64,000 bases of DNA, taken from the NCBI GenBank assembly GCA_030647905.1, contig JAUSJA010000026.1, positions 186,001 through 250,000 on the forward strand, given 5' to 3'. The stretch is from Gemmatimonadaceae bacterium. GTDB taxonomy: Bacteria > Gemmatimonadota > Gemmatimonadetes > Gemmatimonadales > Gemmatimonadaceae. The notes beneath the pieces are model-generated. The model ran no database searches. It was not told where the DNA came from and saw nothing but the letters and a program-made list of their open reading frames with translations. Each line of letters starts with the position of its first letter. The first letter of the stretch is position 1. This document shows positions 1-64,000 of this stretch, in pieces. The position numbers were made by a program, and so were the translations under genes.

Positions 1-2
1 AT

Positions 3-584
3 ATCGGATTCAGCGAATGGAACGCCGAGCAGATCGCGGCCGCGCTGGCGATGCCTGGGGTGGAGAAATTCGTGAGCAGCCAGCCGCAGTACTCGATGCT
101 GTGGCGCCAGCCGGAGGAAGAAGTGATTCCTCTCTGCGCGGCGAACGGCATCGGCCAGATCGTGTGGTCCCCGCTGGCGCAGGGAGTGCTGACCGGAAAG
201 TATCTCCCCGGCCAGCCGCCCCCGCCCGATTCGCGCGCGGCGAGCCCCGAGATGAACACGTTCTGGGGCGACGATCTCAAGAGCGACACGACTCTCACTG
301 TCGTGCAGGAGCTGCGTCCCATCGCCTCGCGGCTGGGCATCACCATGGCGCAGCTCGCGCTGGCGTGGGTCTTGAGGGAGCCGAATGTGTCGAGCGCGAT
401 CGTCGGCGCGAGCCGTCCTCAGCAGGTGGACGACAACGTCGCCGCGTCGGGGGTGATCATCCCGCAGGACGAGCTGGACGAGATCGACAGAATTCTCGAG
501 CCGGTTCTCGCCACATTCCGGGGGACACAGCCGCCACCCCGCAGGGAGGCGGGCCCGCTAAATCGGAAAGACGCGATTACCTGA
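3..584 (+). CDS. Aldo/keto reductase, C-terminal part (5' end outside window)
   Basis: The frame is open from the first bases of the window, so the N-terminal barrel strands with the catalytic Asp/Tyr/Lys lie upstream. What is seen is the second half of an AKR (beta/alpha)8 barrel. An SQPQYSMLWR stretch, then GIGQIVWSPLAQGVLTGKY, and the C-terminal NADPH-binding segment SAIVGASRPQQVDDN are typical of the voltage-gated K+ channel beta-subunit-like AKRs. The family reduces aldehydes and ketones with NADPH; the substrate cannot be read from sequence. The last 15-20 residues are a basic, low-complexity tail. A second, complete AKR lies at 55.0-56.0 kb but is not a close copy. Confidence 0.9.
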   Translation: MGFSEWNAEQIAAALAMPGVEKFVSSQPQYSMLWRQPEEEVIPLCAANGIGQIVWSPLAQGVLTGKYLPGQPPPPDSRAASPEMNTFWGDDLKSDTTLTVVQELRPIASRLGITMAQLALAWVLREPNVSSAIVGASRPQQVDDNVAASGVIIPQDELDEIDRILEPVLATFRGTQPPPRREAGPLNRKDAIT

Positions 585-685
585 TGAGCCAAGCCTCCGC
601 GAGCTGTATCATTCTCCCGTCACCTTCGCCGTACCCGGTTATCCCTTCTGCCGGTGCGCCGCCCTGTTGTTGTCGAAACACGCCG

Positions 686-3181
686 TCACGCCGGCGTGAA
701 AATCGACGGTGTTCCCGCGCTTTGCCCCGCGTCGAGAAGTCCGCGAATCCTCAGCAGCAGCGCGTCATTCGTGAACGGCTTCCTGATAATTGCGCCCGCT
801 GATCCTTCCCCGGTGACATCGACTTCGTCTTCCGAATAGCCCGACATGAAGAGGATGGGGATCGCGGCGTTGCGGCGCCTCACCTGAGTCGCCAACTCCT
901 TCCCGCTCATTCCCGGCATTGACATGTCGGTCAGGATGATATCCATCCGCTCCGGCGTTGCGTCGAAAATGGAGATTGCTTCGACGCCATTGAAAGCCTC
1001 GATGACATGGTAGCCGACTCCGCTGAGCATCCGGCTCACCACGGTCCGTACTGCATCCTGGTCCTCGACAAGCAGGATCGTCTCGCTGCCTCCACGGGCG
1101 CCCGGAAGGGGTACCGCCGCCGGGTCCTGTTCCAGTTCGCTCTCTACCTCCGGCAGATAGACCTTGAATGTCGTCCCACGGCCGAGCTCGCTTTCCGCCT
1201 CGATGTGTCCGCCGCTTTCCCGAACTATTCCGTACACGATCGAGAGGCCGAGGCCGGTACCCTTCCCCTGCTCTTTCGTCGTGAAGAACGGCTCGAAGAT
1301 CCGCGCCTGTGTTTCACGGGTCATTCCATGTCCCGTGTCGCTCACCGACAGCATCGCGTACCTGCCTTCCGGCTGACCCCAGGAAGTCGCGACGTCAGGA
1401 CCGAGAACGGCGTTCGCCGTCTCGATCCGCAACATTCCTCCGCCGGGCATCGCGTCGCACGCGTTGACGACGAGGTTCATCAGCACCTGCTCGATCTGTC
1501 CGGGGTCCGCGCGCACGTACCAGATATCCTTCTCGAGCCGGGTACGGATCTCGATGTTGTCGCCGACCAGACGATTGACCATCAGCTTGAGACTTTCGAC
1601 GCTCGCGTTGAGATCGACTGTCTGGAGCTCCGCTTCCTGCCGCCTGCTGAATACGAGCAGCTGCCTGGTGAGGGATGCCGCCTTCTCGGCGGCTCTTTTG
1701 ATCTCCTCGACGTCGGCACGGTCGGAGGCGCGGTCGGAGGCGCCGTCGGTGAAACTCTTGAGTAGAAACTCGCTGTACGTCGTGATGACAGTCAGGATGT
1801 TGTTGAAGTCATGGGCGATCCCGCCGGCGAGTCTTCCCAGCGCTTCCATCTTCTGCGCCTGGCGGAGCTGCCCGGTGAGGGTGTTCCATTCGGTGATGTC
1901 CTGCACGCTGCCCATCATTCGCGTCGCGCACCCGGCATTATCGAGAATCACCCGCCCGATACCGTGAAGAACCCGCGTTCCGCCGCTGCCGTCGCTGATG
2001 CGGTAATCATGAGCGTACGACTCTCCGGTCTGCACGCTTCGCTGAATGGTGCTACGGACATTGTCGACGTCATCGGGGTGCACCCTGCTCAGGAAGTCCC
2101 CGATATTCAGCGGCCGACCGGGTTCCACTCCGAACATGCGGTAAAGCTCGTCCGACCAATGCACCACGTCAGTCTTGATATCCCGTTCCCAGCTACCCAG
2201 ATGGGCGAGCTTTTCCGTTGCGGCGAGGAGCGCTTCCCGCGTCTGGATCTCCTCGCGGTCGCGCACCCGCTGGGTGATGTCCCGGGCGATGATGAGCACC
2301 TCGTTGACCGCCGCCTCGCCGCTGAACCGGTTACACCCGCACCTGAGCCAGTGGATTTCGCCGTCGCTCGAGCGATATCGCACGTCGAAATCGCGCCTCA
2401 TTCCATCCGCCAGAGTCGCCTGAATTTCCGCAGTCGACGCGGCGCGATCCTCATCGTCGAGGAGGTCCACGAATCCCAGACCCACGACTTCGCCTTCCGC
2501 ACGGCCAGTGAGGATGTGCGTCGCCTCGTTGGCGGAGGTGATCTTCCCACCGACATCGGTGGTTATGATCCATTCCGGTGCAGTCTTGACGATCAGCTGG
2601 TAATGCCTTTCCGCGCGTTTGATGATGTCGATGAACCTGAACTCGATATAGACCCCTGATAACAGAGCCGTCGTTCCAAGGAGGGCTGCCGAGAAAGCAA
2701 GCATGTAATTGCCATCGATCGACTGTGCGCCGAGGATGGACCAGGAGGGGCCGACCCCCATGGCCTGCGCGAGAATTCCGCCAATGAAGGCAATTGCCGC
2801 GTACACCGCGACTATCCAGGCGCGCCGGCGCGGAAGCGCGACGAAGGCGGCCGTGGCTACTACACTGTGAATCACCGACCCCATCCACCACATCCCTCCG
2901 AAGGCGATGTAGATAACCGTGAGAAATGTTATGTCAAAGAGGAATCCGACGAGATGAAGTCGGTCCAGCCAGCGGACAGTCAGCGTTCGCCCGAGAACCT
3001 TTTGATGCAGGGCGACAACCGTGATGTACGCAACGAAGGCCGCGAACACTTCGTTGGGAACCGGCGCGCCAAGCGCGCGCATCAGCAGCACCGCCGCGGC
3101 GAACAGGGTGACGAGCGCCAGACGGTGGATGTTCGTCGTGGCCGTACGTGCGAGTGCGACCGACGTCGCGGAGTTGATCAT
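686..3181 (-). CDS. Membrane hybrid histidine kinase (PAS-PAS-HisKA-HATPase-REC)
   Basis: About 830 residues. The N-terminus has roughly six hydrophobic segments (first ~190 residues), then two PAS domains each followed by a PAC-like segment (MMGSVQDITEW in the second). The HisKA H-box is GGIAHDFNNIL. The HATPase has N-box NLVVNACDAMPGG and G-boxes DTGHGM and GKGTGLGLSIVYG. A C-terminal receiver domain has phospho-acceptor Asp in ILTDMSMPGMSG and the conserved Lys in IIRKPF. It would autophosphorylate on a membrane or redox/ligand cue and pass phosphate to its own receiver. No separate output regulator lies next to it. ATG at 3181 has an AGGG ribosome site; an in-frame GTG at 3223 is a less likely start. 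Confidence 0.93.
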   Translation of the reverse strand: MINSATSVALARTATTNIHRLALVTLFAAAVLLMRALGAPVPNEVFAAFVAYITVVALHQKVLGRTLTVRWLDRLHLVGFLFDITFLTVIYIAFGGMWWMGSVIHSVVATAAFVALPRRRAWIVAVYAAIAFIGGILAQAMGVGPSWSILGAQSIDGNYMLAFSAALLGTTALLSGVYIEFRFIDIIKRAERHYQLIVKTAPEWIITTDVGGKITSANEATHILTGRAEGEVVGLGFVDLLDDEDRAASTAEIQATLADGMRRDFDVRYRSSDGEIHWLRCGCNRFSGEAAVNEVLIIARDITQRVRDREEIQTREALLAATEKLAHLGSWERDIKTDVVHWSDELYRMFGVEPGRPLNIGDFLSRVHPDDVDNVRSTIQRSVQTGESYAHDYRISDGSGGTRVLHGIGRVILDNAGCATRMMGSVQDITEWNTLTGQLRQAQKMEALGRLAGGIAHDFNNILTVITTYSEFLLKSFTDGASDRASDRADVEEIKRAAEKAASLTRQLLVFSRRQEAELQTVDLNASVESLKLMVNRLVGDNIEIRTRLEKDIWYVRADPGQIEQVLMNLVVNACDAMPGGGMLRIETANAVLGPDVATSWGQPEGRYAMLSVSDTGHGMTRETQARIFEPFFTTKEQGKGTGLGLSIVYGIVRESGGHIEAESELGRGTTFKVYLPEVESELEQDPAAVPLPGARGGSETILLVEDQDAVRTVVSRMLSGVGYHVIEAFNGVEAISIFDATPERMDIILTDMSMPGMSGKELATQVRRRNAAIPILFMSGYSEDEVDVTGEGSAGAIIRKPFTNDALLLRIRGLLDAGQSAGTPSIFTPA

Positions 3182-3374
3182 TACCGAGCCCTGCTGTGAA
3201 CATGTTCCTGCGGGGAAATCCACGATACAGGTGCTGGGGCGGGAAAGCCAGCAATTTGTAAGTCCACCCTTCGACGCTATTTTGCGTCCCGGAAAGCGTC
3301 AACCTGGGTTTCAGGTATGCCTTTTGAAAGGGAAGTGAGGAGATGGACCCCCCACACCCGGCAGGAGGCATCAA

Positions 3375-4583
3375 ATGCAATCATGCAAACCGAACCTGAT
3401 ACCCCGCGCAGCGTTATGCGCCATGTTGTCACTCTTCGCGGTATCTACGGTTTCCGCGCAGACCCGCGTCGTGCTTCCACGAGGCACAGTCATTCTCGTC
3501 ACTACGCAGACTCCGATCGAGTCGTCTTCAGCGCGAGTCGGACAGACGTTCGAGACAGTGGTTGCCGATATTGTCGTCGTCGAGAACTACACGGTAATCC
3601 CCGCCAATAGCCGGATTCGCGGAGCGATCACCTTCGTGCAGCCGGCGAATCGCCAGCAGTCCGGCGTAATCGAAGTTGACTTCGACCGGCTGACTCTCCC
3701 GGACGGCACATCGTACGCCATTCAGGGAAAACTCACCAGCACCGATCCGGTCGAGCGTCGACAGATCGAGTCCAGCTCGAACCAGAGAGTGGTTCTCGTC
3801 GGCGGCCGCGGTGGAATCGGTGCTGCAATCGCCGGCGCCGGATCGCAGAACAGTTCCACGTCCGGCCTGCTCGGCGCACTTGGCACGCTGCTTTCCGAGG
3901 GTCGCAACGTGAGCCTACCAGCAGGCACGCAGCTCGCTGTTCAGTTCGAGCAGAGCCTGTCGCTGCGCTCGCGCGGAACCGTTCTCGCACCCGATGCGGC
4001 GACGATCTACACGTCGGCAGACATGATCCGCGCAGCGCAGCGCGCACTCGCGCAGCTGAACTACTTCCGCGGCGCGATTGATGGACAGCTCACGTATGCG
4101 ACACAGCGCGCTCTGTTCGAGTATCAGAGCGACAAGGGACTCACGCCGACCGGCAATCTCGACTGGCGTACGGCGCAAGCGCTGGGCCTCTCAGTCGCGA
4201 CAGGCACATCGGGCAGTACCTCGTTATCCATCGAGGAAGCGTCGTTGCTAAGACGTAATGCCCAATCCCTCGTCGGCAGGGAACGCCAGGAGCTTTCGAT
4301 AACCGGAGTCGGCCGTCTCGATTCGCGGCGGGCATACACCGAGGCCGATGTAGAGCTCTGGTTCGCCCTCTCGGCATTCGCCGACAATGCATCGCTCTAC
4401 GAGCAGATCGTACGAAGTGCGCCCAGCTCCGCCGCATCCGGGATCGCCGGACGGTCACTGATCGCTGCAGCGCGGCGGGTGGATGCCGCGATACAGCAGG
4501 CACGAATATCGTCGGTTGTAAGGAACGCCTGGGCGTCGATGCGCGCGCAGCTCGCGGGGATAGACGCGAGCTACGGCGGATGA
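3375..4583 (+). CDS. Secreted protein with peptidoglycan-binding domain
   Basis: 402 residues. Residues 1-29 form a Sec signal peptide ending in STVSAQ. Residues ~30-200 are a beta-rich region with a Gly-rich stretch, resembling TrbI/OmpA-associated conjugal-type domains only loosely. Residues ~215-275 match a PG_binding_1 repeat (AQRALAQLNYFRGAIDG ... ALFEYQSDKGL), a three-helix module that binds cell-wall peptidoglycan. The C-terminal ~130 residues are helical and unassigned. A strong GGAGG at 3364-3368 fixes the start. It is divergent from the histidine kinase, with ~190 bp between them. The job is probably envelope scaffolding; no catalytic motif was seen. Confidence 0.8.
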   Translation: MQSCKPNLIPRAALCAMLSLFAVSTVSAQTRVVLPRGTVILVTTQTPIESSSARVGQTFETVVADIVVVENYTVIPANSRIRGAITFVQPANRQQSGVIEVDFDRLTLPDGTSYAIQGKLTSTDPVERRQIESSSNQRVVLVGGRGGIGAAIAGAGSQNSSTSGLLGALGTLLSEGRNVSLPAGTQLAVQFEQSLSLRSRGTVLAPDAATIYTSADMIRAAQRALAQLNYFRGAIDGQLTYATQRALFEYQSDKGLTPTGNLDWRTAQALGLSVATGTSGSTSLSIEEASLLRRNAQSLVGRERQELSITGVGRLDSRRAYTEADVELWFALSAFADNASLYEQIVRSAPSSAASGIAGRSLIAAARRVDAAIQQARISSVVRNAWASMRAQLAGIDASYGG

Positions 4584-4637
4584 TTCTTGAACGGCGGCAC
4601 TACGGAACTTGGAACTACCCGCGCGCAGTCTCGAGCC

Positions 4638-4802
4638 CTATTGTCCGCGAAGCCCGGACTTCTTCGATGTCGCATGCGGCTTGGTGCCCCGATTTGGCAC
4701 AACCGGCGCCGGCTCATGCTTGTGTGACGCGTCCTGGACGTTCGGAACGGGAGCGCGTTTCGTCGAGAAGTCGGGAATGGAGCGAGGTCCCTTTTTCTTC
4801 AT
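4638..4802 (-). CDS. Small basic proline-rich protein, 54 aa
   Basis: Begins MKKKGPRSIPDF and is rich in Lys, Pro and His with no membrane segment. An AGGGAAGGA ribosome site sits just before the ATG at 4802, which argues that this short gene is real. It is divergent from the lipoprotein gene at 4961 with ~160 bp between them. The function is unknown; the composition suggests an unstructured nucleic-acid-binding or interaction peptide, but that is inference only. Confidence 0.55.
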   Translation of the reverse strand: MKKKGPRSIPDFSTKRAPVPNVQDASHKHEPAPVVPNRGTKPHATSKKSGLRGQ

Positions 4803-4960
4803 AGTTCCTTCCCTGAATCGTTCATTTGTAAGATAGCCACAGCGGAGGACGAGCGTCACCCGGGATCCATCCCGATTCCCTCTGGACATCAGGTTTCCGG
4901 CCCACGGATTGCAGATCGGAACGCGATACGTCGGATCACTCCGGCTTTCCTCGAGGACAA

Positions 4961-5578
4961 ATGCCCAGCATGACACGACTCGCTGCGGTTCCGTTACTCG
5001 CGCTCTTATCTGTTGCATGTAGCGACGGCTCGCGAACCGCCAGTGACACCGCATCGGTCGCACCTTCAGTCAGCGGAGATACATCAATGAGCACGGCTAA
5101 ATCATCGCTCACACTCACCTCGTCCGCGTTCGCCCCGAACGACGCGATTCCCACGCGCTACACCTGCGAAGGCGACGACATCTCGCCACCACTCGAGTGG
5201 AGCGGCGCTCCGGCCGGAACGAAGAGCTTCGCGCTGATAATGGACGATCCCGATGCACCGGATCCCGCCAAGCCGCAGCGTGTCTACGTGCATTGGGTCG
5301 TATACAACCTCCTGCCCGACGCCACCGGCCTGACCGAAAACGCATCGAAATCGGCTTTGCCCGTCGGAGCCGCGCAGGGAAACAACGACTGGAAGAAGCC
5401 ACAGTACGGCGGTCCATGCCCTCCCATCGGCAGGCACCGCTATTTCTTCAAGCTCTACGCACTTGATACCACCCTGACCGACTTGTCTGCACCGACCAAG
5501 GCCGACCTCGAGAGCGCAATGCAGCGACACATTCTCGCTCAGGCGGAGCTGATCGGCACGTACCAGAAGACGAAGTAA
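4961..5578 (+). CDS. YbhB/YbcL-type PEBP (Raf-kinase-inhibitor-like) lipoprotein
   Basis: 205 residues. The N-terminal hydrophobic segment ends in a lipobox LSVAC, so it is probably lipidated and exported. The mature part has the phosphatidylethanolamine-binding-protein fold: FAPNDAIPTRYTCEGDDISPPLEW, MDDPDAP, YVHWVVYNL and GRHRYFFKLYALD. In this family DPDAP and the GxHRY/HWxxY residues line the anion-binding pocket. The bacterial role is uncertain. ATG 4961 follows GAGGAC; a second ATG at 4970 is equally compatible with the signal peptide. Confidence 0.9.
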   Translation: MPSMTRLAAVPLLALLSVACSDGSRTASDTASVAPSVSGDTSMSTAKSSLTLTSSAFAPNDAIPTRYTCEGDDISPPLEWSGAPAGTKSFALIMDDPDAPDPAKPQRVYVHWVVYNLLPDATGLTENASKSALPVGAAQGNNDWKKPQYGGPCPPIGRHRYFFKLYALDTTLTDLSAPTKADLESAMQRHILAQAELIGTYQKTK

Positions 5579-5587
5579 CCGCAGTCA

Positions 5588-8521
5588 TTGGCAGCCGTCC
5601 CTCCACCTCCGCTTAGTCCGGCCGCGGTCCCCGCACCTCACACGGCGTCCGACTCACAGCGCTCGGCCATCGAAGCCGAGCCCGGACCGCTGCTTGTTCT
5701 CGCGGGACCTGGGGCGGGTAAGACTTTCTGCCTGATCGAGCGGATCCGGTTCCTCGTCGAGGAGCGCGGATTCGATCCGGCTCGAATCTGCGCCTTCACA
5801 TTCACCAACAAAGCGGCTGGCGAGATCTCATCGCGCCTCGAGCGATTCCTCGGCGACCACGCGCAGCGCATAAAGCGCGGAACGATTCACGCCCTTTGCG
5901 CCGAGCTCCTTCGCGAGTTCGTCACCGACGCAGGGCTCCAGCCCGGGTTCGGAATCGCCGACGAAGCGTACCAGTTGCTCGTCCTCCGCCGTGTCGAAGG
6001 ATACCGGAAGTGGCATCGGACCACTCTCACCCGCTTCGCCGCCCATCGCTTCCGCTCCGACTCGCTTCGCGCCAACGATCGCGCGGTGTACGACGCCTAC
6101 CGGGACTTCCTGGAGCGCCGCAACCTCGTTGACTTCGACATGCTCGTGCTCAAGACCGCCGAGCTGCTGCACAACGACGCCATCGCCGAAACGGTCCGCA
6201 GCCGCTGGGATTGCATCCTCGTGGACGAGTTCCAGGACCTCAACACCGTCCAGTACTCGATCATCCGCGCGCTCGGCACAGGACACAGGAATGTCTTCGC
6301 CGTTGGCGACGACGAGCAATCCATCTACTCGTGGGCCGGCGCCGATCCGCGAGTGTTCGTCAGCTTCGTGAACGACTTCGGCGTGTCCACCAAGGCGCAG
6401 CTCGGCGAGAATCGTCGGTGTCCGAGAGAGGTGGTCTCCCTCGCGCGGCGACTTCTCACCGCCAACACTCCGATCTTCACCGATCGCCGCCACGCCGAAG
6501 CCGACCACGACTCGGCGCATCCGGTGACCGCGCTCAGCTTCACCACGGGTGATGAAGAGATCGCCTGGATCATTGACGACATCAGGCGCGATCGCGACGA
6601 GCACGGTCTCGAATGGGGTGACTTCGCTCTGCTCTATCGCACGCACGAGATCGGGTACGCGACCGAAGCAGGCTTTCTCACCGCCGGTGTACCCTGCCGG
6701 ATGGCGCAGGGTCGCGCGCTCGCCGACGATCCCGTCGTCGCATACGTGATTGGCGCGCTTCGTGTGATCGCTGATCCGAACGATCCGATTCATCAGGAGA
6801 ATTTTCTCCAGGTAGTTCTTCCCAGGCCGCTCTTCGACGACGCCCGCGCGAAGGCCGAAGAGAGCAAGCAGATGCTTCTTCCTTACCTCGAGGAAATGGC
6901 GCGGGGCATGGCGAAGGAGCACGGTGACCGTCGCAAGATCTGGCGCGGCTTCTACGCACTGAAGAACCTCGCCGCGCTTGGATTGCGTCACGACCACATC
7001 AGCGCCCTCGTGGACGAGCTGCTTTCTCAACGCGTTGGCGAGTATCGCACCGTGCTCGAGGAGAATCACGACGATCTTTCCGACCCCGCCGAGAACGACG
7101 ACGTACAGCGGCTCGCCGCGCGGTTGTCGGAGGCGCTCGAGCTTGGTCACACCATCTGGATCCCGCGCCTGGGCGGCATCGAGATCGCTCTCAAGGGCAT
7201 ACTCGGCGGGCTAGGATTGAACCGCGTCCAGCTTGGCGGGCTTCCGCCGGAGAATGCGGTTTCCATCAGTCATTCCGATTGTCCTTCGCTCGGCATCGGA
7301 CTCGGCCTCTTCAAGGCCGCGCAGCTCGTGCGAAGCGCGACGTTCTCCAATCATTTTCGCGATTTCACCGCAGTGGACACCGAGACCACCGACAAGGACG
7401 TGGACAGCGCCGAGGTCGTCGAGATCGCCGCCGTACGCGTACGTGATGGGCGGATCACCGGAGAGTTCCATTCGCTGGTGAAGCCGCGCGTGCCCATCGC
7501 CGCCGGTGCGCAGAACGTTCATGGCATCTCCGGGCACGACGTCGCCGAAGCGCCGTATTTCGAGGATGTGTGGCCGGAGTTCCGCGAGTTCTGTGGCCAG
7601 GACGTCGTCGTCGCGCACAACGGGTATCAGTTCGACTTCCCGATTCTGCGCCGGATGGCAGGCGCGCTGCACGACGCCGAGCTTTGCACTTACGACACCC
7701 TCGTGCTCGCACGGGAGCTCCACTCATCGAGCAGAAAGCTCGAGGATCTCGCCCGCGTTTATGGCATTGACTCGGGCCAGTCGCACCGCGCGCTCGACGA
7801 CACCAGGACGCTCGCGCTCGTTTTCCTCGCGCTCGGCGACACCAAGGTGGCGCGTGCGCGAAAGACCGCGCTCGACAACCTGCTCGACTATGTCGGCGTC
7901 GCTCTCGCATTGAGCGACGACGAGAAGTTATGCGACGAAGCAAAGCGTGTCCGGGAGTTCGCCCGCATATTCGCGCTCGGCCGCTACAGTAATTGTCTCG
8001 ACGTGTATCGCGCCGAGCGCGAGCAGAGCGGTGACGAGTCCATTCCCACCACCGAAGACCTGATCGAGCTGCTCGGCGGCGCTGACCGGATGTTGCGGCT
8101 GCGCACCGAGAAGACCGCCGAGCAGCGCTATCCCGGCGCAATGCTGCGCCTGCGTCCTCTGCTCGACATGTGCGACGGTAAGCCGCTACGGGAAGCGATC
8201 GGCGCTTTTCTCGACCGCGTCGTCCTGTCAAAGATGGATGGCGCCGAGCCCGAGTCGTCGCGCGTCAATCTGCTGACGCTGCATTCGACCAAGGGGCTCG
8301 AGTTCTCCCGCGTATATATAGTAGGCGCCGAAGACAGCCAGCTTCCTGGTGGAAAAGAGCCGAGCAAGCGCGATGTCGAGGAAGCGCGGCGGCTGCTCTA
8401 TGTCGGGATGACGCGCACCAAGGACCGGCTTGTGCTCACCCGCGTGGACGAGAGAAACGGCAAGCCGACCGGCGGCCACCAGTTCCTCGACGAGATGGAG
8501 CTCGCGCCCACACGCGCGTGA
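5588..8521 (+). CDS. UvrD-family SF1 helicase with an embedded DnaQ-like 3'-5' exonuclease
   Basis: 977 residues. Helicase motifs: Walker A GPGAGKT (residues ~40-46), motif Ia FTNKAAGE, motif II VDEFQDLN (~212-219), motif III GDDEQSIYSWAG (~240-251), ALLYRTHE (~345). Much later come motif V TLHSTKGLEFS and VI RRLLYVGMTRTKDR (~890-950). Between them, at ~595-755, lies a complete DEDDh exonuclease: VDTETT, NVHG, VVAHNGYQFDFP and SHRALDDT supply the four acidic residues and the His. The nuclease sits where UvrD normally has its 2B subdomain. It likely unwinds DNA and trims 3' ends, as in repair or recombination. The start is TTG 5588, 10 bp after the previous gene; no better ATG is available. 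Confidence 0.93.
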   Translation: MAAVPPPPLSPAAVPAPHTASDSQRSAIEAEPGPLLVLAGPGAGKTFCLIERIRFLVEERGFDPARICAFTFTNKAAGEISSRLERFLGDHAQRIKRGTIHALCAELLREFVTDAGLQPGFGIADEAYQLLVLRRVEGYRKWHRTTLTRFAAHRFRSDSLRANDRAVYDAYRDFLERRNLVDFDMLVLKTAELLHNDAIAETVRSRWDCILVDEFQDLNTVQYSIIRALGTGHRNVFAVGDDEQSIYSWAGADPRVFVSFVNDFGVSTKAQLGENRRCPREVVSLARRLLTANTPIFTDRRHAEADHDSAHPVTALSFTTGDEEIAWIIDDIRRDRDEHGLEWGDFALLYRTHEIGYATEAGFLTAGVPCRMAQGRALADDPVVAYVIGALRVIADPNDPIHQENFLQVVLPRPLFDDARAKAEESKQMLLPYLEEMARGMAKEHGDRRKIWRGFYALKNLAALGLRHDHISALVDELLSQRVGEYRTVLEENHDDLSDPAENDDVQRLAARLSEALELGHTIWIPRLGGIEIALKGILGGLGLNRVQLGGLPPENAVSISHSDCPSLGIGLGLFKAAQLVRSATFSNHFRDFTAVDTETTDKDVDSAEVVEIAAVRVRDGRITGEFHSLVKPRVPIAAGAQNVHGISGHDVAEAPYFEDVWPEFREFCGQDVVVAHNGYQFDFPILRRMAGALHDAELCTYDTLVLARELHSSSRKLEDLARVYGIDSGQSHRALDDTRTLALVFLALGDTKVARARKTALDNLLDYVGVALALSDDEKLCDEAKRVREFARIFALGRYSNCLDVYRAEREQSGDESIPTTEDLIELLGGADRMLRLRTEKTAEQRYPGAMLRLRPLLDMCDGKPLREAIGAFLDRVVLSKMDGAEPESSRVNLLTLHSTKGLEFSRVYIVGAEDSQLPGGKEPSKRDVEEARRLLYVGMTRTKDRLVLTRVDERNGKPTGGHQFLDEMELAPTRA

Positions 8522-8634
8522 CTGTGCGGCGTTCGGCAGATGAAGCTCGCCAACGCATCCTGCCGATATCGGGAAAGTCGACCGTTCTCTCCGGTTGAGC
8601 TAAGTGCGCGACTTTGCCGTTCAATCCGATAAGT

Positions 8635-8650
8635 GTTACTTTTGTGTAAC
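8635..8650. promoter_or_regulatory. Inverted repeat operator upstream of the AbrB/Doc pair
   Basis: GTTAC-6-GTAAC lies 24 bp upstream of the antitoxin start, inside an AT-rich stretch that interrupts GC-rich DNA. The position fits autoregulation by the AbrB-like antitoxin; this is inferred from placement. Confidence 0.5.
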
Positions 8651-8673
8651 TAACTTCTGCCTCAGGAGGCACC

Positions 8674-8904
8674 GTGATAATGACCAGCAGGACCCGGATG
8701 CAGGGCGGGTCCATCGTTACCTCCATACCCAATGAGGTGGCTCGCCGGCTGGGTGCCGCGCCGGGTGATCCTCTCTACTGGATCGAAGATGCCGCCGGCC
8801 GCTTCTTCGTGACGACTCTCGATCCCGAGACTCTCGAGGCGTTGAAGGTGCACGAGGAGGTCGTCGCTCAATATCGTGAGGTATTTCGGGCTCTGGCTGA
8901 GTGA
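8674..8904 (+). CDS. AbrB/MazE-type antitoxin
   Basis: 76 residues with an SpoVT/AbrB swapped-hairpin fold (GGSIVTSIPNEVARRLG, then GDPLYWIED) at residues ~8-45 and a helical tail that would wrap the toxin. AGGAGG at 8664-8669 supports GTG 8674, with ATG 8680 as an alternative. It overlaps the Doc gene by 4 bp (GTGA), the usual translational coupling of TA pairs. It should bind its own promoter and neutralise the downstream Fic-fold toxin. Confidence 0.85.
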   Translation: MIMTSRTRMQGGSIVTSIPNEVARRLGAAPGDPLYWIEDAAGRFFVTTLDPETLEALKVHEEVVAQYREVFRALAE

Positions 8905-9290
8905 AGGATCCTCGATGGATAACTGCTGAAGAGCTCCATCTGATGCACGTGCGTCAGGTGGAGCTTTTTGGCGGATCGCACGGAATCATCGACGAGAATA
9001 TCGTGGGCTCTGCCTTGCACAAGCCACAGCAACTCAACAGCTACAAGCCAGACTCCGATCTCGCTGCACTCGCTGCGGCATATCTATGCGGCTTCGCTCA
9101 GAAGCAGGGATTCGTCGATGGCAATAAGCGGATCGCGCTTGCTGCGACCCTCACTTTCTTTCGATTGAATGGGCACGAGCTGAACGTTCCCAAGGCTGAG
9201 TTTCTGGCCTTTGTTCTGGCAATCGCGCGAAACGAGCTGAACCAGCCCGTGGTCACGACGTGGCTGCGGGAACGGATTACTGCAACGTGA
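8901..9290 (+). CDS. doc: Death-on-curing (Doc/Fic-fold) toxin with altered Fic motif
   Basis: 129 residues, the normal length for Doc. The Fic core is recognisable: IIDENIVGSALHKPQQ, LAAAYLCGFAQ, then QGFVDGNKRIALAATLTFFRLNG. Doc phosphorylates EF-Tu and needs the HxFxxxNK motif. Here the position of the invariant His is Gln (QGFVDGNKR), while Phe, Asp, Asn, Lys and Arg remain. It may be inactive or use altered chemistry; some Doc-family annotations include such variants, so this is not proof of decay. GTG start overlaps the antitoxin stop. Confidence 0.85.
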   Translation: MKDPRWITAEELHLMHVRQVELFGGSHGIIDENIVGSALHKPQQLNSYKPDSDLAALAAAYLCGFAQKQGFVDGNKRIALAATLTFFRLNGHELNVPKAEFLAFVLAIARNELNQPVVTTWLRERITAT

Positions 9291-9316
9291 CCTGCGGATA
9301 TCGGCTCCGCCGCGTC

Positions 9317-10801
9317 CTACGCGCCTAGTCGGTGCCTCAGCTCTGACGCTGCCTGAGCACTCACAGCCAGAAGGAACATATCGAGAGAAATAGTTCCAAT
9401 CCCGTCGGCTGCATCCACGGCTTTCCGGGTTACAATCTCCGGAGCAACCAGGTAACACCTTCCCCGGAATCGGGGATGTTGTTCGATGAATCGAGTCAGC
9501 CCGCTTCGACTGTGTCCCGCGGACGATCCGATCTCGAAAGCAAGCGGGAATTCCGGATGATCGTAGATGAGGTCCACTTCATCGTTCTGATGCCGCCAAT
9601 GGTAAAGCCGGACTTGGGAATGCTGCCCGAGAGCGTGCAGATGACTTGCCGCGAGGTTCTCCATCAACGCTCCCATTTCGACCGCGTTGCTCAATGGCGC
9701 TATCCCGCGCTGCAATGCCGCGTTTCGCACTGCCCCGTCCACGAAATAAAGCTTCTTGCCTCGGCGCTGACGTGCCGCTTCAGCCCCGGAGTAGTTCGGC
9801 AAAGTGAACACAAGGAATGCGCGCTCAAGATAGGCGAGATATCGATCGAATGTCGGCACGGACATGTTCGCCAGCGACCGGCAGATTCCGGCCGCAGACA
9901 GGATTCCGCCCATCTGCCCGGCGAGCGTGTAGAGAAGCCTTTCCATCAGCATTGGATTCTCGATCCCGAATGCCTGCGGAATGTCCTTGTAGATCGCCCT
10001 CTCGACAGCATCCGACCGCAGCGTACGTTGTGAATCGAGGAGCAGTGACGCCTCGTCCTCGTTCGATATCTTCGCCGCAATCAAGAGCTCAGGGAATCCT
10101 CCTGTCAGCAGAAATCGTCGCCGCAACTCAGCGAGATCCGCGATGATCGGCCGTTGCTCGGCGATGGTGTCGATTGTCTCGCTGAGGCTGGAGCCTGCTT
10201 GTATGTTGCCGGGTCGATCGAACAGCTCGAGGTATTCGCCGAACAGGTACGGAGCGAGATACTGCTCCTCCCATCGGCCAACTCCACTTTCAGTTCGTAT
10301 CTGCCTGAGAGCTGCGGTGGAGCTGGATGACCCCGCAACCGTCAAGGGCCACGTCTCATCGTAAAATGTCTTGAGCCAGAGATCCCAGTCCTTCGCATAG
10401 GTCAACTCGTCCAGAAAAAGGAAGACAGGCTGCTCCATCGAGGCCTTGCTGTTGCGCAGAATCAATCTGACCAACTCGCCAAGGTCGAGATTCATCAGCA
10501 GCGGATGATCGAGCCTCAACCACCATATGCGATTTGCCGAGACACCCGCTTTTATCAAGCGGCTTGCTGTCTGATAGAGTGATGTCGTCTTGCCAACTCT
10601 TCGTGGACCGAGGATCAGCTCGAAACGGCGTGGACTGTTCTCAAGAAGCCGCTGCCATAGATGCCGGGCGAGAGGGCGTTCGACCGGCAGCGCCCATGCC
10701 GGCGGGACGACATTATTCAAGTGCCAGGGATTTTGCTCGGCAAAGACTTGGCTGTAATCGCTCACAGCAGGGCTCCAAACGGGGCCTTTAGGATTAGGCA
10801 T
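9317..10801 (-). CDS. AAA ATPase with DUF4143 C-terminal domain
   Basis: 494 residues. N-terminal AAA_14 domain with Walker A GPRRVGKT (~65-72) and Walker B VFLFLDELTY (~147-156), and a sensor-like TVAGSSS. The C-terminal DUF4143 part (from ~330) has the usual winged-helix and PD-(D/E)xK-like fold (KLYFVDGAVRNA, NEVDLIY, LAFEIGSS). Such proteins are widespread, patchily distributed and often next to TA genes; their substrate is unknown. It is convergent with doc, 27 bp apart. The start codon ATG at 10801 is itself part of the first of six copies of an ATGCCTAAT box (see 10793-10938), which suggests autoregulation. Confidence 0.88.
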   Translation of the reverse strand: MPNPKGPVWSPAVSDYSQVFAEQNPWHLNNVVPPAWALPVERPLARHLWQRLLENSPRRFELILGPRRVGKTTSLYQTASRLIKAGVSANRIWWLRLDHPLLMNLDLGELVRLILRNSKASMEQPVFLFLDELTYAKDWDLWLKTFYDETWPLTVAGSSSSTAALRQIRTESGVGRWEEQYLAPYLFGEYLELFDRPGNIQAGSSLSETIDTIAEQRPIIADLAELRRRFLLTGGFPELLIAAKISNEDEASLLLDSQRTLRSDAVERAIYKDIPQAFGIENPMLMERLLYTLAGQMGGILSAAGICRSLANMSVPTFDRYLAYLERAFLVFTLPNYSGAEAARQRRGKKLYFVDGAVRNAALQRGIAPLSNAVEMGALMENLAASHLHALGQHSQVRLYHWRHQNDEVDLIYDHPEFPLAFEIGSSAGHSRSGLTRFIEQHPRFRGRCYLVAPEIVTRKAVDAADGIGTISLDMFLLAVSAQAASELRHRLGA

Positions 10802-10938
10802 ATTGAAAAGCTCTCAAAGATGCCTAATTTGTCAATAGGCATCATATAAAGATGCCTATTTAGAAATTAGACCTCATCCAGCCAACGCAAAATGCCTAAG
10901 GATCTGGCATACGTTGGCGTCCCATGAGCATTAGGCAA
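10793..10938. promoter_or_regulatory. Cluster of six ATGCCTAAT/ATTAGGCAT boxes
   Basis: Boxes at 10793-10801 (overlaps the DUF4143 start codon), 10820-10828, 10834-10842, 10852-10860, 10892-10900 and 10930-10938, in alternating orientation. The core is TAGGCA/TGCCTA. The segment 10800-10870 is AT-rich. The arrangement is a candidate autoregulatory operator for the ATPase gene; the two distal boxes run into the GH20 remnant. Confidence 0.65.
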
Positions 10939-10955
10939 CACCGGAACACAGCTTG

Positions 10956-11246
10956 AGGTGAGGCGTTTCTGGGCAACCAGCGAGCACATCCTCAACCCCG
11001 AGGACAGCACACTCGCGTTCATGCAGGACGTGCTCGGCCAAGTTCTCACGCTTTTTCCGGGCAGGTTCATTCACGTCGGCGGCGACGAGGCCCTCAAGAC
11101 GGAATGGAAGGCGAGCCCCCGCGCTCGCGGAGGCAGTATGGACGCCGAAGACCGCCAGGGATTTCGGCGACTTCTCAGCGCGTCTCGCGACTCATCTGCG
11201 GCGACTCGATGTTCTCGACGTGAACTACAGGCCGCTCAAGCCGTAA
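10956..11246 (+). pseudogene. Remnant of a GH20 beta-N-acetylhexosaminidase
   Basis: Two fragments of one gene. The first (10956-~11125) encodes RRFWATSEHILNP and FIHVGGDEALKTEWKASP, with the GH20 catalytic Asp-Glu pair in GGDE. The second (~11160-11246), in another frame, encodes DFGDFSARLATHL and DVNYRPLKP before TAA, which matches the C-terminal end of such enzymes. The N-terminal barrel strands and the middle are missing. The intact family removes terminal GlcNAc/GalNAc; a GH84 enzyme at 48.4 kb may cover part of that role. Confidence 0.75.
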
Positions 11247-11254
11247 CTCACTTG

Positions 11255-11276
11255 ACGTCACAACGTCATAACGTCA
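11255..11276. promoter_or_regulatory. Three phased ACGTCA direct repeats
   Basis: ACGTCA occurs at 11255, 11263 and 11271, exactly 8 bp apart, ending 10 bp before the RHH antitoxin start. Ribbon-helix-helix repressors bind short direct repeats with this kind of spacing, so this is probably the operator of the downstream TA pair. Confidence 0.6.
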
Positions 11277-11286
11277 TATTCCAGTC

Positions 11287-11517
11287 ATGTCCAACACCAA
11301 ACGTGCTACCGTCTACTTCGAGGAGCCGTTACACAAGGCTCTTCGGCTCAAGGCTGCTGAGACTGACGCAAGTATTTCCGATCTTGTGAACTCCGCGGTC
11401 CGTCGGTCACTGTCCGAGGATGCGGATGATCTGAGCGCATTCCGTGAGCGTGCCAGCGAGCCGCGGCTTTCCTTTGAGGACGTGGTAAGAGACATGAAGG
11501 TTCGTGGCAAGCTATAA
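11287..11517 (+). CDS. Ribbon-helix-helix antitoxin (CopG-like)
   Basis: 76 residues. The first ~45 form an RHH unit: RATVYFEEPLHKALRLKAAE, then SISDLVNSAVRRSL. The acidic/basic tail (RLSFEDVVRDMK) would cover the toxin. It overlaps the RelE gene by 14 bp. The phased ACGTCA repeats just upstream are its likely operator. Confidence 0.88.
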   Translation: MSNTKRATVYFEEPLHKALRLKAAETDASISDLVNSAVRRSLSEDADDLSAFRERASEPRLSFEDVVRDMKVRGKL

Positions 11518-11764
11518 GCTCCTCATTACGCGAAGTGCATCGAAAGAGCTCGAGGCAGTGCCCACCAAAGACCGCGGCCGCATCGTTGCGAAGATTCGTG
11601 GGTTGCAGGACGATCCTCGTCCGCCAGGAGTCGAAAAGCTCAGCGGCGATGAGAAGTACCGTTTGAGGCAGGGTGATTTCCGGATTTTGTACGAGATCCA
11701 GGACCGCCAGCTCATTGTCACGATAGTCAGGATCGGGAACCGGCGAGACGTTTACCGCCGGTGA
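11504..11764 (+). CDS. RelE-family toxin
   Basis: 86 residues, full length for RelE/ParE. Conserved features: ITRSASKELEAVP, RGRIVAKIRGLQDDPRP, EKLSGDEKYRLRQGDFRILY and the C-terminal VTIVRIGNRRDVYR. Basic residues suited to ribosome-dependent mRNA cleavage (R/K in YRLRQGDFR, R in RIGNRR) are present, so it looks functional. It starts at GTG 11504 within the antitoxin gene. A relative with the same architecture (EDDIYRVRDGNFRIIY) is at 33.9 kb. Confidence 0.9.
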   Translation: MASYKLLITRSASKELEAVPTKDRGRIVAKIRGLQDDPRPPGVEKLSGDEKYRLRQGDFRILYEIQDRQLIVTIVRIGNRRDVYRR

Positions 11765-11828
11765 GCACACCAACCACGTGAAATTCGTGGTCCACATGCC
11801 CTTCACTTTCGAGCACAGGGATAGACAA

Positions 11829-11899
11829 TAAACCTAATTATGGCTATTCTGTAATTAGGTTTAGCGAATAAACCTAACTGTGGCGCGATGTTAGTTAGG
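11829..11899. promoter_or_regulatory. Paired inverted AACCTAA boxes upstream of the Fic gene
   Basis: Four boxes: 11830-11840 (AAACCTAATTA), its inverse 11853-11862, 11870-11879 (AAACCTAACT) and its inverse 11893-11899. They form two consecutive inverted repeats, ending 24 bp before the Fic start in AT-rich DNA. The layout parallels the boxes before the DUF4143 and AbiEi-HipA genes. Confidence 0.6.
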
Positions 11900-11922
11900 G
11901 ATAATGGAACCCCGGAGAGTCA

Positions 11923-13119
11923 GTGCCCGGACAACGAGTAAGCGTGACATGGCAATACAATAGCGCCACTAATGCGCCAGCAAAGTACCGTAAAGCGTGT
12001 AAGTATGACGTATTCATCCCGGATTTTCTTGCTTCGAGCGACATCCAACTCGAGGCCAAAACCATGGGAATGGTTTCCGAGGCCGAGAACGCCATTCGCA
12101 CCCTGAATGATGTAGCCCGACCCGGACTAAGGCCTCTGGCTCGATTGCTCCTTCGGACGGAGTCCATCGCGTCCTCCAAAGTCGAAGGACTGCAGCTGGG
12201 TGTCCGCGAGCTGGCTCGAGCAGAAGCCCGGAAGGAATCCGGTGGCAAGCCTGGCCCGACAGCTCTCGAAATCCTTTCCAACATAGACGCCATGCAGTTG
12301 GCAATCGAGGAGGCTGCGACCGTCAAGCGGTTTTCCGTGAAGGAGATCGAGGCAGTACACCGCCGGCTAATGGAGAATGCTCCGAACGCACACGTCGCCG
12401 GGCAGATTCGCACGCAACAAAACTGGATAGGTGGAAACGATCACAATCCCTGCGGAGCCGACTACGTCCCGCCTCCGCCCGAGCATGTTGCGCCTCTACT
12501 TGCTGACCTGTGCGACGCGGTAAACGACGATGTGCTTCCTCCGCTCGTTCAAGCCGCGCTGGTGCATGCGCAGTTCGAGACAATACATCCATTCGATGAC
12601 GGCAATGGTCGCACGGGCCGGGCGCTGATCCAGATAGTCCTGCGACGGCGAGAGATCGCTTCAGCTTACGTACCACCAATAAGCGTCATACTGGCGAAGT
12701 CGAAAGCCCGCTACATTCGCGGCCTGACTCAATTTCGGGAAGAAGGTGGAGCGGCTCCATGGATCGAGCAGTTCGCCGATGCGACGGCCAGCGCAGCTAA
12801 TCTCGCGAGAACTTATCTGACCGCCGTTCAGGAACTGACGACACAGTGGCGCCACAAGCTGTCAGCATCGGTAGCTCCGAGATCGGATTCAGTCGCATGG
12901 ACCCTGATCGACATCCTTCCCGCACACCCAATGATCACCGGTCCGGTAGCAATGGCCGCGACCGAAGGTTCGAGACCTTCAGTCTACAAGGCGCTTCAAG
13001 ACTTACAAACAGCCGGAGTTCTCATCCCGCTTTCGGAAGGAAGGAGAAATCAATCCTGGGAAGCTGCGGGCCTGCTGGATCTTCTTGCGCAACTCGAAGC
13101 AGGAGAACTTCCGGCCTGA
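11923..13119 (+). CDS. Fic family protein (class II, with C-terminal winged helix)
   Basis: 398 residues. An intact Fic motif HPFDDGNGRTGR lies at ~222, with the FPFD-type flap FETIHPFDD. An inhibitory helix motif SxxxEG (SSKVEG, ~82-87) upstream of the core places it in class II Fic, where the helix blocks ATP and keeps the AMP-transferase off. The C-terminal ~70 residues (RPSVYKALQDLQTAGVL) resemble a winged helix that could bind DNA. It would transfer AMP to Ser/Thr/Tyr of a target protein; the target is unknown. GTG 11923 is preceded by CGGAGAG. No partner antitoxin gene is present, consistent with internal inhibition. Confidence 0.92.
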   Translation: MPGQRVSVTWQYNSATNAPAKYRKACKYDVFIPDFLASSDIQLEAKTMGMVSEAENAIRTLNDVARPGLRPLARLLLRTESIASSKVEGLQLGVRELARAEARKESGGKPGPTALEILSNIDAMQLAIEEAATVKRFSVKEIEAVHRRLMENAPNAHVAGQIRTQQNWIGGNDHNPCGADYVPPPPEHVAPLLADLCDAVNDDVLPPLVQAALVHAQFETIHPFDDGNGRTGRALIQIVLRRREIASAYVPPISVILAKSKARYIRGLTQFREEGGAAPWIEQFADATASAANLARTYLTAVQELTTQWRHKLSASVAPRSDSVAWTLIDILPAHPMITGPVAMAATEGSRPSVYKALQDLQTAGVLIPLSEGRRNQSWEAAGLLDLLAQLEAGELPA

Positions 13120-13383
13120 TCAGGATCGAAGCGGGCGTCCTGCTTCGAAAGCTTCAGCGAGGCAAGAACCTCTCACTTCCGTATTCGCGCCCGATTCCGT
13201 CGGTCGGACGTGGCTGCCACGAACTGAGAATTCGCGATGAGGACGCGAACTGGCCGCCTTGGTTGAAATGAAACTTTTGCTCAGCGACGCAGTGCGCAAA
13301 TCACGCAGGCGGCGCGGCATTACCCAGGTAGATCTGGCTAAACGTCTGGACTCGAGTCAGTCGCGAGTCGCAAAACTGGGGCT
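13118..13383 (+). pseudogene. Collapsed RelE-like toxin/XRE antitoxin pair
   Basis: The stretch 13118-13250 reads RIEAGVLLRKLQRGKNLSLP and GRGCHELRIRDEDANW, the middle of a RelE/Gp49-like toxin. After a direct join at ~13250 it continues into VEMKLLLSDAVRKSRRRRGITQVDLAKRLDSSQSRVAKL, the helix-turn-helix of an XRE antitoxin. Both parts match the complete pair at 31958-32636, so the toxin 3' half and the antitoxin 5' end were deleted, and the antitoxin also ends early. It directly follows the Fic stop. Nothing functional is expected. Confidence 0.8.
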
Positions 13384-13602
13384 GGCGCCAATGCGGCTGG
13401 ATCAATTGCCCGCACTAACGGGCAAATTCCCGCGGTACGTTGCGGATATGGCGGTCAACGGACGCGTGGTGGACGGAGGGCGCGGCTGTCGCCGAGGTAA
13501 CGAGGCGAAGAAATCTTCGTCCCCGCGAAGCAGGCAACTGAATGATTGTTCCGGCGAGCTTTGGGTGTTAGTTATTATACGTCAGTGGCGTAGTGATACA
13601 CG

Positions 13603-13920
13603 GTGCGATTCATCGAAACGCCTGTGTTCACTAACGCGCTGCGGCGTCACCTGGAAGATGACGCGTACAGGGCATTGCAGCTCGCCCTCGTCCTGCGACC
13701 TGAGCAGGGACCCATAATTCCGGGCGGTGCCGGTGTCCGGAAGATGCGATGGGCTACCCGAGGTGGAGGGAAGCGAGGCGGTCTTCGCGTGATTTACTAC
13801 TGGTCGGCCAATGATGAGACCTTTTATATGCTTTACGTTTACAGGAAGAATCAGCAGGGAGATCTCAATGCCACGCAGATTCGAGCACTGTCACGCTTTG
13901 TCCGTGGGGAATTGAAGTGA
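13603..13920 (+). CDS. RelE/HigB-like toxin
   Basis: 105 residues. Features include MRFIETPVFTNALRRHLEDD, RKMRWATRGGGKRGGLRVIYYW and the terminal FYMLYVYRKNQQGDL, the pattern of toxins encoded upstream of NadS/HigA-like antitoxins. The conserved Arg/Gly-rich loop and the aromatic-Arg-Lys C-terminus are present. Gene order is toxin first, with a 4-bp overlap (ATGA-type) to the antitoxin. An imperfect TACG/CGTA inverted repeat at ~13578-13592 may be the operator. Confidence 0.88.
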   Translation: MRFIETPVFTNALRRHLEDDAYRALQLALVLRPEQGPIIPGGAGVRKMRWATRGGGKRGGLRVIYYWSANDETFYMLYVYRKNQQGDLNATQIRALSRFVRGELK

Positions 13921-14291
13921 AAGCTGACGCCTTCGGCGAGCTGCTCGAGAGTGTGCGCCAAGCGGGAAGCATCCGTCGCGGAACACTCAAGCCAGCTCGG
14001 GTGACGAAATTCAAGCCTGCGGACGTCAAAGCCCTCCGCTCCAGCCTGGGCCAGTCTCAAGTGGAGTTCGCATTGATGATAGGGGTGAGCGTTGGGACGC
14101 TTCGCAACTGGGAGCAGGGGCGTCGCAGGCCCGAAGGGCCCGCCCTCGCTCTCCTTCGAGTGGCTACCACGAATCCGCGACTGGTGGCGAAAGCGCTGCG
14201 CGGCAATTGCCAGAGCTTCTTCAGCAACCGGATCGTAGGGAGTCAGAAGAATGCCGCGATCTGTCTCGATCGCGAGGATGCGGTCTCCTGA
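13917..14291 (+). CDS. NadS/HigA-like XRE antitoxin with foreign C-terminal tail
   Basis: 124 residues. Residues 1-98 match the NadS-type antitoxin: FGELLESVRQAG, KFKPADVKALRSSLGQSQVEFALMIGVSVGTLRNWEQGRRRPEGPALALL. The family normally ends near ...ALRGN. Here the frame runs on for ~25 residues across DNA that, on the other strand, encodes a decayed AbrB antitoxin (14187-14345). The tail is therefore probably accidental and the natural stop was lost by rearrangement. The HTH is intact, so repression and toxin binding may persist. Confidence 0.85.
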   Translation: MKADAFGELLESVRQAGSIRRGTLKPARVTKFKPADVKALRSSLGQSQVEFALMIGVSVGTLRNWEQGRRRPEGPALALLRVATTNPRLVAKALRGNCQSFFSNRIVGSQKNAAICLDREDAVS

Positions 14292-14345
14292 GGTGACGTG
14301 CAGTCGGTCTCCATGTCTTTCGGCAGCGTGGCGGAAACCGAAACC
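14187..14345 (-). pseudogene. Fragment of an AbrB/MazE-type antitoxin
   Basis: On the minus strand this reads RLHVTSGDRILAIETDRG then ILLTPYDPVAEEALAIAAQRF. LTPYDP followed by a helix is the C-terminal signature of AbrB-type antitoxins paired with Doc. There is no start and no toxin gene next to it. It is overrun by the 3' end of the XRE antitoxin on the plus strand. Confidence 0.65.
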
Positions 14346-14443
14346 CCAGCCTATCCGAGACACGACCAAGGATTTCGAAGGCCTCCGGCCCGTCCGAGCG
14401 CCTGCCGAATGGAAAATATGGCCGGCCTTCTCCGGCTTAAGGG

Positions 14444-14686
14444 CTACAGTTCGTCCCCCTCGATCGGAGGCCGGCCCTGCGATCGCACCTTCGTCAGAAC
14501 GCGCTGGAATTTCTGTCGGTCTCCGCGAGAGGCGCGGTCGTTCAGGTAATCGCTCGTCATCAGCGCTGACATCTTCTCTGCGAGTGCTGTCGAGATCAGC
14601 TGATTGATCGAAATGTCTTCCTGCTTTGCAAGCTCCCGCGCCTGTTTGTGGAGCGACTCCGGCAGCCTCAGACTGATTGTACTCAT
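14444..14686 (-). CDS. RHH antitoxin paired with PIN toxin
   Basis: 80 residues. TISLRLPESLHKQARELAKQ and ISINQLISTALAEKMSAL form the ribbon-helix-helix; the remaining tail is basic. It lies downstream of the PIN gene and overlaps it by 4 bp, so the order is toxin then antitoxin, the reverse of classical vapBC. Repression would act at the palindrome upstream of the toxin start. Confidence 0.88.
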   Translation of the reverse strand: MSTISLRLPESLHKQARELAKQEDISINQLISTALAEKMSALMTSDYLNDRASRGDRQKFQRVLTKVRSQGRPPIEGDEL

Positions 14687-15117
14687 CGTGTTGTCTCCTT
14701 CCCTTTACTGCGCAGAATCCCCAGGAATTCCCGGGGAGAGACAATGCAGACTCCGAACTGCTCGGAACCGGCAAAGTCCCGGATATTGTGTGTCACCAGA
14801 TAATCGGCATTCGACTCAACTGCGAGCTCAAGAACCAGATCGTCGTTGGGATCCCGCAACACCGGCCGCCACAAATAGTAGATCAGACGGTGGTGTGCAA
14901 CGCTACAGACGTAGTCGAGGAAATCGTCAATATCCTTGAATGTCAGCCCGATCTCGCGGGCCTGTCTCTTTGTGACGGCTTCGTATTCAAGAACAAGCGG
15001 TACCGAAATATTGAGCTCGAAGTTCCTCCCTATCCCCTCAAGAACGGCAAACGATGCACCGGTTGCAGATCGTAGCCCTGCAATCAGAACGCTCGTGTCG
15101 AGGACGACCGAATACAT
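14683..15117 (-). CDS. PIN-domain toxin (ribonuclease)
   Basis: 144 residues, PIN-domain fold. The acidic metal-binding residues are visible: Asp in VVLDTSVLIAGL, Glu in LVLEYEAV, Asp in DPNDDLVLELAV and Asp/His in YLVTHNIRDFAG. This subgroup (putative toxin component, PIN family) cleaves RNA. It is first in an operon with the RHH antitoxin. The start ATG 15117 lies immediately downstream of the palindrome at 15123-15140. Confidence 0.9.
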   Translation of the reverse strand: MYSVVLDTSVLIAGLRSATGASFAVLEGIGRNFELNISVPLVLEYEAVTKRQAREIGLTFKDIDDFLDYVCSVAHHRLIYYLWRPVLRDPNDDLVLELAVESNADYLVTHNIRDFAGSEQFGVCIVSPREFLGILRSKGKETTR

Positions 15118-15122
15118 TATAT

Positions 15123-15140
15123 GGTATCATATACGATACC
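15123..15140. promoter_or_regulatory. Palindrome GGTATC-6-GATACC
   Basis: A perfect 6-bp inverted repeat in an AT-rich stretch, six bases upstream of the PIN toxin start codon. It is the probable operator of the PIN/RHH pair, inferred from position. Confidence 0.6.
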
Positions 15141-15171
15141 AATATGCATCGCAACCGCTGAAACCCAGGCT

Positions 15172-16128
15172 TTATCGCCCTCCAAGGCTGCCCAGCCGCC
15201 TCACGATCTCCTCCCGCAGCGACTGCGGCTCGAGCACCTCGGCCTCCGGCCCGTATTGCAGAACGTGCCTCACCCCCCACTCGGCGTCGGCGAGCGGATG
15301 CTCGATGGTGAGCGACCCGTCGGGAGCCAGCTCCCTCCCCTCGCGCTCGGCAATCCACCGCGCGACTCGGCGCGAGTAGCGCACCGTCATCCCGCCCGAC
15401 GGCGTGTCCGCCTGAAGCCCGCGCCCTTCGCGCAGCGCTTCGCGAATCGAGAAGTTGGCCGGGATCTCATACCGATCGGTAAGCAGCGTCGCGTCCTCGA
15501 TGCGGTCAGCGCGAAATACCCGCAGGCCCTCGCTCGCCTCGCAGTACGCGACGACATACCACATCCCGCTCGCCGCCACCATTCCATACGGGCGAATGAC
15601 GCGACCCTTCGCCTCGGTGGCCGCCGAGCTTCGATAGGCAATCCGTATCTTGCGATGATTCCTGAGAGCGCGCCGCACCTCATCCAGGAAAGGCAACGCA
15701 TCAGTCGGCGCCAGCTCGGCCACGCGCATCTCCTGAACGTCGTCGGCCTGGGGAAGATGGGCGATCAGCTTGCGGAGACGTTGCCGGGCGGAGTCTATCA
15801 CCGGCCGGTCGTCGGGTGGGCGTTCCTGTTCGAGGACCGTGAGGCCCAGCTCGAGCGCCCTGAGCTCCGGCACCGTGAGACCCATCGGGCGAAGAAACTG
15901 ATCCGACCTCGCCGAGATTTTCGTGGAGCCGATGAAGATCTCCATGCCCTCGACGAATCCGCCCGGCAGGCCGTACCGCTCGCCAATCGCCCTCAGGTCG
16001 GAGAGGAGAGTGTCCCGCTCGATGCCGAGCTTTCGGGCGACGCCGGTAATCTCGTGCTCCTCACCGTCGGCAATTTCCGGGATGATCCGGAGGATGCGGC
16101 TGAGCTGCTCGGCGGCTGATCCAGTCAT
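15172..16128 (-). CDS. WYL-domain transcriptional regulator (PafC-like)
   Basis: 318 residues. N-terminal helix-turn-helix (QLSRILRIIPEIADG, ITGVARKLGIERDTLLSDL), then a WYL domain (~150-230: KIRIAYRSSA, GRVIRPYGMVAASGMWYVVAYCE, VFRADRIEDA), and the WCX C-terminal extension (RRVARWIAEREG ... VRHVLQYGPEAEVLEP). Family members sense ligand or nucleic acid through WYL; PafBC activates DNA-damage genes. Its usual partner, PafB, directly upstream (overlap 4 bp), is reduced to a stub, so this copy may act alone. A collapsed second copy of the pair lies at 45.7-46.9 kb. Confidence 0.9.
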   Translation of the reverse strand: MTGSAAEQLSRILRIIPEIADGEEHEITGVARKLGIERDTLLSDLRAIGERYGLPGGFVEGMEIFIGSTKISARSDQFLRPMGLTVPELRALELGLTVLEQERPPDDRPVIDSARQRLRKLIAHLPQADDVQEMRVAELAPTDALPFLDEVRRALRNHRKIRIAYRSSAATEAKGRVIRPYGMVAASGMWYVVAYCEASEGLRVFRADRIEDATLLTDRYEIPANFSIREALREGRGLQADTPSGGMTVRYSRRVARWIAEREGRELAPDGSLTIEHPLADAEWGVRHVLQYGPEAEVLEPQSLREEIVRRLGSLGGR

Positions 16129-16335
16129 TTGCCGCTAGCGTAGATGTCGCGCGTCTCGCGGGCCTGGCGCTCGAACTCGTTTACCAATGCGGACGGCGCG
16201 ACGGGCACCGCCTCGCCGCCGAAGGAGAGCAGCCATCGCGCAAAGGCGTCAATTCTGCGAACCGTGAACTTTCGGCGATCGGCCGCGCCTTCCACCGCGC
16301 CACCGAGCTGCGACGCAGCTCGTGCTTTCGGACTC
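16125..16335 (-). pseudogene. 3' stub of a PafB-like WYL regulator
   Basis: Only the last ~65 codons resemble the family: RRIDAFARWLLSFGGEAVPV then LVNEFERQARETRDIY, the typical WCX end of the first gene of a WYL pair. An open frame continues to 16436 but that sequence has no family match. The HTH and WYL core are missing. The break near 16330 coincides with the start of the lower-GC island, so the island may have replaced the 5' part. Confidence 0.75.
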
Positions 16336-16436
16336 AATCCAGACGCCGCTCTCGATTTAACTACGAACAGAGTAGAGAGGCGAGTTTTACGCCGTTCACC
16401 TGCCAAAAATGCGTTTTGAAAGGCATAGGCCCCCAT

Positions 16437-16833
16437 TCAAGAAGGTCTATTAGGATTGCGCAAAGCCCTTAGTAAGAAGAGTCCGCCCGCTCACGATTCA
16501 ATGGTCGATCGCAATCAATTCGGCCAGTTCTTTGGTTCAAGAAACCGGCACCATGCAAGGTTTTGGGTGCGGACTCCTTTGTGTGTGAGCCGGAGACAAG
16601 TCGAACCCGGCACCCGTAAACCCGCAACTTTACTTCACAGATTCCCATGATTTGCCCGCCAGGTCATTGCCGGCGATAATGAGCGTCCAGTGGGCTGCAA
16701 CCGAGCAACGCGACAACACTATATCGGCCGCGGCGAAACAGTATTTCACGAAACAGAACGATTATGGCACTCTAAAGGATGCCGCGAAATTTGTAGCTCG
16801 CGGCTGACGCTCCGCCAACGTATCATTCATTCA
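16437..16833. other. Boundary segment without a recognisable gene
   Basis: About 400 bp between the WYL stub and the methyltransferase. It contains a stem GCCGG/CCGGC (16587-16609) and falling GC content toward 16750. No tRNA, integrase or complete coding sequence was seen. It is the left edge of the defence-like island and the logical place to look for an attachment site. Confidence 0.4.
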
Positions 16834-17760
16834 ATGACGAATCCCGCCGTGAAAGTAAGATTCGAGGCGACTGTCGCCGATAAATTCCAGGCCCAAAAAG
16901 AAGCTCTTGCGAAGAATCCTCAGATTCTCCAAACGAAGCATCGAATCTATTTGGGCGATGCTCGAGAAATGAAGGAATTGTCCGCCCCAGAGTCAATCCA
17001 TCTCGCGGTATGTTCACCGCCCTACTGGACCCTTAAGGAGTATGACGGCGGAGCAGGTGAACTTCAACTGGGTCACGTGGAAGACTATGAGACCTTCCAC
17101 GATGAGCTAGTTAAAGTTTGGAGGCGGTGTTACGACCTCCTTGTGCCTGGCGGCAGACTATGCGTCGTGGTCGGAGACGTGTGTCTCGCTCGCCGACAGG
17201 CTGGACGTCATTTGGTCATGCCACTGCATGCGGACATTGCTATTAGGTGTCGCCGAATCGGATTCGATTACTTGACGCCGATTCTTTGGTACAAAATCGC
17301 AAACGCCGCAACGGAGGTAGAGGGGAATGGTTCCCCTTTCTTGGGCAAGCCCTACGAGCCTAACGCAATAGTCAAGAACGATATCGAATACATTCTGCTG
17401 TTGAGAAAGCCAGGCGCCTATAGAAGGCCGACTTCGGAACAGCGCACCTTAAGTATGATCGACAAGACAAGTCATTCAAAATGGTTCAGATCATTTTGGT
17501 CTGACATTCCCGGCGCAAGTCGTTTTCTTGGGCACCCTGCGCCCTATCCTACCGAATTGGCATATCGCCTTATCAAGATGTTCTCCTTCGTCGGTGACAC
17601 GGTCCTTGATCCATTCCTGGGCACTGGTACGACGACTGAAGCGGCAATGTCGGCAAACCGCTCAAGTATTGGCTACGAGATCGAAGAACATTATTTCGAC
17701 ATGGTCAGGGACCGCTTTCGCCAGATAGAGACCGGCACGGAAGTAGACTTTATTCGCTAG
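16834..17760 (+). CDS. DNA methyltransferase, probably cytosine-N4 (beta class)
   Basis: 308 residues from ATG 16834; the frame is open further upstream but without family similarity. Catalytic motif IV is SPPYW (~60-64), the version usual for m4C enzymes (DPPY is typical of m6A). The AdoMet motif DPFLGTGTTTEAA follows near the C-terminus (~260), so the order is IV then I, as in beta-class enzymes. FxGxG-type motif I and the region between (target recognition, ~100-230) look complete. It would methylate one DNA sequence and protect it from a cognate nuclease. A terminator follows it at 17785-17814. Codon use and GC are lower than in the flanking chromosome. Confidence 0.9.
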   Translation: MTNPAVKVRFEATVADKFQAQKEALAKNPQILQTKHRIYLGDAREMKELSAPESIHLAVCSPPYWTLKEYDGGAGELQLGHVEDYETFHDELVKVWRRCYDLLVPGGRLCVVVGDVCLARRQAGRHLVMPLHADIAIRCRRIGFDYLTPILWYKIANAATEVEGNGSPFLGKPYEPNAIVKNDIEYILLLRKPGAYRRPTSEQRTLSMIDKTSHSKWFRSFWSDIPGASRFLGHPAPYPTELAYRLIKMFSFVGDTVLDPFLGTGTTTEAAMSANRSSIGYEIEEHYFDMVRDRFRQIETGTEVDFIR

Positions 17761-17784
17761 AACACGACGGACTCTTCAAGTTCA

Positions 17785-17814
17785 AAGGCGGACCCTCGAC
17801 GGGCCGCCTTTTTT
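17785..17814 (+). terminator. Rho-independent terminator after the methyltransferase
   Basis: GGCGG-A-CCC stem pairing with GGG-CCGCC around a TCGAC loop, followed by six T. It separates methyltransferase transcription from the genes downstream, which therefore need their own promoter in 17815-17890. Confidence 0.8.
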
Positions 17815-17890
17815 GTGTTCCTGCTGGCGATCTTGACCACGGATCACTTTATTGGTGGTCAGCTCCGACTAACCTATCCCGAAGAATCGG

Positions 17891-18586
17891 TTGACCAATA
17901 GCCTCCTTGACGCCTTCGCGGCCGCATTCCTAGGCCAGCCCTACATTCACCGACGGGCCTATACGGGCGACGTTATCGCGTCCCACTTGTATGAAGATCT
18001 CCTGGAACTAGGTCGCAGTCCTAAACTCGTGCAGCGAGTCGAATCAGCGGTTGTCGCTGTCAATAACCTCAATCGAGTTCGAGGTCGTGAAGGTAGACGG
18101 GGCGACGGCACTTTGGGGGTCGTGCCCCCCAGCGGCGTTACGCGTTCTGAGACTGGCTTTCTAGTACGCCGTGGCCCTGTTGCGAACCTCGAGATCGGTG
18201 CGGAAGTAAAGATCATGGCGACGAAGATGACAGCGCAAATTGACAGAGTTATGTCCGACCTCCGCCATCAAGCCGAAACATTTCAACGCCAGAGCGATCG
18301 AGCAATAAGAGTAGGAATCGTTGGAGTAAACTTCGCGGATGTGTATACGGGCTACGAGGGCGCTCGGCAGCATATCGCTAAGAGTCCCCCAAGTCGCGAG
18401 GCGCCCGATATTGTGCGGCGACTTGGTCAATTTGTTCGACCCCATTTCGATGAGCTGTTGATTCTCCGGTTTAAGGCTACGAATCGAGAACCCTTCGCCT
18501 TCCAATGGGTGGACGAACATGGAACACTGCTCGATTACGGAAGCGCCCTCGTGCGAATCTCTGATGAATATGAACGGCGCTTTTAG
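17891..18586 (+). CDS. Putative restriction-endonuclease-like protein
   Basis: 231 residues, not assigned to a named family. A central segment PVANLEIGAEVKIMATKM has Glu...Glu-x-Lys on a predicted strand, the pattern of a PD-(D/E)xK nuclease active site, followed by a helix (AQIDRVMSDLRHQAETFQR) and a hydrophobic strand (AIRVGIVGVNFADVY). Position directly after a methyltransferase supports a restriction role, but a terminator lies between them. The DUF262 gene begins 21 bp downstream. The start is TTG 17891. Alternative: an accessory protein of the DUF262/SIR2 genes. Confidence 0.5.
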   Translation: MTNSLLDAFAAAFLGQPYIHRRAYTGDVIASHLYEDLLELGRSPKLVQRVESAVVAVNNLNRVRGREGRRGDGTLGVVPPSGVTRSETGFLVRRGPVANLEIGAEVKIMATKMTAQIDRVMSDLRHQAETFQRQSDRAIRVGIVGVNFADVYTGYEGARQHIAKSPPSREAPDIVRRLGQFVRPHFDELLILRFKATNREPFAFQWVDEHGTLLDYGSALVRISDEYERRF

Positions 18587-18607
18587 GCAGACTTAGATCC
18601 GGTATAT

Positions 18608-19657
18608 ATGTCTATCATCCCCGTTACCAAAACCGAATCTTTGAGTAATCTGATCACGATGCTTGAAGCTGGGACCATTAAGGTCAATCCCAGGTATCAG
18701 CGCAGTGGGGATATCTGGCCAGCGCGGGCGAAGTCTTTCCTCGTTGAAACAGTCCTACTCGGTATGCCGATACCAAGGGTGTTGCTGCATCAAATAGCAG
18801 ACGCAGAACCTCCTCATACAAGTGACATAATCGACGGCCAACAGCGCTGCACGATTTTGAGAGATTTCCGCAATGGCGCATTTTCGTTGACTGCAGATGT
18901 GGATACTGACAACCTACGCGGTAAGAAATACAACGATCTCCCTCCAAGACGAAAAGGCCAGTTTAACGCGTATGTTGTCCCGCTCGACGTGTACTCAAAC
19001 GCGACGCCGGGTGATATTCGCGAAGTGTTTCGACGTCTGAACTACTACACCGCTCCGCTAAACGCCGCAGAGCAGCGGCACGCGCAATTTTACGGAGAGC
19101 TCAGTCGGTTTGCTGAAGAGCAAGCCGAAACATGGGAAGACGTCTTCAGAACTTTGCGAGTTTTTACCAAACGCCAAAGGACTCGCAAAGCTGATCAGCA
19201 ACTTCTGGCAGAGGTAGTCGACGCAATGATTTATCGGATATCGACGCCAACTGCAAAAACTCTCCGTGAAACGTATCGAAAACACGATCGCCAGTTTTCG
19301 AGTGCCGCAGATTTCCGTCGTCGGTTCGACGCAGCCAAGGCGGTGATCTCTCAGTGGACTTTCTTGCGCGAGATGGTGCTCCGAAAACATTATCATATGT
19401 TCGCCATTATCCTTGGCGTCATGCATTCCCAAAGAGCCCTCGCTGCGCTCACACCTGATCTTGGGCCTATGTTCCCGCTATATGACGTCGCTGCTATTGA
19501 ACGACGTCTCACAAAGTTGGATGTCGCATTGCGGCGCAAAGAAACGCGTGGTCGATACGCGGGATTTGTTCGAGCGTCCAGTGAGAAAACCAACGTGCGG
19601 CCGAACCGCCTCGTTCGGTGTCGATCCTTCTACACTGCTTTAACCGGACATCCTTAG
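18608..19657 (+). CDS. DUF262 (ParB/Srx-like NTPase/nuclease) protein
   Basis: 349 residues. The N-terminal ParB-like core has INPRYQR-type start (VNPRYQRSGDIWP), LLGMPIPRVLL and the signature DIIDGQQRCTIL (~72-83), then RLNYYTAPLNAAEQRHA. DUF262 is the catalytic half of GmrS/D type IV restriction and of several other defence genes, where IDGQQR binds nucleotide. The C-terminal part is helical and unassigned; DUF1524 is not seen. It sits 21 bp after the putative nuclease and 23 bp before the SIR2 gene, a probable operon. Confidence 0.88.
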   Translation: MSIIPVTKTESLSNLITMLEAGTIKVNPRYQRSGDIWPARAKSFLVETVLLGMPIPRVLLHQIADAEPPHTSDIIDGQQRCTILRDFRNGAFSLTADVDTDNLRGKKYNDLPPRRKGQFNAYVVPLDVYSNATPGDIREVFRRLNYYTAPLNAAEQRHAQFYGELSRFAEEQAETWEDVFRTLRVFTKRQRTRKADQQLLAEVVDAMIYRISTPTAKTLRETYRKHDRQFSSAADFRRRFDAAKAVISQWTFLREMVLRKHYHMFAIILGVMHSQRALAALTPDLGPMFPLYDVAAIERRLTKLDVALRRKETRGRYAGFVRASSEKTNVRPNRLVRCRSFYTALTGHP

Positions 19658-19680
19658 ATAGCCGGCGACCGAGCGAAGCC

Positions 19681-20751
19681 ATGAAGATTGTTGTATTTAC
19701 CGGTGCGGGGGCCGGGAGAGCTGATGGCATTCCTCTGCAGACAGAACTCTTTGAGCAGTTCTTCTCCCGAGTCCCAGCAAATGCCCGCCGCGCTCAGCTG
19801 GTCACGACTGTCGCTGATTTCTTTAGTCGGGCCTTTGAGATAGACGCGCGCACTGCGCGGGGCCACACGCTTCCCACATTTGAAGAGGCCCTCGGAATTC
19901 TGGACCTCGCAATCGCTAGAGAAGAAACAATCCTGAGCATTGGGGATGGCGCAACTGGCATTTCTGCCCTGCGATCTGCCCGCCGGGAGCTAATACTCTC
20001 TCTCGCTGCAACAATCGGCCACGAGCCATCCATAGGTGGAACGGTGCACGCTCAACTTGTGAAAGCCCTTCGCACTAACGGCCTATTGGATGACATTACT
20101 TTTGTTACGGCTAACTATGACACTCTAATTGATGAGGCGATAGATGCCGAAGCGGTGGAAGCCGACCGCGGTACCGGCACGCTAATCGACTACGGCATCA
20201 ACGAGCTTGCCGGTGGCGACCAAGACCCGCATAGAGATATGCGCTCGTTTCCGTGCTTCAAGATACATGGCTCGCTGAATTGGCTGTACTGCCCAGCCTG
20301 TGACCTGCTGGATATTACCTTCGCGTCGAATGGAGCTATCCGACTGGTCGACGAGCCGGATGGCGCACGCTGCTATGAATGCGAGACCCTGCGGACTCCC
20401 ATCATTGTGCCACCCTCTTACTACAAGAACATGTCAAACGTATATCTCGGGGTAGTTTGGACAAAGGCGTACCAAGCTATTCGGCAGGCTGACCAGATAG
20501 TGTTCTGCGGTTACTCCTTTCCGGATGCTGACATGCACGTAAGGTACCTAGTAAAGCGAGCTCAGCTAAATCGAGACGCGCAGAGCCACCCGTTGCAGAT
20601 CTTGCTCGTAAATCACTATCCATCCAAAAACACCGGCGTTGCGGTTTCAGAACGCGAGAGATTCACCCGTTTCTTGGGGCAGAACGTGGTTGATACCGGT
20701 AAGTCATTCGAAGATTTTGCGAGGGCTCCTCGGGAAGTGCTAAGCCTATGA
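19681..20751 (+). CDS. SIR2-like domain protein (putative NAD-consuming effector)
   Basis: 356 residues from ATG 19681. The NAD-binding start is VVFTGAGAGRADGIP; TANYDTLIDEA (~142) matches the TTNYD motif of SIR2_2-type defence proteins; IHGSLNW carries the catalytic His, and two CxxC pairs (CPAC ~201, CYEC ~230) form a zinc ribbon. FCGYSFPDADMHVRY is the late NAD-fold motif. In phage defence such domains destroy NAD+ after infection is sensed; in others they deacylate proteins. No fused sensor is present, so DUF262 or the upstream protein may supply sensing. The start follows the previous stop closely. Confidence 0.88.
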   Translation: MKIVVFTGAGAGRADGIPLQTELFEQFFSRVPANARRAQLVTTVADFFSRAFEIDARTARGHTLPTFEEALGILDLAIAREETILSIGDGATGISALRSARRELILSLAATIGHEPSIGGTVHAQLVKALRTNGLLDDITFVTANYDTLIDEAIDAEAVEADRGTGTLIDYGINELAGGDQDPHRDMRSFPCFKIHGSLNWLYCPACDLLDITFASNGAIRLVDEPDGARCYECETLRTPIIVPPSYYKNMSNVYLGVVWTKAYQAIRQADQIVFCGYSFPDADMHVRYLVKRAQLNRDAQSHPLQILLVNHYPSKNTGVAVSERERFTRFLGQNVVDTGKSFEDFARAPREVLSL

Positions 20752-20884
20752 GCCAGAACGCCCTCGTTCGCCATAGAGTATGACTTCTCCACCAAAGCTC
20801 TAGGAGCCGTCGAAGGCCGACGGACTGTGAGTCATATACACTAGTGATCCGACATTTTTTCGTGTCTATTGCGGTGGCGATCTT

Positions 20885-21745
20885 CTACGTCGCGAGGCGT
20901 GGACGTGCAACAAACTGCGTAGGTTCGAGCAAGCATCGGTCCTGGATTGATCCATCGAGTGAGTAAAACCGAGGGTCGTCTCGAAACTTGAAAAGCCTGC
21001 ATAGGTGGTATCGAAGCCCCCGATAATTAGAGACGGCAACTTCGTTTCGGGAAACCAAGAACGGAGTCTGTTTCCCATAGGCTGTCGTCTTGACCTCTAT
21101 AAACCTGTCAGTTCCGTCCGGCTCAAACGAGCGAATGTCGAAGCCCGCCCCATCACCTTCCGTCACTGCTATGTGTTCGATTCTGTCAGCGAGTGATTCC
21201 TTACCTAACTGCTGGAGCCTTTCACGCTCAAAGCGCACGATGAACTCCTCTCCCGCGCGTCCGAGAGAGCCATTGTTCGCCTCTACCTCAAGATAGTTGA
21301 TCCTAGTGCGCGTCTGTCCGGGAATTATGAATCGCTCTTTGAGTGCGGGATATTTCAACTGAGCTGGCTCCGGTGGATCCTCGAGTCTGCTGAGAATTCG
21401 GTCAATTTGGGGGGTCGTTCCCGGAGCGCGCACCGCTTGTTCTGCCAGTGCCGCTAGTTCCCCATCAAACGAGAGTCGGTCCGACACAACCTCGGCTAAC
21501 AGCCCTTGAAAATTTCCGAGAGGCTTGTATCCCGTAATCCACGGGTGCCCCAACCCGATTAGGATCGCGCTGATATTCTGATGCTTGCGCTCAATTGAGC
21601 CGTCAGACCGATCTGGCAGCATCGACGCCACAAGTCGCCGATGCTGAGTTTTGTTGTACTCGCGATGTTGCAGCTCCTCTTTGAGCATGGCGATATAGTC
21701 CGCGACAACCGCTTCTACCTCGAGGCGCGACCAGTTGCCAGGCAA
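20885..21745 (-). CDS. DUF3883 (NO VEIN-like) nuclease-fold protein
   Basis: 286 residues. The N-terminus (WSRLEVEAVVADYIAMLKEEL) and IERKHQNISAILIGLG form a helical module seen with DUF3883. The C-terminal domain has GRAGEEFIVRFERERL, GAGFDIRSFEP and FIEVKTTAYG; Asp...Glu-x-Lys is a PD-(D/E)xK active-site pattern. The family accompanies restriction and other defence genes. Its TTG start directly abuts the stop of the upstream gene (TGATTG), so translation is probably coupled. It is convergent with the SIR2 gene, 133 bp apart. Confidence 0.85.
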   Translation of the reverse strand: MPGNWSRLEVEAVVADYIAMLKEELQHREYNKTQHRRLVASMLPDRSDGSIERKHQNISAILIGLGHPWITGYKPLGNFQGLLAEVVSDRLSFDGELAALAEQAVRAPGTTPQIDRILSRLEDPPEPAQLKYPALKERFIIPGQTRTRINYLEVEANNGSLGRAGEEFIVRFERERLQQLGKESLADRIEHIAVTEGDGAGFDIRSFEPDGTDRFIEVKTTAYGKQTPFLVSRNEVAVSNYRGLRYHLCRLFKFRDDPRFYSLDGSIQDRCLLEPTQFVARPRLAT

Positions 21746-22510
21746 TCAGACCTCTGCTCGCGCGATGGTAGGAAGGCGTTGCGCGTGCTGTTCTAGTCCA
21801 TATACAAGCTGCGGGTGAATGATCACTTCAATCTGTCCCAACCAGGCCCGAGCAACCTGGCTGCTCGCCCGCAACAGCCGCTCGAGATGGACCTGTTGAA
21901 TCAGTAAGAAGAAAGCGACGTTAGCCGTCTGGAAGCAGACAACGGCTTCGCAATCCGTTCGCCTCTGAAATGCCTCTGACATTCGGGCGATGAACGCTTG
22001 CCTCTGTTCTCGCCGAAAATGCTGATAAACCAGAATGGATTTCCCTGATTTGTACTGCTCAGCAACTTCGTCCCAGAGTAGATATTTGCTCGACTGCTTG
22101 TGCCCAGGTCTGCAGGTCTCGATTTCGATTCCGTTGTCTGGGTCAAAGAACACCAACTCGGATTCTTTTAGAAGCTCATTGCTTGCCGACATCACGCGCG
22201 CCCGGCCATTCCGATCGTCTGGGACGATCTCATCGAAAAACACCGCGCCAGACAGAAGACCTTTGTCGACCACATGGCCTAACCTTCTTCCATCCGACAC
22301 TGCGGTAGCAAGGCTATCGAAGAGTTCGGGATCGTGCGATCGCTAGCGTTTTGAGTCGCCCAGGTACGCAACGAACTTTCCGTCAGTGCGAGTGTCGTCC
22401 GGCGTGAGCATCCAACACACGCCCAATCGCAGACCGCTCGCTTGCTGAAGAATGCGAAGCAGGCCGTACTTCCGGTAATCGTTCACGTCTCCGAAGTACT
22501 GGTGCTTCAT
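21746..22510 (-). pseudogene. Conserved hypothetical gene with in-frame amber codon
   Basis: From ATG 22510 the frame reads MKHQYFGDVNDYRKYGLLR and VCWMLTPDDTRTDGKFV, then TAG at codon 56 (22343-22345), and continues in the same frame to 21746 with FFDPDNGIEI, SSKYLLWDEV and SILVYQHF. Both parts fit one ~250-residue family found in scattered bacterial islands; its function is unknown. A single base change would restore it. A restart at 22300 would lack the conserved N-terminus. It is the first gene of an operon with DUF3883. Confidence 0.75.
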
Positions 22511-22678
22511 CCCTGATTAGCCTCAATGTCATTCATCTTCGGCTTCTCTCGCTCCTTGGCCCAAATCAGGGACATCGTCTTTCCTCTCGATGGTATCGGA
22601 TAAGGGCTCCGCGCGCAAAGATTCTCCGGCGCTTTGTCAGATCCTGGCGTTATAATAGCCGATCCTTGCCGCCCCCGA

Positions 22679-25600
22679 ATGAAGCTGCACCTTAGCCAGC
22701 CCCTCTACTCCGCCACCGACCTCCTCAACTTCCTCGGCTGCACGCACGCGACAGCCCTCGACCTCGAGGTAATGGGCCGCGTGCTCACGGCGCCGACGAG
22801 GCAGGACGACGCATACCTCGAAATACTCAAGGAAAAAGGCCTTGAGCACGAACGCCTGTATCTCAAGAAGCTGAAGGCCGAAGGGAGAGTGATCGTTGAG
22901 ATCGAGCACGACCCTTTGATAGAAGCCATGGCCGAGCGTACGCGGCAGGCCATGCGCGACGGGGCGGACGTGATCTATCAGGGAGCGCTCACCGCACCCG
23001 GCTGGCACGGCTACTCCGACTTCCTTCTCAAGATCGACACGCCCTCCGACCTCGGCGACTACTCATACGAAGTGGCCGACACAAAGCTCGCACGCACCGC
23101 CAAACCCAAGCATGTCGTCCAGCTCTGCATTTACTCGGAGATGATCGCGCGCGACCAGGGCGTGCTTCCCAGCCACGCTCACGTAGTGCTCGGCGACAGG
23201 TCTCAAGTGACGCTCCGACTGCATGACTATCTCTACTACTGCAACCGCGCGCGCGATCGGTTCGACCTTTTCGTCTCAGGCAACGAGCGCGTCACGATAG
23301 CCGAGCGATGCCCGCAGTGCAGTCTCTGCCACTGGTCTGAGCGGTGCGACGCGGAATGGGACAGCACGGGAAACCTGCGACTCGTCGCAGCACTCAGCGG
23401 CGCACAAGCGAAAAAGCTTCGCGTCGCGAGCATCTCGGATATCGAGGCATTGGCTGACCTCAATGCGGCTGTCGCGATACCCAGAATCCAGGGCTCGACT
23501 CTCGATCGCCTCCGTTCGCAGGCACGTCTCCAGATAGTCAACCGAACTACCGGTGAAAATCGCGTCGAGGTCTTGCCGCCCCTGGACCGGCGCGGATTCG
23601 CGCGCCTTCCCGAGCCGAATGAACGCGATCTCTTTTTCGACATGGAAGGCGATCCGGTCTATTCACCCCAGGGCTCGCTCGAGTATCTCTTCGGTTTTCA
23701 CTACGTGGATGGCGGTGAGAACCGGTACACGGCGTTCTGGACCCGCGATCGCGGCGCCGAAAGAAAAGCGTTTGAGGATGCGCTCGACTTCATCACCACG
23801 CGGATCGAGAAGTATCCGAACGCGTTTGTGTATCACTACGCGTCGTACGAGGCGACAGCCCTCAAGCGGCTCGCGCGTGAATACGGAGGCTCGAGCAGGC
23901 ACGAAAGCGCGCTCAAGCGCCTCGCACAGGCGTACGGAACGTGCGAGAACGAGGTGGACGACCTGCTCCGGGACCGCAAGCTGGTTGACCTATATAAGGT
24001 AGTGCGCGAGGCAGTGATGACCTCGGAGCCGGCGTATTCGCTCAAGAATCTCGAGGTATTCTTTGCGGAAAAGCGAACGCAGGACATCACGAGCGGCGGC
24101 GACAGCATCGTCGCATTCGAGCGGTGGCTCAAGACCGGCGACGAGTCGCTGCTCGAGCAGATCGAGAGATACAACGAGTTCGATTGTCTCTCCACGCGCC
24201 TTTGCCGCGACTGGCTGATCTCGCTTCGCCCGGCCGAGACGAAATGGTTTGACCCGGAAGAAGAAAAAGCCGCCGAGGATGCCGAGCGCGAGGCGCTTCG
24301 CCGCGACGACGACGCGCGGATTCTTGGCGCTCGTGAAGCGCTTGTCGCGGGTATTGAGGGGCCTGAACGCGCCTGGCGCGAGCTTCTCGGCTACCTCCTC
24401 GAGCATCACCGGCGCGAGGCGCGGAGCGAGTGGTGGAAGTTCTTCGAGCGGCTCGACCCCGCATACGATCTCATTGCCGACGCAGACTGCATCGGCGGCC
24501 TTACAGTGGACACGACCCGCCCGCCGAGGACGGAGAAGAAGTCCATGGTCTGGCGGCTCACTTTTCCTGAGCAGGAGTTCAAGTTCGCCATCGGAGACGA
24601 TCCCATCCGCTGTGATACGGGAAAGTCTGCGGGCACTATTCTCGATCTGAACGAAGATGAGAGATGGCTGGATCTAAAGGTTGGCCCCTCGAAACCTCCC
24701 TTCGGCCAGTCTACGTCGTTCATGCCGTCCGGTCCCATCAACGATGGCCCAATGCGCGCTGCGATCAGCCGTTACGCCGAGGCCGTAATCGCCGGGCGCG
24801 CGGACGAGCATTCGGCGGTCACGAGCATCCTGCGTAAAGACCGGCCACGGCTTGATGGCTCAATAATTCTGCGTGGTAAGGGCGACCTGCTGGAGGAGAC
24901 CGTTGACGCGGTCGCGAGGATGAATCAAACGCACCTCGTGATTCAAGGCCCACCGGGGTGCGGAAAGACGTTCACGTCGGCTCACGCGATCGTATCCCTG
25001 CTCGAGAACAAAAAGCGGGTTGGAGTCATGTCGATGTCGCACAAGGCAATCAATCTTCTGTTGAAAAACATTGAAGACATTGCCCTTGAGCGCGGAGTCA
25101 GCTTCAGAGGAATAAAGCTGTCGAGCAAGGAAGAGCAGCGGCTCAACGGACAGATGATCGAGGAAACGAGCGACAACAAGCAAGTGAGCGCCGGTGGTTA
25201 CGATCTGATCGGTGGAACTGCGTGGCTCTTCTCCCGGCCTGTGCTCGAGAAGACCCTCGACTATCTCTTCGTGGACGAAGCCGGCCAGGTCAGCCTGGCG
25301 AATATCGTGGCCACCGGGCTTTGCGCCGACAACATCGTCCTTGTCGGCGATCAGATGCAGCTTTCGCAGCCGAGCAAAGGCCAGCACCCTGGTGGCAGCG
25401 GCGTGTCGGGGCTGGACTATCTCATGGGCGACTGGGCCACGGTGCCACCGGATCGCGGAATCTTCCTCGAGCACACATGGCGAATGCATCCACGGTTGTG
25501 CCGCTTCGTATCGGACGCTTTCTATGATGAGAGACTCGAGTCCGCCGAGTGCACCATCGGTCAGATGCTCGAGCTGAACGGCGACTGTGACGGCGCGCTG

Positions 25601-26080
25601 GCTCCATCAGGCCTCAGGTTTGTCGCCGTTGAGCACCAGGACAACGCCCAGAAAAGTGTCGAGGAGGCCGCTCGGCTCAACCACGTCTACCGTACACTTC
25701 TGGGTCAGACCTGGGTAAATCAGAGAGGCGAGAGCCATCCGATCACGACCGAAGACATTCTTGTCGTAAGCCCGTACAACATGCAGGTGAACCTGCTGAA
25801 GCAGACATTGCCTAAGGGCGCCCGCGTGGGCACCGTGGACAAGTTCCAGGGCCAGGAAGCGGCCGCGGTTCTGGTATCGATGGCTTCATCGAGCGCCGAC
25901 GACGCGCCGCGCGGGATTGATTTTCTGTTTTCCAGAAACCGGCTCAATGTTGCGCTCTCGCGGGCGCGGTGTCTGTCCGTGATCTTCTGCTCATCCGCCC
26001 TGCTCGATCTGGTATGTGCGGACCTCGAGCGAATGAGACTCGTCAACACAATGTGCTGGGCGAAGGAATACGCGGGATAG
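22679..26080 (+). CDS. RecB-like nuclease + RNase H-like + SF1 helicase (TM0106-type)
   Basis: 1133 residues. Residues 1-215: RecB/Cas4-like nuclease (ATDLLNFLGCTHATALDL, GYSDFLLKI, VADTKLARTAKPKHVVQLCIY) ending in a Cys cluster RCPQCSLCHWSERC that, with an early Cys, could hold an Fe-S cluster. Residues ~310-480: YprB-like RNase H fold (DLFFDMEGDP, HYASYE, FDCLSTR). Residues ~745-1133: SF1 helicase with Walker A GPPGCGKT, VDEAGQVS, LVGDQMQLSQPSKG, DKFQGQEAAAVLVSMAS and RNRLNVALSRAR. It would cut and unwind DNA or RNA. ATG 22679 is the family-like start. A deleted copy of its helicase part lies at 30270-30845. Confidence 0.92.
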   Translation: MKLHLSQPLYSATDLLNFLGCTHATALDLEVMGRVLTAPTRQDDAYLEILKEKGLEHERLYLKKLKAEGRVIVEIEHDPLIEAMAERTRQAMRDGADVIYQGALTAPGWHGYSDFLLKIDTPSDLGDYSYEVADTKLARTAKPKHVVQLCIYSEMIARDQGVLPSHAHVVLGDRSQVTLRLHDYLYYCNRARDRFDLFVSGNERVTIAERCPQCSLCHWSERCDAEWDSTGNLRLVAALSGAQAKKLRVASISDIEALADLNAAVAIPRIQGSTLDRLRSQARLQIVNRTTGENRVEVLPPLDRRGFARLPEPNERDLFFDMEGDPVYSPQGSLEYLFGFHYVDGGENRYTAFWTRDRGAERKAFEDALDFITTRIEKYPNAFVYHYASYEATALKRLAREYGGSSRHESALKRLAQAYGTCENEVDDLLRDRKLVDLYKVVREAVMTSEPAYSLKNLEVFFAEKRTQDITSGGDSIVAFERWLKTGDESLLEQIERYNEFDCLSTRLCRDWLISLRPAETKWFDPEEEKAAEDAEREALRRDDDARILGAREALVAGIEGPERAWRELLGYLLEHHRREARSEWWKFFERLDPAYDLIADADCIGGLTVDTTRPPRTEKKSMVWRLTFPEQEFKFAIGDDPIRCDTGKSAGTILDLNEDERWLDLKVGPSKPPFGQSTSFMPSGPINDGPMRAAISRYAEAVIAGRADEHSAVTSILRKDRPRLDGSIILRGKGDLLEETVDAVARMNQTHLVIQGPPGCGKTFTSAHAIVSLLENKKRVGVMSMSHKAINLLLKNIEDIALERGVSFRGIKLSSKEEQRLNGQMIEETSDNKQVSAGGYDLIGGTAWLFSRPVLEKTLDYLFVDEAGQVSLANIVATGLCADNIVLVGDQMQLSQPSKGQHPGGSGVSGLDYLMGDWATVPPDRGIFLEHTWRMHPRLCRFVSDAFYDERLESAECTIGQMLELNGDCDGALAPSGLRFVAVEHQDNAQKSVEEAARLNHVYRTLLGQTWVNQRGESHPITTEDILVVSPYNMQVNLLKQTLPKGARVGTVDKFQGQEAAAVLVSMASSSADDAPRGIDFLFSRNRLNVALSRARCLSVIFCSSALLDLVCADLERMRLVNTMCWAKEYAG

Positions 26081-26185
26081 CCACACGGCAGCCATGAGGG
26101 TTCGGGCTCGTTCGATGTTTGCGGCGTTAACGGACTCAGTTAGCAGCTTGCAATGCTGCGTTACGCACCTGAAATTTCGGGCATG

Positions 26186-26416
26186 AGCAACGCTGCCTTC
26201 GATTTCCGCCGTCTTAGCGTGGCCGAGCGCCTCCAGCTTGTGGAGGACATCTGGGATAGCATTGCTGTCGAGACCCCAGACGCCGTTCCGCTCACCGACG
26301 CCCAGCGTGCCGAGCTCGACCGCCGCCTAGTTGAACATGGCCGAGATCCTGATTCGGCTGTGCCATGGGATGACGTCCGCTCCAGTCTTCAGGGACGACC
26401 AAAGCGCGGCGAATGA
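26186..26416 (+). CDS. Addiction-module antitoxin (Unstab_antitox-like)
   Basis: 76 residues. RRLSVAERLQLVEDIWDSIA and PLTDAQRAELDRRL ... PWDDVRSSL is the standard pattern of the TIGR02574 family that partners ParE/RelE toxins. It overlaps the toxin start by 4 bp. The toxin is frameshifted, so this antitoxin is now an orphan. Confidence 0.88.
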   Translation, partial: SNAAFDFRRLSVAERLQLVEDIWDSIAVETPDAVPLTDAQRAELDRRLVEHGRDPDSAVPWDDVRSSLQGRPKRGE

Positions 26417-26660
26417 CGCCGCGTTTTTTCTTTCGGCCTGAAGCGCGAGATGAGCTCCGGGCGGCTCAGGACTGGTACGAGGCCCGGTCGGAAGGGCTCG
26501 GGCTCGAATTCGCCAACGCAGTAGATGGCGTTCTCGCCGCAATCGCTCGCGCAGGCGCCGGTCCATTTCAGCGAAGACGGCATCCCCCGAAATCGAGCTC
26601 ACCTCGCCGCTCTCCACCTACGAATACTCGCGTCATGTGCGGGTACGAGTGCGGGTCAAG
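26413..26660 (+). pseudogene. Frameshifted RelE/ParE toxin
   Basis: The first ~50 codons are normal for the family: FFFRPEARDELRAAQDWYEARSEGLGLEFANAVD. After about 26550 the expected HxxVRRxxLRRFPY...YR core is absent in this frame and only faint traces occur in another frame. The reading frame continues into the tail of the convergent XRE gene. The toxin is very probably dead. Confidence 0.75.
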
Positions 26661-26694
26661 CAAGGACGTGAACTTCAATCGACAGCGTAGTCCG

Positions 26695-26994
26695 TTAAGC
26701 AACTCTCTTCGACCGACGGGTCTGCAGACTGACTGATACTCCGAGGCGTGCCAACATCTCAACCAGCGAGTCGATGCTGAAAAGATCGATGCGCCCCCGG
26801 ACGAGATCGCTGACGCGCGGCTGGGACACACCGAGCAATCGGGCCGCCCGCACCTGCGTAAGCTTCCGCTCCTTGAGAATCTGCGTCAGCTGAATCGTCA
26901 GGTCCGCCCGAATCAAAAGGTGCGCTGCCTCCTCGGGCGGGAAGCCGAGATCCTTGAACACATTACCGGACGATCGCCGAATTCGCGCGGTCAT
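26695..26994 (-). CDS. XRE-family antitoxin (HigA2-like)
   Basis: About 99 residues. NVFKDLGFPPEEAAHLLIRADLTIQL precedes a helix-turn-helix LTQVRAARLLGVSQPRVSDLVRGRIDLFSIDSLVEML. This arrangement is standard for XRE antitoxins encoded after Gp49-like RelE toxins. GGAGGGG lies seven bases before ATG 26994. The toxin upstream is reduced to 38 codons. Confidence 0.88.
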   Translation of the reverse strand: MTARIRRSSGNVFKDLGFPPEEAAHLLIRADLTIQLTQILKERKLTQVRAARLLGVSQPRVSDLVRGRIDLFSIDSLVEMLARLGVSVSLQTRRSKRVA

Positions 26995-26999
26995 CGCTC

Positions 27000-27116
27000 T
27001 CACCCCTCCTTTCGTGCGCGCCGAAGCTCGAAGCCCAATTCTCGGCGTACAGCCGCAGGCATCGCTCGCAGATCCTCGCGGGTCGACCCGACCCAGAGGA
27101 GCGACTTAGCGTCCAC
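27000..27116 (-). pseudogene. 38-codon N-terminal remnant of a Gp49-like toxin
   Basis: GTG 27116 to TGA 27000: DAKSLLWVGSTREDLRAMP then AVRRELGFELRRARKEG. This is the N-terminus of the phage-derived Gp49/HigB-like toxin family; about 70 C-terminal residues including the catalytic core are missing. The stop is followed directly by the antitoxin ribosome site, so the deletion kept the operon junction. Confidence 0.75.
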
Positions 27117-27122
27117 GTCCAG

Positions 27123-27140
27123 TATACAACATCATGTATA
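27123..27140. promoter_or_regulatory. TATACA-6-TGTATA inverted repeat
   Basis: A perfect 6-bp inverted repeat just upstream of the truncated toxin start. It is the likely XRE operator, still intact although the toxin is lost. Confidence 0.6.
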
Positions 27141-27263
27141 TCCCTGTCAACGTGATTTCTCAACAACGACTCCACGCCACGCTAGTGGTCGAGTCCAAGG
27201 ATAGCTGGATCAATTGCCCGCGTTGACAGCCGATTTCCCGCAGTTCTGATCTGGCAGCGCGGA

Positions 27264-27968
27264 CTAGGGGCGAAGCTGACCGTTGATACCGTTGCCGGCA
27301 GGTGGCCGCGATTCGCTGAAGTAACGAAATAAATACCACGCAGCGGCAGCACCCAGGACATGCCACACTGCATGGCCCTGCATCCAGCTATCCGGCCTGC
27401 ATAGCATCCGTGTGTAATCGAGGCTCCAGACCACGAACGCCAGTCCCATGATCGCCGCCGCGATCCATAAAGGCCTTGTAGCTGAACCGGGACCGCTCTT
27501 CCGGCGGCTGAGAATTTCGACGAAAAGCACGACCGCAATCAACAGCCCGAACACCACTCGGCGTACAACAGGCATCCAGTAGAGCAGCATTGCCAGCACC
27601 GCATTCGTTCCGACGTAGCCGCCGACAAGCGCCGCCCCGGGCAGTGCGCGCAGGCGGTCAACACTATATAGAAGGGCGAGCGTCGCGATGAGGTACATGC
27701 CGAGCACATCGGCGAACTGGCCGCGGAAGCTGAGGGTCGCGTGGAAGTACGCGCTGCCAAAACCGATCACAAGCAGCGTAAACGCATACAGGAGTGGATA
27801 CACCGCCCTCCCGGCGGATGGCTTGCCCCTCCGTCGCATGAGCACCATCCCCGCGACCACGACGAAGGCGAGCGATGACCACGCGTTGGCCGGCTGTTTG
27901 ATGCCGTCGCTCCTGATGGCCTCGCAGAAGCAGGAGCTCGGCATGCAGCTGGCAGCGCGTGTTTCCAT
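27264..27968 (-). CDS. Ceramidase-type membrane hydrolase (CREST superfamily)
   Basis: About 234 residues with seven predicted membrane spans. Family signature residues: CFCEAIR near the N-terminus, FGSAYFHATLSFRGQFADVLGMYL in the middle (Ser-x4-His and Asp), and QGHAVWHVLGA at the end (His pair). These place metal-binding His/Asp as in alkaline ceramidases, which hydrolyse ceramide or related amides within the membrane. The bacterial substrate may be a sphingolipid-like lipid. It follows the HDAC-like gene by 15 bp, a possible operon. ATG 27968 is preferred over TTG 27977. Confidence 0.85.
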   Translation of the reverse strand: METRAASCMPSSCFCEAIRSDGIKQPANAWSSLAFVVVAGMVLMRRRGKPSAGRAVYPLLYAFTLLVIGFGSAYFHATLSFRGQFADVLGMYLIATLALLYSVDRLRALPGAALVGGYVGTNAVLAMLLYWMPVVRRVVFGLLIAVVLFVEILSRRKSGPGSATRPLWIAAAIMGLAFVVWSLDYTRMLCRPDSWMQGHAVWHVLGAAAAWYLFRYFSESRPPAGNGINGQLRP

Positions 27969-27983
27969 CACCCGCAATCGCGC

Positions 27984-28673
27984 CTACGATGCCGCTTCGA
28001 TCGTGAATCGATGGAGCAGCACCAGCTCTTCCTGCGACAGGCGATCGCCGACATAGCCACCGGCGAGAACGAACGCGACGGGAATTTTTCGGCGAAGGCA
28101 CCACTCGAATACGATCATCTCGCGTCGCGCGAGGATTGTCAGCGTGATTCCTGACAGGCCGCCGATATCGCAGCCTTCGTAAGGATCCATTCCCGCGTTG
28201 TAGATGCAGAGATCAAATCGCGGCGCGGTGCGCTCGAGTGTGCTAAGCTCGCGGTCGATCGCCAGCAGATAATCGTCGGCCGAGCGCACGAGATTTAGCG
28301 GGGTGCGCTCTGACGGGGTGTCGCGATCGAATCCGTCTACCGAGACGTCAACCTGCCAGATTCTCGGATTGACCTTGATGAGGGAATGCGTCCCGCCGCC
28401 GGTGGAAGCGACGACCATTGTCCAGATTCCAGGATCCCAGGGAAATCCCTGCGACTCCGCCAGAGATCGTGGCTCGCCGGTCTCGACCGCTCGAACGTAA
28501 GCGGGATCGTGGACGATCGAGACCTGCTCGGCGCTCAGTGAATTCGGACTGTGAATCTCGATCCCATCGATGGGATCGTCATCCAGAGACCTGGCAATCC
28601 AGCCTGCTTTGCGGGTCGTGTCGAATGAATGGGCTGCGCCGACGTACGATGAGTTGTAGTAGACCGGGATCAT
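27984..28673 (-). pseudogene. HDAC-like (acetoin utilisation type) protein lacking its active-site block
   Basis: 229 residues, where relatives have about 300. The N-terminus is normal (PVYYNSSYVGAAHSFDTTRKAGWIA; VHDPAYVRAV; PWDPGIW), then MVVASTGG joins directly to GGTHSLIKVNPRIWQ. In relatives the segment between these holds the His-His pair and the metal ligands Asp and His. The C-terminal half, with YNAGMDPYEGC (metal Asp) and FVLAGGYVGD, is intact and in frame. The product is predicted to be catalytically dead, though it could still be made and folded in part. Confidence 0.75.
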
Positions 28674-28684
28674 TCGGTCGGCAG

Positions 28685-28900
28685 TCAGCTCCGTCGGCGT
28701 GCGCTGAATAGCAATACACCGCCGAGGACGACGGCCACGACGCCGACTACGGGCGGAATGAAGCCCTTTTGCTCAGTCGTGACTGCGAGCGGCCCGACCT
28801 GCACGGACTGACGTTCCTTCGTGTAGCTGATTCCACGCAGCGCGAGGACCGCCGCGCCGCCAAGAATGAGGATGATGCCGACGATACCGAGAGGGCGCAA
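28685..28900 (-). CDS. Small two-span membrane protein (DUF3185-like)
   Basis: 71 residues: a first hydrophobic helix (GIVGIILILGGAAVLAL), a short exposed loop (SYTKERQSVQVGPLAVTTE) and a second helix (VVGVVAVVLGGVLLF) ending in RRR. This layout is that of DUF3185 small membrane proteins. The function is unknown. It lies upstream of the HDAC/ceramidase genes on the same strand. Confidence 0.7.
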   Translation of the reverse strand: MRPLGIVGIILILGGAAVLALRGISYTKERQSVQVGPLAVTTEQKGFIPPVVGVVAVVLGGVLLFSARRRS

Positions 28901-29339
28901 GGAGAACTCCTGCGCAGCGAAGCCGCGCGCTGAAGGTGGTGACCGAAGCTACTCTGCTACGACCGATTGATCCGGTTTGGCGAAAATGGACTGATGGCAT
29001 GGAGCAAGAAGCGCCGACTCTCGATTCTCTCAGATCCGGGCAAACGACTTTTGCGCCGGTCTAAGAACCCGCCTGCATTCCCGTTTTGCAGCGAGCTAAA
29101 GTAGCTTCCAAACGCCTTTTGGCGCCAAGCGGCTACGAATACGGTCATTCAGCCGGGAAACTCGTCTGGACCCGCCTACGAACACGCGCGTCACTGCGCG
29201 TTTCCATGGATATCATCCCCGAGATACTCGGCGCTCGTAGTGTGAACGTCTAGCGTGATGCCAGAATCCCACGGATCGGTAATTCCTAAAGGGTTTGTTT
29301 TCATTACGCACGAAGTTATTCCATCCGTCTAACGGCCGC
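28901..29339. other. Gap with no recognisable gene
   Basis: About 440 bp between two minus-strand genes. Short open frames exist on both strands but none shows family similarity, a ribosome site or a clear codon bias. No strong terminator hairpin was seen. Confidence 0.4.
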
Positions 29340-29897
29340 TCAGACTTTTGCTGCTTCTTCGGCAAGTAAGCGGATAGACTCGTCGAGCGTGCTGTCGAAG
29401 CGCTGCTCGAGCTCCGGATTGATCCGGCCCATCGCATCGACAACTTGCCGGGCCCAGACGAAATACTTCTCCCGCCGCTGGATATCCCAGCCTTTGGGTG
29501 GATCTACGCCAATCTCCCGAACGTTGCTGGTCTTGTCAGCGAGCTTGATGAGCTTCGCTCCGGGCGAGAGATGCGGCGCATGCTCCACCTGCAACTCCTT
29601 CCGAACCTCTTTATCGAGGTCTTTGTCATCGGTCACCTCGCTGACCAGATCGCCGATCGCCGAACCGAACTCTTGCCTTATCTCATCATGCGTGGTCTTC
29701 GTGTCCTCGACGGTGTCGTGAAGAAGCGCCGCCGCAAGAACATTCGCATCCTCCACCTTCCCCACCTCGGCGATCAGCCAGGCGACTTCAGTACAGTGCC
29801 CTATGTAGGGACGCTTGGTCCTTCCCTTCCGGCGCTGCTTGCAGTGCTTGTGCGCAGCGAATTCCGCAGCCTTGAGAATCAGTGCGATATCTGAAAT
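29340..29897 (-). CDS. HD-domain hydrolase (MESH1/ppGpp hydrolase-like), apparent ATT start
   Basis: 185 residues if begun at ATT 29897. SDIALILKAAEFAAHKH, RPYIGHCTEVAWLI, AALLHDTVEDTKTT and HLSPGAKLIKLADKTSNVREI are the motifs of the small HD hydrolases related to SpoT/MESH1; the HD pair sits in LLHDTVEDT and the third metal Asp in LADKTSN. They cleave (p)ppGpp or related pyrophosphates. No ATG, GTG or TTG exists in frame upstream of the conserved N-terminus. ATT follows GGGAGG by five bases and aligns with the family start Met. A later start at 29765 would delete conserved residues. Confidence 0.82.
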   Translation of the reverse strand: MSDIALILKAAEFAAHKHCKQRRKGRTKRPYIGHCTEVAWLIAEVGKVEDANVLAAALLHDTVEDTKTTHDEIRQEFGSAIGDLVSEVTDDKDLDKEVRKELQVEHAPHLSPGAKLIKLADKTSNVREIGVDPPKGWDIQRREKYFVWARQVVDAMGRINPELEQRFDSTLDESIRLLAEEAAKV

Positions 29898-30269
29898 AGG
29901 CGCCTCCCTGAGGAATGGTCTTGCCGGGGCACGGGCGCCCCGACATCATCGAACCGCACCATTTACAGGAAGTGGTCGCGGGAAGATGTCCGATCCTACG
30001 ACCTGATCAGACCCTTCGTGAAAAGTGAGGTCGACATCTTCCGAACTGCAGACTAACACGACTAAAGACCCACCGCTGGCACAAACGCGACCTCCCCAGC
30101 TATCCCTTTCGGGAAGAGCCCCTTGGGCTCTTGTTGCCGGGGAGGAACCTTTTTTTCGCCTGTGCTGAGGGCGCTGTACTATGAGTATAAGCGGACTTAA
30201 TTCCGCCTGCAATGTATAGAGTGCTTTCTCATCGCGTTCAACATCGAAAAGGCCTCTGGGTTCGCAGAA
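29898..30269. other. Gap holding a structured element
   Basis: Between the HD gene and the helicase fragment. Apart from the folded, T-ended element at 30091-30156 there is no recognisable coding sequence. An AT-rich stretch at 30190-30240 could hold a promoter. Confidence 0.4.
30091..30156 (+). ncRNA. Candidate structured RNA: three-way junction plus T-run
   Basis: CCTCCCC (30091-30097) pairs with GGGGAGG (30139-30145) and encloses two hairpins: TCCC-TTTC-GGGA (30103-30114) and AGAGCCC-CTT-GGGCTCT (30115-30131). A run of seven T (30150-30156) follows. It could be the 3' end of a small RNA or an elaborate terminator/attenuator. No known riboswitch consensus was recognised. Confidence 0.5.
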
Positions 30270-30845
30270 GGCTCAGTAATTCTGCGTGGTAAGGGCGACC
30301 TGTTGGACGAGACCGTAGATGCGGTCGCGAGGATGAATCAAACGCACCTCGTGATTCAAGGCCCACCGGGGTGCGGAAAGACGTTCACGTCCGCTCACGC
30401 GATCGTATCCCTGCTCGAGAACAAAAAGCGGGTTGGAGTCATGTCGATGTCGCACAAGGCAATCAATCTTCTGTTGAAAAACGTTGAAGACATTGCCCTT
30501 GAGCGCGGAGTCAGCTTCAGAGGAATAAAGCTGTCGAGCAAGGAAGAGCAGCGGCTCAACGGACAGTGGAAGCGGCGTGTCGGGCCTGGACTATCTGATG
30601 GGCGACTGGGCCACTGTGCCACCCGACCGCGGCATTTTCCTCGAGCGAACGTGGCGAATGCATCCACGGTTGTGCCGTTTGGTATCGGACGCCTTGTACG
30701 ATGAGAGGCTCGAGTCCGCCGAGTGCACCATCGGTCAGATGCTCGAACTGACCAGCGACTGTGGCGGCGCGCTCGCTCCGTCAGGACTCAGGTTTGTCGC
30801 CGTGGAGCACCACGACAACGCGCAGAAGAGCATCGAGGAGGCCGC
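30270..30845 (+). pseudogene. Deleted copy of the SF1 helicase core
   Basis: Nearly identical in nucleotide sequence to 24858-25154 (through HLVIQGPPGCGKT and FRGIKLSSKEEQRLNGQ), then jumps to the equivalent of 25391-25665 (GLDYLMGDWATVPPDRGIF, ESAECTIGQMLELT). About 240 bp including Walker B are missing, which also shifts the frame, and both ends of the gene are absent. It joins a HicA remnant at ~30845. A recent partial duplication is the simplest explanation. Confidence 0.88.
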
Positions 30846-30862
30846 CACGACATTGGCACACG

Positions 30863-30940
30863 ATGAAGTTCCGGGACATGATCAAGCTCCTCACAGACGA
30901 CGGATGGTATCTCGCCCGCACCCGGGGGAGTGAAGAATGA
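30863..30940 (+). pseudogene. 25-codon HicA remnant
   Basis: MKFRDMIKLLTDDGWYLART then RGSEE and TGA. This is the N-terminal strand-helix-strand of HicA, cut just before the catalytic His (family RGSH). The TGA overlaps the hicB ATG (ATGA), so the deletion removed the core but kept the start, the end and the coupling to hicB. Confidence 0.8.
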
Positions 30941-31152
30941 GCCGATATCTGGTAATCATCGAAGAAGCAGGGACTGGCTTTTCCGCCTTCCTGCCTGACC
31001 TCCCAGGCTGCATCGCGACCGGATCAACGCGCGACGAAGTCAAAAACGCGATGAAAGAAGGCGTGGGATTTCATCTCGAGGGCCTGCGTGAATCCGGTGA
31101 GCCAGTGCCACCTCCTCGTTCGACCGCTGCTTATGTCGAAGTTGCGGCATAG
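30937..31152 (+). CDS. hicB: HicB-type antitoxin
   Basis: 71 residues with the partial RNase H fold of HicB: YLVIIEEAGTGFSAFLPDLPGCIATG and EVKNAMKEGVGFHLEGLRESGE, then PPP. It is a short form without a C-terminal DNA-binding domain. Its toxin is a 25-codon stub, so it is an orphan. Confidence 0.9.
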   Translation: MSRYLVIIEEAGTGFSAFLPDLPGCIATGSTRDEVKNAMKEGVGFHLEGLRESGEPVPPPRSTAAYVEVAA

Positions 31153-31511
31153 GCTAAGAGCCGCATCGCCCGATTGGACTGGCGCAGGCACCCGACGGAT
31201 CGCTGTACCTCCATCACTAGCTCGATGGCTGCCCGGTCAGATCGCGCTTGAACCGAGCTCTGTCTGCCGACGACTGGAATCGTCACGAGGTCTGCGCGCT
31301 TCGCGGGCGCAAGACTCAGTAGAATTCCCAGCGCCTACCTGAGAAATGACGGCAACGGCCGCACGCGAAGAACGGCCCCGCATATGAGGCCAATGACGGC
31401 AGCGTGCCGACGCTTTAGGTGAGTTCCGATTATTCCCTGCGCTCACCAAACTGTCTCAAAGCACGCAAAGAACCCGATTCATGACGGGAATCTGGATTCC
31501 GCTATGAAGCC
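31153..31511. other. Gap with gene debris and one repeat copy
   Basis: Contains IGLAQAPDGSLY at ~31172-31210, a short string typical of sorbosone/PQQ-type beta-propeller dehydrogenases, without further similarity, and the 81-bp repeat copy at 31408-31488. No complete gene was seen. Confidence 0.4.
31408..31488. repeat. 81-bp structured repeat, copy A
   Basis: Matches 47383-47463. Nested stem: GCTTT (31412) with AAAGC (31458), GGTGAG (31418) with CTCACC (31442), then a second hairpin CCCG-8-CGGG (31473-31488). In copy B the inner stem is GGCGAG/CTCGCC, a compensatory change. Confidence 0.65.
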
Positions 31512-31690
31512 TCAATAATGGTATCTGGCCTGAAGCAGGTGAACCCGCTCGTCAGTCATCAGATACACCAGCCGATCTTCGGCTGTAATCCGCCGCGACC
31601 ACAGGTTGGAACCGAGGTGCTTCAGGGGCTCAGGCTTCCCGATGCCGTCAACGACTGAAGAAATCAGTTCTTGGAGATCACCGTTTCGTT
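31512..31690 (-). pseudogene. C-terminal fragment of a YoeB-type toxin
   Basis: Reads GIGKPEPLKHLGSNLWSRRITAEDRLVY and ends ARYHY. GKPEPLK, SRRI and the RYHY end are diagnostic of Txe/YoeB mRNA interferases, including the catalytic C-terminal His/Tyr. The first ~35 residues and the YefM antitoxin are missing. Confidence 0.78.
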
Positions 31691-31957
31691 CAACAAAACG
31701 CTCACCACATACATGGGAAGCCGCGCGTCTACGTAGGACTGACGTACCTGTCGCCCGCTGAGCGCTCCGAGCAGCTCGAGATGTATTGAGGCGGTCATCC
31801 CCGATTGCCGGGCCCCTCCCCCATTCTTGTCTCCGCGCTGACGCATCCCTCCGGCTCCCGCCTTCGCGTCTTTGCGGTGACAACTGCCGCTTTTTGCACC
31901 CGCATCGTGAGCCTCATCCCGGTACGTTCTCGACATCCCGGACTCACCTTTGCTTTT

Positions 31958-32329
31958 ATGTCGAATCGGATATATAGTTCCAGAGAGAAGGGAGCAGACA
32001 GACCATTGGTCTGGCTTCGCAGCGAGATCAAGACACCGCCTTTTTCTTCAAAGGCGAGGGTCGAGGCAGGCGTCCTGATTCGGAGGCTTCAGCAGGGCGG
32101 GAACGTCTCGCTTCCGCATTCGCGCCCGATGCCGTCGATCGGACGCGGCTGCCACGAACTGAGGATCCGGGATGGGGACGCTAGCTGGCGCATCATCTAT
32201 CGTCTCGACTACGATGCGGTGGTGATCGTCGATGTTTTCAGAAAGACGACGCGGGCTACCCAAATGACAGCGATACGACGAGCGAAACAGAGGTTGAGAT
32301 CATATGGCGAAGACAATGAATCCCGCTAA
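31958..32329 (+). CDS. RelE/Gp49-like toxin
   Basis: 123 residues from ATG 31958. RPLVWLRSEIKTPPFSS, ARVEAGVLIRRLQQG, PSIGRGCHELRIRDGDASWRIIY and VIVDVFRKTTRAT define a RelE-superfamily toxin usually followed by an XRE antitoxin. Basic residues around RIIYR and FRKTT are suited to RNA binding. It overlaps the antitoxin by 26 bp. A collapsed relative of the pair is at 13.1 kb. Confidence 0.88.
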   Translation: MSNRIYSSREKGADRPLVWLRSEIKTPPFSSKARVEAGVLIRRLQQGGNVSLPHSRPMPSIGRGCHELRIRDGDASWRIIYRLDYDAVVIVDVFRKTTRATQMTAIRRAKQRLRSYGEDNESR

Positions 32330-32636
32330 GGCGAAGAGGCTCGAGTCCCGGGGATGGAAAATAGGGACTGCCGCAGACTTCCTTGGCCTCACCGAGGCGG
32401 AAGCTGCGCTCGTTGAAATAAAGCTTTCACTCAGCGATGCCGTGCGGAAGGCACGCAAGCGGCGCGGTATCACTCAGGTTGCTCTGGCCAAGAGTCTCAA
32501 CTCCAGTCAGTCGCGCATCGCCAAGCTGGAAGCCGGAGGTCCGGGCGTCTCTCTCGATCTCCTCGTCCGCGCTGCGCTTGTCACTGGTACCACGAGATCC
32601 GAAGTGGCAGCCGCGCTTTCACGCGAAATTGCGTAG
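32304..32636 (+). CDS. XRE antitoxin of the RelE-like toxin
   Basis: 110 residues. N-terminal toxin-binding part (AKAKRLESRGWKIGTAADFLGL, EAALVEIKLSLSDAV) and helix-turn-helix (RGITQVALAKSLNSSQSRIAKLEAG, VSLDLLVRAAL). Length and order are normal for the family. It is the intact reference for the remnant at 13259-13383. Confidence 0.9.
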   Translation: MAKTMNPAKAKRLESRGWKIGTAADFLGLTEAEAALVEIKLSLSDAVRKARKRRGITQVALAKSLNSSQSRIAKLEAGGPGVSLDLLVRAALVTGTTRSEVAAALSREIA

Positions 32637-32672
32637 ACGCGAGCTTTGCTGTCGTCCGGGGAAGTTTTCGCC

Positions 32673-32706
32673 CGCTTTGAAGCCGATTCAGGCTCTGCGC
32701 AGGTAG
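32673..32706. repeat. 34-bp repeat downstream of TA genes, copy 1
   Basis: CGCTTTGAA-CCGATTCAGGCTCTGC-CAGGTAG pattern, with two or three differences from 36234-36267. Both copies lie just after the stop of a TA gene (XRE antitoxin here, AbiEi-HipA there). Confidence 0.6.
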
Positions 32707-32719
32707 TCCCGCTCGTTCG

Positions 32720-33127
32720 CTAAAGCAGTGCCAGCAACTCAGCGGGCGAACGGGCCGCTACAGGACCTCGCCTGAAATCCTTTTCGTTCCGTGTAGCGAT
32801 GTAATCGGCACCGACCTTGGCCGCCGCCGCCGCCTGAACGGCATCCTCGAAGTCTGACATCCCCAGCACGAGTGCCTGCGCGAAGTCCGCGGCTTCGATG
32901 GGAACGACCTCGAGGATCCTGAGCATATCAGTCACTGCTGTAGCGGCCTTTCTCGCGCCGGCAGCCCGGGCAATTACATAGTGGGCCGTTGTGATCGTAT
33001 GGCCGGCCACACAGCCCGTCACCTTCTTTCGCTCGGCCGCATCGAGAAGCAACGCCGAGTCAGGCGCCCATCGCGCGCGGGCGAGCAGCACGTCCAGAAC
33101 GACATTGATGTCGAACAGAATCTTCAC
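32720..33127 (-). CDS. PIN-domain toxin (VapC-like)
   Basis: 135 residues. Acidic residues: Asp in ILFDINVVLDVLL, Glu/Asp in MSDFEDAVQAAAA, and Asp in ADYIATRNEKDFRRG. It belongs to the PIN group with an N-terminal FDINVVLD. Second in the operon, overlapping the antitoxin by 4 bp. Expected to cleave RNA. Confidence 0.9.
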   Translation of the reverse strand: MKILFDINVVLDVLLARARWAPDSALLLDAAERKKVTGCVAGHTITTAHYVIARAAGARKAATAVTDMLRILEVVPIEAADFAQALVLGMSDFEDAVQAAAAAKVGADYIATRNEKDFRRGPVAARSPAELLALL

Positions 33128-33360
33128 TTCGCGTATTTCTTCTCGAGATAGCGACGATACGCCTCCTCATCACCCTTCCCACGCGCGATCCCAAGCAATC
33201 GCCCAACAGTCGGCGAAAGCTTCGAATCGCCGTCGTCCGGAAGCCGGGACAGAAAGTCGCTCACTATCTGCGACACACTGGTTCCCTTGCGCCGGCTGTA
33301 CCGTTCGCCCCGCTTCACCGCTTCGGGATCCAGCGTCAGATTCTTGACGACTTTGGCCAT
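33124..33360 (-). CDS. DUF6364-type antitoxin
   Basis: 78 residues: KNLTLDPEAVKRGERYSRRKGTSVSQIVSDFLSRL, an RHH-like unit in which the second helix begins TSVSQIV, then a toxin-binding tail EEAYRRYLEKKYAK. Partner of the PIN toxin downstream. Two TATGCGCATA palindromes lie upstream at 33377-33408. Confidence 0.85.
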   Translation of the reverse strand: MAKVVKNLTLDPEAVKRGERYSRRKGTSVSQIVSDFLSRLPDDGDSKLSPTVGRLLGIARGKGDEEAYRRYLEKKYAK

Positions 33361-33376
33361 TCGCTCTCTGAAAGTC

Positions 33377-33408
33377 TATGCGCATAAGTTGATTCGTATA
33401 ATGCGCAT
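33377..33408. promoter_or_regulatory. Two TATGCGCAT palindromes
   Basis: TATGCGCATA at 33377-33386 and ATGCGCAT at 33401-33408, 24 bp centre to centre, upstream of the DUF6364 antitoxin start. Probable operator of the PIN/antitoxin pair. Confidence 0.6.
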
Positions 33409-33492
33409 AATCAAGCCCCCGGCGCGACACCATACTGGGCTTCGCCAGGACGAAGCGAACCCTTGTGCTTGCAGTCGTTGTAGCAATTCACC

Positions 33493-33557
33493 GATAGCGA
33501 ATTAGCTATCAACACGAAGGAGCCCGCAAAGCGCGGCCACACTGCCCCCCGCTCAAG
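33493..33557. repeat. 65-bp direct repeat with GATAGC/GCTATC palindrome, copy 1
   Basis: GATAGC-GAATTA-GCTATC followed by AGCCCGCAAAGCGCGGCC and CTCAAG. The same block occurs at 37109-37175, where the palindrome is the likely operator of the XRE/nucleotidyltransferase pair. Here no such gene is adjacent, so it may mark a lost module. Confidence 0.7.
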
Positions 33558-33624
33558 AGCTCCAAATTGGGCGGCAACACGATTCTACAACGACAGCTGA
33601 TCCGATCCGGGAGTGTTGCACAGT

Positions 33625-33632
33625 TTGTACAA
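33625..33632. promoter_or_regulatory. TTGTACAA palindrome before Phd antitoxin
   Basis: TTGTACAA, preceded by TTGCACA, 18 bp upstream of the Phd start. A short palindrome in this place fits a Phd/YefM operator. Confidence 0.45.
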
Positions 33633-33650
33633 TTTGGCTACTTTTGGACC

Positions 33651-33905
33651 ATGATACGAATGCCTGCCACCGAAGCAAGAAATCGCTTCGCCGATATCGT
33701 AAACGATGTCGCCTATCGCGGTGAACGAGTTGTATTACAACGTCATGGCAAGGACATCGCGGCTATCGTGCCGGTAGAGGATCTCGCCCTCCTCGAAGCG
33801 CTGGAAGACAAAATCGACCTCGACGCTGCCCGAAAAGCGCTCAGGCAAAAAGAGCCCGCGGTCTCCTGGGCCAAACTCAAGCGCGAGCTTGGCCTCGAAC
33901 GCTGA
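33651..33905 (+). CDS. Phd/YefM-type antitoxin
   Basis: 84 residues. The N-terminal DNA-binding fold reads PATEARNRFADIVNDVAYRGERVVLQRHGKDIAAIVPVEDL, followed by a helical toxin-binding tail (VSWAKLKRELGL). It starts the operon with the RelE gene 28 bp downstream. Confidence 0.92.
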   Translation: MIRMPATEARNRFADIVNDVAYRGERVVLQRHGKDIAAIVPVEDLALLEALEDKIDLDAARKALRQKEPAVSWAKLKRELGLER

Positions 33906-33933
33906 CATCTGATAACCCCGCCAGGTCACCTGG

Positions 33934-34236
33934 GTGAGTGATATCACCGGTCCAGTCAGTCGCGCATATCGGATAGAGATCACAGCGTCCGCTGCGCGCG
34001 CCTTCCGAAAACTCGAGCCCGCCGTCCGGCGGCGGCTATCCCGCAGGATCGATTCGCTCGCGCTCGACCCCCGTCCCGCCGGAGTGAAGAAACTCCACGG
34101 TGAAGACGATATCTATCGCGTACGCGATGGAAACTTCCGGATCATCTATCAGATCGAGAATCGAAAGCTTCTGATTCTCGTTCTCTCGGTCGGTAGCCGT
34201 CGACGCCCCTGGCCTGCTATCTCCCAGACTTTGTAA
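33934..34236 (+). CDS. RelE-family toxin of the Phd pair
   Basis: 100 residues. YRIEITASAARAFRKLEP, RRLSRRIDSLALDPRP, KLHGEDDIYRVRDGNFRIIYQIE and VLSVGSRRRP follow the RelE pattern with the expected basic residues (RVRDGNFR, SRRR). GTG start at 33934. The last codon lies three bases before the first TGTCGCCAT box of the next module. Confidence 0.9.
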   Translation: MSDITGPVSRAYRIEITASAARAFRKLEPAVRRRLSRRIDSLALDPRPAGVKKLHGEDDIYRVRDGNFRIIYQIENRKLLILVLSVGSRRRPWPAISQTL

Positions 34237-34349
34237 TGTCGCCATTACACATATAAATTGCCAAGTATATTGTTTAATTAGCGACATTGATTGATAATTT
34301 GTCGCCATTCAGCTAATATGTCGTGATACTTATATGCATAATGGCGACA
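34237..34349. promoter_or_regulatory. TGTCGCCAT/ATGGCGACA boxes before AbiEi-HipA
   Basis: Full boxes at 34237-34245, 34300-34308 and (inverse) 34341-34349; partial ones at 34281-34286 (inverse) and 34319-34323. The DNA between is strongly AT-rich. The last box ends two bases before ATG 34352. Likely autoregulation by the winged-helix N-terminus of the gene product. Confidence 0.65.
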
Positions 34350-34351
34350 TA

Positions 34352-36241
34352 ATGCTCTATGCCCCCGCAAGCGAATCCGATAGAAAAGCCCTGACCAAGG
34401 CCGTCGAAAGACGAGCCCTCAGACAGATCGCCCGCGGCGTCTACACCGACGAGCGCGACCAGCTACTCGATCAGATTGTCCAGAGCCATCTGCCGGCAAT
34501 TCTCTCGCTGGCATATCCCGGCTGGCATATCTCTCACAGCACGGCAGCGCTGCTTCGATCCGTCAACGGCTCGGCGTTCATATCCGGCACGGCTCAAACG
34601 CGCCAGCCGGCAAAACTGCCGGGCATTGTCGTGCATCGGCTATCCGCTCTTCCGTACCCGGACATCGTTGAGCTCGGCCTCGACGAAATGGTCGCGCCGT
34701 CACTTTCCGCTGAACCCGGTCCCGTGCGAGTTCGGCTCAGCTCCCCGCTTCAGACCGTATTCGAGCTGCTCGACTCCGATGCTCGGCAACCGGATCGAAC
34801 CCTTCCCCCGGAAACAATTCGCAGTCTGATCGACGCTCTCACTGAATCGGACCGGCTCCGAGCTGCATCGTTCGCCGAGCGCAACGGATTGCTTGCAGAG
34901 TTGGCTCGCTTCAATGCGATTCGCGCCGGCCTCGAGGACACGCGCGCCGTACAGGTCATGCGGCCCGAAGGACTCGATCTCTTCTTCTACAACTGGCGAG
35001 TCGGCCGGCTCGAAGCCCTTCCCGGTCGCGAATACCGCTTCACCTACGATGACGGCTGGACCATTCCGATCACCGGACTTCGACTGGGCTCGGATGGACC
35101 CGCATACGAGGGCCTGGGTCTCCCCGCATTCTTCGACAACATGCTGCCCGAAGGATGGGCGGAAGCGCGGCTTCAGGCGGTACACAAGATCGCCCGCACG
35201 GACGCCTTCGCCATGTTGCGGACGACACAGAAATACCTGAGCAATCTCACGCTGCGTCCGTCCGGTTTCGACGAATCCCGGCTCGTACTGGATCACCTGG
35301 ACGTGAGACTCGCCGACATCGCCGCGACTACCGATCCCCTTCCGGTGGAAGAGCAGATCGGCGCCGATCCGGACTCACGCGATCTGTGGCTCGAGCTGCG
35401 CCGTCGTGGAGCGACACGTCTGTCCGGAATTCAGCCCAAACTTCCCGTGCACCTCAAGCTCGCCGGCACCCACACTCGGCTCACGATCGGACACGCCGGC
35501 AACACGAGCACGCACATATTGAAGCTGCCCTCACCCGAATTCCCGCAGCTCGTGGAAAACGAATGGGCGACGATGGAACTCGCGCGCCGAGTGGGATTAC
35601 CAGTGGCGCCGGTTCGGCGGGTCGAGTTTCCGGCTGATTCGCAGCTCAGAGGTCCCGGACTGCTCGTCGAGCGTTTCGACCTCCCAGCTTCGCTGTCGTC
35701 TCCCCGGAGAGTCCTGCTGCTCGAGGAAGCGGCGTCTCTGCTCGGAATCCGGCGGGAGGAGAAGTACAGCGTATCAATGGAACGCATCGGCGCCGCACTT
35801 CTCGCTGCCGGGGTCGCCGGGAGCGATCTCAATCTGTTCTTCGATCACGTCGTGTTCTCGTGGATCGTCGGCAACGGAGATCTTCACGCCAAGAACATCG
35901 CGGTTCTGCGGTCCATCGAGCCCGGCACGCTGGGCGATCCACCGCGCCAGGCGGAGACGCGGTATTCCCCGCTATACGACCTGGTCAATACCCGGCTCGT
36001 GATCGCCGGCGATCTCTTTGCGTTGCCGCTGAATGGGAAACAGAACAACCTTCGCGTGAACGATTTCGCAGTTCTTGCGCGCGGATGGGGATGGACAAAA
36101 GCTCAGGCCAGGGAACGTGTCGAGGATCTGGCTTCGAAAATATCCGCCCGGCTAGCCGACACTCTGGCCTCGTCCGGACTTTCAGAGGAGTCCCGACAGC
36201 GCTATCGAGCGACTATCGATGGCACCATTGGGGGGCTTTGA
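34352..36241 (+). CDS. AbiEi-like winged helix fused to HipA kinase
   Basis: 629 residues from ATG 34352 (an upstream in-frame ATG at 34334 lies within the operator). Residues 1-~195: AbiEi-type region, with wHTH DRKALTKAVERRALRQIARGVYTD, then SHSTAALL and GIVVHRLSAL. Residues ~200-629: HipA Ser/Thr kinase, with LGLPAFFDNMLPEGWAE, LSGIQPKLP (P-loop-like), HILKLPSPEFPQLVENEW, LLVERFD, catalytic GNGDLHAKNIAV and metal-binding YDLVNT. HipA phosphorylates tRNA synthetases; normally HipB is separate. Here the DNA-binding partner seems fused. The kinase motifs look intact. Confidence 0.9.
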   Translation: MLYAPASESDRKALTKAVERRALRQIARGVYTDERDQLLDQIVQSHLPAILSLAYPGWHISHSTAALLRSVNGSAFISGTAQTRQPAKLPGIVVHRLSALPYPDIVELGLDEMVAPSLSAEPGPVRVRLSSPLQTVFELLDSDARQPDRTLPPETIRSLIDALTESDRLRAASFAERNGLLAELARFNAIRAGLEDTRAVQVMRPEGLDLFFYNWRVGRLEALPGREYRFTYDDGWTIPITGLRLGSDGPAYEGLGLPAFFDNMLPEGWAEARLQAVHKIARTDAFAMLRTTQKYLSNLTLRPSGFDESRLVLDHLDVRLADIAATTDPLPVEEQIGADPDSRDLWLELRRRGATRLSGIQPKLPVHLKLAGTHTRLTIGHAGNTSTHILKLPSPEFPQLVENEWATMELARRVGLPVAPVRRVEFPADSQLRGPGLLVERFDLPASLSSPRRVLLLEEAASLLGIRREEKYSVSMERIGAALLAAGVAGSDLNLFFDHVVFSWIVGNGDLHAKNIAVLRSIEPGTLGDPPRQAETRYSPLYDLVNTRLVIAGDLFALPLNGKQNNLRVNDFAVLARGWGWTKAQARERVEDLASKISARLADTLASSGLSEESRQRYRATIDGTIGGL

Positions 36242-36267
36242 ACCCGATTCAGGCTCTGCACAGGTAG
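36234..36267. repeat. 34-bp repeat downstream of TA genes, copy 2
   Basis: Begins in the last codons of the AbiEi-HipA gene and matches 32673-32706. It could be a recombination scar or part of a transcript 3' end. Confidence 0.6.
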
Positions 36268-36291
36268 GCTTCGCCGGATGCGATTCTTCCA

Positions 36292-36801
36292 TCAGTTCAT
36301 CTTCTGCATCGCCCGCAGGATGGCGACGTCCTCACGGTCCTTCGGACGTCCCGCTGCTTCTTTCGAGCGAATGATGTCCTTGAGCGAGGCCGCGAGAAAC
36401 ACGACTCCATATGCTTCGAATTTCTCCGCGTTCAAAGCAAGGTCCTCATAGCCCTCGGTCCCCGCTGGCTTGAACGCTATGTCTATCCGGCCCGCGCTGG
36501 TAACCAGGTTCCACATTGCCGCGCGACTCAACATCGCAGCCGAGCAGTCGAACTCCAGCCCCTCAGGAATAGCTTCCGTGTACACCTTCGCATGAAGCTC
36601 ACGAAGGGCCGACGCCAGCTTCTCCACGTTGGGGCGATCGTTTGCCGGAGTGATATCAGCATCCGCGGTCAATCGCGGAAATCCATGCAGCCGCGCGGCA
36701 AGCGCGCCGATCAGGACGAAGCGAACGTTGTGCTTGTCGAGCGTACCAATGATCCTGGCCGGGTTGAGCGGCGCCACATCAGACACGGTGTGCTGCCGCA
36801 A
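36292..36801 (-). CDS. Nucleotidyltransferase toxin-like protein
   Basis: 169 residues, DNA polymerase beta-like fold. VRFVLIGALAARLHGFPRLTADADI contains the Asp-x-Asp metal pair; ELHAKVY and DLALNAEKFEAYGV, then KDIIRSKEAAGRPKDREDVAIL, the family C-terminal helix. Such genes with an XRE partner form NTase-type TA systems (MenA-like enzymes modify tRNA ends). It overlaps its antitoxin by 23 bp. Confidence 0.85.
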   Translation of the reverse strand: MRQHTVSDVAPLNPARIIGTLDKHNVRFVLIGALAARLHGFPRLTADADITPANDRPNVEKLASALRELHAKVYTEAIPEGLEFDCSAAMLSRAAMWNLVTSAGRIDIAFKPAGTEGYEDLALNAEKFEAYGVVFLAASLKDIIRSKEAAGRPKDREDVAILRAMQKMN

Positions 36802-37099
36802 TGAATCGGCTCACCTCTGCAACTTCCTCCAATCGTTGTTCAGGAGTCATGCGAAGGATTCGTGGTACGTCGTCCAGAAGGGATCGATCTACAGGCGGAA
36901 TGCGCTCGATGGTCGCACGCAACTTGAAGCCGGCCGCGCGCAACAGACGCATCAACGTCTCCCACGAAGGACTGTTCTCACCCAGCTCGATGCGGGCCAC
37001 AACTGACTGAGCCGTACGCGCTTTTCGGGCGAGCTCCCGCTGGGAGAGTCCGGCGCCTGCCCTGGCCGCCCTGAGCAGCTCCATCGCCGACGTATTCAT
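36779..37099 (-). CDS. XRE antitoxin paired with nucleotidyltransferase
   Basis: 106 residues. LLRAARAGAGLSQRELARKARTAQSVVARIELGENSPSWETLMRLL is a clear helix-turn-helix; the tail (RILRMTPEQRLEEVAEVSRF) contacts the enzyme. The palindrome at 37109-37126 lies ten bases upstream of its start and is the likely operator. Confidence 0.9.
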   Translation of the reverse strand: MNTSAMELLRAARAGAGLSQRELARKARTAQSVVARIELGENSPSWETLMRLLRAAGFKLRATIERIPPVDRSLLDDVPRILRMTPEQRLEEVAEVSRFIAAAHRV

Positions 37100-37108
37100 G
37101 GTAGCAAT

Positions 37109-37175
37109 GATAGCGAATTAGCTATCACGCTCAAAGAGCCCGCAAAGCGCGGCCACACTGCCCGCCCGCTCAAGC
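37109..37175. repeat. 65-bp direct repeat with operator palindrome, copy 2
   Basis: GATAGC-6-GCTATC (37109-37126) followed by the conserved AGCCCGCAAAGCGCGGCC block. Matches 33493-33557. Serves the XRE/nucleotidyltransferase pair. Confidence 0.7.
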
Positions 37176-37200
37176 TCATCGCTTCTGCTTGCATGATATA

Positions 37201-37221
37201 TGATAACGTTATAAGTTATCA
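37201..37221. promoter_or_regulatory. TGATAAC-7-GTTATCA inverted repeat
   Basis: A perfect 7-bp inverted repeat ending three bases before the RHH antitoxin ATG. Probable operator of the RHH/PIN pair. Confidence 0.65.
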
Positions 37222-37224
37222 CCC

Positions 37225-37446
37225 ATGCGGACTATCATTGATATCCCCCAGAACATCCTCGACGAGATCGACGCCCTCGCAAAGCAGGAAAAGATCTCCC
37301 GCGCTGAAGCCGTCAGGCGCGCAATGGCCGAGTATCTGGAGAAGCGCCCGCGCTCGAGACCTGATGCGGCGTTCGGGATCTGGAAGCCCAGAAAGATCGA
37401 CCCGCTGGCCTACGAGGATGCACTTCGAGGGGAGTGGAATCGATGA
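37225..37446 (+). CDS. RHH antitoxin (VapB-like)
   Basis: 73 residues: RTIIDIPQNILDEIDALAKQEKISRAEAVRRAMAEYLEK is a textbook ribbon-helix-helix; the tail FGIWKPRKIDPLAYEDALRGEW binds the PIN toxin. 4-bp overlap with the toxin gene. Confidence 0.92.
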   Translation: MRTIIDIPQNILDEIDALAKQEKISRAEAVRRAMAEYLEKRPRSRPDAAFGIWKPRKIDPLAYEDALRGEWNR

Positions 37447-37808
37447 ATGCGGTCCTCGATACGAACATCCTCATTGACTATCTGAACGGCTCCGCTGACG
37501 CTCGGCGTGAGCTCGACTCCTTCGACACGATCTACATCAGCCTCATCTCCTGGATGGAGATTCTCGTCGGCGCTGCCGAGGGTGATGAGGAATCGGAGAT
37601 CCGTGAATTCCTCCGCCGGTTCCGCGTACATCCGGTTGATGAAGGAGTCGCCGAAAGAGCCGTCGAAATCCGGCGGCGCGACAAGATCAGGCTACCCGAC
37701 GCGATCATCTGGGCAACCGCGCAGCATCTCGGGCTGTTGCTCGTGACCCGCAACACTCGCGATTTCCCAAGCAATCACCCGGGAGTGCGGGTCCCGTACA
37801 GCGTTTGA
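37443..37808 (+). CDS. vapC: PIN-domain toxin (VapC-like)
   Basis: 121 residues. NAVLDTNILIDYLNG (Asp), ISWMEILVGA (Glu), KIRLPDAIIWATAQ (Asp) and LLVTRNTRDFP (Asp) give the full set of metal ligands. A typical VapC RNase of normal length. Confidence 0.93.
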   Translation: MNAVLDTNILIDYLNGSADARRELDSFDTIYISLISWMEILVGAAEGDEESEIREFLRRFRVHPVDEGVAERAVEIRRRDKIRLPDAIIWATAQHLGLLLVTRNTRDFPSNHPGVRVPYSV

Positions 37809-37827
37809 GCCCCGTCAAACCCGCTAA

Positions 37828-38241
37828 TCAAGTCGTCGGCTCATCCAGAAAATCGTCCGGAGCGACTGCCACTCGCGGAAACGCCCGCAACACTGCCTTG
37901 TCCGAGGTAACGAGCGCTACATCCAGCGAGACCGCGAGAGCGACATACTCGCAGTCATAACTGGAACACCCCGATCGATGCGCAAGTTCCAGAACTTCAC
38001 GCGAATCGACGGGCGCTTCCCGGCCACCGATCAGCGCAGCGGCGCGCTCCATCGCCGCCGACCCCTGCGCTACGGTCAGACTTCTGCTGCGCACGTAATG
38101 ACTCACCACACTCCGCAGCTCGCTGGCCCACACGACCGGGACCACCCACACGGGATCCTTGAGCAGAACCGCCTCCGCCTGCTCCGTTCGTTCACCCGGA
38201 AGAATCAGGTACGCGATAAGGTTGGCATCAGCGACGATCAT
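37828..38241 (-). CDS. PIN-domain toxin (FitB/VapC-like)
   Basis: 137 residues. MIVADANLIAYLILPGERT (Asp), PVVWASELRSVV (Glu), CSSYDCEYVALA (Asp) and LVTSDKAVLRAFP (Asp). The SxYDxxYxALA motif is characteristic of this PIN group. Overlaps the antitoxin stop by 4 bp. Confidence 0.92.
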   Translation of the reverse strand: MIVADANLIAYLILPGERTEQAEAVLLKDPVWVVPVVWASELRSVVSHYVRSRSLTVAQGSAAMERAAALIGGREAPVDSREVLELAHRSGCSSYDCEYVALAVSLDVALVTSDKAVLRAFPRVAVAPDDFLDEPTT

Positions 38242-38483
38242 GCACGACCGTCAGTCCGCCCCGCGCGAAGGGCCGCATCCGTAACGAACACCCGGTTGAG
38301 TCGGACGCGGGCGTGACGAAGACTCGCGAGGATCTCCTCGGGCTCAAGCGCACCGGAATCGGCCACCGCCCGCTCGACCGCGAGAATCGCTTCGCTGTTT
38401 ATGCTTCGCCGATGTTCCGCGGCTTTTGCCTTGAGCCGCTCGTAGAGAGAATCAGGAAGATTCTTGATTGTCAGTGTCGCCAC
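38238..38483 (-). CDS. Arc/FitA-like RHH antitoxin
   Basis: 81 residues from GTG 38483: ATLTIKNLPDSLYERLKAKAAEHRRSINSEAI is the FitA-type RHH; then LRHARVRLNRVFVTD, a toxin-binding tail. AGAGGT precedes the start. First gene of the pair. Confidence 0.9.
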   Translation of the reverse strand: MATLTIKNLPDSLYERLKAKAAEHRRSINSEAILAVERAVADSGALEPEEILASLRHARVRLNRVFVTDAALRAGRTDGRA

Positions 38484-38678
38484 CCCGGACCTCTGTTGAA
38501 TGCGTCTTGGATGCAATATGGATGCGTTGCCTGTAAGACTCAATAGCGGGAAGCCGAGGTGTTGCTCGCTATCGAGTGAGACCACGGATGAAGTGCCTGG
38601 GAAGCTCGAGCCGCTGCTGAAACGACGGAAGTAGAATGGATGACAGGCCTCATGTTGTCAGGTCGGCTATATTTCAGC

Positions 38679-38876
38679 ATGCCTGATTCAGCGCGAATAC
38701 TCAGGTTGCGTGACCTTCATCACCCCGAGAACGATGACCACACGGGGTACACGGCGGCCGATCGGCTGAACATGATGTGGCAGCTCGCACTCGACGCCTG
38801 GGCATTCAAGGGGCTCGATGATGCTGAATCCAGACTTCCGCGACATATTGTCCGCGTTCAACGCCAGACGCGTTGA
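38679..38876 (+). CDS. Conserved small protein partnering a nucleotidyltransferase
   Basis: 65 residues. ERLNMMWQLALDAW-like motif (DRLNMMWQLALDAWAFKG) and SRLPRHIVRVQR are the hallmark of small proteins encoded directly before nucleotidyltransferase genes. Probably the antitoxin or accessory subunit. It overlaps the next gene by 56 bp. Confidence 0.65.
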   Translation: MPDSARILRLRDLHHPENDDHTGYTAADRLNMMWQLALDAWAFKGLDDAESRLPRHIVRVQRQTR

Positions 38877-39132
38877 CTATCTGCTTGTTGGCGCCTACGC
38901 GGTAGCGGTTCACGGCTTGCCGCGCGCGACGGGCGATATCGACCTCTGGGTTCGGGCGACGCTGGATAATGCGAAGGCGGCGTGGCGAGCTCTGGAGGAT
39001 TTCGGAGCACCGCTGGATAGACTGACGCCGGCTGACCTCCAATTCCCGGAGAGGGTCACGGCTCGCGGAGTCCCGCTAGAAGCGCGTCTTCACTCCCTCC
39101 GGTCCCTGAAAGAGCGCTCGAGCGGCCTCTGA
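38821..39132 (+). pseudogene. Nucleotidyltransferase, C-terminally truncated
   Basis: LNPDFRDILSAFNARRVDYLLVGAYAVAVHGLPRATGDIDLWV has the Asp-x-Asp pair, followed by a normal helix (NAKAAWRALEDFGAPLDRL). After PERV the family would continue ~50 residues with a conserved helix (KRATGRPKDLADVE-like); here the sequence is unrelated and ends next to the kinase gene. Probably inactive. Confidence 0.75.
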
Positions 39133-39141
39133 CGGCGAGAG

Positions 39142-40872
39142 TTACCGCGCCAGCGCCGCCTTCGCCTCCTCGAAGGTGCCGGGAAAGTACGCGACGTTAT
39201 GGAACGCTTCGTACGTGAGGGCCTGGGCGACGAAGCGGGCGTCACCGGCAGTGCGACCGATGACGATGATACGCGTGTTGTGGTCCTGCATCGGCAACCG
39301 TCCATCGTCCTTGGCCAGTCGGATCTCACCGACATCCCGGCCTTCGAGCACGCCGTTGCGCGGAACGTTCCGGGCACCCGGGAGCGTGCCGTCGCGGTAG
39401 GCGTCGGCGTCGCGCACGTCGATCACGACCGCGGTGCGGTCGAGGGCAAGGACATGACGGAGGCCGTCGGCTTCGATCACGGTGACACCACCAAACGCCC
39501 GCCACACGGGAATGCCGAGCTGATAGCGACGGATGTTCTTGTGCCCGGCAATCACGAGCTCGTCGCCAAGTCGCTTGCTCTTCAGACAGAACGGGCCATT
39601 GCAGTAGAGCACGATTGTCCTGTTCATATCGCCACCGACGAGCCGGCTCACTTCGGCAACATCGGAGACGTAGATGGACATCGGCACCCCGGGACGGGCG
39701 GCGACGTTGCGCGCGCCGGGGATATGGCTGATCGAATACTCGAGGTGCGGCCGGGTGTCGAGTACGACGACCTGGTCCTCAGCGAGTATCCGCTGGAACT
39801 CCTCGGTGGAAACCTCCGCGGCATCCTGGCCGACCTGCGCGAGGTGCGGGCCCAGCCAGCCCCACCCCGCCAGGCCGAGGGCGAGCACAGCCACGATCCA
39901 CGGCGCGCTCCGCACCAGCGCCGGCGCGAGTCGCGCGAACACCGACCGGCGGGGCGGAGCCGCAAGCGGTGCGGCAGTGGCGCCCGAGGCCGTGCCTATC
40001 ACCGCGGTCGGAGCGCCCCACGGCTCCGCGCCGGCCCTGTCCAGCGCCTCGCTGAACTTGGCCACCGTGGCGTAGCGGTCGGCCGGGAGTCTCGCAAGCG
40101 ACTTGGCGACGACGCGCTCCAGCGCCACCGACACGTTCTCGCGCACCGACCTGAGCTCGCGCGGTTGCTCGGTGAGGATCCGCGCCACCACCGCCTGTAC
40201 GGTGGAACCGGTGAAGGGCGGCTCGCCCGCCAGCATCTCGTAGAGCACGCAGCCCAGGGAGTAGATGTCGCTGCGCGCGTCGATCGGCCGGTCGCCGATC
40301 GCCTGCTCCGGGCTCATGTAGTACGGCGTGCCGAGGGAGAGGCCGGCTTCGGTGAGGCGCTCGCCAGCCGCCGCGCGCACCGCGAGCGCAATGCCGAAGT
40401 CCGCGACCAGCGCAAGGCCCTCGTGGAGGAGGATGTTCTCCGGCTTGATATCGCGATGGACAATCTCGCGCCGGTGGGCATAGTCAAGCGCCGACGCAAC
40501 CTGCTGCGCCAACCGCACCGCCTCGTCTATGGGGAGTTGTTTCTCGCGATCGAGCCGGTCCCGCAGCGACTCCCCCTCAATGTGCGGCATCACATAGAAG
40601 AGCAGCCCGTCAACCTGGCCCGAGTCGTACAGCGGGAGAATGTGGGGATGGCTGAGCCTGGCGGCGATCTCGATCTCGCGCAGGAATCGCTCGGCGCCCA
40701 ACATCGCGGCCAGCTCCGGGCGCAGTACCTTGATCGCGACACGGCGGCCGTGCTTTATGTCCTGCGCCAGGTAGACCGTGGCCATGCCACCGCGGCCCAG
40801 CTCACGCTCGATGGGGTAGCGGTCGGCGAGTGCGGCCTTAAGACGGTCGACCGGGTCGGTCAAGCGGTTCAC
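39142..40872 (-). CDS. Ser/Thr protein kinase with tandem rhodanese domains
   Basis: 576 residues. Kinase domain 1-~285: Gly loop GRGGMATVY, VAIKVL (Lys), HRDIKPEN, DFGIA, GTPYYMSPEQA, all intact. A single membrane span (~335-352) precedes two rhodanese folds. The first (~365-460) has VLDTRPHLEYSISHIPGARN and the active loop YCNGPFCLKSK with Cys. The second (~475-575) has VIDVRDADAYRDGTLPGARN but its loop (VIGRTAGDARF) has no Cys. The rhodanese part would be periplasmic and may sense sulfur or redox species to control the kinase. Confidence 0.92.
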   Translation of the reverse strand: MNRLTDPVDRLKAALADRYPIERELGRGGMATVYLAQDIKHGRRVAIKVLRPELAAMLGAERFLREIEIAARLSHPHILPLYDSGQVDGLLFYVMPHIEGESLRDRLDREKQLPIDEAVRLAQQVASALDYAHRREIVHRDIKPENILLHEGLALVADFGIALAVRAAAGERLTEAGLSLGTPYYMSPEQAIGDRPIDARSDIYSLGCVLYEMLAGEPPFTGSTVQAVVARILTEQPRELRSVRENVSVALERVVAKSLARLPADRYATVAKFSEALDRAGAEPWGAPTAVIGTASGATAAPLAAPPRRSVFARLAPALVRSAPWIVAVLALGLAGWGWLGPHLAQVGQDAAEVSTEEFQRILAEDQVVVLDTRPHLEYSISHIPGARNVAARPGVPMSIYVSDVAEVSRLVGGDMNRTIVLYCNGPFCLKSKRLGDELVIAGHKNIRRYQLGIPVWRAFGGVTVIEADGLRHVLALDRTAVVIDVRDADAYRDGTLPGARNVPRNGVLEGRDVGEIRLAKDDGRLPMQDHNTRIIVIGRTAGDARFVAQALTYEAFHNVAYFPGTFEEAKAALAR

Positions 40873-40967
40873 TCCGGGTTGCCAACGGACTAACTATAGG
40901 CCTGGCGAGCCGCATCCGCCACGATCAAGGCCGGAACCGCTGACGACTACTGAATTCGCGACCTGCC

Positions 40968-42380
40968 CTACGGGAAAATCCCCCGCTGCATGTACGCCAT
41001 CGCCACCTTCCCGATCGCATCGATGAACGCAGCCGTGCGCAAATCCACTCCGCGCTCCTTCTGAATCGTTCGCAGCTCCGCGTACGCCGCAATCATCGTC
41101 TCCTCGAGCCCCGAGTTCACGAGCTCCTCCTCACCCGCCGCCGCGGTCGCGAATCCGAACGCTTCCGAAGAGAACTTTTGTCCCGTGAGCTGCTCGACGC
41201 CCTGGAGCATCCTCTCATTGCTCCGCTCCTCGAACCGCTTCTCCATTCGCCCATACCGCATGTGCGAGAGGTTCTTCACCCACTCGAAATACGAGACGGT
41301 CACTCCGCCAGCATTGGTATAGATGTCGGGAATGATGAGCACTCCGCGCCCCAACAGCTTCTCGCTCGCGTCGGCGGTGATCGGACCGTTCGCTCCCTCG
41401 ACGATGATCTTCGCCTTGATGCGATCCACATTCTCGGGAGTGATCACGTTCTCCAGCGCTGCCGGAACAAGAACGTCGCACTCAAGCTCGAGCGCATCTC
41501 CCGTCTTCGCGATATCGCGAGCGCCAGGAAAGCCGAGTATCGAGCCGGTCTCCTTCCGGTGCGCCGCCACCCGCTCCACATCGAGCCCCTTCTCAGAGAA
41601 GATCGCCCCCTCACGCTCGGCCAGCGCGACGATAGTGGCGCCGCCTTCCCGTATGAACTTCGCCGCGTGGTATCCGACATTGCCGAGCCCCTGTACGACG
41701 ACAGTCTTCCCGTCGAGGCCGGTGACGAACCCGAGCGGCTTCATTTCCTCGGCATAGTTGCACGCCTCACGCAACGCGAAGTACACGCCCCGCCCCGTGC
41801 TTTCCGCCCGCCCGCGCACACCACCCTGCGTCACGGGCTTGCCGGTGACGCAGCCGAGCGCGTCTATCTGTCCCGGTGCAAGTGTCGCGTACGTATCGAC
41901 AATCCACGCCATTTCCCGAGGACCCGTGCCGTAATCAGGCGCGGGCACATCTATCCCCGGCCCAATCAGGTTTTTCGCGAACAACTCGTATGTGTATCGC
42001 CGGGTGATTCGCTCAAGCTCATCAACCGAGTACTTCGCGGGATCAATGCGCACCGCGCCCTTCGCTCCCCCGAACGGCACATCCACCAGTGCGCACTTGT
42101 AGGTCATGAGCGCGGCAAGAGCAGACACCTCGTCTTCATCCACCTGAGGCGCGAAACGGATCCCGCCCTTCGTCGGCAGCCGGTGCACGCTGTGCTGTGC
42201 GCGCCATCCGTGGATCACCTCGATCGTCCCGTCGTCGCGCTTGAGCGGGAAGCTCATCCGGAAGACGGAGTTGCAGGCCTTGATCTGCGCCAGCAAACCG
42301 GGAGAGTGGTCGAGGTAGGCCGCGGCCTTGTCGAAGTACTTGTTGACCTGCGCAAACATCGGGATGTGCTGACTGGTCAT
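40968..42380 (-). CDS. gdhA: Glu/Leu/Phe/Val dehydrogenase family (glutamate dehydrogenase)
   Basis: 470 residues from ATG 42380 (GAGAGG upstream). The catalytic Lys is in [10 protein letters not shown], substrate-binding Lys in PTKGGIRF, cofactor motif [10 protein letters not shown], and C-terminal [10 protein letters not shown] and DIYTNAGGV. Oxidative deamination of glutamate to 2-oxoglutarate is the most likely reaction; Leu/Phe dehydrogenases are shorter. Confidence 0.93.
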
Positions 42381-42455
42381 ATGATTCGCCTCTCGGGATG
42401 GCAGCGACATGCGCGATGAATTTACCAGTGGCACGAGCCTTCGGTATCCGGCTTC

Positions 42456-42908
42456 CTAGCGAACCGCGAATGATGGCGTAGCCGCTCGATCTGACGATAC
42501 CGTTCTTCCGTCTTCGCCGAGTAGACCGGTGAATACCACACGGTAGGTGCCGGTGGGCACTCCGGTCGGAATGTCGAAGAGAGTGTTGACCGATGTGCCT
42601 TTGGTGAGAGTCCTCGTCTCCGATGTGCAGGCACCTCCTGCCGTCGGCCACTCGAACGCTACAACCCAGTACTTGTTCACGTCTCTTTCAAGACGACGCT
42701 GGCAGAGGTTGTACTCGAGCGTCTTGTCCGACGCGTTCCTGATTGTCGCTTCGCCGGTGTTGCCCCGGTTGTATGCCTGCCTGTTGATCGTGATCTGGTA
42801 TTCGCGAGGTGAGCCGCCGCCGCGCCCCAGCAGACCGCCGCATCCTCCGAGCGTAACCGTACCCACCGCGAGCGCCACGAGTGTGAAGCGCATTGGCAAC
42901 CGCATCAT
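42456..42908 (-). CDS. Putative lipoprotein with Ig-like fold
   Basis: 150 residues. Signal peptide with lipobox LGGC (~20-23), then Gly-rich linker and a beta-rich domain (YQITINRQAYNRGNTGEATIRN, TGTYRVVFTGLL) with two Cys that could bridge. No family name recognised. Presumably outer or inner membrane anchored. Confidence 0.65.
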   Translation of the reverse strand: MMRLPMRFTLVALAVGTVTLGGCGGLLGRGGGSPREYQITINRQAYNRGNTGEATIRNASDKTLEYNLCQRRLERDVNKYWVVAFEWPTAGGACTSETRTLTKGTSVNTLFDIPTGVPTGTYRVVFTGLLGEDGRTVSSDRAATPSFAVR

Positions 42909-43005
42909 CGCATCCTCCAGTTCGAAGTCACAAACGACTTGATCATAGCAACATTCCCGGTAGCTGGATGCGGCAAGCGATGTGCCGCCTTCTTCGCTGC
43001 TCCAC

Positions 43006-43485
43006 TTACATTGACTGCCTCAACGCCAGAAGCGCTTCCAGCTCTGGGATCTGGTCGAGATCCCGGGCCCGCCCGGCAGCGCGCTTTGCGTCGATCAGTG
43101 AAGGCAGATCGAGAATTCGGAACCGGATATCGAATGCGGATATCTCTATCGACCGCGCGAGACACTTCTCGTAATCGCCCACTCCCTTCACCGTGTCGAA
43201 AACGTCGAGGAACCCTTCCCGGGATGTGAGAGTCATCAAGGGCGTGACACTGAACTGTCGCTCGTCCATGAAGAACGGCAGGCCTCGCTCGATTCCACGC
43301 GGATACGCCTCCCATTCCACCAGCAGCCCGGCAAGCCTTCTCACATTCTGGGGCGAGCTATCGTAGCAGATATCCACGTCGTCGGTCACCCGCCGGGATC
43401 CATGAGCGGCAGCCGCAAGTCCGCCGATCACCACGAACTTCACGCGTGCGGATTCTAGACCCCCTAAAATTGTGGCGAAGCTCAT
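43006..43485 (-). CDS. Nucleotidyltransferase-like TA toxin component
   Basis: 159 residues. KFVVIGGLAAAAHGSRRVTDDVDICYD carries the Asp-x-Asp pair; later RILDLPSLIDAKRAAGRARDLDQIPEL is the family C-terminal helix. It shares one base with the stop of the upstream gene (TGATG). Related in fold, not closely in sequence, to 36.3 and 38.8 kb. Confidence 0.82.
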   Translation of the reverse strand: MSFATILGGLESARVKFVVIGGLAAAAHGSRRVTDDVDICYDSSPQNVRRLAGLLVEWEAYPRGIERGLPFFMDERQFSVTPLMTLTSREGFLDVFDTVKGVGDYEKCLARSIEISAFDIRFRILDLPSLIDAKRAAGRARDLDQIPELEALLALRQSM

Positions 43486-44081
43486 CAGCGGTCTCGAGGC
43501 CTGACAGGCTTCCTCCCTTGCGCCTTCACCACAGTGGCGTTTCTCACTGCGCCAACGAAGCGTGCGTTCTCTTCGAGCCGCTGTAGTCGCTCCGCCGGTG
43601 AATCCCGCAGACCGTCACGGAGCGCGTCCAGATCGACGCCATACTCCTTCGCGCGTGCAAGAACGCCCCGGGTGGTTTCACGCGTCGCTCGTTTCCGGAC
43701 CCCGGATCCCGCTGGACGACCTGGCGTACTCGCTGCTGATGGTCGGCCTCTCTTGCGAGGTCCGGCAAGAGTCAGGGCCGCCGACATCGCCGCGATGTGC
43801 GTGGAATGGTACCGTGCGAGATCCACGGCGATCGAGGCGCTGCCTGACGCGTCACCTCCAAGCCTGACCTCGCGTGTCCAGGGCGGGGACCGCAGAGTCT
43901 CGGTCGCCAATTGGGCGGATCGTGCGAGCGTAAGACCAAGCTCATGATTGAGCACGCGCACGAGACCCAGCCACTGCGCTTCCCGCTGCGTGTGTGAAAG
44001 TCGCCGTCCGAGGAGCCGCCCGGTGTTCTCGACCCACTTTTCATCGGCGTTCACAGCGAGGCTGAACTGATGACGAGTCAT
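43485..44081 (-). CDS. Putative antitoxin of the nucleotidyltransferase
   Basis: 198 residues, not assigned to a named family. N-terminal QFSLAVNADEKWVENTGRLLGRRL and helical REAQWLGLVRVLNHELGL suggest a DNA-binding antitoxin; the middle is Arg/Gly-rich and the end LQRLEENARFVGAVRNA is helical. The operon position and the ACCTAC/GTAGGT palindrome 11 bases upstream support a TA role. Confidence 0.6.
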   Translation of the reverse strand: MTRHQFSLAVNADEKWVENTGRLLGRRLSHTQREAQWLGLVRVLNHELGLTLARSAQLATETLRSPPWTREVRLGGDASGSASIAVDLARYHSTHIAAMSAALTLAGPRKRGRPSAASTPGRPAGSGVRKRATRETTRGVLARAKEYGVDLDALRDGLRDSPAERLQRLEENARFVGAVRNATVVKAQGRKPVRPRDR

Positions 44082-44091
44082 GGTTTAATAT

Positions 44092-44106
44092 ACCTACTTT
44101 GTAGGT
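44092..44106. promoter_or_regulatory. ACCTAC-TTT-GTAGGT palindrome
   Basis: A perfect 6-bp inverted repeat with a 3-bp spacer upstream of the 44081 gene, in an AT-rich stretch. Likely operator of the nucleotidyltransferase pair. Confidence 0.65.
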
Positions 44107-44145
44107 GATATTTCCACGCCTCTTGAGACGGCAGCTGAAGTCTCA

Positions 44146-44180
44146 GTCCCTGGCCCGAAGATACTGTTCGGGCCAGGGAC
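44146..44180 (-). terminator. Long GC hairpin after the membrane protein gene
   Basis: About 14-15 bp perfect stem (GTCCCTGGCCCGAA and its inverse) with a ~6-base loop, 16 bp downstream of the 44197 stop. It lacks a T-run, so it may act with Rho or protect the mRNA end. Confidence 0.65.
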
Positions 44181-44196
44181 CTTCTGACACTCATCC

Positions 44197-44643
44197 TTAC
44201 GCGGTAGCCCCTTCCTCTGAGTAGAGGGCCGCGCCGGCAACCGCCGCGAGCAGAAGCGCCACCAGCCAGAGACCCCCGGACGTCCACCATAGACCGGACG
44301 ACATTATCCCCATCTGCATGTAGCTCGCAGTGGTGATGAGACCGAACACCCAGAACGCTATCGCCACGTACGCGGCAGTCTTCGGGCCTGCCCCAAATCG
44401 CGGACGTACCGCCGCATACATCCATACAACCAGGAACCCCACGATGAAATACATGAGGAGGTAGGTCGCGAGCTGGCTTCCGCTCATGTCTGCCATCTGG
44501 TCACCCAGTCCTGCCTTGAACGCGTTCGCCTCCGCGGCCATTCGAGCGCCCAGGATGACGTGGTACGAGAGATAGTCGATCACGTTGAGGACGATGCCGG
44601 CGACGAAGCCGCCGATCAGAACTTTCTCCCTGTTGATGGCCAT
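44197..44643 (-). CDS. Four-span membrane protein
   Basis: 148 residues from ATG 44643. Hydrophobic helices around VLIGGFVAGIVLNVIDYLSYHVIL, YLLMYFIVGFLVVWMY, AYVAIAFWVFGLIT and GLWLVALLLAAVAGAAL. No catalytic motif; similar small proteins occur in soil bacteria without assigned function. Confidence 0.7.
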   Translation of the reverse strand: MAINREKVLIGGFVAGIVLNVIDYLSYHVILGARMAAEANAFKAGLGDQMADMSGSQLATYLLMYFIVGFLVVWMYAAVRPRFGAGPKTAAYVAIAFWVFGLITTASYMQMGIMSSGLWWTSGGLWLVALLLAAVAGAALYSEEGATA

Positions 44644-44904
44644 GCTGTGGCTCCGTTGAAAAGGGTGAACGCGGGACAGCAAACGCACGACAATAGTAGG
44701 GTCTCCGGCAGTGGCGGAAAAGAGCAGATTCCGGTCGGCCGTCCCTCAAGCTGGCGACCCGAAACGACCGATCCGGAACGGGGAGAGATCGAAGCGCAAC
44801 CGGCCACCCGTGAGACGCCCTGCCGGGCTCCTTGCCGACCAGAGCCGGTTGGTGCATGGTACCAGCGAGCAGGAGAGGTCGGTTCGCTTCACTCATGGCT
44901 GGCA

Positions 44905-45771
44905 ATGCCGCACTGCGCACCTTCGGTAAGACCGTCAGACGACGAGTTGGATCTCTTCGGCATCACGCACCAGGGAAAGGTGCGGGCCGAGAACCAGGAT
45001 CATTTCCTCGTTTCGACCGTCCATCCGCATGTCGTCATCCATAGCACGAGCCTGCCGACCACCGACCGGTTGCCCTTACTCGGTACCCGGCTGGCGACGG
45101 TACTCGTACTTGCCGATGGCGTTGGAGGAGCAGCCGCGGGCAGTGAAGCCGCCCGTCTTGCGACTGAGGCGGTCATGCGCTACGTGTCGTGCACTCTCCG
45201 CTCTTACCACACTGCCGGCTCGGCGACGGACACGGAATTCCTTGCCTCGCTCAATGCCGCTGCCCTCGAGGCGCACGATGCCGTACGCGCGCAGGCTGCG
45301 CTTCGAGAAGACCACAAGCAGATGGCGACCACGCTCACTGTTGGCATCGCCGTCTGGCCGTGGATGTATATCGTTCAGGTGGGTGACAGCCGCGCCTATT
45401 TCTATTCCGAAGGCGAGTTGCGGCAGGTGACGCACGATCAGACAATCGGGCAGGCCCTCGTGGATCAGGGACTGATGCCCCCTGAGCGCCTTGCGGCGTC
45501 GCCATTCAAGCACGTGCTCTCGAGCGCGATCGGCGCTGACGAAGCGCTGCCCGACGTAATACGACTCGACATCAGCGAGCGCGGATCGCTGATTCTTCTC
45601 TGCAGCGACGGCCTCACCAAGCATGTCGCCGACGACGAGATCGCCGCCGCTATCCGGAACATGAAGTCGTCCGAGCAGCTGGTGAAGGATCTGCTCGATC
45701 TCGCACTCGAGCGCGGCGGATCTGACAACATCACGATCATCGCCGGGCGTGCGCCGCTGCGAAAGGACTGA
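44905..45771 (+). CDS. PP2C-type Ser/Thr protein phosphatase
   Basis: 288 residues from ATG 44905. Motifs: GKVRAENQDHFLV, LADGVGGAAAGSEAA (metal Asp), ATTLTVGI, VGDSRAYFY, LLCSDGLTKHV and GGSDNITII. All metal-binding Asp are present. It should reverse the action of Hanks-type kinases such as 39.1 kb. It converges with the WYL pseudogene, overlapping by 35 bp. Confidence 0.92.
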   Translation: MPHCAPSVRPSDDELDLFGITHQGKVRAENQDHFLVSTVHPHVVIHSTSLPTTDRLPLLGTRLATVLVLADGVGGAAAGSEAARLATEAVMRYVSCTLRSYHTAGSATDTEFLASLNAAALEAHDAVRAQAALREDHKQMATTLTVGIAVWPWMYIVQVGDSRAYFYSEGELRQVTHDQTIGQALVDQGLMPPERLAASPFKHVLSSAIGADEALPDVIRLDISERGSLILLCSDGLTKHVADDEIAAAIRNMKSSEQLVKDLLDLALERGGSDNITIIAGRAPLRKD

Positions 45772-46887
45772 CCTGGCGGATCGCATCGAGCCGCCTTATC
45801 ACGTCTTCCCTCAACGACTGCGGCTCCAGCACTTCCGCATCCGGCCCGTACTGAAGCACGTGACGCACTCCCCACTCCGCGTCCGCCAGCGGATGCTCTA
45901 TCGTGAGTGAGCCATCCGCATCTGGTTGCATCCCCTCTCTCTCGGCAATCCACCGTGCGACCTTCGCCGAGTAGCGCACCTTCATGCCCGACTGCGCGGC
46001 ATCCACTTGCAGTCCCTTCCCTTTCGCAGCTCGGTCAGAAACGGCAATCCGTCACTCGGTGCAAGCTCGGCGTAGCGTTGTCCCGCTTCTTCGTGGTCCG
46101 GCGGCAGTTTTGCGATCACCTTCCGCAGCCGATCGCGCGCGCGATCTATTGTCACGGTCTCATCCGGAGGACGTTCGGCGCGCAGCATCGCCAGGCCAAG
46201 CTCGAGTGCGCAGAGCTCGTGAATCGTGAGACCCATCGGGCGAAAGTTGCGGAGCTCCAGGCGGTCAGGATCGCGGCCCGCGACATACCAGTGTGAGCTG
46301 AGGAAGAAGAGACCGTACGGCTCGATCGTTCTGCGACTGCTCTTGTCCGTCGCCATCGTGCGGTAATCGAACGTCACCGACTTCCGCCGGGTGAGGGCGT
46401 CGTTCATGGCTTCGAATACGCTATCGCGTGGAGCGGCAGCGTGGACGGCTCGCTCCGGGTCGGACACCGACTCGACGTCCCGGAGAGGGAGATCGAACGC
46501 GAGCTTTCGAATCGCGGAGTCCACTTCTTCCGTGAGAACAGGGTCGCCAAGTGCGCGGTAGCCGTACTTGTCGGGCTTGCGGCGTTGCGACGCGCCTTTG
46601 CCTTCGCGAGCCAGGGAGAGGTACGGGAGATAGAAGCCCTTCTTCTCGAGGCGGTAGCCGGTGGCCTCGCCGTCCTCGATCTGCTGCGTCTCGATCGCTA
46701 TGCCGAACGAGCGCAGCTCATCCTTGTCGCGCTCGAACATGCGCATAAGGGCGTCTTTCTTCTTCGAGGAATCCAGATAGCCGGGGATGTCCCGCGCGAG
46801 ATCGTCGAACGTTGCCGGGTAGTGGCGGCGAAGGAGCGCGGCGAGGAGGTCAGTCCAGCGTTGAAGCTTTGAGGCACGGGGAGACAT
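45737..46887 (-). pseudogene. Collapsed PafB-PafC (WYL) regulator pair
   Basis: The N-terminal ~190 codons are PafB-like: LLAALLRRHYPATFDDLARDIPGY (HTH) and VTFDYRTM ... TIEPYGLFFLSSHWYVAGRD (WYL). At LELRNF it switches to the mid part of a PafC (RPMGLTIHELCALELGLAML). Then at PFLTEL it jumps, with a frameshift, to the PafC end (KVRYSAKVARWIAEREG ... VRHVLQYGPDAEVLEP). Two deletions thus removed the PafB end plus PafC start, and the PafC WYL core. It complements the copy at 15.2-16.3 kb, where PafC is intact and PafB is cut. Confidence 0.85.
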
Positions 46888-46947
46888 GAGGATTCAATCT
46901 TAGAGTACCCTCTGACATGCCGCCACACTCACACCTCACGTTCTCCG

Positions 46948-47310
46948 TCACTCCTCCCCCTCCGCCGCCCAGTGGAACCGGTGAAGCCCACGATGCATCA
47001 CCGGCGCAATCATGATTCCAACCACTACGATGACCACGAGCCCCGCATACAGCGCGTACGTCCCCGCGAACACCTTCCCCTGCTCGGTGAGCTCCGTCTT
47101 CACGGGGCCCATTCCGCCCAGAAGCATCGTGGTATTGAGATAGGCGTCCCGCCAGTTCATGGACTCGTAATGGTGATAACCCACCATTCCCGCACCCAGC
47201 GACACTACGACGATCACCTGAGCCACAATCGCGTGCGTCACCAGCCGCAACAGAAACCGCGATCGCGAAATGGGTCGCTGCCTCCGGTGCTCGTAGCCAA
47301 GCGGATTCAT
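46948..47310 (-). CDS. Two-span membrane protein
   Basis: 120 residues. A basic N-terminus, hydrophobic helix AIVAQVIVVVSLGAGMVGYHHY, an extracytoplasmic loop and helix LYAGLVVIVVVGIMIAPVM, ending HRFHWAAEGEE. Reminiscent of small potassium-channel-like membrane proteins but without a selectivity filter. Function unknown. Confidence 0.65.
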   Translation of the reverse strand: MNPLGYEHRRQRPISRSRFLLRLVTHAIVAQVIVVVSLGAGMVGYHHYESMNWRDAYLNTTMLLGGMGPVKTELTEQGKVFAGTYALYAGLVVIVVVGIMIAPVMHRGLHRFHWAAEGEE

Positions 47311-47382
47311 CCATGTCTCCGTTCAATTGGGCAAATGCAAAAAAACCCACCGTCTATATGTCTATATGACGGTAGGCCTTCG

Positions 47383-47463
47383 CGACGCTTTAGGCGAGTT
47401 CCGTTTACGCTGCGCTCGCCAAGCTGTTCTTCAAAGCGCGCAACACACCCGATTTATAACGGG
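47383..47463. repeat. 81-bp structured repeat, copy B
   Basis: Same layout and length as 31408-31488: GCTTT/AAAGC, GGCGAG/CTCGCC, CCCG-8-CGGG. A short hairpin CCGTC/GACGG with two TCTATATG repeats precedes it (47350-47372). Confidence 0.65.
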
Positions 47464-47523
47464 TCGGACAATTCAGTTATGAACTAAAACTAGTCGGGTA
47501 CCCCGGCCGGGTCAAGACGCATT

Positions 47524-48309
47524 TCACTCGACTTCCGAAGAGAACGTCACCGGATCCTGCCGATAGAATTTCTGGAGCTCGGCATAGAGCTCCGGGTGCG
47601 TCGTCCTGAGCGCGCGCGGCCGCTCGAAGAACGCCTCCGTCGCGACAGCGAAGAACTCGGTAGGATTTGTTGCGCCGTACGTATCGAGAAGAGTCGGCAT
47701 GCCCGACTCTTCGGCATGCCGGAGCGCCGTAAACTCCGCGCTCATTACCCTTCCCCACGCGAGATACCCGGCGTGTGTGTCGAGATCCGGAGTTCCGTCC
47801 GCGCTCCTGTTCTCGAAATCGAGTTGATGCGCAAACTCGTGCAGCACCACATTCTGGCCGTCGCTCGGATCGCGCGCACCGCGGCTCGCTGCATCCCACG
47901 CAAGCACCAGCGCGCGGAGCTCACGCGCCGTATGCCCGAGCCGGTCCTCCGGCCCGTCCTCCCAGATGCCACCTCCGATGTACCGCTCGCCATCTTCCCG
48001 GTAACCACTGGGATAGACGAGAACCGACTTCAGGTGTGGGTAGTAGTCAGTCTCACGATGCAGGAGTAGCAGGCACGCCTGGGCCGCGATCGTGACTCGG
48101 ATCTCATCCGTGAGCTCCAGCCCGCCGCACCCCTCGAAGTGCTTCTCGTCGAGGAATACCTGGACGTGGCCGAGCAGCTCAGCGCGATCCTCCGGCGGCA
48201 AGCGCAGGAATACGACGACGTTCCGCTCGAGAATCGCGCGCCACACCGCCGGGAACGGTCGGGCACGGATTCCAGCGCGCCGACGTCCAGCTCCGAGACC
48301 GAATGCCAT
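47524..48309 (-). CDS. mtfA: MtfA-type zinc peptidase
   Basis: 261 residues. Gluzincin motif VVLHEFAHQLDFENR (HExxH plus following region), with preceding LVLAWDAA and upstream ITDEI-like region; downstream FFERP. MtfA binds the glucose-PTS repressor Mlc and has aminopeptidase activity in E. coli. Here no PTS gene is seen nearby. Confidence 0.9.
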   Translation of the reverse strand: MAFGLGAGRRRAGIRARPFPAVWRAILERNVVVFLRLPPEDRAELLGHVQVFLDEKHFEGCGGLELTDEIRVTIAAQACLLLLHRETDYYPHLKSVLVYPSGYREDGERYIGGGIWEDGPEDRLGHTARELRALVLAWDAASRGARDPSDGQNVVLHEFAHQLDFENRSADGTPDLDTHAGYLAWGRVMSAEFTALRHAEESGMPTLLDTYGATNPTEFFAVATEAFFERPRALRTTHPELYAELQKFYRQDPVTFSSEVE

Positions 48310-48395
48310 GCGAGCAATTTACCCGCTCGGCACGACAGACGAAGGACATGGATCGCGATTGGACTTTCGACATCTCCGCTCGGAGATTTCTCTTC

Positions 48396-49460
48396 ATGAA
48401 ACCCGAGCTCGGAATAATCGAGGGATTCTACGGAAAGCCGTGGACGTGGGAAGCGCGTGCGGAAACCGTGTCGTTCCTCGCACCGCACGGCTATCGCTTC
48501 TACCTCTACGCACCGAAGGCCGACCCGTTCCTCCGTCGGCGGTGGCAGGAATCACATCCCGACCATATCGCTCTGAAACTCGAAGCGCTTGCCACACACT
48601 GCCGTGAAAACGGTGTGCGCTTCGGTGTCGGACTCAGCCCGTACGAGCTCTTCAACAACTTCGACGACCCGGCGCGAGATTCACTCGCCCGCAAGCTCGC
48701 CTTCTTCGACGACATCGGCGTCGAGGACCTTGCCATCCTCTTCGATGACATGCGTGGCGACGTTCCCGATCTCGCCACGCGGCAAACGGACATCGTACAC
48801 TGGTGCGTCACGCGCACCACGGCGACACGGGTCATCGTCTGCCCCAGCTACTACTCCGACGATCCCATCCTCGACCGCGTCTTTGGCAATCGCCCCGACA
48901 ACTATGCCGAGGATCTCGGCGAGTTGCTCGACTCGACGATCGAGATCATGTGGACTGGAGAGGAAGTCATTTCGCGACAGTACTCACCCGGGCATCTCGC
49001 GCGCGTAACCGGGCAGCTTGGACGAAAGCCGTTCATCTGGGATAACTACCCCGTCAACGACGGTCAACGGATGTCGCAGTACCTTCACTTGCGCGGATTC
49101 ACGGGACGCCCGGCTGCGATGGCCGACCATATCGCTGCCCACGGTATCAACCCGGCACTCCAGCCCACGCTCAACCGCATCCCCGCGCTCACCCTGTCCG
49201 ACAGCTACCGGCTCGGCAACGCATACGAGTACTGTGAATCATTCAGACGCGCATGCGTGGACGTGCTCGGCGAAGATCTTGGCATGCGCGTACGCGAAGA
49301 CCTGCTCACGCTCCAGGACATCGGCCTCGACCGGCTCGGCGAAAAAGAACGACTCCTTCGCGAGCGATACGAAGGAGTCGAGCACAATGGAGCACGAGAG
49401 ATCATCGCCTGGTTGAACGGCGAATACCGCATCACCGACGAGATCGTTCAGACTCAATAG
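48396..49460 (+). CDS. GH84-type beta-N-acetylglucosaminidase
   Basis: 354 residues from ATG 48396; in-frame ATGs at 48303 and 48348 are possible but overlap the divergent mtfA. IIEGFYGKPWTWEAR is the start of the family barrel, and LAILFDDMRGD has the Asp-Asp catalytic pair that uses substrate-assisted hydrolysis. WTGEEVISRQYSP and FIWDNYPVND follow the usual active-site strands. It would remove GlcNAc from glycans or glycoproteins; without a signal peptide it may act in the cytoplasm. Confidence 0.9.
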   Translation: MKPELGIIEGFYGKPWTWEARAETVSFLAPHGYRFYLYAPKADPFLRRRWQESHPDHIALKLEALATHCRENGVRFGVGLSPYELFNNFDDPARDSLARKLAFFDDIGVEDLAILFDDMRGDVPDLATRQTDIVHWCVTRTTATRVIVCPSYYSDDPILDRVFGNRPDNYAEDLGELLDSTIEIMWTGEEVISRQYSPGHLARVTGQLGRKPFIWDNYPVNDGQRMSQYLHLRGFTGRPAAMADHIAAHGINPALQPTLNRIPALTLSDSYRLGNAYEYCESFRRACVDVLGEDLGMRVREDLLTLQDIGLDRLGEKERLLRERYEGVEHNGAREIIAWLNGEYRITDEIVQTQ

Positions 49461-49477
49461 CGACTTCGGCCGCTGTG

Positions 49478-50215
49478 CTATCCTTTCTTTCCCCTGCCGG
49501 GGTTCGTCGTGGGGCGCGTTCCCTTGCCGCCGTTGGCTGGGACACCCGCGGGAGGTCCGCCGGCCGGACGACCGGCGACACCAGCTCCGGCTCCCACGCC
49601 TGTGCCCGCCGTCGCAGGCCGTCCGGTGGTTGTCGGTTTCCGCGACTGTCCCATCGCCGCCTGATCAGGGAGACTGGCCAGCTTGCCCAGCTCCGCATCG
49701 CTCGCGCGCGCCTGAAGCTTCTCCAATACCCGTGCCAGCGCATCGTCGGATGGCAGCCCGCGATCCACGAGACTGCCGATCACGAACAGTGGAACGGCGA
49801 GTGACCGTCCCGAAGGTGCGCCCTTCGCCAGCGCGCTCACCGCGGCTCCATCCACTCCCTTTCGCAGAGCTTCCGCACCCGCTTCGACTTCGTCGCCATT
49901 TGAGCGTCCGCGTTCCCTGTCGAGCGCATCCTTCGCTTTCTCCATCCGCTCTTCCTGCTGCATGATGGACTTTGCGATGGCCTTCGGATCCACTCCCTTG
50001 GCCGCGAACTTCAGAGCCCGCTGTTCGAGTGCCTGTGCCGGGAGACTCCGCGCCCTCGCATCCGCGATCGTCGCCAATACCTGCGCCGCAACATCGGGTG
50101 GAAGAACTTCACGCAGCCGGTCCGAAGGATCCTTCGCCGGCGTCTGAGCTGCCACGCTGCCCGCCATGAATGCGATCGCGGCTGCCAGCACAGTAATCAT
50201 TCGCTTGTGTGTCAT
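49478..50215 (-). CDS. Secreted helical protein with Gly/Pro-rich tail
   Basis: 245 residues. Signal peptide ending GSVAAQ (~18-24), helices rich in Ala/Glu/Arg (DPKAIAKSIMQQEERMEKAKDAL), then a low-complexity Gly/Ala/Pro/Thr tail and basic end. No family recognised. Convergent with GH84. Confidence 0.65.
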   Translation of the reverse strand: MTHKRMITVLAAAIAFMAGSVAAQTPAKDPSDRLREVLPPDVAAQVLATIADARARSLPAQALEQRALKFAAKGVDPKAIAKSIMQQEERMEKAKDALDRERGRSNGDEVEAGAEALRKGVDGAAVSALAKGAPSGRSLAVPLFVIGSLVDRGLPSDDALARVLEKLQARASDAELGKLASLPDQAAMGQSRKPTTTGRPATAGTGVGAGAGVAGRPAGGPPAGVPANGGKGTRPTTNPGRGKKG

Positions 50216-50326
50216 TGCATTTACCTCGACTGAGAAACACTGCCGTACTTCTTTCCTTGCAATAGACTCCGGGAAACGGACGCCGGGTCACATCAATTTC
50301 GGTTTCACCGCTGCCCTGCCGCGCGG

Positions 50327-51505
50327 CTAGCGCACGATCAGTATTCCCACCGATCCGCCGAATTCATCCCGACTGCTCGCGAGTCCGGACGGTACGAGCC
50401 ACTGGCCGCCGTCCACACGAACGTTGATCTCGTGCATGCCGGACCCGATGGGAAGCAACACACTCCACTGTCCACTTCCGTCGCTTGTGAGAGGAACCGG
50501 CTTCCAGTCCGTGAAATCGCCCGCGATCTCTACACTCCGCTTCGCGACGGCATCTACTGTGATCGTCCTCATGCCCGCGCTCACGCTGGAGATCCGGAGC
50601 TCGCGCACCTCCGCGCGGGATGGCATCGCGATTTCAGGATCTGCTGTGATCAGCGAAGCTCGCGATTCCGCGGCAGAGGTCCGGGCCCGTACGGACGAGA
50701 ATCTCAATCCCAGCGAAGCGAATCGCCCGCCCGGGAATCCCTGCGTAAAATCCACGGGATACATCCCGCCGCTTCCGACGATTCCAACGGACCGCGTCAG
50801 CCACACCGTAGCGCGAGCACTGCCCCAACCCTTGGCCGACCCCCCAATCGTTGGAAGCCTGTCGCCACTGCGAAAACCGGCGGTTGCGCTCAACTCAAGA
50901 CGAGGGCCGGCCATGTTGTACTCCAGCTGCGAATCGGAGTAGCGAATGGAATCCTCCACGACGACGGGAGTGAATGTCGCCGTGATATACGAATCGGAGA
51001 TACGCGCCCACGCGCCGGCTTCGCCCTGCCGTACACTTCGCCAGACGGCTCCATCCCATGCTGCACCAAGCCCACCTCCTGCCCACACACCTCCAGCTTC
51101 GCCGAGGAGATGGAGCCGGCCGATACCGAGAGTCTGCGTCGTTCTGCCGCCGTCCTGGTGTGCGCTGCCGCCGAAGAAACCCGCCACCTCGGCCGCCAGT
51201 GGTCCCGAGCGGGGAGTGAATACAGAGCCGGCAACCGTTCCCTGTCCACTCCATTCGCCGGACGAAAACTGCGAGTACGTCGCGGCCGCGCCGAGCGTCG
51301 CGTTGCCGGATTCGATCCGGAGTGATGGTGTGAGCGCGGCCGCCGTGGCATCAACGCTGTCGGCGTAACGCATCTTGACCGCACCGGCTTCGATGCCGCC
51401 GCTCACAACCTGCGCGCCCGCCACCGGCCGGCCCGTTATTCCGACAAGGAGAGAGACGAACGCCAGGCGTCCGATCACACCGTTACGAGTGAATCGTGAT
51501 CTCAA
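50327..51505 (-). CDS. Exported beta-barrel-like protein with C-terminal CBM48-like domain
   Basis: About 392 residues from TTG 51505, whose TGA overlap with the upstream gene (TTGA) gives a good signal peptide. The body has alternating beta strands with Gly/Ser turns, like an outer-membrane or autotransporter barrel. The last ~85 residues (SVEIAGDFTDWKPVPLTSDGSGQW ... GMHEINVRVDGG) are an E-set/AMPK-beta glycogen-binding fold. Third gene of the ECF operon. Role: probably surface carbohydrate or envelope sensing. Confidence 0.75.
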   Translation of the reverse strand: MRSRFTRNGVIGRLAFVSLLVGITGRPVAGAQVVSGGIEAGAVKMRYADSVDATAAALTPSLRIESGNATLGAAATYSQFSSGEWSGQGTVAGSVFTPRSGPLAAEVAGFFGGSAHQDGGRTTQTLGIGRLHLLGEAGGVWAGGGLGAAWDGAVWRSVRQGEAGAWARISDSYITATFTPVVVEDSIRYSDSQLEYNMAGPRLELSATAGFRSGDRLPTIGGSAKGWGSARATVWLTRSVGIVGSGGMYPVDFTQGFPGGRFASLGLRFSSVRARTSAAESRASLITADPEIAMPSRAEVRELRISSVSAGMRTITVDAVAKRSVEIAGDFTDWKPVPLTSDGSGQWSVLLPIGSGMHEINVRVDGGQWLVPSGLASSRDEFGGSVGILIVR

Positions 51506-52173
51506 TCCGCGGAGCCGGCTGACGCGGATTCGGATCCAAGCTCCAGAAGCGAGCTCTCGGTGCCGAACTCGTCCATGCGGGAGCTCACGAGCGGATCCGC
51601 AACCCATCGCTGTCCGCGACCGTCATTCTCGTCCACGATGAACGCGTACTCATGCCTGCCCGCAGGCAACGCAAGCGAAACCACCCATGTCCCATCGCCG
51701 CGTGGCGTGGCTAGCACCGTCGCGCCCTTGGTCCACGAGTTGAAATCACCGACGAGCGACACGCTCTTTGCGTCGGGCGCGCGAAGGACGAATCTCACGA
51801 TGTGTACGGTGTCGGAATGCGTCGCGGCCGCGGGCGCCGATGCGACAACAGGGCTTTCCCGGCGCACGAGCTGCGCGTTGAATGCCGCGCCGAGCGCGAA
51901 GCATATGCCGGCGAAGCCTGCCGCCAGCAGTGCTCCCCTGAATGGTGAGACCTCCATGGTCAGCGGGCGAATCCACCATCCGCGCCTGACGTCAGCCGGA
52001 TCAGTGCGGCTCCGATAGTTGGCATCCGCTTTCTTCAAAGCTTCGGCGTGGGCCGCCGACATGACACGAGCATCGAAGGTTGTATCGAGGTATTCGCGCG
52101 TCTTCAGCGGACCAGCTATTCTCGCCACGATGTCGTCGTCGCTGCGCAGATAATCGTCGAAGCGTTCAGTCAC
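51502..52173 (-). CDS. Membrane-anchored CBM48-like protein (putative anti-sigma partner)
   Basis: 223 residues. Cytoplasmic N-terminus (~80), one membrane span (GALLAAGFAGICFALGAAF) and an extracytoplasmic E-set domain with SVSLVGDFNSWTKGATVL and GRHEYAFIVD, the glycogen-binding-like fold. The operon position right after the ECF gene (overlap 8 bp) suggests that its cytoplasmic part holds the sigma factor, as anti-sigma proteins do, but no zinc HxxxCxxC motif is seen. Confidence 0.75.
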   Translation of the reverse strand: MTERFDDYLRSDDDIVARIAGPLKTREYLDTTFDARVMSAAHAEALKKADANYRSRTDPADVRRGWWIRPLTMEVSPFRGALLAAGFAGICFALGAAFNAQLVRRESPVVASAPAAATHSDTVHIVRFVLRAPDAKSVSLVGDFNSWTKGATVLATPRGDGTWVVSLALPAGRHEYAFIVDENDGRGQRWVADPLVSSRMDEFGTESSLLELGSESASAGSAD

Positions 52174-52720
52174 TGTGCACTCCCGTCAATATCTCGCGCA
52201 GCTGCATGCATGCGCGTTTTACTCTCATCTTGAGCGCCGACACGTTGACACCGGTCAGCTCAGACATCTCTTCGTAGCTCAGGTCTTCCACGTGCTTCAG
52301 TACGAACGCTTCACGGTACGAAGAGTGAAGCTGATCGAGCGCGCGCTGTATCTCTTCGAGCTCGGTTGTATCCGGCGCCGGGCTCGATACCGCGCGCTTC
52401 GCCAGCACTTCCGGATCGCGCACCAGCATGCTTTCGCGCCGGCTTCGCTTCGCGCCGAACGTGCGGCACTCGTTCACGACGATCTGATACATCCATCCGG
52501 AGAACCGGTCGCGGTCACGGCACCCGGAAAGATTCCTGAACGCGCGAATGAACGCCAATTGCAATGCATCGTCCGCATCCTGCCCGCTGCCGAGCACGCG
52601 CACAGCGAAGCGCGTGTAGTTGTCGCGGTAGCGTTCGAGGATTATCGCGAATGCGTCCGTGTTGCCGTCGAGCACGGCTTGAATCACATCGGCGTCGGAC
52701 ACGCCGTCGAGAGCCCTCAT
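52166..52720 (-). CDS. ECF RNA polymerase sigma factor
   Basis: 184 residues. Region 2: DAFAIILERYRDNYTRFAVRVLG, DADDALQLAFIRAFRNL, FSGWMYQIVVNECRTF. Region 4: ALDQLHSSYREAFVLKHVEDLSYEEMSELTG, VNVSALKMRVKRACMQLRE. Both domains are complete. It should direct polymerase to envelope-stress promoters, including perhaps its own operon. Confidence 0.92.
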   Translation of the reverse strand: MRALDGVSDADVIQAVLDGNTDAFAIILERYRDNYTRFAVRVLGSGQDADDALQLAFIRAFRNLSGCRDRDRFSGWMYQIVVNECRTFGAKRSRRESMLVRDPEVLAKRAVSSPAPDTTELEEIQRALDQLHSSYREAFVLKHVEDLSYEEMSELTGVNVSALKMRVKRACMQLREILTGVHSD

Positions 52721-52751
52721 GTCATATAGACTCGCCCAGGGCGAACCCGGG

Positions 52752-53660
52752 TCACAATGCCAAACCGGACACGGACACCTGCTGCACGCGGCTCCGCACC
52801 CAGTCCTCGAGCCGGGTCAGCGTGACCGGCACCCGCGATCTCATCAGCGATGGATCGAACGTCTGATCCGTAGTTTCGTTGATCACTCCCACGCGCAGCA
52901 CGCGGCTTACTCCCGGATGCAGCGGCTTCATCGCGCGTGACAGTGCGCGCACCACGCCGAGCGGGAGGTGAGTCACCTTCGCCTTCCTCCCGCTCACGCG
53001 CTCGAACGTCTGCACGATTTCGTGCGCGGTGAGATTTTCCGGCCCGCCAACTTCGATGATCTCTCCTCGCAGCGATGGTATCTGAAGCGCACCGACCACA
53101 ACCTTGGCAACATCCTCCGCAGCGACGTAATTCCTCGGATTTCTTCCCGGGCCGAACAGCACCACGCGCTTCCCCTCCATCACGGGCTTGCCGATGAGCT
53201 GGTACGCGTGAATCTCCATGAACGCGGTCGGTCTTATGATCGTCCACGTCAGCCCGCTGTCCTGGAGGTATCGTTCCACCCTTGCCTTGGTGCGCCAGAA
53301 ATCCACGGGATGATCGGGCGAGGCGCCTACCACCGAAGTGTAAATGAAGTGCCGCACGCCGGCTTGCTTCGCCGACTCTATCAGCCCGCGATGACCCGCG
53401 TCATCCACCAGTTCGCTCGCGTCTTCGCCCTTGCCGAGCATGGAGTGCGCGGCCGCGATCACCGTGCTGACTCCGCGAAGCGCGAAGTCCAGCGACTCGC
53501 GATCCCGCAGATCGCCTCTGACGATCTTCGCACCGAGCGATTGCAGCTTGTCCCCATTCGCCAGCTCACGCGTCATTGCGCGCACGGGCTGGCCATTCGC
53601 CAGAAGCGTCCGCGCTACTTTGCCGCCGAGTGTTCCGGTAGCGCCGACGATCAGGATCAT
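52752..53660 (-). CDS. NmrA/SDR-like NAD(P)-binding protein
   Basis: 302 residues from ATG 53660. Cofactor motif ILIVGATGTLGGKVARTL, then GARIVRGDL-type AKIVRGDLRD, FIYTSVVGAS and YVAAEDVAKVVVGAL. Atypical SDR of the NmrA/complex-I 9-like kind, which lack the Tyr-Lys pair. Role likely redox sensing or quinone/isoprenoid handling. Confidence 0.88.
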   Translation of the reverse strand: MILIVGATGTLGGKVARTLLANGQPVRAMTRELANGDKLQSLGAKIVRGDLRDRESLDFALRGVSTVIAAAHSMLGKGEDASELVDDAGHRGLIESAKQAGVRHFIYTSVVGASPDHPVDFWRTKARVERYLQDSGLTWTIIRPTAFMEIHAYQLIGKPVMEGKRVVLFGPGRNPRNYVAAEDVAKVVVGALQIPSLRGEIIEVGGPENLTAHEIVQTFERVSGRKAKVTHLPLGVVRALSRAMKPLHPGVSRVLRVGVINETTDQTFDPSLMRSRVPVTLTRLEDWVRSRVQQVSVSGLAL

Positions 53661-53673
53661 GAGATCATCTCCG

Positions 53674-55011
53674 TTACGCGCAGCATGCTCCGAACGGACC
53701 TGCCGGAACATTGATCACCGGCGGTGCCGATGGGGCCTGCGTGAGGTCGAGTTCGTCCATCAGGTTGTTCGCGCTGGCGTCGCGGACGGTCAGCGGCTGG
53801 AGACTCCATCGCGACTCAATCAGCCGAAGCACGGACGCGTGGTCATACACTTTGCTCGACACATGTCCCTGCTTCACGAACGGCGACACGAGAATCGTCG
53901 GGATGCGGAATCCGCGAAGCCCGTCCATGTTGCCGATGTCGCGCTCGCCCGGTGGAATCGGCGCCACCGGCGGCGCCACATGATCGTAGAATCCGCCCCA
54001 CTCGTCGAACGTCAGCACGAGCAGCGATTTGCTCCACAACGGACTCGTGGTCACGGCTTTGTACACACTCGCAAGAAACGCCTCTGCGTTCCGGATGTCA
54101 CCTGGTGGATGATAGCTGTCGCTGAAGTCGTCGGAGAGATCGGGATCCACGAACGCGACGCTGGGAAGAGCGCCGGCCGCAGCGTCGCTGAAGAATGACG
54201 TGATCGGATGGATGATGGATGCATACCTGCTCCCCCACAGTGTGGATGTGGTAAGCGAGTTGCCGTAGTTGCGTCCCGTGAGTCCCGCGGCTGAAAGCCG
54301 GTCCCAGATGGTAGGGAGAGTGCTCGCGACCAGTGTGTTGGATAACCGGTCAGTCTGACCTGCGACCGAAACCAACCGGTTGGGAAATGTCGGCCCCATG
54401 ATTGGGCAGAAATAGCGATCGAGTACGGTCCATTTTGGAGCGGCTTGACCGAGGAAAGGCAGGTCGGCCGCCTGGTAGTAGCCGATGGCGTAGATGTCAT
54501 TTCCATCCGTGCGCAGCCAGCCGTCGCACGCCCCGTTGTTGTACTCTGCGCGCCCGCCCTGGAATGAGTGATCCGGATCGGCAAAGCCGCATCCCTGAAA
54601 ATCCGTCAGGTGATGCGTCGGAATTGGAACGTTGTTGCGATCTGGATACGTTAGCCCCGCCTGCTTGCCGTCCGCACCAGGAACCCAACCCAGGAGGTGA
54701 TCGAACGAGCGATTCTCCATCGTCACGACGATCACGTGATCGAGCGTCCCCGGCGTCGGATCAGGATCAGGTCCGCTCGAATCCGTGCAGCCCAGCGCCG
54801 TAGCGCCTGCCGCAATCGCCATGCGCGCGAGAAAATCGCGCCGCGTGATCGTGCCCGCCATCTCCACCAGGGACATTCCGGAATCGGATTCTCTGCGGCC
54901 GTCCACAGTTACAAGGTAAAGAGTGGCGCTGTCTTTCGAGATGCCGATTGCCGTGCGCGGATGGCGTCCCGCCGAAAACCTCGGAAACGTGCCCTCCGCT
55001 GCCTGCTTCAT
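53674..55011 (-). CDS. Phospholipase C-like phosphoesterase with foreign N-terminus
   Basis: 445 residues. Residues ~52-445 form the enzyme: Tat-type RRDFLARMAIAAGATALGC lipobox, then VIVVTMENRSFDHLLGW (catalytic Thr-like MEN site), FDEWGGFYDHV and YDHASVLRLIE, as in the acid/PlcC phosphoesterase family. Residues 1-51 (FSAGRHPRTAIGISKD, LYLVTVDGRR, GMSLVEMA) match the C-terminus of phosphodiester glycosidases (NAGPA/DUF2233). It seems a deletion has fused two genes, burying the export signal internally. The native start may be ATG 54861. It overlaps the AKR by one base. Confidence 0.82.
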   Translation of the reverse strand: MKQAAEGTFPRFSAGRHPRTAIGISKDSATLYLVTVDGRRESDSGMSLVEMAGTITRRDFLARMAIAAGATALGCTDSSGPDPDPTPGTLDHVIVVTMENRSFDHLLGWVPGADGKQAGLTYPDRNNVPIPTHHLTDFQGCGFADPDHSFQGGRAEYNNGACDGWLRTDGNDIYAIGYYQAADLPFLGQAAPKWTVLDRYFCPIMGPTFPNRLVSVAGQTDRLSNTLVASTLPTIWDRLSAAGLTGRNYGNSLTTSTLWGSRYASIIHPITSFFSDAAAGALPSVAFVDPDLSDDFSDSYHPPGDIRNAEAFLASVYKAVTTSPLWSKSLLVLTFDEWGGFYDHVAPPVAPIPPGERDIGNMDGLRGFRIPTILVSPFVKQGHVSSKVYDHASVLRLIESRWSLQPLTVRDASANNLMDELDLTQAPSAPPVINVPAGPFGACCA

Positions 55012-55988
55012 CAATGTCCTCTTACTGCATGAGGCAGATACGGCGCTTCGAGCTCATTCACCTGATCGCTCGTGAGCGTCAGGTCGAGCGATTTCACTGC
55101 CGTTTCAAGGTGTCCCATCTTCGTTGCTCCAACGATCGGTGCAACGACACCCGGTTTCGACAGGAGCCACGCGAGCGCCACCTCCGCCGGCTTCACGCTC
55201 AGCCCATCGGCAACGCGGCGCACCGCGGCGATGACCGCGAGATCCGACGGGGAATCGTAGAGCTCTACGGCATACTGATCGTTGTCGGCGCGAGTGGTTC
55301 CTTCAGTTGGCGAAGGCGTCGTGCGGGCGAGTCTCCCACGCGCCAGCGGCGACCACGGAATGACGCCGACTCCTTCGTCAACGCAAAGAGGAATCATCTC
55401 CCTCTCTTCTTCGCGATACACGAGGTTGTAGTGATTCTGCATTGAGATGAACCGCGCCCACCCGTTGCGCTCGGAAGCGGACAGAGATTTAGCCATCTGC
55501 CAGGCATAGCCGGAGCTCGCTCCGATGTATCTCACCTTTCCCTGATGCACGAGGTGATCGAGAGCGGCGAGAGTCTCCTCGATCGGAACATCACCCTTGA
55601 ATCGATGAATCTGGTAGAGGTCGATTGTCTCGACGCCAAGCCGCTTCAGGCTCGCTTCACATCCCTGGACGAGGTGCTTGCGCGACAGCCCGCCCATGTT
55701 CGGACCCTCACCCATTGGGAAGTGGGCCTTGGTGGCGAGCACGATTTCTTCCATGTTCGCCATCTCCCGCAGCGCGCGCCCCGTGATCTCCTCACTGACA
55801 CCCATCGAGTACATGTCGGCGGTGTCGAAGAAATTGATTCCGAGGTCGAGCGCCTTTCTATAGAAGGGCTTCGCGTCCGCTTCATCCAGCACCCACGGCC
55901 GCCACTTGGAATCGCCGTAGCTCATGCAGCCGAGGCAGATACGTGACACCATCAGACCGCTACGGCCAAGTGGTGCGTATTGCATCAT
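55011..55988 (-). CDS. Aldo/keto reductase
   Basis: 325 residues, complete barrel. GINFFDTADMY (Asp-Tyr), EIVLATKAHF (Lys), DLYQIHRF (His), WSPLARGRLA and C-terminal VVAPIVGATK, PAEVALAWLL. All catalytic residues are present. NADPH-dependent reductase; substrate unknown. Precedes the phospholipase gene by overlap. Confidence 0.93.
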   Translation of the reverse strand: MMQYAPLGRSGLMVSRICLGCMSYGDSKWRPWVLDEADAKPFYRKALDLGINFFDTADMYSMGVSEEITGRALREMANMEEIVLATKAHFPMGEGPNMGGLSRKHLVQGCEASLKRLGVETIDLYQIHRFKGDVPIEETLAALDHLVHQGKVRYIGASSGYAWQMAKSLSASERNGWARFISMQNHYNLVYREEEREMIPLCVDEGVGVIPWSPLARGRLARTTPSPTEGTTRADNDQYAVELYDSPSDLAVIAAVRRVADGLSVKPAEVALAWLLSKPGVVAPIVGATKMGHLETAVKSLDLTLTSDQVNELEAPYLPHAVRGH

Positions 55989-56125
55989 GTCTCCTGGTTC
56001 AGACCTTCTCGCACGACAACGCAGATTTTAAAAGTTATTCGGCTGTGCTGCAGGTGCCAGCCGGACGGGTCGGCAACGGCGGAACTCTTCCCTGGATAAC
56101 ATCCCCTGGCGTAGCTTCCCGCCTC

Positions 56126-56896
56126 ATGAAATGGACCTGGCTGCCCCTGGGCGTGGCATTCATGGCTGGCGGCGCGAGCGCGCAGACTCCAACCTCGCCT
56201 CCGCGTACGATCCTCGCCATCGGAGCCCACGCCGGCGACATGGAACTGACGACCGGCGCGCTGCTCATAAAGCAGCACAAAGCCGGAGACCGCATCGTGA
56301 TTCTTCACATGACACTCGGCGAAGGCGGCAACCCGAAGATGTCACCGTCAGCGTATGGCGCGCAGAAGCGGCGCGAGGCCCTGGCTGCCGACTCGGTCAT
56401 CGGCGCTGAAGCGCTCTTCGCGCCTTACAAGGACGGCGAGCTGCCGAATGATGAGGAGGTGCGACGATACGTCGCCGACCTGATCCGACAGGTGAAGCCG
56501 CAGTACGTCATGACCCACTGGCAGAAGAGCATCCACAAGGATCACTCGAGAACAAGCGCCATCGTACAGGATGCTGTGCTTCTCGCATCCCTCGAAGGAG
56601 TCGTCACCGTGCATCCGGCTCACCGGGGAATCCGCGGCATCTGGTACGCGGAGAACTGGGAAGACGCGGAGGATTTCAAGCCATACATCTCCGTGGATGT
56701 ATCCGCGGAGAGAGACCAGTGGAGGGATGCGGTCACAAAGTACGAGTTCGTCCGCGGAGGAATCTCGTCCTTCAGATATCTCGAGTACTACGATGCCCTC
56801 GCGGTAGTACGAGGTGCTGTCGCCGGCAAGCAGCGCGCGATTGCGTTCGACATCGATGCGTTCGGAAAACGGAGAGTGCTGGATTCGCTGCCGTAG
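56126..56896 (+). CDS. PIG-L-family deacetylase, exported
   Basis: 256 residues from ATG 56126. Signal peptide ending GGASAQ. ILAIGAHAGDMELTTGALL is the metal site (usual AHPDDxE, here AHAGDME, with His, Asp and Glu kept). THWQKSIHKDHS supplies the third His. Family members remove N-acetyl groups from GlcNAc-like sugars (LmbE/mycothiol type). Located ahead of a GH9 enzyme on the same strand. Confidence 0.88.
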   Translation: MKWTWLPLGVAFMAGGASAQTPTSPPRTILAIGAHAGDMELTTGALLIKQHKAGDRIVILHMTLGEGGNPKMSPSAYGAQKRREALAADSVIGAEALFAPYKDGELPNDEEVRRYVADLIRQVKPQYVMTHWQKSIHKDHSRTSAIVQDAVLLASLEGVVTVHPAHRGIRGIWYAENWEDAEDFKPYISVDVSAERDQWRDAVTKYEFVRGGISSFRYLEYYDALAVVRGAVAGKQRAIAFDIDAFGKRRVLDSLP

Positions 56897-56915
56897 GACG
56901 ACGATTATTGGCACC

Positions 56916-58697
56916 ATGACAAACGCCCGCTCCGTCGTCGCCCTTCTGATGCTCGCAGCGTTCGCCCCTTCGCTGAAGGCGCAGGCACCGCAGCGCATCT
57001 TCATCAGAATCAACCAGCTCGGCTATCTCCCGGCCGGGCCCAAGACCGCCGTCGCCTGCTCTCTCGATTCGACGGCGATTCGGACCTTCACGCTCCAGGA
57101 TGGCGAGGGCCGCACGGTCTTTGGCCCGCGCTCGGCGAAGACGACTGGCTCCTTTGCCGCATGTGCGTCCACGCATCGTCTCGACTTTTCGGCGTTTCGG
57201 AAGCCGGGCCGGTACACGATCGTAGCCGGCAGTGCGGTATCGCCTCCGGTCTACATCACCGCAAAAGCATACGATGGCGCAGCCGATACGCTGCTCGTCT
57301 ACATGCGGCAGCAGCGGTCGGGATTCAACACGGTCGTGAAGGATTCCATTCACAAGTACGACGGACGCATCGTCGATCATCCGACGCGCACGAACGAGTT
57401 CATCAACGTCTCCGGCGGCTGGGCCGATGCATCCGACTACCTCCAGTACGTCACCACATCGGCCAACGCGACTTTCGTCATGCTCATGGCCTATCGCGAC
57501 AATCCGCACGCGTTTGGTGACAAGTTCGACGCGCGCGGTCTCACCGGAGCCAACGGGGTTCCCGACGTTCTCGACGAAGCGAAGCATGGGCTCGACTGGC
57601 TTCTACGCATGTATCCTGGCGAAGACGACATGTTCAACCAGCTCGCCGATGACCGCGACCACATGTATTTCGACTTTCCGTGGAGAGATTCGTCGGATTA
57701 CGGCTGGGGCAAGGGAAAGGACAGGCCGGTCTATCCATGCACCGGAAAGCCGCAGGGACTTTTCAGCGCGAAGAACCGTTCGACTGGATATGCCTCCACG
57801 GCTGGCAAGTACGCATCGGCTTTCGGCATCGCCGCGACGGTCTTCGCGAAGAGTGATCCTTCTTTCGCCGAAACCCTGAGGACAAGGGCGCTCGCCGCCT
57901 ATCGTCTGGGACGCCAATATCCGGGCGTTTGCCAGACAGCGCCCGGCCGCTCTCCCTACTTCTATGAAGAGGACAACTGGCACGACGACATGGAGCTCGG
58001 CGCCGCTTCACTGGTCGGCGCCACGGCACAGCGGCATTTCCTGGGAGAAGCTCTGGTGGACGCGCGCAACGAGCCCATTACCCCATGGATGGGAAAGGAC
58101 ACCGCCAATCATTACCAGTGGTACCCGTGGCACAACAACGGTCACTACGAAGTGTGGCGCCACGGCTCAGCGGGCGAGAAAGCGCAGATGGCGAGCTTCT
58201 ATAGAAGAGGGCTCGAAGCCGTCGTCGCGCGCGCAGGCAACGGATTCCGCGTCGGCGTTCCGTTCATTTGGTGCTCGAGCAATCTGATGGCGAGCTTCGC
58301 CACACAGGCTTACCTGTACCGAAGGATGACGGGCGACAACAGGTTCCGCGAGTACGAGGCGGCTGCGCTGGACTGGCTTCTTGGCACGAATCCGTGGGGA
58401 GTCTCGATGATCATCGGGCTTCCGGGATCGGGCACCTTCGCGCACGATCCGCATGCGGTGATCACCAGCAGGATGGGACTTCAGCTCACCGGCGGAATGC
58501 TCGACGGCCCAGTGTATCGTTCGATTTACGGAAATCTTCGAGGCATCAGTCTTCACAACGCCGACGAGTACGCTCCATTCAACACCGGTTTCATCGTCTA
58601 TCACGACGACGTCGGCGATTATTCAACGAACGAGCCAATCATGGACGGGACCGCGAACCTGACTTATCTCTTCGCCTCGATGGCAAGCGGCAGATAG
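56916..58697 (+). CDS. GH9-family glycoside hydrolase (endoglucanase-like)
   Basis: 593 residues from ATG 56916. Signal peptide; N-terminal Ig-like CelD_N domain (~25-110: IRINQLGYLPAGPKTAV), then an (alpha/alpha)6 catalytic domain with GGWADASDYLQYV (catalytic Asp), WLLGTNPWGVSMIIG and NEPIMDGTA (catalytic Glu). Would cut beta-1,4-glucans outside the cell. 20 bp after the deacetylase, likely one operon. Confidence 0.92.
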   Translation: MTNARSVVALLMLAAFAPSLKAQAPQRIFIRINQLGYLPAGPKTAVACSLDSTAIRTFTLQDGEGRTVFGPRSAKTTGSFAACASTHRLDFSAFRKPGRYTIVAGSAVSPPVYITAKAYDGAADTLLVYMRQQRSGFNTVVKDSIHKYDGRIVDHPTRTNEFINVSGGWADASDYLQYVTTSANATFVMLMAYRDNPHAFGDKFDARGLTGANGVPDVLDEAKHGLDWLLRMYPGEDDMFNQLADDRDHMYFDFPWRDSSDYGWGKGKDRPVYPCTGKPQGLFSAKNRSTGYASTAGKYASAFGIAATVFAKSDPSFAETLRTRALAAYRLGRQYPGVCQTAPGRSPYFYEEDNWHDDMELGAASLVGATAQRHFLGEALVDARNEPITPWMGKDTANHYQWYPWHNNGHYEVWRHGSAGEKAQMASFYRRGLEAVVARAGNGFRVGVPFIWCSSNLMASFATQAYLYRRMTGDNRFREYEAAALDWLLGTNPWGVSMIIGLPGSGTFAHDPHAVITSRMGLQLTGGMLDGPVYRSIYGNLRGISLHNADEYAPFNTGFIVYHDDVGDYSTNEPIMDGTANLTYLFASMASGR

Positions 58698-58705
58698 CGA
58701 CGACT

Positions 58706-59521
58706 TCAGACCTGCTTCGGCATCATTCCATCGAGCAACGACGAGAACCCGTTGCCGAGCGATTGTCCTCCATCGCATACCATCACGGTTCCGGTGATGA
58801 ATCTCGCCGACTCCGAGCAGAGGAACAGCGCCAGGTCCGCGATCTCTCCCTTATCAGCGAACCGGCCCAATGGAATCATCTTCGTCACGATCTCACGCGC
58901 TTTCGTCGTGGGAGCGAGGCGCTTCATTCCTTCGGTATCGTCCACTGCCCCCGGTGCAATCGAGTTCACGCGCACTCCCTGCGGCCCCCACTCCAGCGCC
59001 AGCGTCTTCGTCACCATGTCCACTCCTGCTTTCGCCGCGCATACGTGTGCCTGCATCGCCATCGGGACGAAGGCCTGCGTCGCCGAGATGTTGACGATTG
59101 ACGCGCCCGGCCGTTTGAGATGCTCGAACGCCGCGCGGCATGTGTTGAAGGTCCCGAGCAGGTCAATGTCCACCACCGCCTTGAATCCGTTGGCCGACAT
59201 CCCGAGCGCGGGCGCCGGGAAGTTGCCCGCGGCGCCGCATACCACGATGTCAATCTGCCCGAGCTTCTCGCGCGCAGCGCCGATGGCCGCAGCGAGCGCG
59301 TCGTAGTCACGCACGTCCGCGGAGAATCCGGCGGCTCTGCCACCCGCGGCCTCGATCTCCTTTGCCGCAGAGTCGAGCTTCTCCTGCGTCCTGCCGATCA
59401 GCGCCACGCTCGCGCCATGCTCGGCCAACCTCTGCGCGATCGCGAGGTTGATGCCGCTGCCGCCGCCGGTGATGAGCGCCACCTTGCCATCGAGAATCCG
59501 GGTACCGAATGCCGAGCCCAT
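58706..59521 (-). CDS. SDR, 2,4-dienoyl-CoA-reductase-like
   Basis: 271 residues. NAD motif ITGGGSGINLAIAQ, VCGAAGNF, SIVNISATQ, then HVCAAKAGVDMVTKTLALEWG, RVNSIAPGAV. At the place of the SDR Tyr in YxxxK stands Cys (VCAAK) while Lys is kept. Dienoyl-CoA reductases of this type also lack the standard Tyr, so function is plausible. Role in unsaturated fatty-acid oxidation. Confidence 0.88.
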   Translation of the reverse strand: MGSAFGTRILDGKVALITGGGSGINLAIAQRLAEHGASVALIGRTQEKLDSAAKEIEAAGGRAAGFSADVRDYDALAAAIGAAREKLGQIDIVVCGAAGNFPAPALGMSANGFKAVVDIDLLGTFNTCRAAFEHLKRPGASIVNISATQAFVPMAMQAHVCAAKAGVDMVTKTLALEWGPQGVRVNSIAPGAVDDTEGMKRLAPTTKAREIVTKMIPLGRFADKGEIADLALFLCSESARFITGTVMVCDGGQSLGNGFSSLLDGMMPKQV

Positions 59522-59564
59522 CAGATGCTCCAGTTCCTATGAGTTTGCGCCGCCGGTTGCGGCA

Positions 59565-60725
59565 TCATGACTTGTTCGCTCTGCGGGTGCGCCTGATTAC
59601 CTGGCGCAATTCGTCCGCGTCGAACATCTCGCTCGCCGCGGCCGAAGACGCTGTTTCCAGCACCCTGCGGTTGAGTGACAGGACGACGCCGTTCTCGCCT
59701 TGACTCTCATTCAGGAGACCCGCTGCGCGAAGCAGCTGCACGTGGTGCGATATCGTCGGCTTGGAAACCCCGAACACGCGCGCGAGCTCGACGGAAGTCA
59801 TCGGCGTGCAGGCGATTGTCGAGGCGATCGCGTAGCGAGTGGTATCTCCGAGCGCACTAAAAACGAGTGCTGGATTTGCTCTTGCCCGCGCATCCGGAGA
59901 AAGATCGGGATCGGCAACGGGAATGAAGAACCGCGTCCGCTTGTCCGAGTCGGTGTACGCCGCCCACAGAGCGGCCGTGTTGAATGCGGATGGAATGACG
60001 TGGATCGCCACCACCGCGCTCATTGGAATCCGCGTTCCACTTCGCCCCGCGATGATGGCGCCATTGTCCATCGTGATCGGCAGTCGCCGCTCGCTGGTGA
60101 ATGCGGCGAAGCCGCCTCTTTCGATCGCCTCCTTCATCACGCGCGCCGACTCGCGCATCTGATGCTCGAGAATCTTCCATGTGTCCGCGAAGCCGGCCTT
60201 CCAGAATTCTTCCATCACGGTGATCACGTCGCCGCGATACGCTGCCGGTTCGGCGACGATTCTCCCGAACGCCACAGCGCTTCCGCCGCGTTTCGAGAAC
60301 GGATGAAGACCGAGCAGCGACAGAAGGCGCTCCTGCGTTTTCGACTCCAGTGCGACCGTGCGGCTCAACGTGACCCGCCCGGACACCAGGCCGTCCACGG
60401 AGCCCGGCATCTTGAACACGCCCCCGAGAACACTTCGCTGAAACGAGCCCGTGTCCATCGTCCGGAGGGCTTCGATCATCTCCGGAAACGTTATCGCCGG
60501 GTGCTCATCCCTCAGAGAATCGGCGAGAAGCGGCCAGATCAGCGGCGATGGCGCCACGCTGGCGAGGCTCGTTCGGAGGCGGGCCGAGATACGGCGATCC
60601 ATCTCGCGCCGCCATCCGAGCAGCCGCTCTCCCGCTCCGCTTTCCAGCACCTGGAGCGCGTAAAACACCTCGAACCGTGGTGTGATTATGATCTGGACCA
60701 GAGACTCCGGTGAGGCATCAGCCAT
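59565..60725 (-). CDS. ArsR-type regulator with long N-terminal sensor (DUF5937-like)
   Basis: 386 residues. N-terminal ~280 residues: unassigned sensor-like region typical of DUF5937 proteins. C-terminal wHTH FSALGDTTRYAIASTIA, SVELARVFGVSKPTISHHVQLLRAAGLL is a clear ArsR DNA-binding domain. It lacks metal-site Cys pairs, so the signal is likely organic. It probably controls neighbouring SDR or its own gene. Confidence 0.85.
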   Translation of the reverse strand: MADASPESLVQIIITPRFEVFYALQVLESGAGERLLGWRREMDRRISARLRTSLASVAPSPLIWPLLADSLRDEHPAITFPEMIEALRTMDTGSFQRSVLGGVFKMPGSVDGLVSGRVTLSRTVALESKTQERLLSLLGLHPFSKRGGSAVAFGRIVAEPAAYRGDVITVMEEFWKAGFADTWKILEHQMRESARVMKEAIERGGFAAFTSERRLPITMDNGAIIAGRSGTRIPMSAVVAIHVIPSAFNTAALWAAYTDSDKRTRFFIPVADPDLSPDARARANPALVFSALGDTTRYAIASTIACTPMTSVELARVFGVSKPTISHHVQLLRAAGLLNESQGENGVVLSLNRRVLETASSAAASEMFDADELRQVIRRTRRANKS

Positions 60726-60742
60726 ATTGGTTAGATAATTGG

Positions 60743-61687
60743 CTAACTCTTTATCCGCAATCCCTCGTCGTTCCGCCCCTCGAGCAGAAACAGCCCGTTC
60801 GTCGCGTCAATCCTTATCGCGCCCCCCTTCCCGACGTCGCTGCCAAGGATCCCGTCCAGGCTCACGAATGACGAGAACGCCGGCGCAAACACCAGCAGCT
60901 TCCGGAATAGCAGCGGTTGACCCGCCATCGTCAGGTGCAGCTCATCCACGAACCTGCCGTGCACAATTGACAGCCCCGCGAATCCGCCGATCAGCCTCCG
61001 TTCACCGACGAATGTTCGCACTTTCGTCTTCATGAGCAGACCGTCAGTCGAATAAGTCTCCTGCGCGCCCGTGTCGAGATTGAACACCTGCTCCTTTCCG
61101 TTGATCGTCACCGGGATCATCGGCGTTCCCGACGCGGACAGAATTAGCGGCAGCACCACTGGAGTCCCCGGGAACGCTACCTCCCTGGCGGGAACGCTCT
61201 TGAACGCCGATGCCCATGACTCGACGTCCGCCTTGTCGTTCACCGCAGCCTCGTGCCGGCCTTCTCGATTCAGCTCGGCCATTTCTTTCCACTTGTCCTG
61301 ATATTGCAGCATCGCGGTCAGGAGAACCCGGGACGCCGTATGCACCAGCGTATCTTCCGTATACGCGACACGCACACTGTCGAGCGCCATAGCGGCTTCG
61401 TCCGGTTGCCCAGACATGATCAGGCCGAGCGCCCGCGCGAATGCGCGCTGCGGCTCCGTCACCATCTGCCGGGTTACGAATCCGGTATCGAGACTCGACA
61501 TCGCCTCCCAGAAAGTCTTGCTCTTCGAGACGACGTTTGTGCTCCGCCGTGGTGAGCCCGTCGAGTCGATCGTGACAGTGGGCGGAAGATAGACGACAAC
61601 CGGCTTCGCAGGCCCGCATGCGAGCGCCGCAGAGATCGCTGCGGTCGTCGTCCACCTGATCCATGCCCGGCGCTCGATAGGCTTCAG
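60743..61687 (-). CDS. Retropepsin-like aspartyl protease lipoprotein
   Basis: About 315 residues. ISAALACG lipobox follows a basic-hydrophobic start; the middle is helical. The protease part has VFNLDTGAQETY (catalytic Asp-Thr-Gly) and SFVSLDGILGSDV, as in single-lobe bacterial retropepsins that dimerise. No ATG/GTG/TTG exists in frame near the signal peptide; CTG 61687 and ATT 61720 are candidates, and an upstream open frame to 61939 runs into the divergent msrB. The start is uncertain. Confidence 0.72.
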   Translation of the reverse strand: MKPIERRAWIRWTTTAAISAALACGPAKPVVVYLPPTVTIDSTGSPRRSTNVVSKSKTFWEAMSSLDTGFVTRQMVTEPQRAFARALGLIMSGQPDEAAMALDSVRVAYTEDTLVHTASRVLLTAMLQYQDKWKEMAELNREGRHEAAVNDKADVESWASAFKSVPAREVAFPGTPVVLPLILSASGTPMIPVTINGKEQVFNLDTGAQETYSTDGLLMKTKVRTFVGERRLIGGFAGLSIVHGRFVDELHLTMAGQPLLFRKLLVFAPAFSSFVSLDGILGSDVGKGGAIRIDATNGLFLLEGRNDEGLRIKS

Positions 61688-61826
61688 ATCTCCCCTGGTC
61701 TGTGCAACGCCGAACCTAATATGCGGCCCTGCGCCAGAAAGCGAACGTCTCTGGCGAGCCGCTTGCAAACTGGTTCGGGCGGCGCAGCGTATAATGAATG
61801 CAGGCCCGCCAATCACTACGAGACCA

Positions 61827-62228
61827 ATGAGCGAGAAGATCCGGAAGACCGATGAGGAGTGGAGCCAGCAGCTCACTCCCGAGCAGTTTCGCATCGCCCG
61901 AACGAAGGGCACCGAGCCGGCGTTCACCGGCAAGTACAATGCGTCGAAGGAGCCCGGCCTCTACCGCTGCGTCTGTTGCGGCAACGCGCTCTTCGATTCC
62001 GACGACAAATTTGACTCCGGGACCGGCTGGCCGAGCTTCACACGACCTGTCTCCGACCACAGTGCCGAGACGGAGACGGACAGCAGCTTGTTCATGAAGC
62101 GCACGGAAGTTCACTGTAGTCGCTGCGACGCGCATCTCGGTCACGTCTTCGACGACGGCCCCGCACCAACAGGCCTGCGCTACTGCATCAACTCTGCGTC
62201 GCTCGAAAAGATCGACAAGCCGCTCTAG
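61827..62228 (+). CDS. msrB: Peptide-methionine (R)-S-oxide reductase
   Basis: 133 residues from ATG 61827. Zinc-binding CVCCGNALF (CxxC) and CSRCDAHLGHVF (CxxC), substrate loop GTGWPSFTRP, and catalytic Cys in LRYCINSASL. Full-length MsrB that repairs oxidised methionine in proteins with thioredoxin. Confidence 0.95.
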   Translation: MSEKIRKTDEEWSQQLTPEQFRIARTKGTEPAFTGKYNASKEPGLYRCVCCGNALFDSDDKFDSGTGWPSFTRPVSDHSAETETDSSLFMKRTEVHCSRCDAHLGHVFDDGPAPTGLRYCINSASLEKIDKPL

Positions 62229-62315
62229 AGACCGGCGCTCAGCGCCTGGCGTTGCGCTTATTCGCGCGCACGCCTCCGCGAGCCTGTGTCAGGGGTCCGG
62301 TAGTAATAGCTCGAG

Positions 62316-62387
62316 AGGCGCCGGTCAGAATCGAACTGACGAATAGCAGATTTGCAGTCTGCCGCCTTACCACTTGGCCACGGCGCC
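62316..62387 (-). tRNA. tRNA-Cys (anticodon GCA)
   Basis: On the minus strand, acceptor stem GGCGCCG/CGGCGCC, D arm GCC...GGC, anticodon arm GCAGA-CTGCAAA-TCTGC with GCA, T arm GTCAG-TTCGATT-CTGAC, discriminator U. All four arms pair perfectly. CCA is not encoded. Confidence 0.96.
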
Positions 62388-62495
62388 GGAAAACGCAAGT
62401 TACCCCCGCCCCTGGGCTCGTTCAAGCGCCGGCGACACGACTCGTCGCCCTTTGCGTCTCGTTGACACCGGTCCGGGCACGATGGATAATCACCC

Positions 62496-62996
62496 ATGCG
62501 CCCGCACATCACTATCATGACGGCCGAGGAGAAGGACGTTCCTCTCATCCTCGAGTTCATCGAGGGCCTCGCCGGGTATGAGCGGCTGCGCCACGCCTGC
62601 GTCGCCACTGAAGAGAAGCTAACGAATACGCTGTTCGGCGATCGTCCCGCCGCCGAGGTGCTGATCGCCCGCATGAGCGGACAGCCAGTTGGATTCGCAC
62701 TTTTCTTCCATAACTACTCCACCTTCCTCGCCCAGCGCGGCCTCTTTCTCGAAGATCTCTTCGTGAAGCCGGATGCGCGCGGACACGGTGTCGGCGACGC
62801 TCTCTTCTCGTCTCTCGCCCGTATTGCACTCGACCGCAACTGCGGCCGCCTTGAATGGTCGGTGCTCAACTGGAATGATCTGGCGATCGGATTCTACAAG
62901 CGGTTGGGCGCACAGCCGATGAACGAGTGGACGACGTTTCGCATGACCGGTCAGCCTCTGCACGAGCTCGCGTCCCGGGCGCCGGCCATCGCATGA
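62496..62996 (+). CDS. GNAT acetyltransferase (spermidine/spermine type)
   Basis: 166 residues. Acetyl-CoA loop LFVKPDARGHGVGDALF and C-terminal WNDLAIGFYKRLGAQPM match SAT1-like diamine acetyltransferases. Substrate probably a polyamine or amino acid. It ends in a 4-bp overlap with the next gene. Confidence 0.88.
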   Translation: MRPHITIMTAEEKDVPLILEFIEGLAGYERLRHACVATEEKLTNTLFGDRPAAEVLIARMSGQPVGFALFFHNYSTFLAQRGLFLEDLFVKPDARGHGVGDALFSSLARIALDRNCGRLEWSVLNWNDLAIGFYKRLGAQPMNEWTTFRMTGQPLHELASRAPAIA

Positions 62997-63253
62997 AACG
63001 CCATCGCCTCTTCTACGGACGGAGCCCCGGCCCATTATTCGGTCCATTGATCACGTGCGTTATTGTCGCCACTCTGGCTTTTGCGTTCGAGCGGTCGATG
63101 CCGGCGTTCCATGACGTCGTTCAGCCCGTTTACTGGATTCTCGCCGCCATCGCACTTATCGCGATATGGAGGTGGCTGCGCGTACGGTCCGGCAACAGAC
63201 GGGAAGCCGATCGCCGAAAGGCCGACAGGCCCGGGGACGACGAGGACCGCTAG
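62993..63253 (+). CDS. Small two-span membrane protein
   Basis: 86 residues. Helices LFGPLITCVIVATLAFAF and PVYWILAAIALIAIWRWL, then a basic tail. Translationally coupled (ATGA) to the GNAT gene. Function unknown. Confidence 0.6.
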   Translation: MKRHRLFYGRSPGPLFGPLITCVIVATLAFAFERSMPAFHDVVQPVYWILAAIALIAIWRWLRVRSGNRREADRRKADRPGDDEDR

Positions 63254-63371
63254 GCGCTCTCCATGGCACGCGGTCGCGTATCTCGCCGCTCGAGGCGATT
63301 CAAAAATTCTCCCAGCGCCTCACGCCGGAGATTCAGCGGATCGAAGAGCCCGCTCCGGAGCCCGTGGATAT

Positions 63372-63761
63372 CTAGGTCTTCGGGTGAAGGGTCTTTAGCC
63401 ACTCCTCCACCGACAACGCAGTCTCCCATGTGTCCACGTTCGCGCGCAGCATCTCGGCGATCTTTTCGCAACCGGGCTCGTTCTCCACCACCAGCTGCGT
63501 TAGATCATCCACTCTGTCGCGAAGCAGGCTGTCTGTCGCGCGGGAGAGAGACGCGGCGCGCCGCGTCACCTCGTCCACAGCCGCTCGAACGACGGCTGCA
63601 TCCTCGGTCTCGATCAGCATCTGCATCAGTGCCGCGGCCGGAGAAAGCGTTCCTGAGAGACAGCGTATCATTATCTCGCACTGCGCCGGCGGAACGATTC
63701 CTGACGTGAGACGGAGCACCGCACCCGATTCGGACTCCGATTCCGGACTCAGTCCAGCCAT
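63372..63761 (-). CDS. Conserved hypothetical, helical protein
   Basis: About 129 residues from ATG 63761 (63782 also possible). Long amphipathic helices (AVVRAAVDEVTRRAASLSRATDSLL, RVDDLTQLVVENEPG). No domain recognised. Convergent with the small membrane gene at 63253. Confidence 0.6.
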   Translation of the reverse strand: MAGLSPESESESGAVLRLTSGIVPPAQCEIMIRCLSGTLSPAAALMQMLIETEDAAVVRAAVDEVTRRAASLSRATDSLLRDRVDDLTQLVVENEPGCEKIAEMLRANVDTWETALSVEEWLKTLHPKT

Positions 63762-63885
63762 CCTAGGGCTCACCTCTTGCATATGGGGTTCATGCAGGGT
63801 GCCTGAATGCAAGCGCCGCACCGCTCGTCACAATCGCGGCCTGGGCCGCTTGCACCACCCACCTTTTCCAGAGGAGTGAGCTGTC

Positions 63886-64000
63886 ATGGCGGCGCGAAAA
63901 TCATCCGGGGGAAGGAAGTACGGCAAGGCAGCAGGCGAGCGTGTCGAATCGGCGATGCGGCGGCGAAAGAAGGGAACTCTGAAGAGCGGCAAGGGACGAA
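63886..64000 (+). CDS. DUF6496-type small basic protein (3' end outside window)
   Basis: 38 codons visible from ATG 63886, with GAGGAG upstream. SSGGRKYGKAAGERVESAM and KKGTLKSGKGR match the short, Lys/Gly-rich DUF6496 proteins. Function unknown. Confidence 0.75.
   Translation, partial: MAARKSSGGRKYGKAAGERVESAMRRRKKGTLKSGKGR

Follow-up and report, generated by a model that had tools for sequence, protein, structure and literature searches.

A single open reading frame in a 64,000-nucleotide stretch of Gemmatimonadaceae DNA (the window, that is, the whole of the sequence analyzed) raises the question of whether a UvrD-type helicase with a nuclease in its middle is a genuine enzyme and, if it is, what it might do to DNA. 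The frame at 5588-8521 on the forward strand codes for an SF1A helicase in which a DEDDh exonuclease separates motifs IV and V. The frame is open over 977 codons from a TTG; no clear ribosome-binding site was seen before this TTG, and the start codon is uncertain. The layout of this fusion protein is real, conserved, and apparently undescribed.

Domain layout and insertion point

Pfam placed the domains UvrD-helicase, RNase_T, and UvrD_C along the chain in that order, RNase_T at residues 595-746 (PF00929, E 4e-27) and UvrD_C with E 1.1e-27; the chain stops about 25 residues past the UvrD_C match, and a long C-terminal tail is absent. As expected of SF1A helicases, the protein has a Walker A motif (AGPGAGKT, residues 39-46), a DExx box (DEFQD, 213-217), and motifs III (GDDEQSIYSW, 240-249), V (TLHSTKGLEF, 897-906), and VI (YVGMTRT, 938-944). 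The nuclease belongs to the DEDDh class, with an RNase H-like fold and residues D597, E599, D683, H733, and D738, which, from alignment and the motifs of the class, we take to be the active site. The sequence-only reading of this DNA had proposed that all helicase motifs and all five exonuclease residues are present and that the nuclease is internal to the helicase instead of at a chain end; Pfam, the motifs, and the 47 family members described below bear out the former, and the place of RNase_T between UvrD-helicase and UvrD_C confirms the latter. Among PDB sequences, PcrA and related helicases match residues 22-403 and 799-956, and the PolC-type exonuclease 2p1j matches residues 591-749 (E 3.6e-21), the motor being closest in sequence to PcrA/Rep/UvrD and the nuclease resembling the proofreading subunit epsilon and PolC. 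The protein falls far under the NCBIfam equivalog cutoffs (297.8 of 911.2 bits for pcrA, and 269.1 of 1144.45 and 278 of 951.45 bits for PcrA/UvrD/Rep models), and none of the best 25 of 42 NCBIfam models reaches its cutoff. A gene of the PEBP family ends 9 bases upstream of the fusion gene; in the neighborhood clustering it has no place among the families common to at least 3 of 21 fusion loci.

In two AlphaFold models (mean pLDDT 82 and 86, pTM 0.54 and 0.73), a helical region precedes a small alpha/beta segment, after which come the exonuclease and another helical region; the relative placement of domains is unsure in the full model (pTM 0.54). The exonuclease part is most like Pol III epsilon (2gui; Z 23.9, rmsd 1.7, 161 residues, 31% identity), with the exonuclease part of Staphylococcus aureus DinG (9ii8) at Z 23.6 and Exonuclease X (4fzx) at Z 20.9-21.1 (149 aligned residues, 33% identity). 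The full model resembles Deinococcus radiodurans UvrD (4c30), with Z 24.4 and an rmsd of 4.8 across 414 residues, and also Rep (1uaa_B), for which Z is 23.2 and 555 residues align at 6.0 A. With the insert model, the matches listed by VIA-align were exonucleases only, and the comparison thus leaves the fold of the flanking helices unaddressed.

Profile comparison with 38 ordinary UvrD-like proteins paired residues 402-517 with the ordinary 2B subdomain and left 518-869 as one insert; the alignment resumes just before motif V, with the last 2B helix aligned. An alternative pairing follows from the PDB matches, in which residues 799-956 lie on a PcrA-type helicase, and single-segment comparisons are weak for either 2B half on its own. 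The sequence-only reading had left it at the nuclease replacing or interrupting 2B; the alignment of residues 402-517 favors the second wording over the first, and 2B is probably interrupted, not replaced, by an insert that would comprise roughly 320-350 residues, about 160 of them nuclease. The helices after the exonuclease were considered as a possible repeat of the 2B helices before it; profile comparison gave no direct match between the two. The shared helix/strand order in the structure models had also suggested residues 500-592 as a degenerate second copy of the 2A motif IV region; this idea was dropped, as hhalign gave P 0.15-0.21 and a score lower than that of the best column-shuffled control.

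Table 1. Coordinates of the fusion gene, its parts, and the adjacent upstream gene in the window
Feature	Position	Strand	Basis or remark
PEBP-family gene	4961..5578	+	PF01161; context only
UvrD/Rep-type helicase with inserted DEDDh exonuclease, 977 aa	5588..8521	+	TTG start
N-terminal motor part (1A/1B, motifs I-III), residues 22-264	5651..6379	+	PF00580, E 4.6e-61
First part of 2A, containing motif IV, residues 285-400	6440..6787	+	phmmer against PcrA/UvrD structures; hhalign with 38 ordinary UvrD-like proteins
2B-like helices ahead of insert, residues 402-517	6791..7138	+	hhalign to ordinary 2B, weak alone; helices in models
Family-specific small alpha/beta segment before nuclease, residues 518-590	7139..7357	+	Unmatched in ordinary UvrD-like proteins
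DEDDh 3'-5' exonuclease domain, residues 591-754	7358..7849	+	PF00929; structural match to 2gui; active-site residues invariant in 47/47
Family-specific helices after nuclease, residues 755-869	7850..8194	+	Stretch from about 799 may really be the second 2B half
Last 2B helix plus connection to motif V, residues 870-892	8195..8263	+	hhalign
Second part of 2A, containing motifs V and VI, residues 893-951	8264..8440	+	PF13361 at 867-951; motif residues conserved

Conservation and inheritance in Gemmatimonadota

Searches with residues 401-870 identified the fusion in 94 of 395 sampled Gemmatimonadota genomes, at E 3.6e-48 or better, the next-best among the matches listed scoring 78 bits or less on the exonuclease part. 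Carriers were defined by this query, and on that basis G005, G016, and G038, with fragmentary copies in an earlier search, were not counted; no fusion copy exists in G001, G008, and further genomes of the same genus or family. By coded family, carriers amount to 42 of 140 genomes in f1, 46 of 81 in f2, and 5 of 7 in f9, with one in f3. In some of the 94, the open frame is shorter, probably because a contig end truncates it. All five parts checked are present in 75 open reading frames, 47 of them different, two truncated members (L029 and L030) having been removed before this set of 47 was formed; over the aligned parts, its members share 38-75% identity with the window protein. The five exonuclease residues are invariant in all 47 different full sequences, and the helicase motif residues are conserved save for a few individual substitutions and for gaps where the ends are truncated. 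Since the catalytic residues of both enzymes are thus conserved, both activities look to be under selection. That 47 different full-length sequences share one layout in one frame, in a family carried by 94 of 395 genomes, means that the fusion is neither a product of chance nor an assembly chimera, the latter having been named in the sequence-only reading as an outcome that would overturn it.

The named relatives are Gemmatimonadaceae and Gemmatimonas metagenome-assembled genomes. In the gene tree, a branch with SH-aLRT 99 separates all 36 f1 sequences from the rest, and the three f9 sequences are likewise set apart; f2 requires three changes. The tree follows family taxonomy, and the gene has descended mainly vertically, with many losses. 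A mobile or viral origin was rejected: coverage of 80% of the query is reached by no plasmid record (2399 matched the whole protein and 180 the insert) and by none of the 30 phage records that matched the insert, a first viral scan gave no relative, and 71 UvrD-like viral loci gave no match to the exonuclease or insert profiles. The window's genome (3.1 Mb, 98.6% complete, with the window on contig C26) also encodes two ordinary UvrD-like proteins, and its relatives keep such paralogs as well.

Genomic associations and candidate functions

Ku (PF02735) lies within 10 kb of the fusion gene in 25 of the 94 carriers, from 17 genera; widening the limit to 35 kb raises the count to 30. For two of the 25, the Ku match is partial: that of G369 lies at a contig end, and that of G135 is weak. 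Usually, indeed nearly always, Ku is downstream on the opposite strand, tail-to-tail with the fusion gene (G352 is divergent); as the two genes are convergent, they do not form one operon, and the arrangement is a conserved cluster instead. The order fusion, DUF72, Ku, LigD occurs in 4 of the 21 loci read (the window and 20 loci from other genomes), with L144 checked by Pfam for DUF72 and Ku and L151 and L153 for LigD, and an alpha/beta hydrolase gene (PF20408 in the one scanned) recurs as a neighbor in 7 of the 21. Ku is present in 233 of the 395 genomes, its places having been completed for carriers. In a control with 22 relatives that have a listed Ku place, the Ku contig holds 4 of 18 fusion places versus 0 of 32 places of ordinary UvrD-like paralogs. 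Co-occurrence points the same way: 38 of 42 fusion carriers in f1 have Ku, compared with 29 of 98 others (p 1e-11, not corrected for phylogeny), and 40 of 46 in f2, compared with 25 of 35 (p 0.10, not significant alone), while within mixed genera p is 0.014; kinship is corrected by genus strata at most in these tests. This genomic link to Ku/LigD is the strongest lead on the function of the fusion, with moderate support.

Carriers also seldom have strong AddAB-type nucleases, defined here by PF12705 (PDDEXK_1) matches at E<1e-20, matches between 1e-20 and 1e-3 not being counted. Strong matches occur in 0 of 42 carriers versus 20 of 98 noncarriers in f1 and in 3 of 46 versus 7 of 35 in f2 (not significant alone), and they are rarer in carriers within mixed genera (p 0.008). 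When all PF12705 matches are counted, the direction is unchanged (f1, 10/42 versus 57/98; f2, 5/46 versus 10/35). The window's own genome has no PF12705 match; 12 of 14 control genomes do. As 106 of the 221 genomes of f1 and f2 have neither the fusion nor strong AddAB and 4 of the 94 carriers have both, the fusion is not a strict replacement for AddAB. Neither this near-exclusion nor the Ku/LigD link figured in the sequence-only reading; both emerged from comparison with other genomes.

UvrD/PcrA-type motors travel 3' to 5' on the strand that they hold, and DEDDh enzymes take nucleotides off 3' ends; therefore, the two halves of the fusion would address the same strand, and coupled unwinding and 3' trimming, which the sequence-only reading had suggested, would be the natural reading of their union on one chain. 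We tentatively prefer the explanation, somewhat short of probable, that the fusion is a chromosomal, mainly vertically inherited DNA repair enzyme that cleans up and trims the 3' ends of double-strand breaks in coordination with end joining by Ku/LigD, in lineages mostly without AddAB-type helicase-nucleases. It builds directly on the two active sites, the insertion point, conservation, inheritance, the Ku/LigD link, and the rarity of strong AddAB-type nucleases in carriers. On a broken end as its presumed substrate, the polypeptide would load onto the 3' end or tail, perhaps in contact with Ku, and its motor would then move 3' to 5' along the loaded strand, as UvrD and PcrA do, while the exonuclease hung in 2B would trim the 3' end of the peeled-off strand. 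The 2B subdomain is thought to switch UvrD, Rep, and PcrA between inactive and active forms, and a nuclease placed there may gate or activate the motor. The outcome would be blunt or 5'-protruding ends from which damaged or flapped 3' ends have been removed. RecA needs a 3' tail; such products would suit end joining and work against RecA loading. Several observations count against this explanation. The window's genome has LigD, 69 kb from the fusion, but no detectable Ku (at 98.6% completeness), and 10 of the 94 carriers (4 in f1 and 6 in f2) have no Ku match; 17 of the 21 loci lack the DUF72/Ku/LigD order, 69 of the 94 carriers are without Ku in the 10 kb around the fusion on its contig (many contigs being short), and synteny with Ku could be inherited without a common job. 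The f2 associations fall short of significance alone, the activities are predicted, the domain placement is unsure, and the genomes with neither or both of the fusion and AddAB weaken the idea of an AddAB substitute.

The main rival explanation is an enzyme of mismatch repair or nick excision, a UvrD and an ExoX/ExoI-like 3'-5' exonuclease whose union on one chain would start unwinding at a nick and digest that same strand. In Escherichia coli mismatch repair, UvrD and ExoX or ExoI act one after the other; a shared polarity and strand are what family knowledge says the excision step requires, and the nuclease does resemble Exonuclease X. Pol III epsilon outscores Exonuclease X, however, no mutS- or mutL-like gene was recognized among the neighbor families found in at least 3 of the 21 loci (named mostly by eye), and the Ku/LigD link would go unexplained; we consider this role unlikely. 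A destructive nuclease for linear DNA that stands in for AddAB, unwinding and degrading broken or foreign DNA while other enzymes feed recombination, would fit the near-exclusion with strong PDDEXK_1, seen within genera too and in the window's own genome, but judging from the families, a DEDDh enzyme would remove 3' ends, whereas RecA depends on a 3' tail, and the counts of genomes with neither or both fit poorly; its probability seems low.

A general housekeeping helicase in the Rep/PcrA role, at forks or RNA polymerase, with a nuclease that proofreads or trims stalled 3' ends, agrees with the kinship of the motor to PcrA/Rep/UvrD and of the nuclease to epsilon and PolC. That role is quite improbable for a protein with no long C-terminal tail and a patchy presence (94 of 395 genomes), in a genome with two separate ordinary UvrD-like paralogs and among relatives that keep theirs. 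Least probable of all, and very much so, is an antiphage defense protein of the GajB kind: PADLOC GajB models match the helicase part (E 5.2e-92) and defense-like genes lie in the window from about 16.7 kb on, yet many GajB models match the shared UvrD motor, no GajA-like OLD/TOPRIM gene was found among the neighbors scanned (a subset of nearby open reading frames), the gene tree follows family taxonomy, and the plasmid, phage, and viral searches described above yielded no counterpart.

A broader proposal can be made, which we regard as doubtful at present: beside RecB-like enzymes and two-protein pairs, bacteria would have a further helicase-nuclease for broken ends, a single SF1A chain that uses 2B as the carrier of a 3'-5' exonuclease, is coupled to Ku/LigD, largely replaces AddAB, and trims 3' ends for joining instead of resecting them for recombination. 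The tie to Ku/LigD and the rarity of AddAB in carriers suggest a different treatment of broken ends that is testable on one gene, and a nuclease in 2B with both active sites kept across the phylum offers a natural test of whether the position of 2B gates cutting.

Comparison with known systems

The sequence-only reading had allowed that this layout might prove to be an already described common family. It is common within Gemmatimonadota, yet we found no description of it in the literature, mostly open-access papers, on UvrD-DEDDh fusions, inserted nucleases, end-joining partners, and helicase-nuclease distribution, which is not proof that it is unpublished. The closest relatives of the motor, PcrA, UvrD, and Rep, including mycobacterial UvrD1, share with the fusion the motor motifs and, probably, a 2B subdomain between motifs IV and V; to our knowledge, they have no nuclease domain, and the DEDDh domain within 2B and the lack of a long C-terminal tail are features of the fusion. 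AddAB, AdnAB, and RecBCD are multisubunit enzymes whose nuclease, a RecB-like PD-(D/E)XK domain, is terminal in its chain. The fusion differs in its internal DEDDh nuclease and single gene, and the Pfam scan of the protein returned no PDDEXK family. Common to both is the pairing of a UvrD-like motor with a nuclease in a single enzyme, in the case of AddAB and its kin one that acts on broken DNA ends (PMC5030088).

Other systems combine similar parts differently. ExoDinG (PMC11981726) likewise has a helicase and a DEDDh exonuclease on one chain; its helicase is of the SF2 XPD/DinG type and its exonuclease is N-terminal, whereas the fusion has a UvrD-type helicase and an internal nuclease. MrfA and MrfB of Bacillus subtilis, as presented in PMC11194089 and PMC10889028, are also a helicase and a DEDDh exonuclease in DNA repair but are two separate proteins. 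PolC-type Pol III and DnaQ/epsilon provide the best sequence and fold matches for the nuclease, and PolC, according to PMC3985635, also carries its exonuclease inserted into another domain, although the host protein is a polymerase and not a helicase. The nearest functional precedent is mycobacterial UvrD1, whose unwinding of 3'-tailed duplexes is Ku dependent (PMC3656841). By the same source, the bacterial end-joining set was first thought to require Ku and LigD alone; if our preferred explanation is true, a helicase-nuclease would be added to that set.

The fusion gene in relatives

Of the 21 loci, 7 (L139, L140, L141, L142, L150, L151, and L157) have an alpha/beta hydrolase close to the fusion gene, and the copy at L141, the one scanned, is PF20408. 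At another locus of a relative, L029 (contig C88 of Gemmatimonadota genome G005), the fusion was recovered as three separate matches and open frames, all on one contig; this copy is perhaps decayed or frameshifted.

Other genes of the window and its genome

The window also holds a defence-like gene stretch, two Fic/Doc proteins, the first of which adjoins a DUF4143 AAA protein on the opposite strand, and a HipA-like protein (see the table). In addition to the fusion gene, a further chain joins a helicase to a nuclease: residues 26-528 are a TM0106-family RecB-like nuclease, and residues 872-1125 are an IGHMBP2-like SF1 helicase. Although LigD is present in the window's genome, Ku was undetectable there.

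Defence-like, Fic/Doc, HipA-like, helicase-nuclease, and LigD features
Feature	Position	Strand	Length
Fic/Doc	8901-9287	+	
DUF4143 AAA protein	9317-10801	-	
Fic/Doc	11923-13116	+	
Defence-like stretch (N6/N4 DNA methylase; NsnA/GmrSD_N-like protein; SIR2_2 protein; PDC-S36 candidate)	16690-21745		
Helicase and nuclease in a single chain	22634-26077	+	1148 aa
HipA-like protein	34334-36238	+	
Frame with LigD	contig C26 263498-266257 (L160, from the same genome, 9498-12257)	+	920 aa

Viral and phage helicases

Four loci on viral contigs (L094, L113, L115, and L130) encode UvrD-like proteins, 955-1060 aa long, whose match to the N-terminal helicase profile falls into two or three pieces; the motor therefore contains a large insert, perhaps an intein. 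Comparison of the structure model with BFVD gave an exonuclease-sized match (177 columns, 29% identity) to A0A6J5QNL6_3, a 1206-residue phage chain named DNA 3'-5' helicase; this chain may be a phage helicase that carries an exonuclease.
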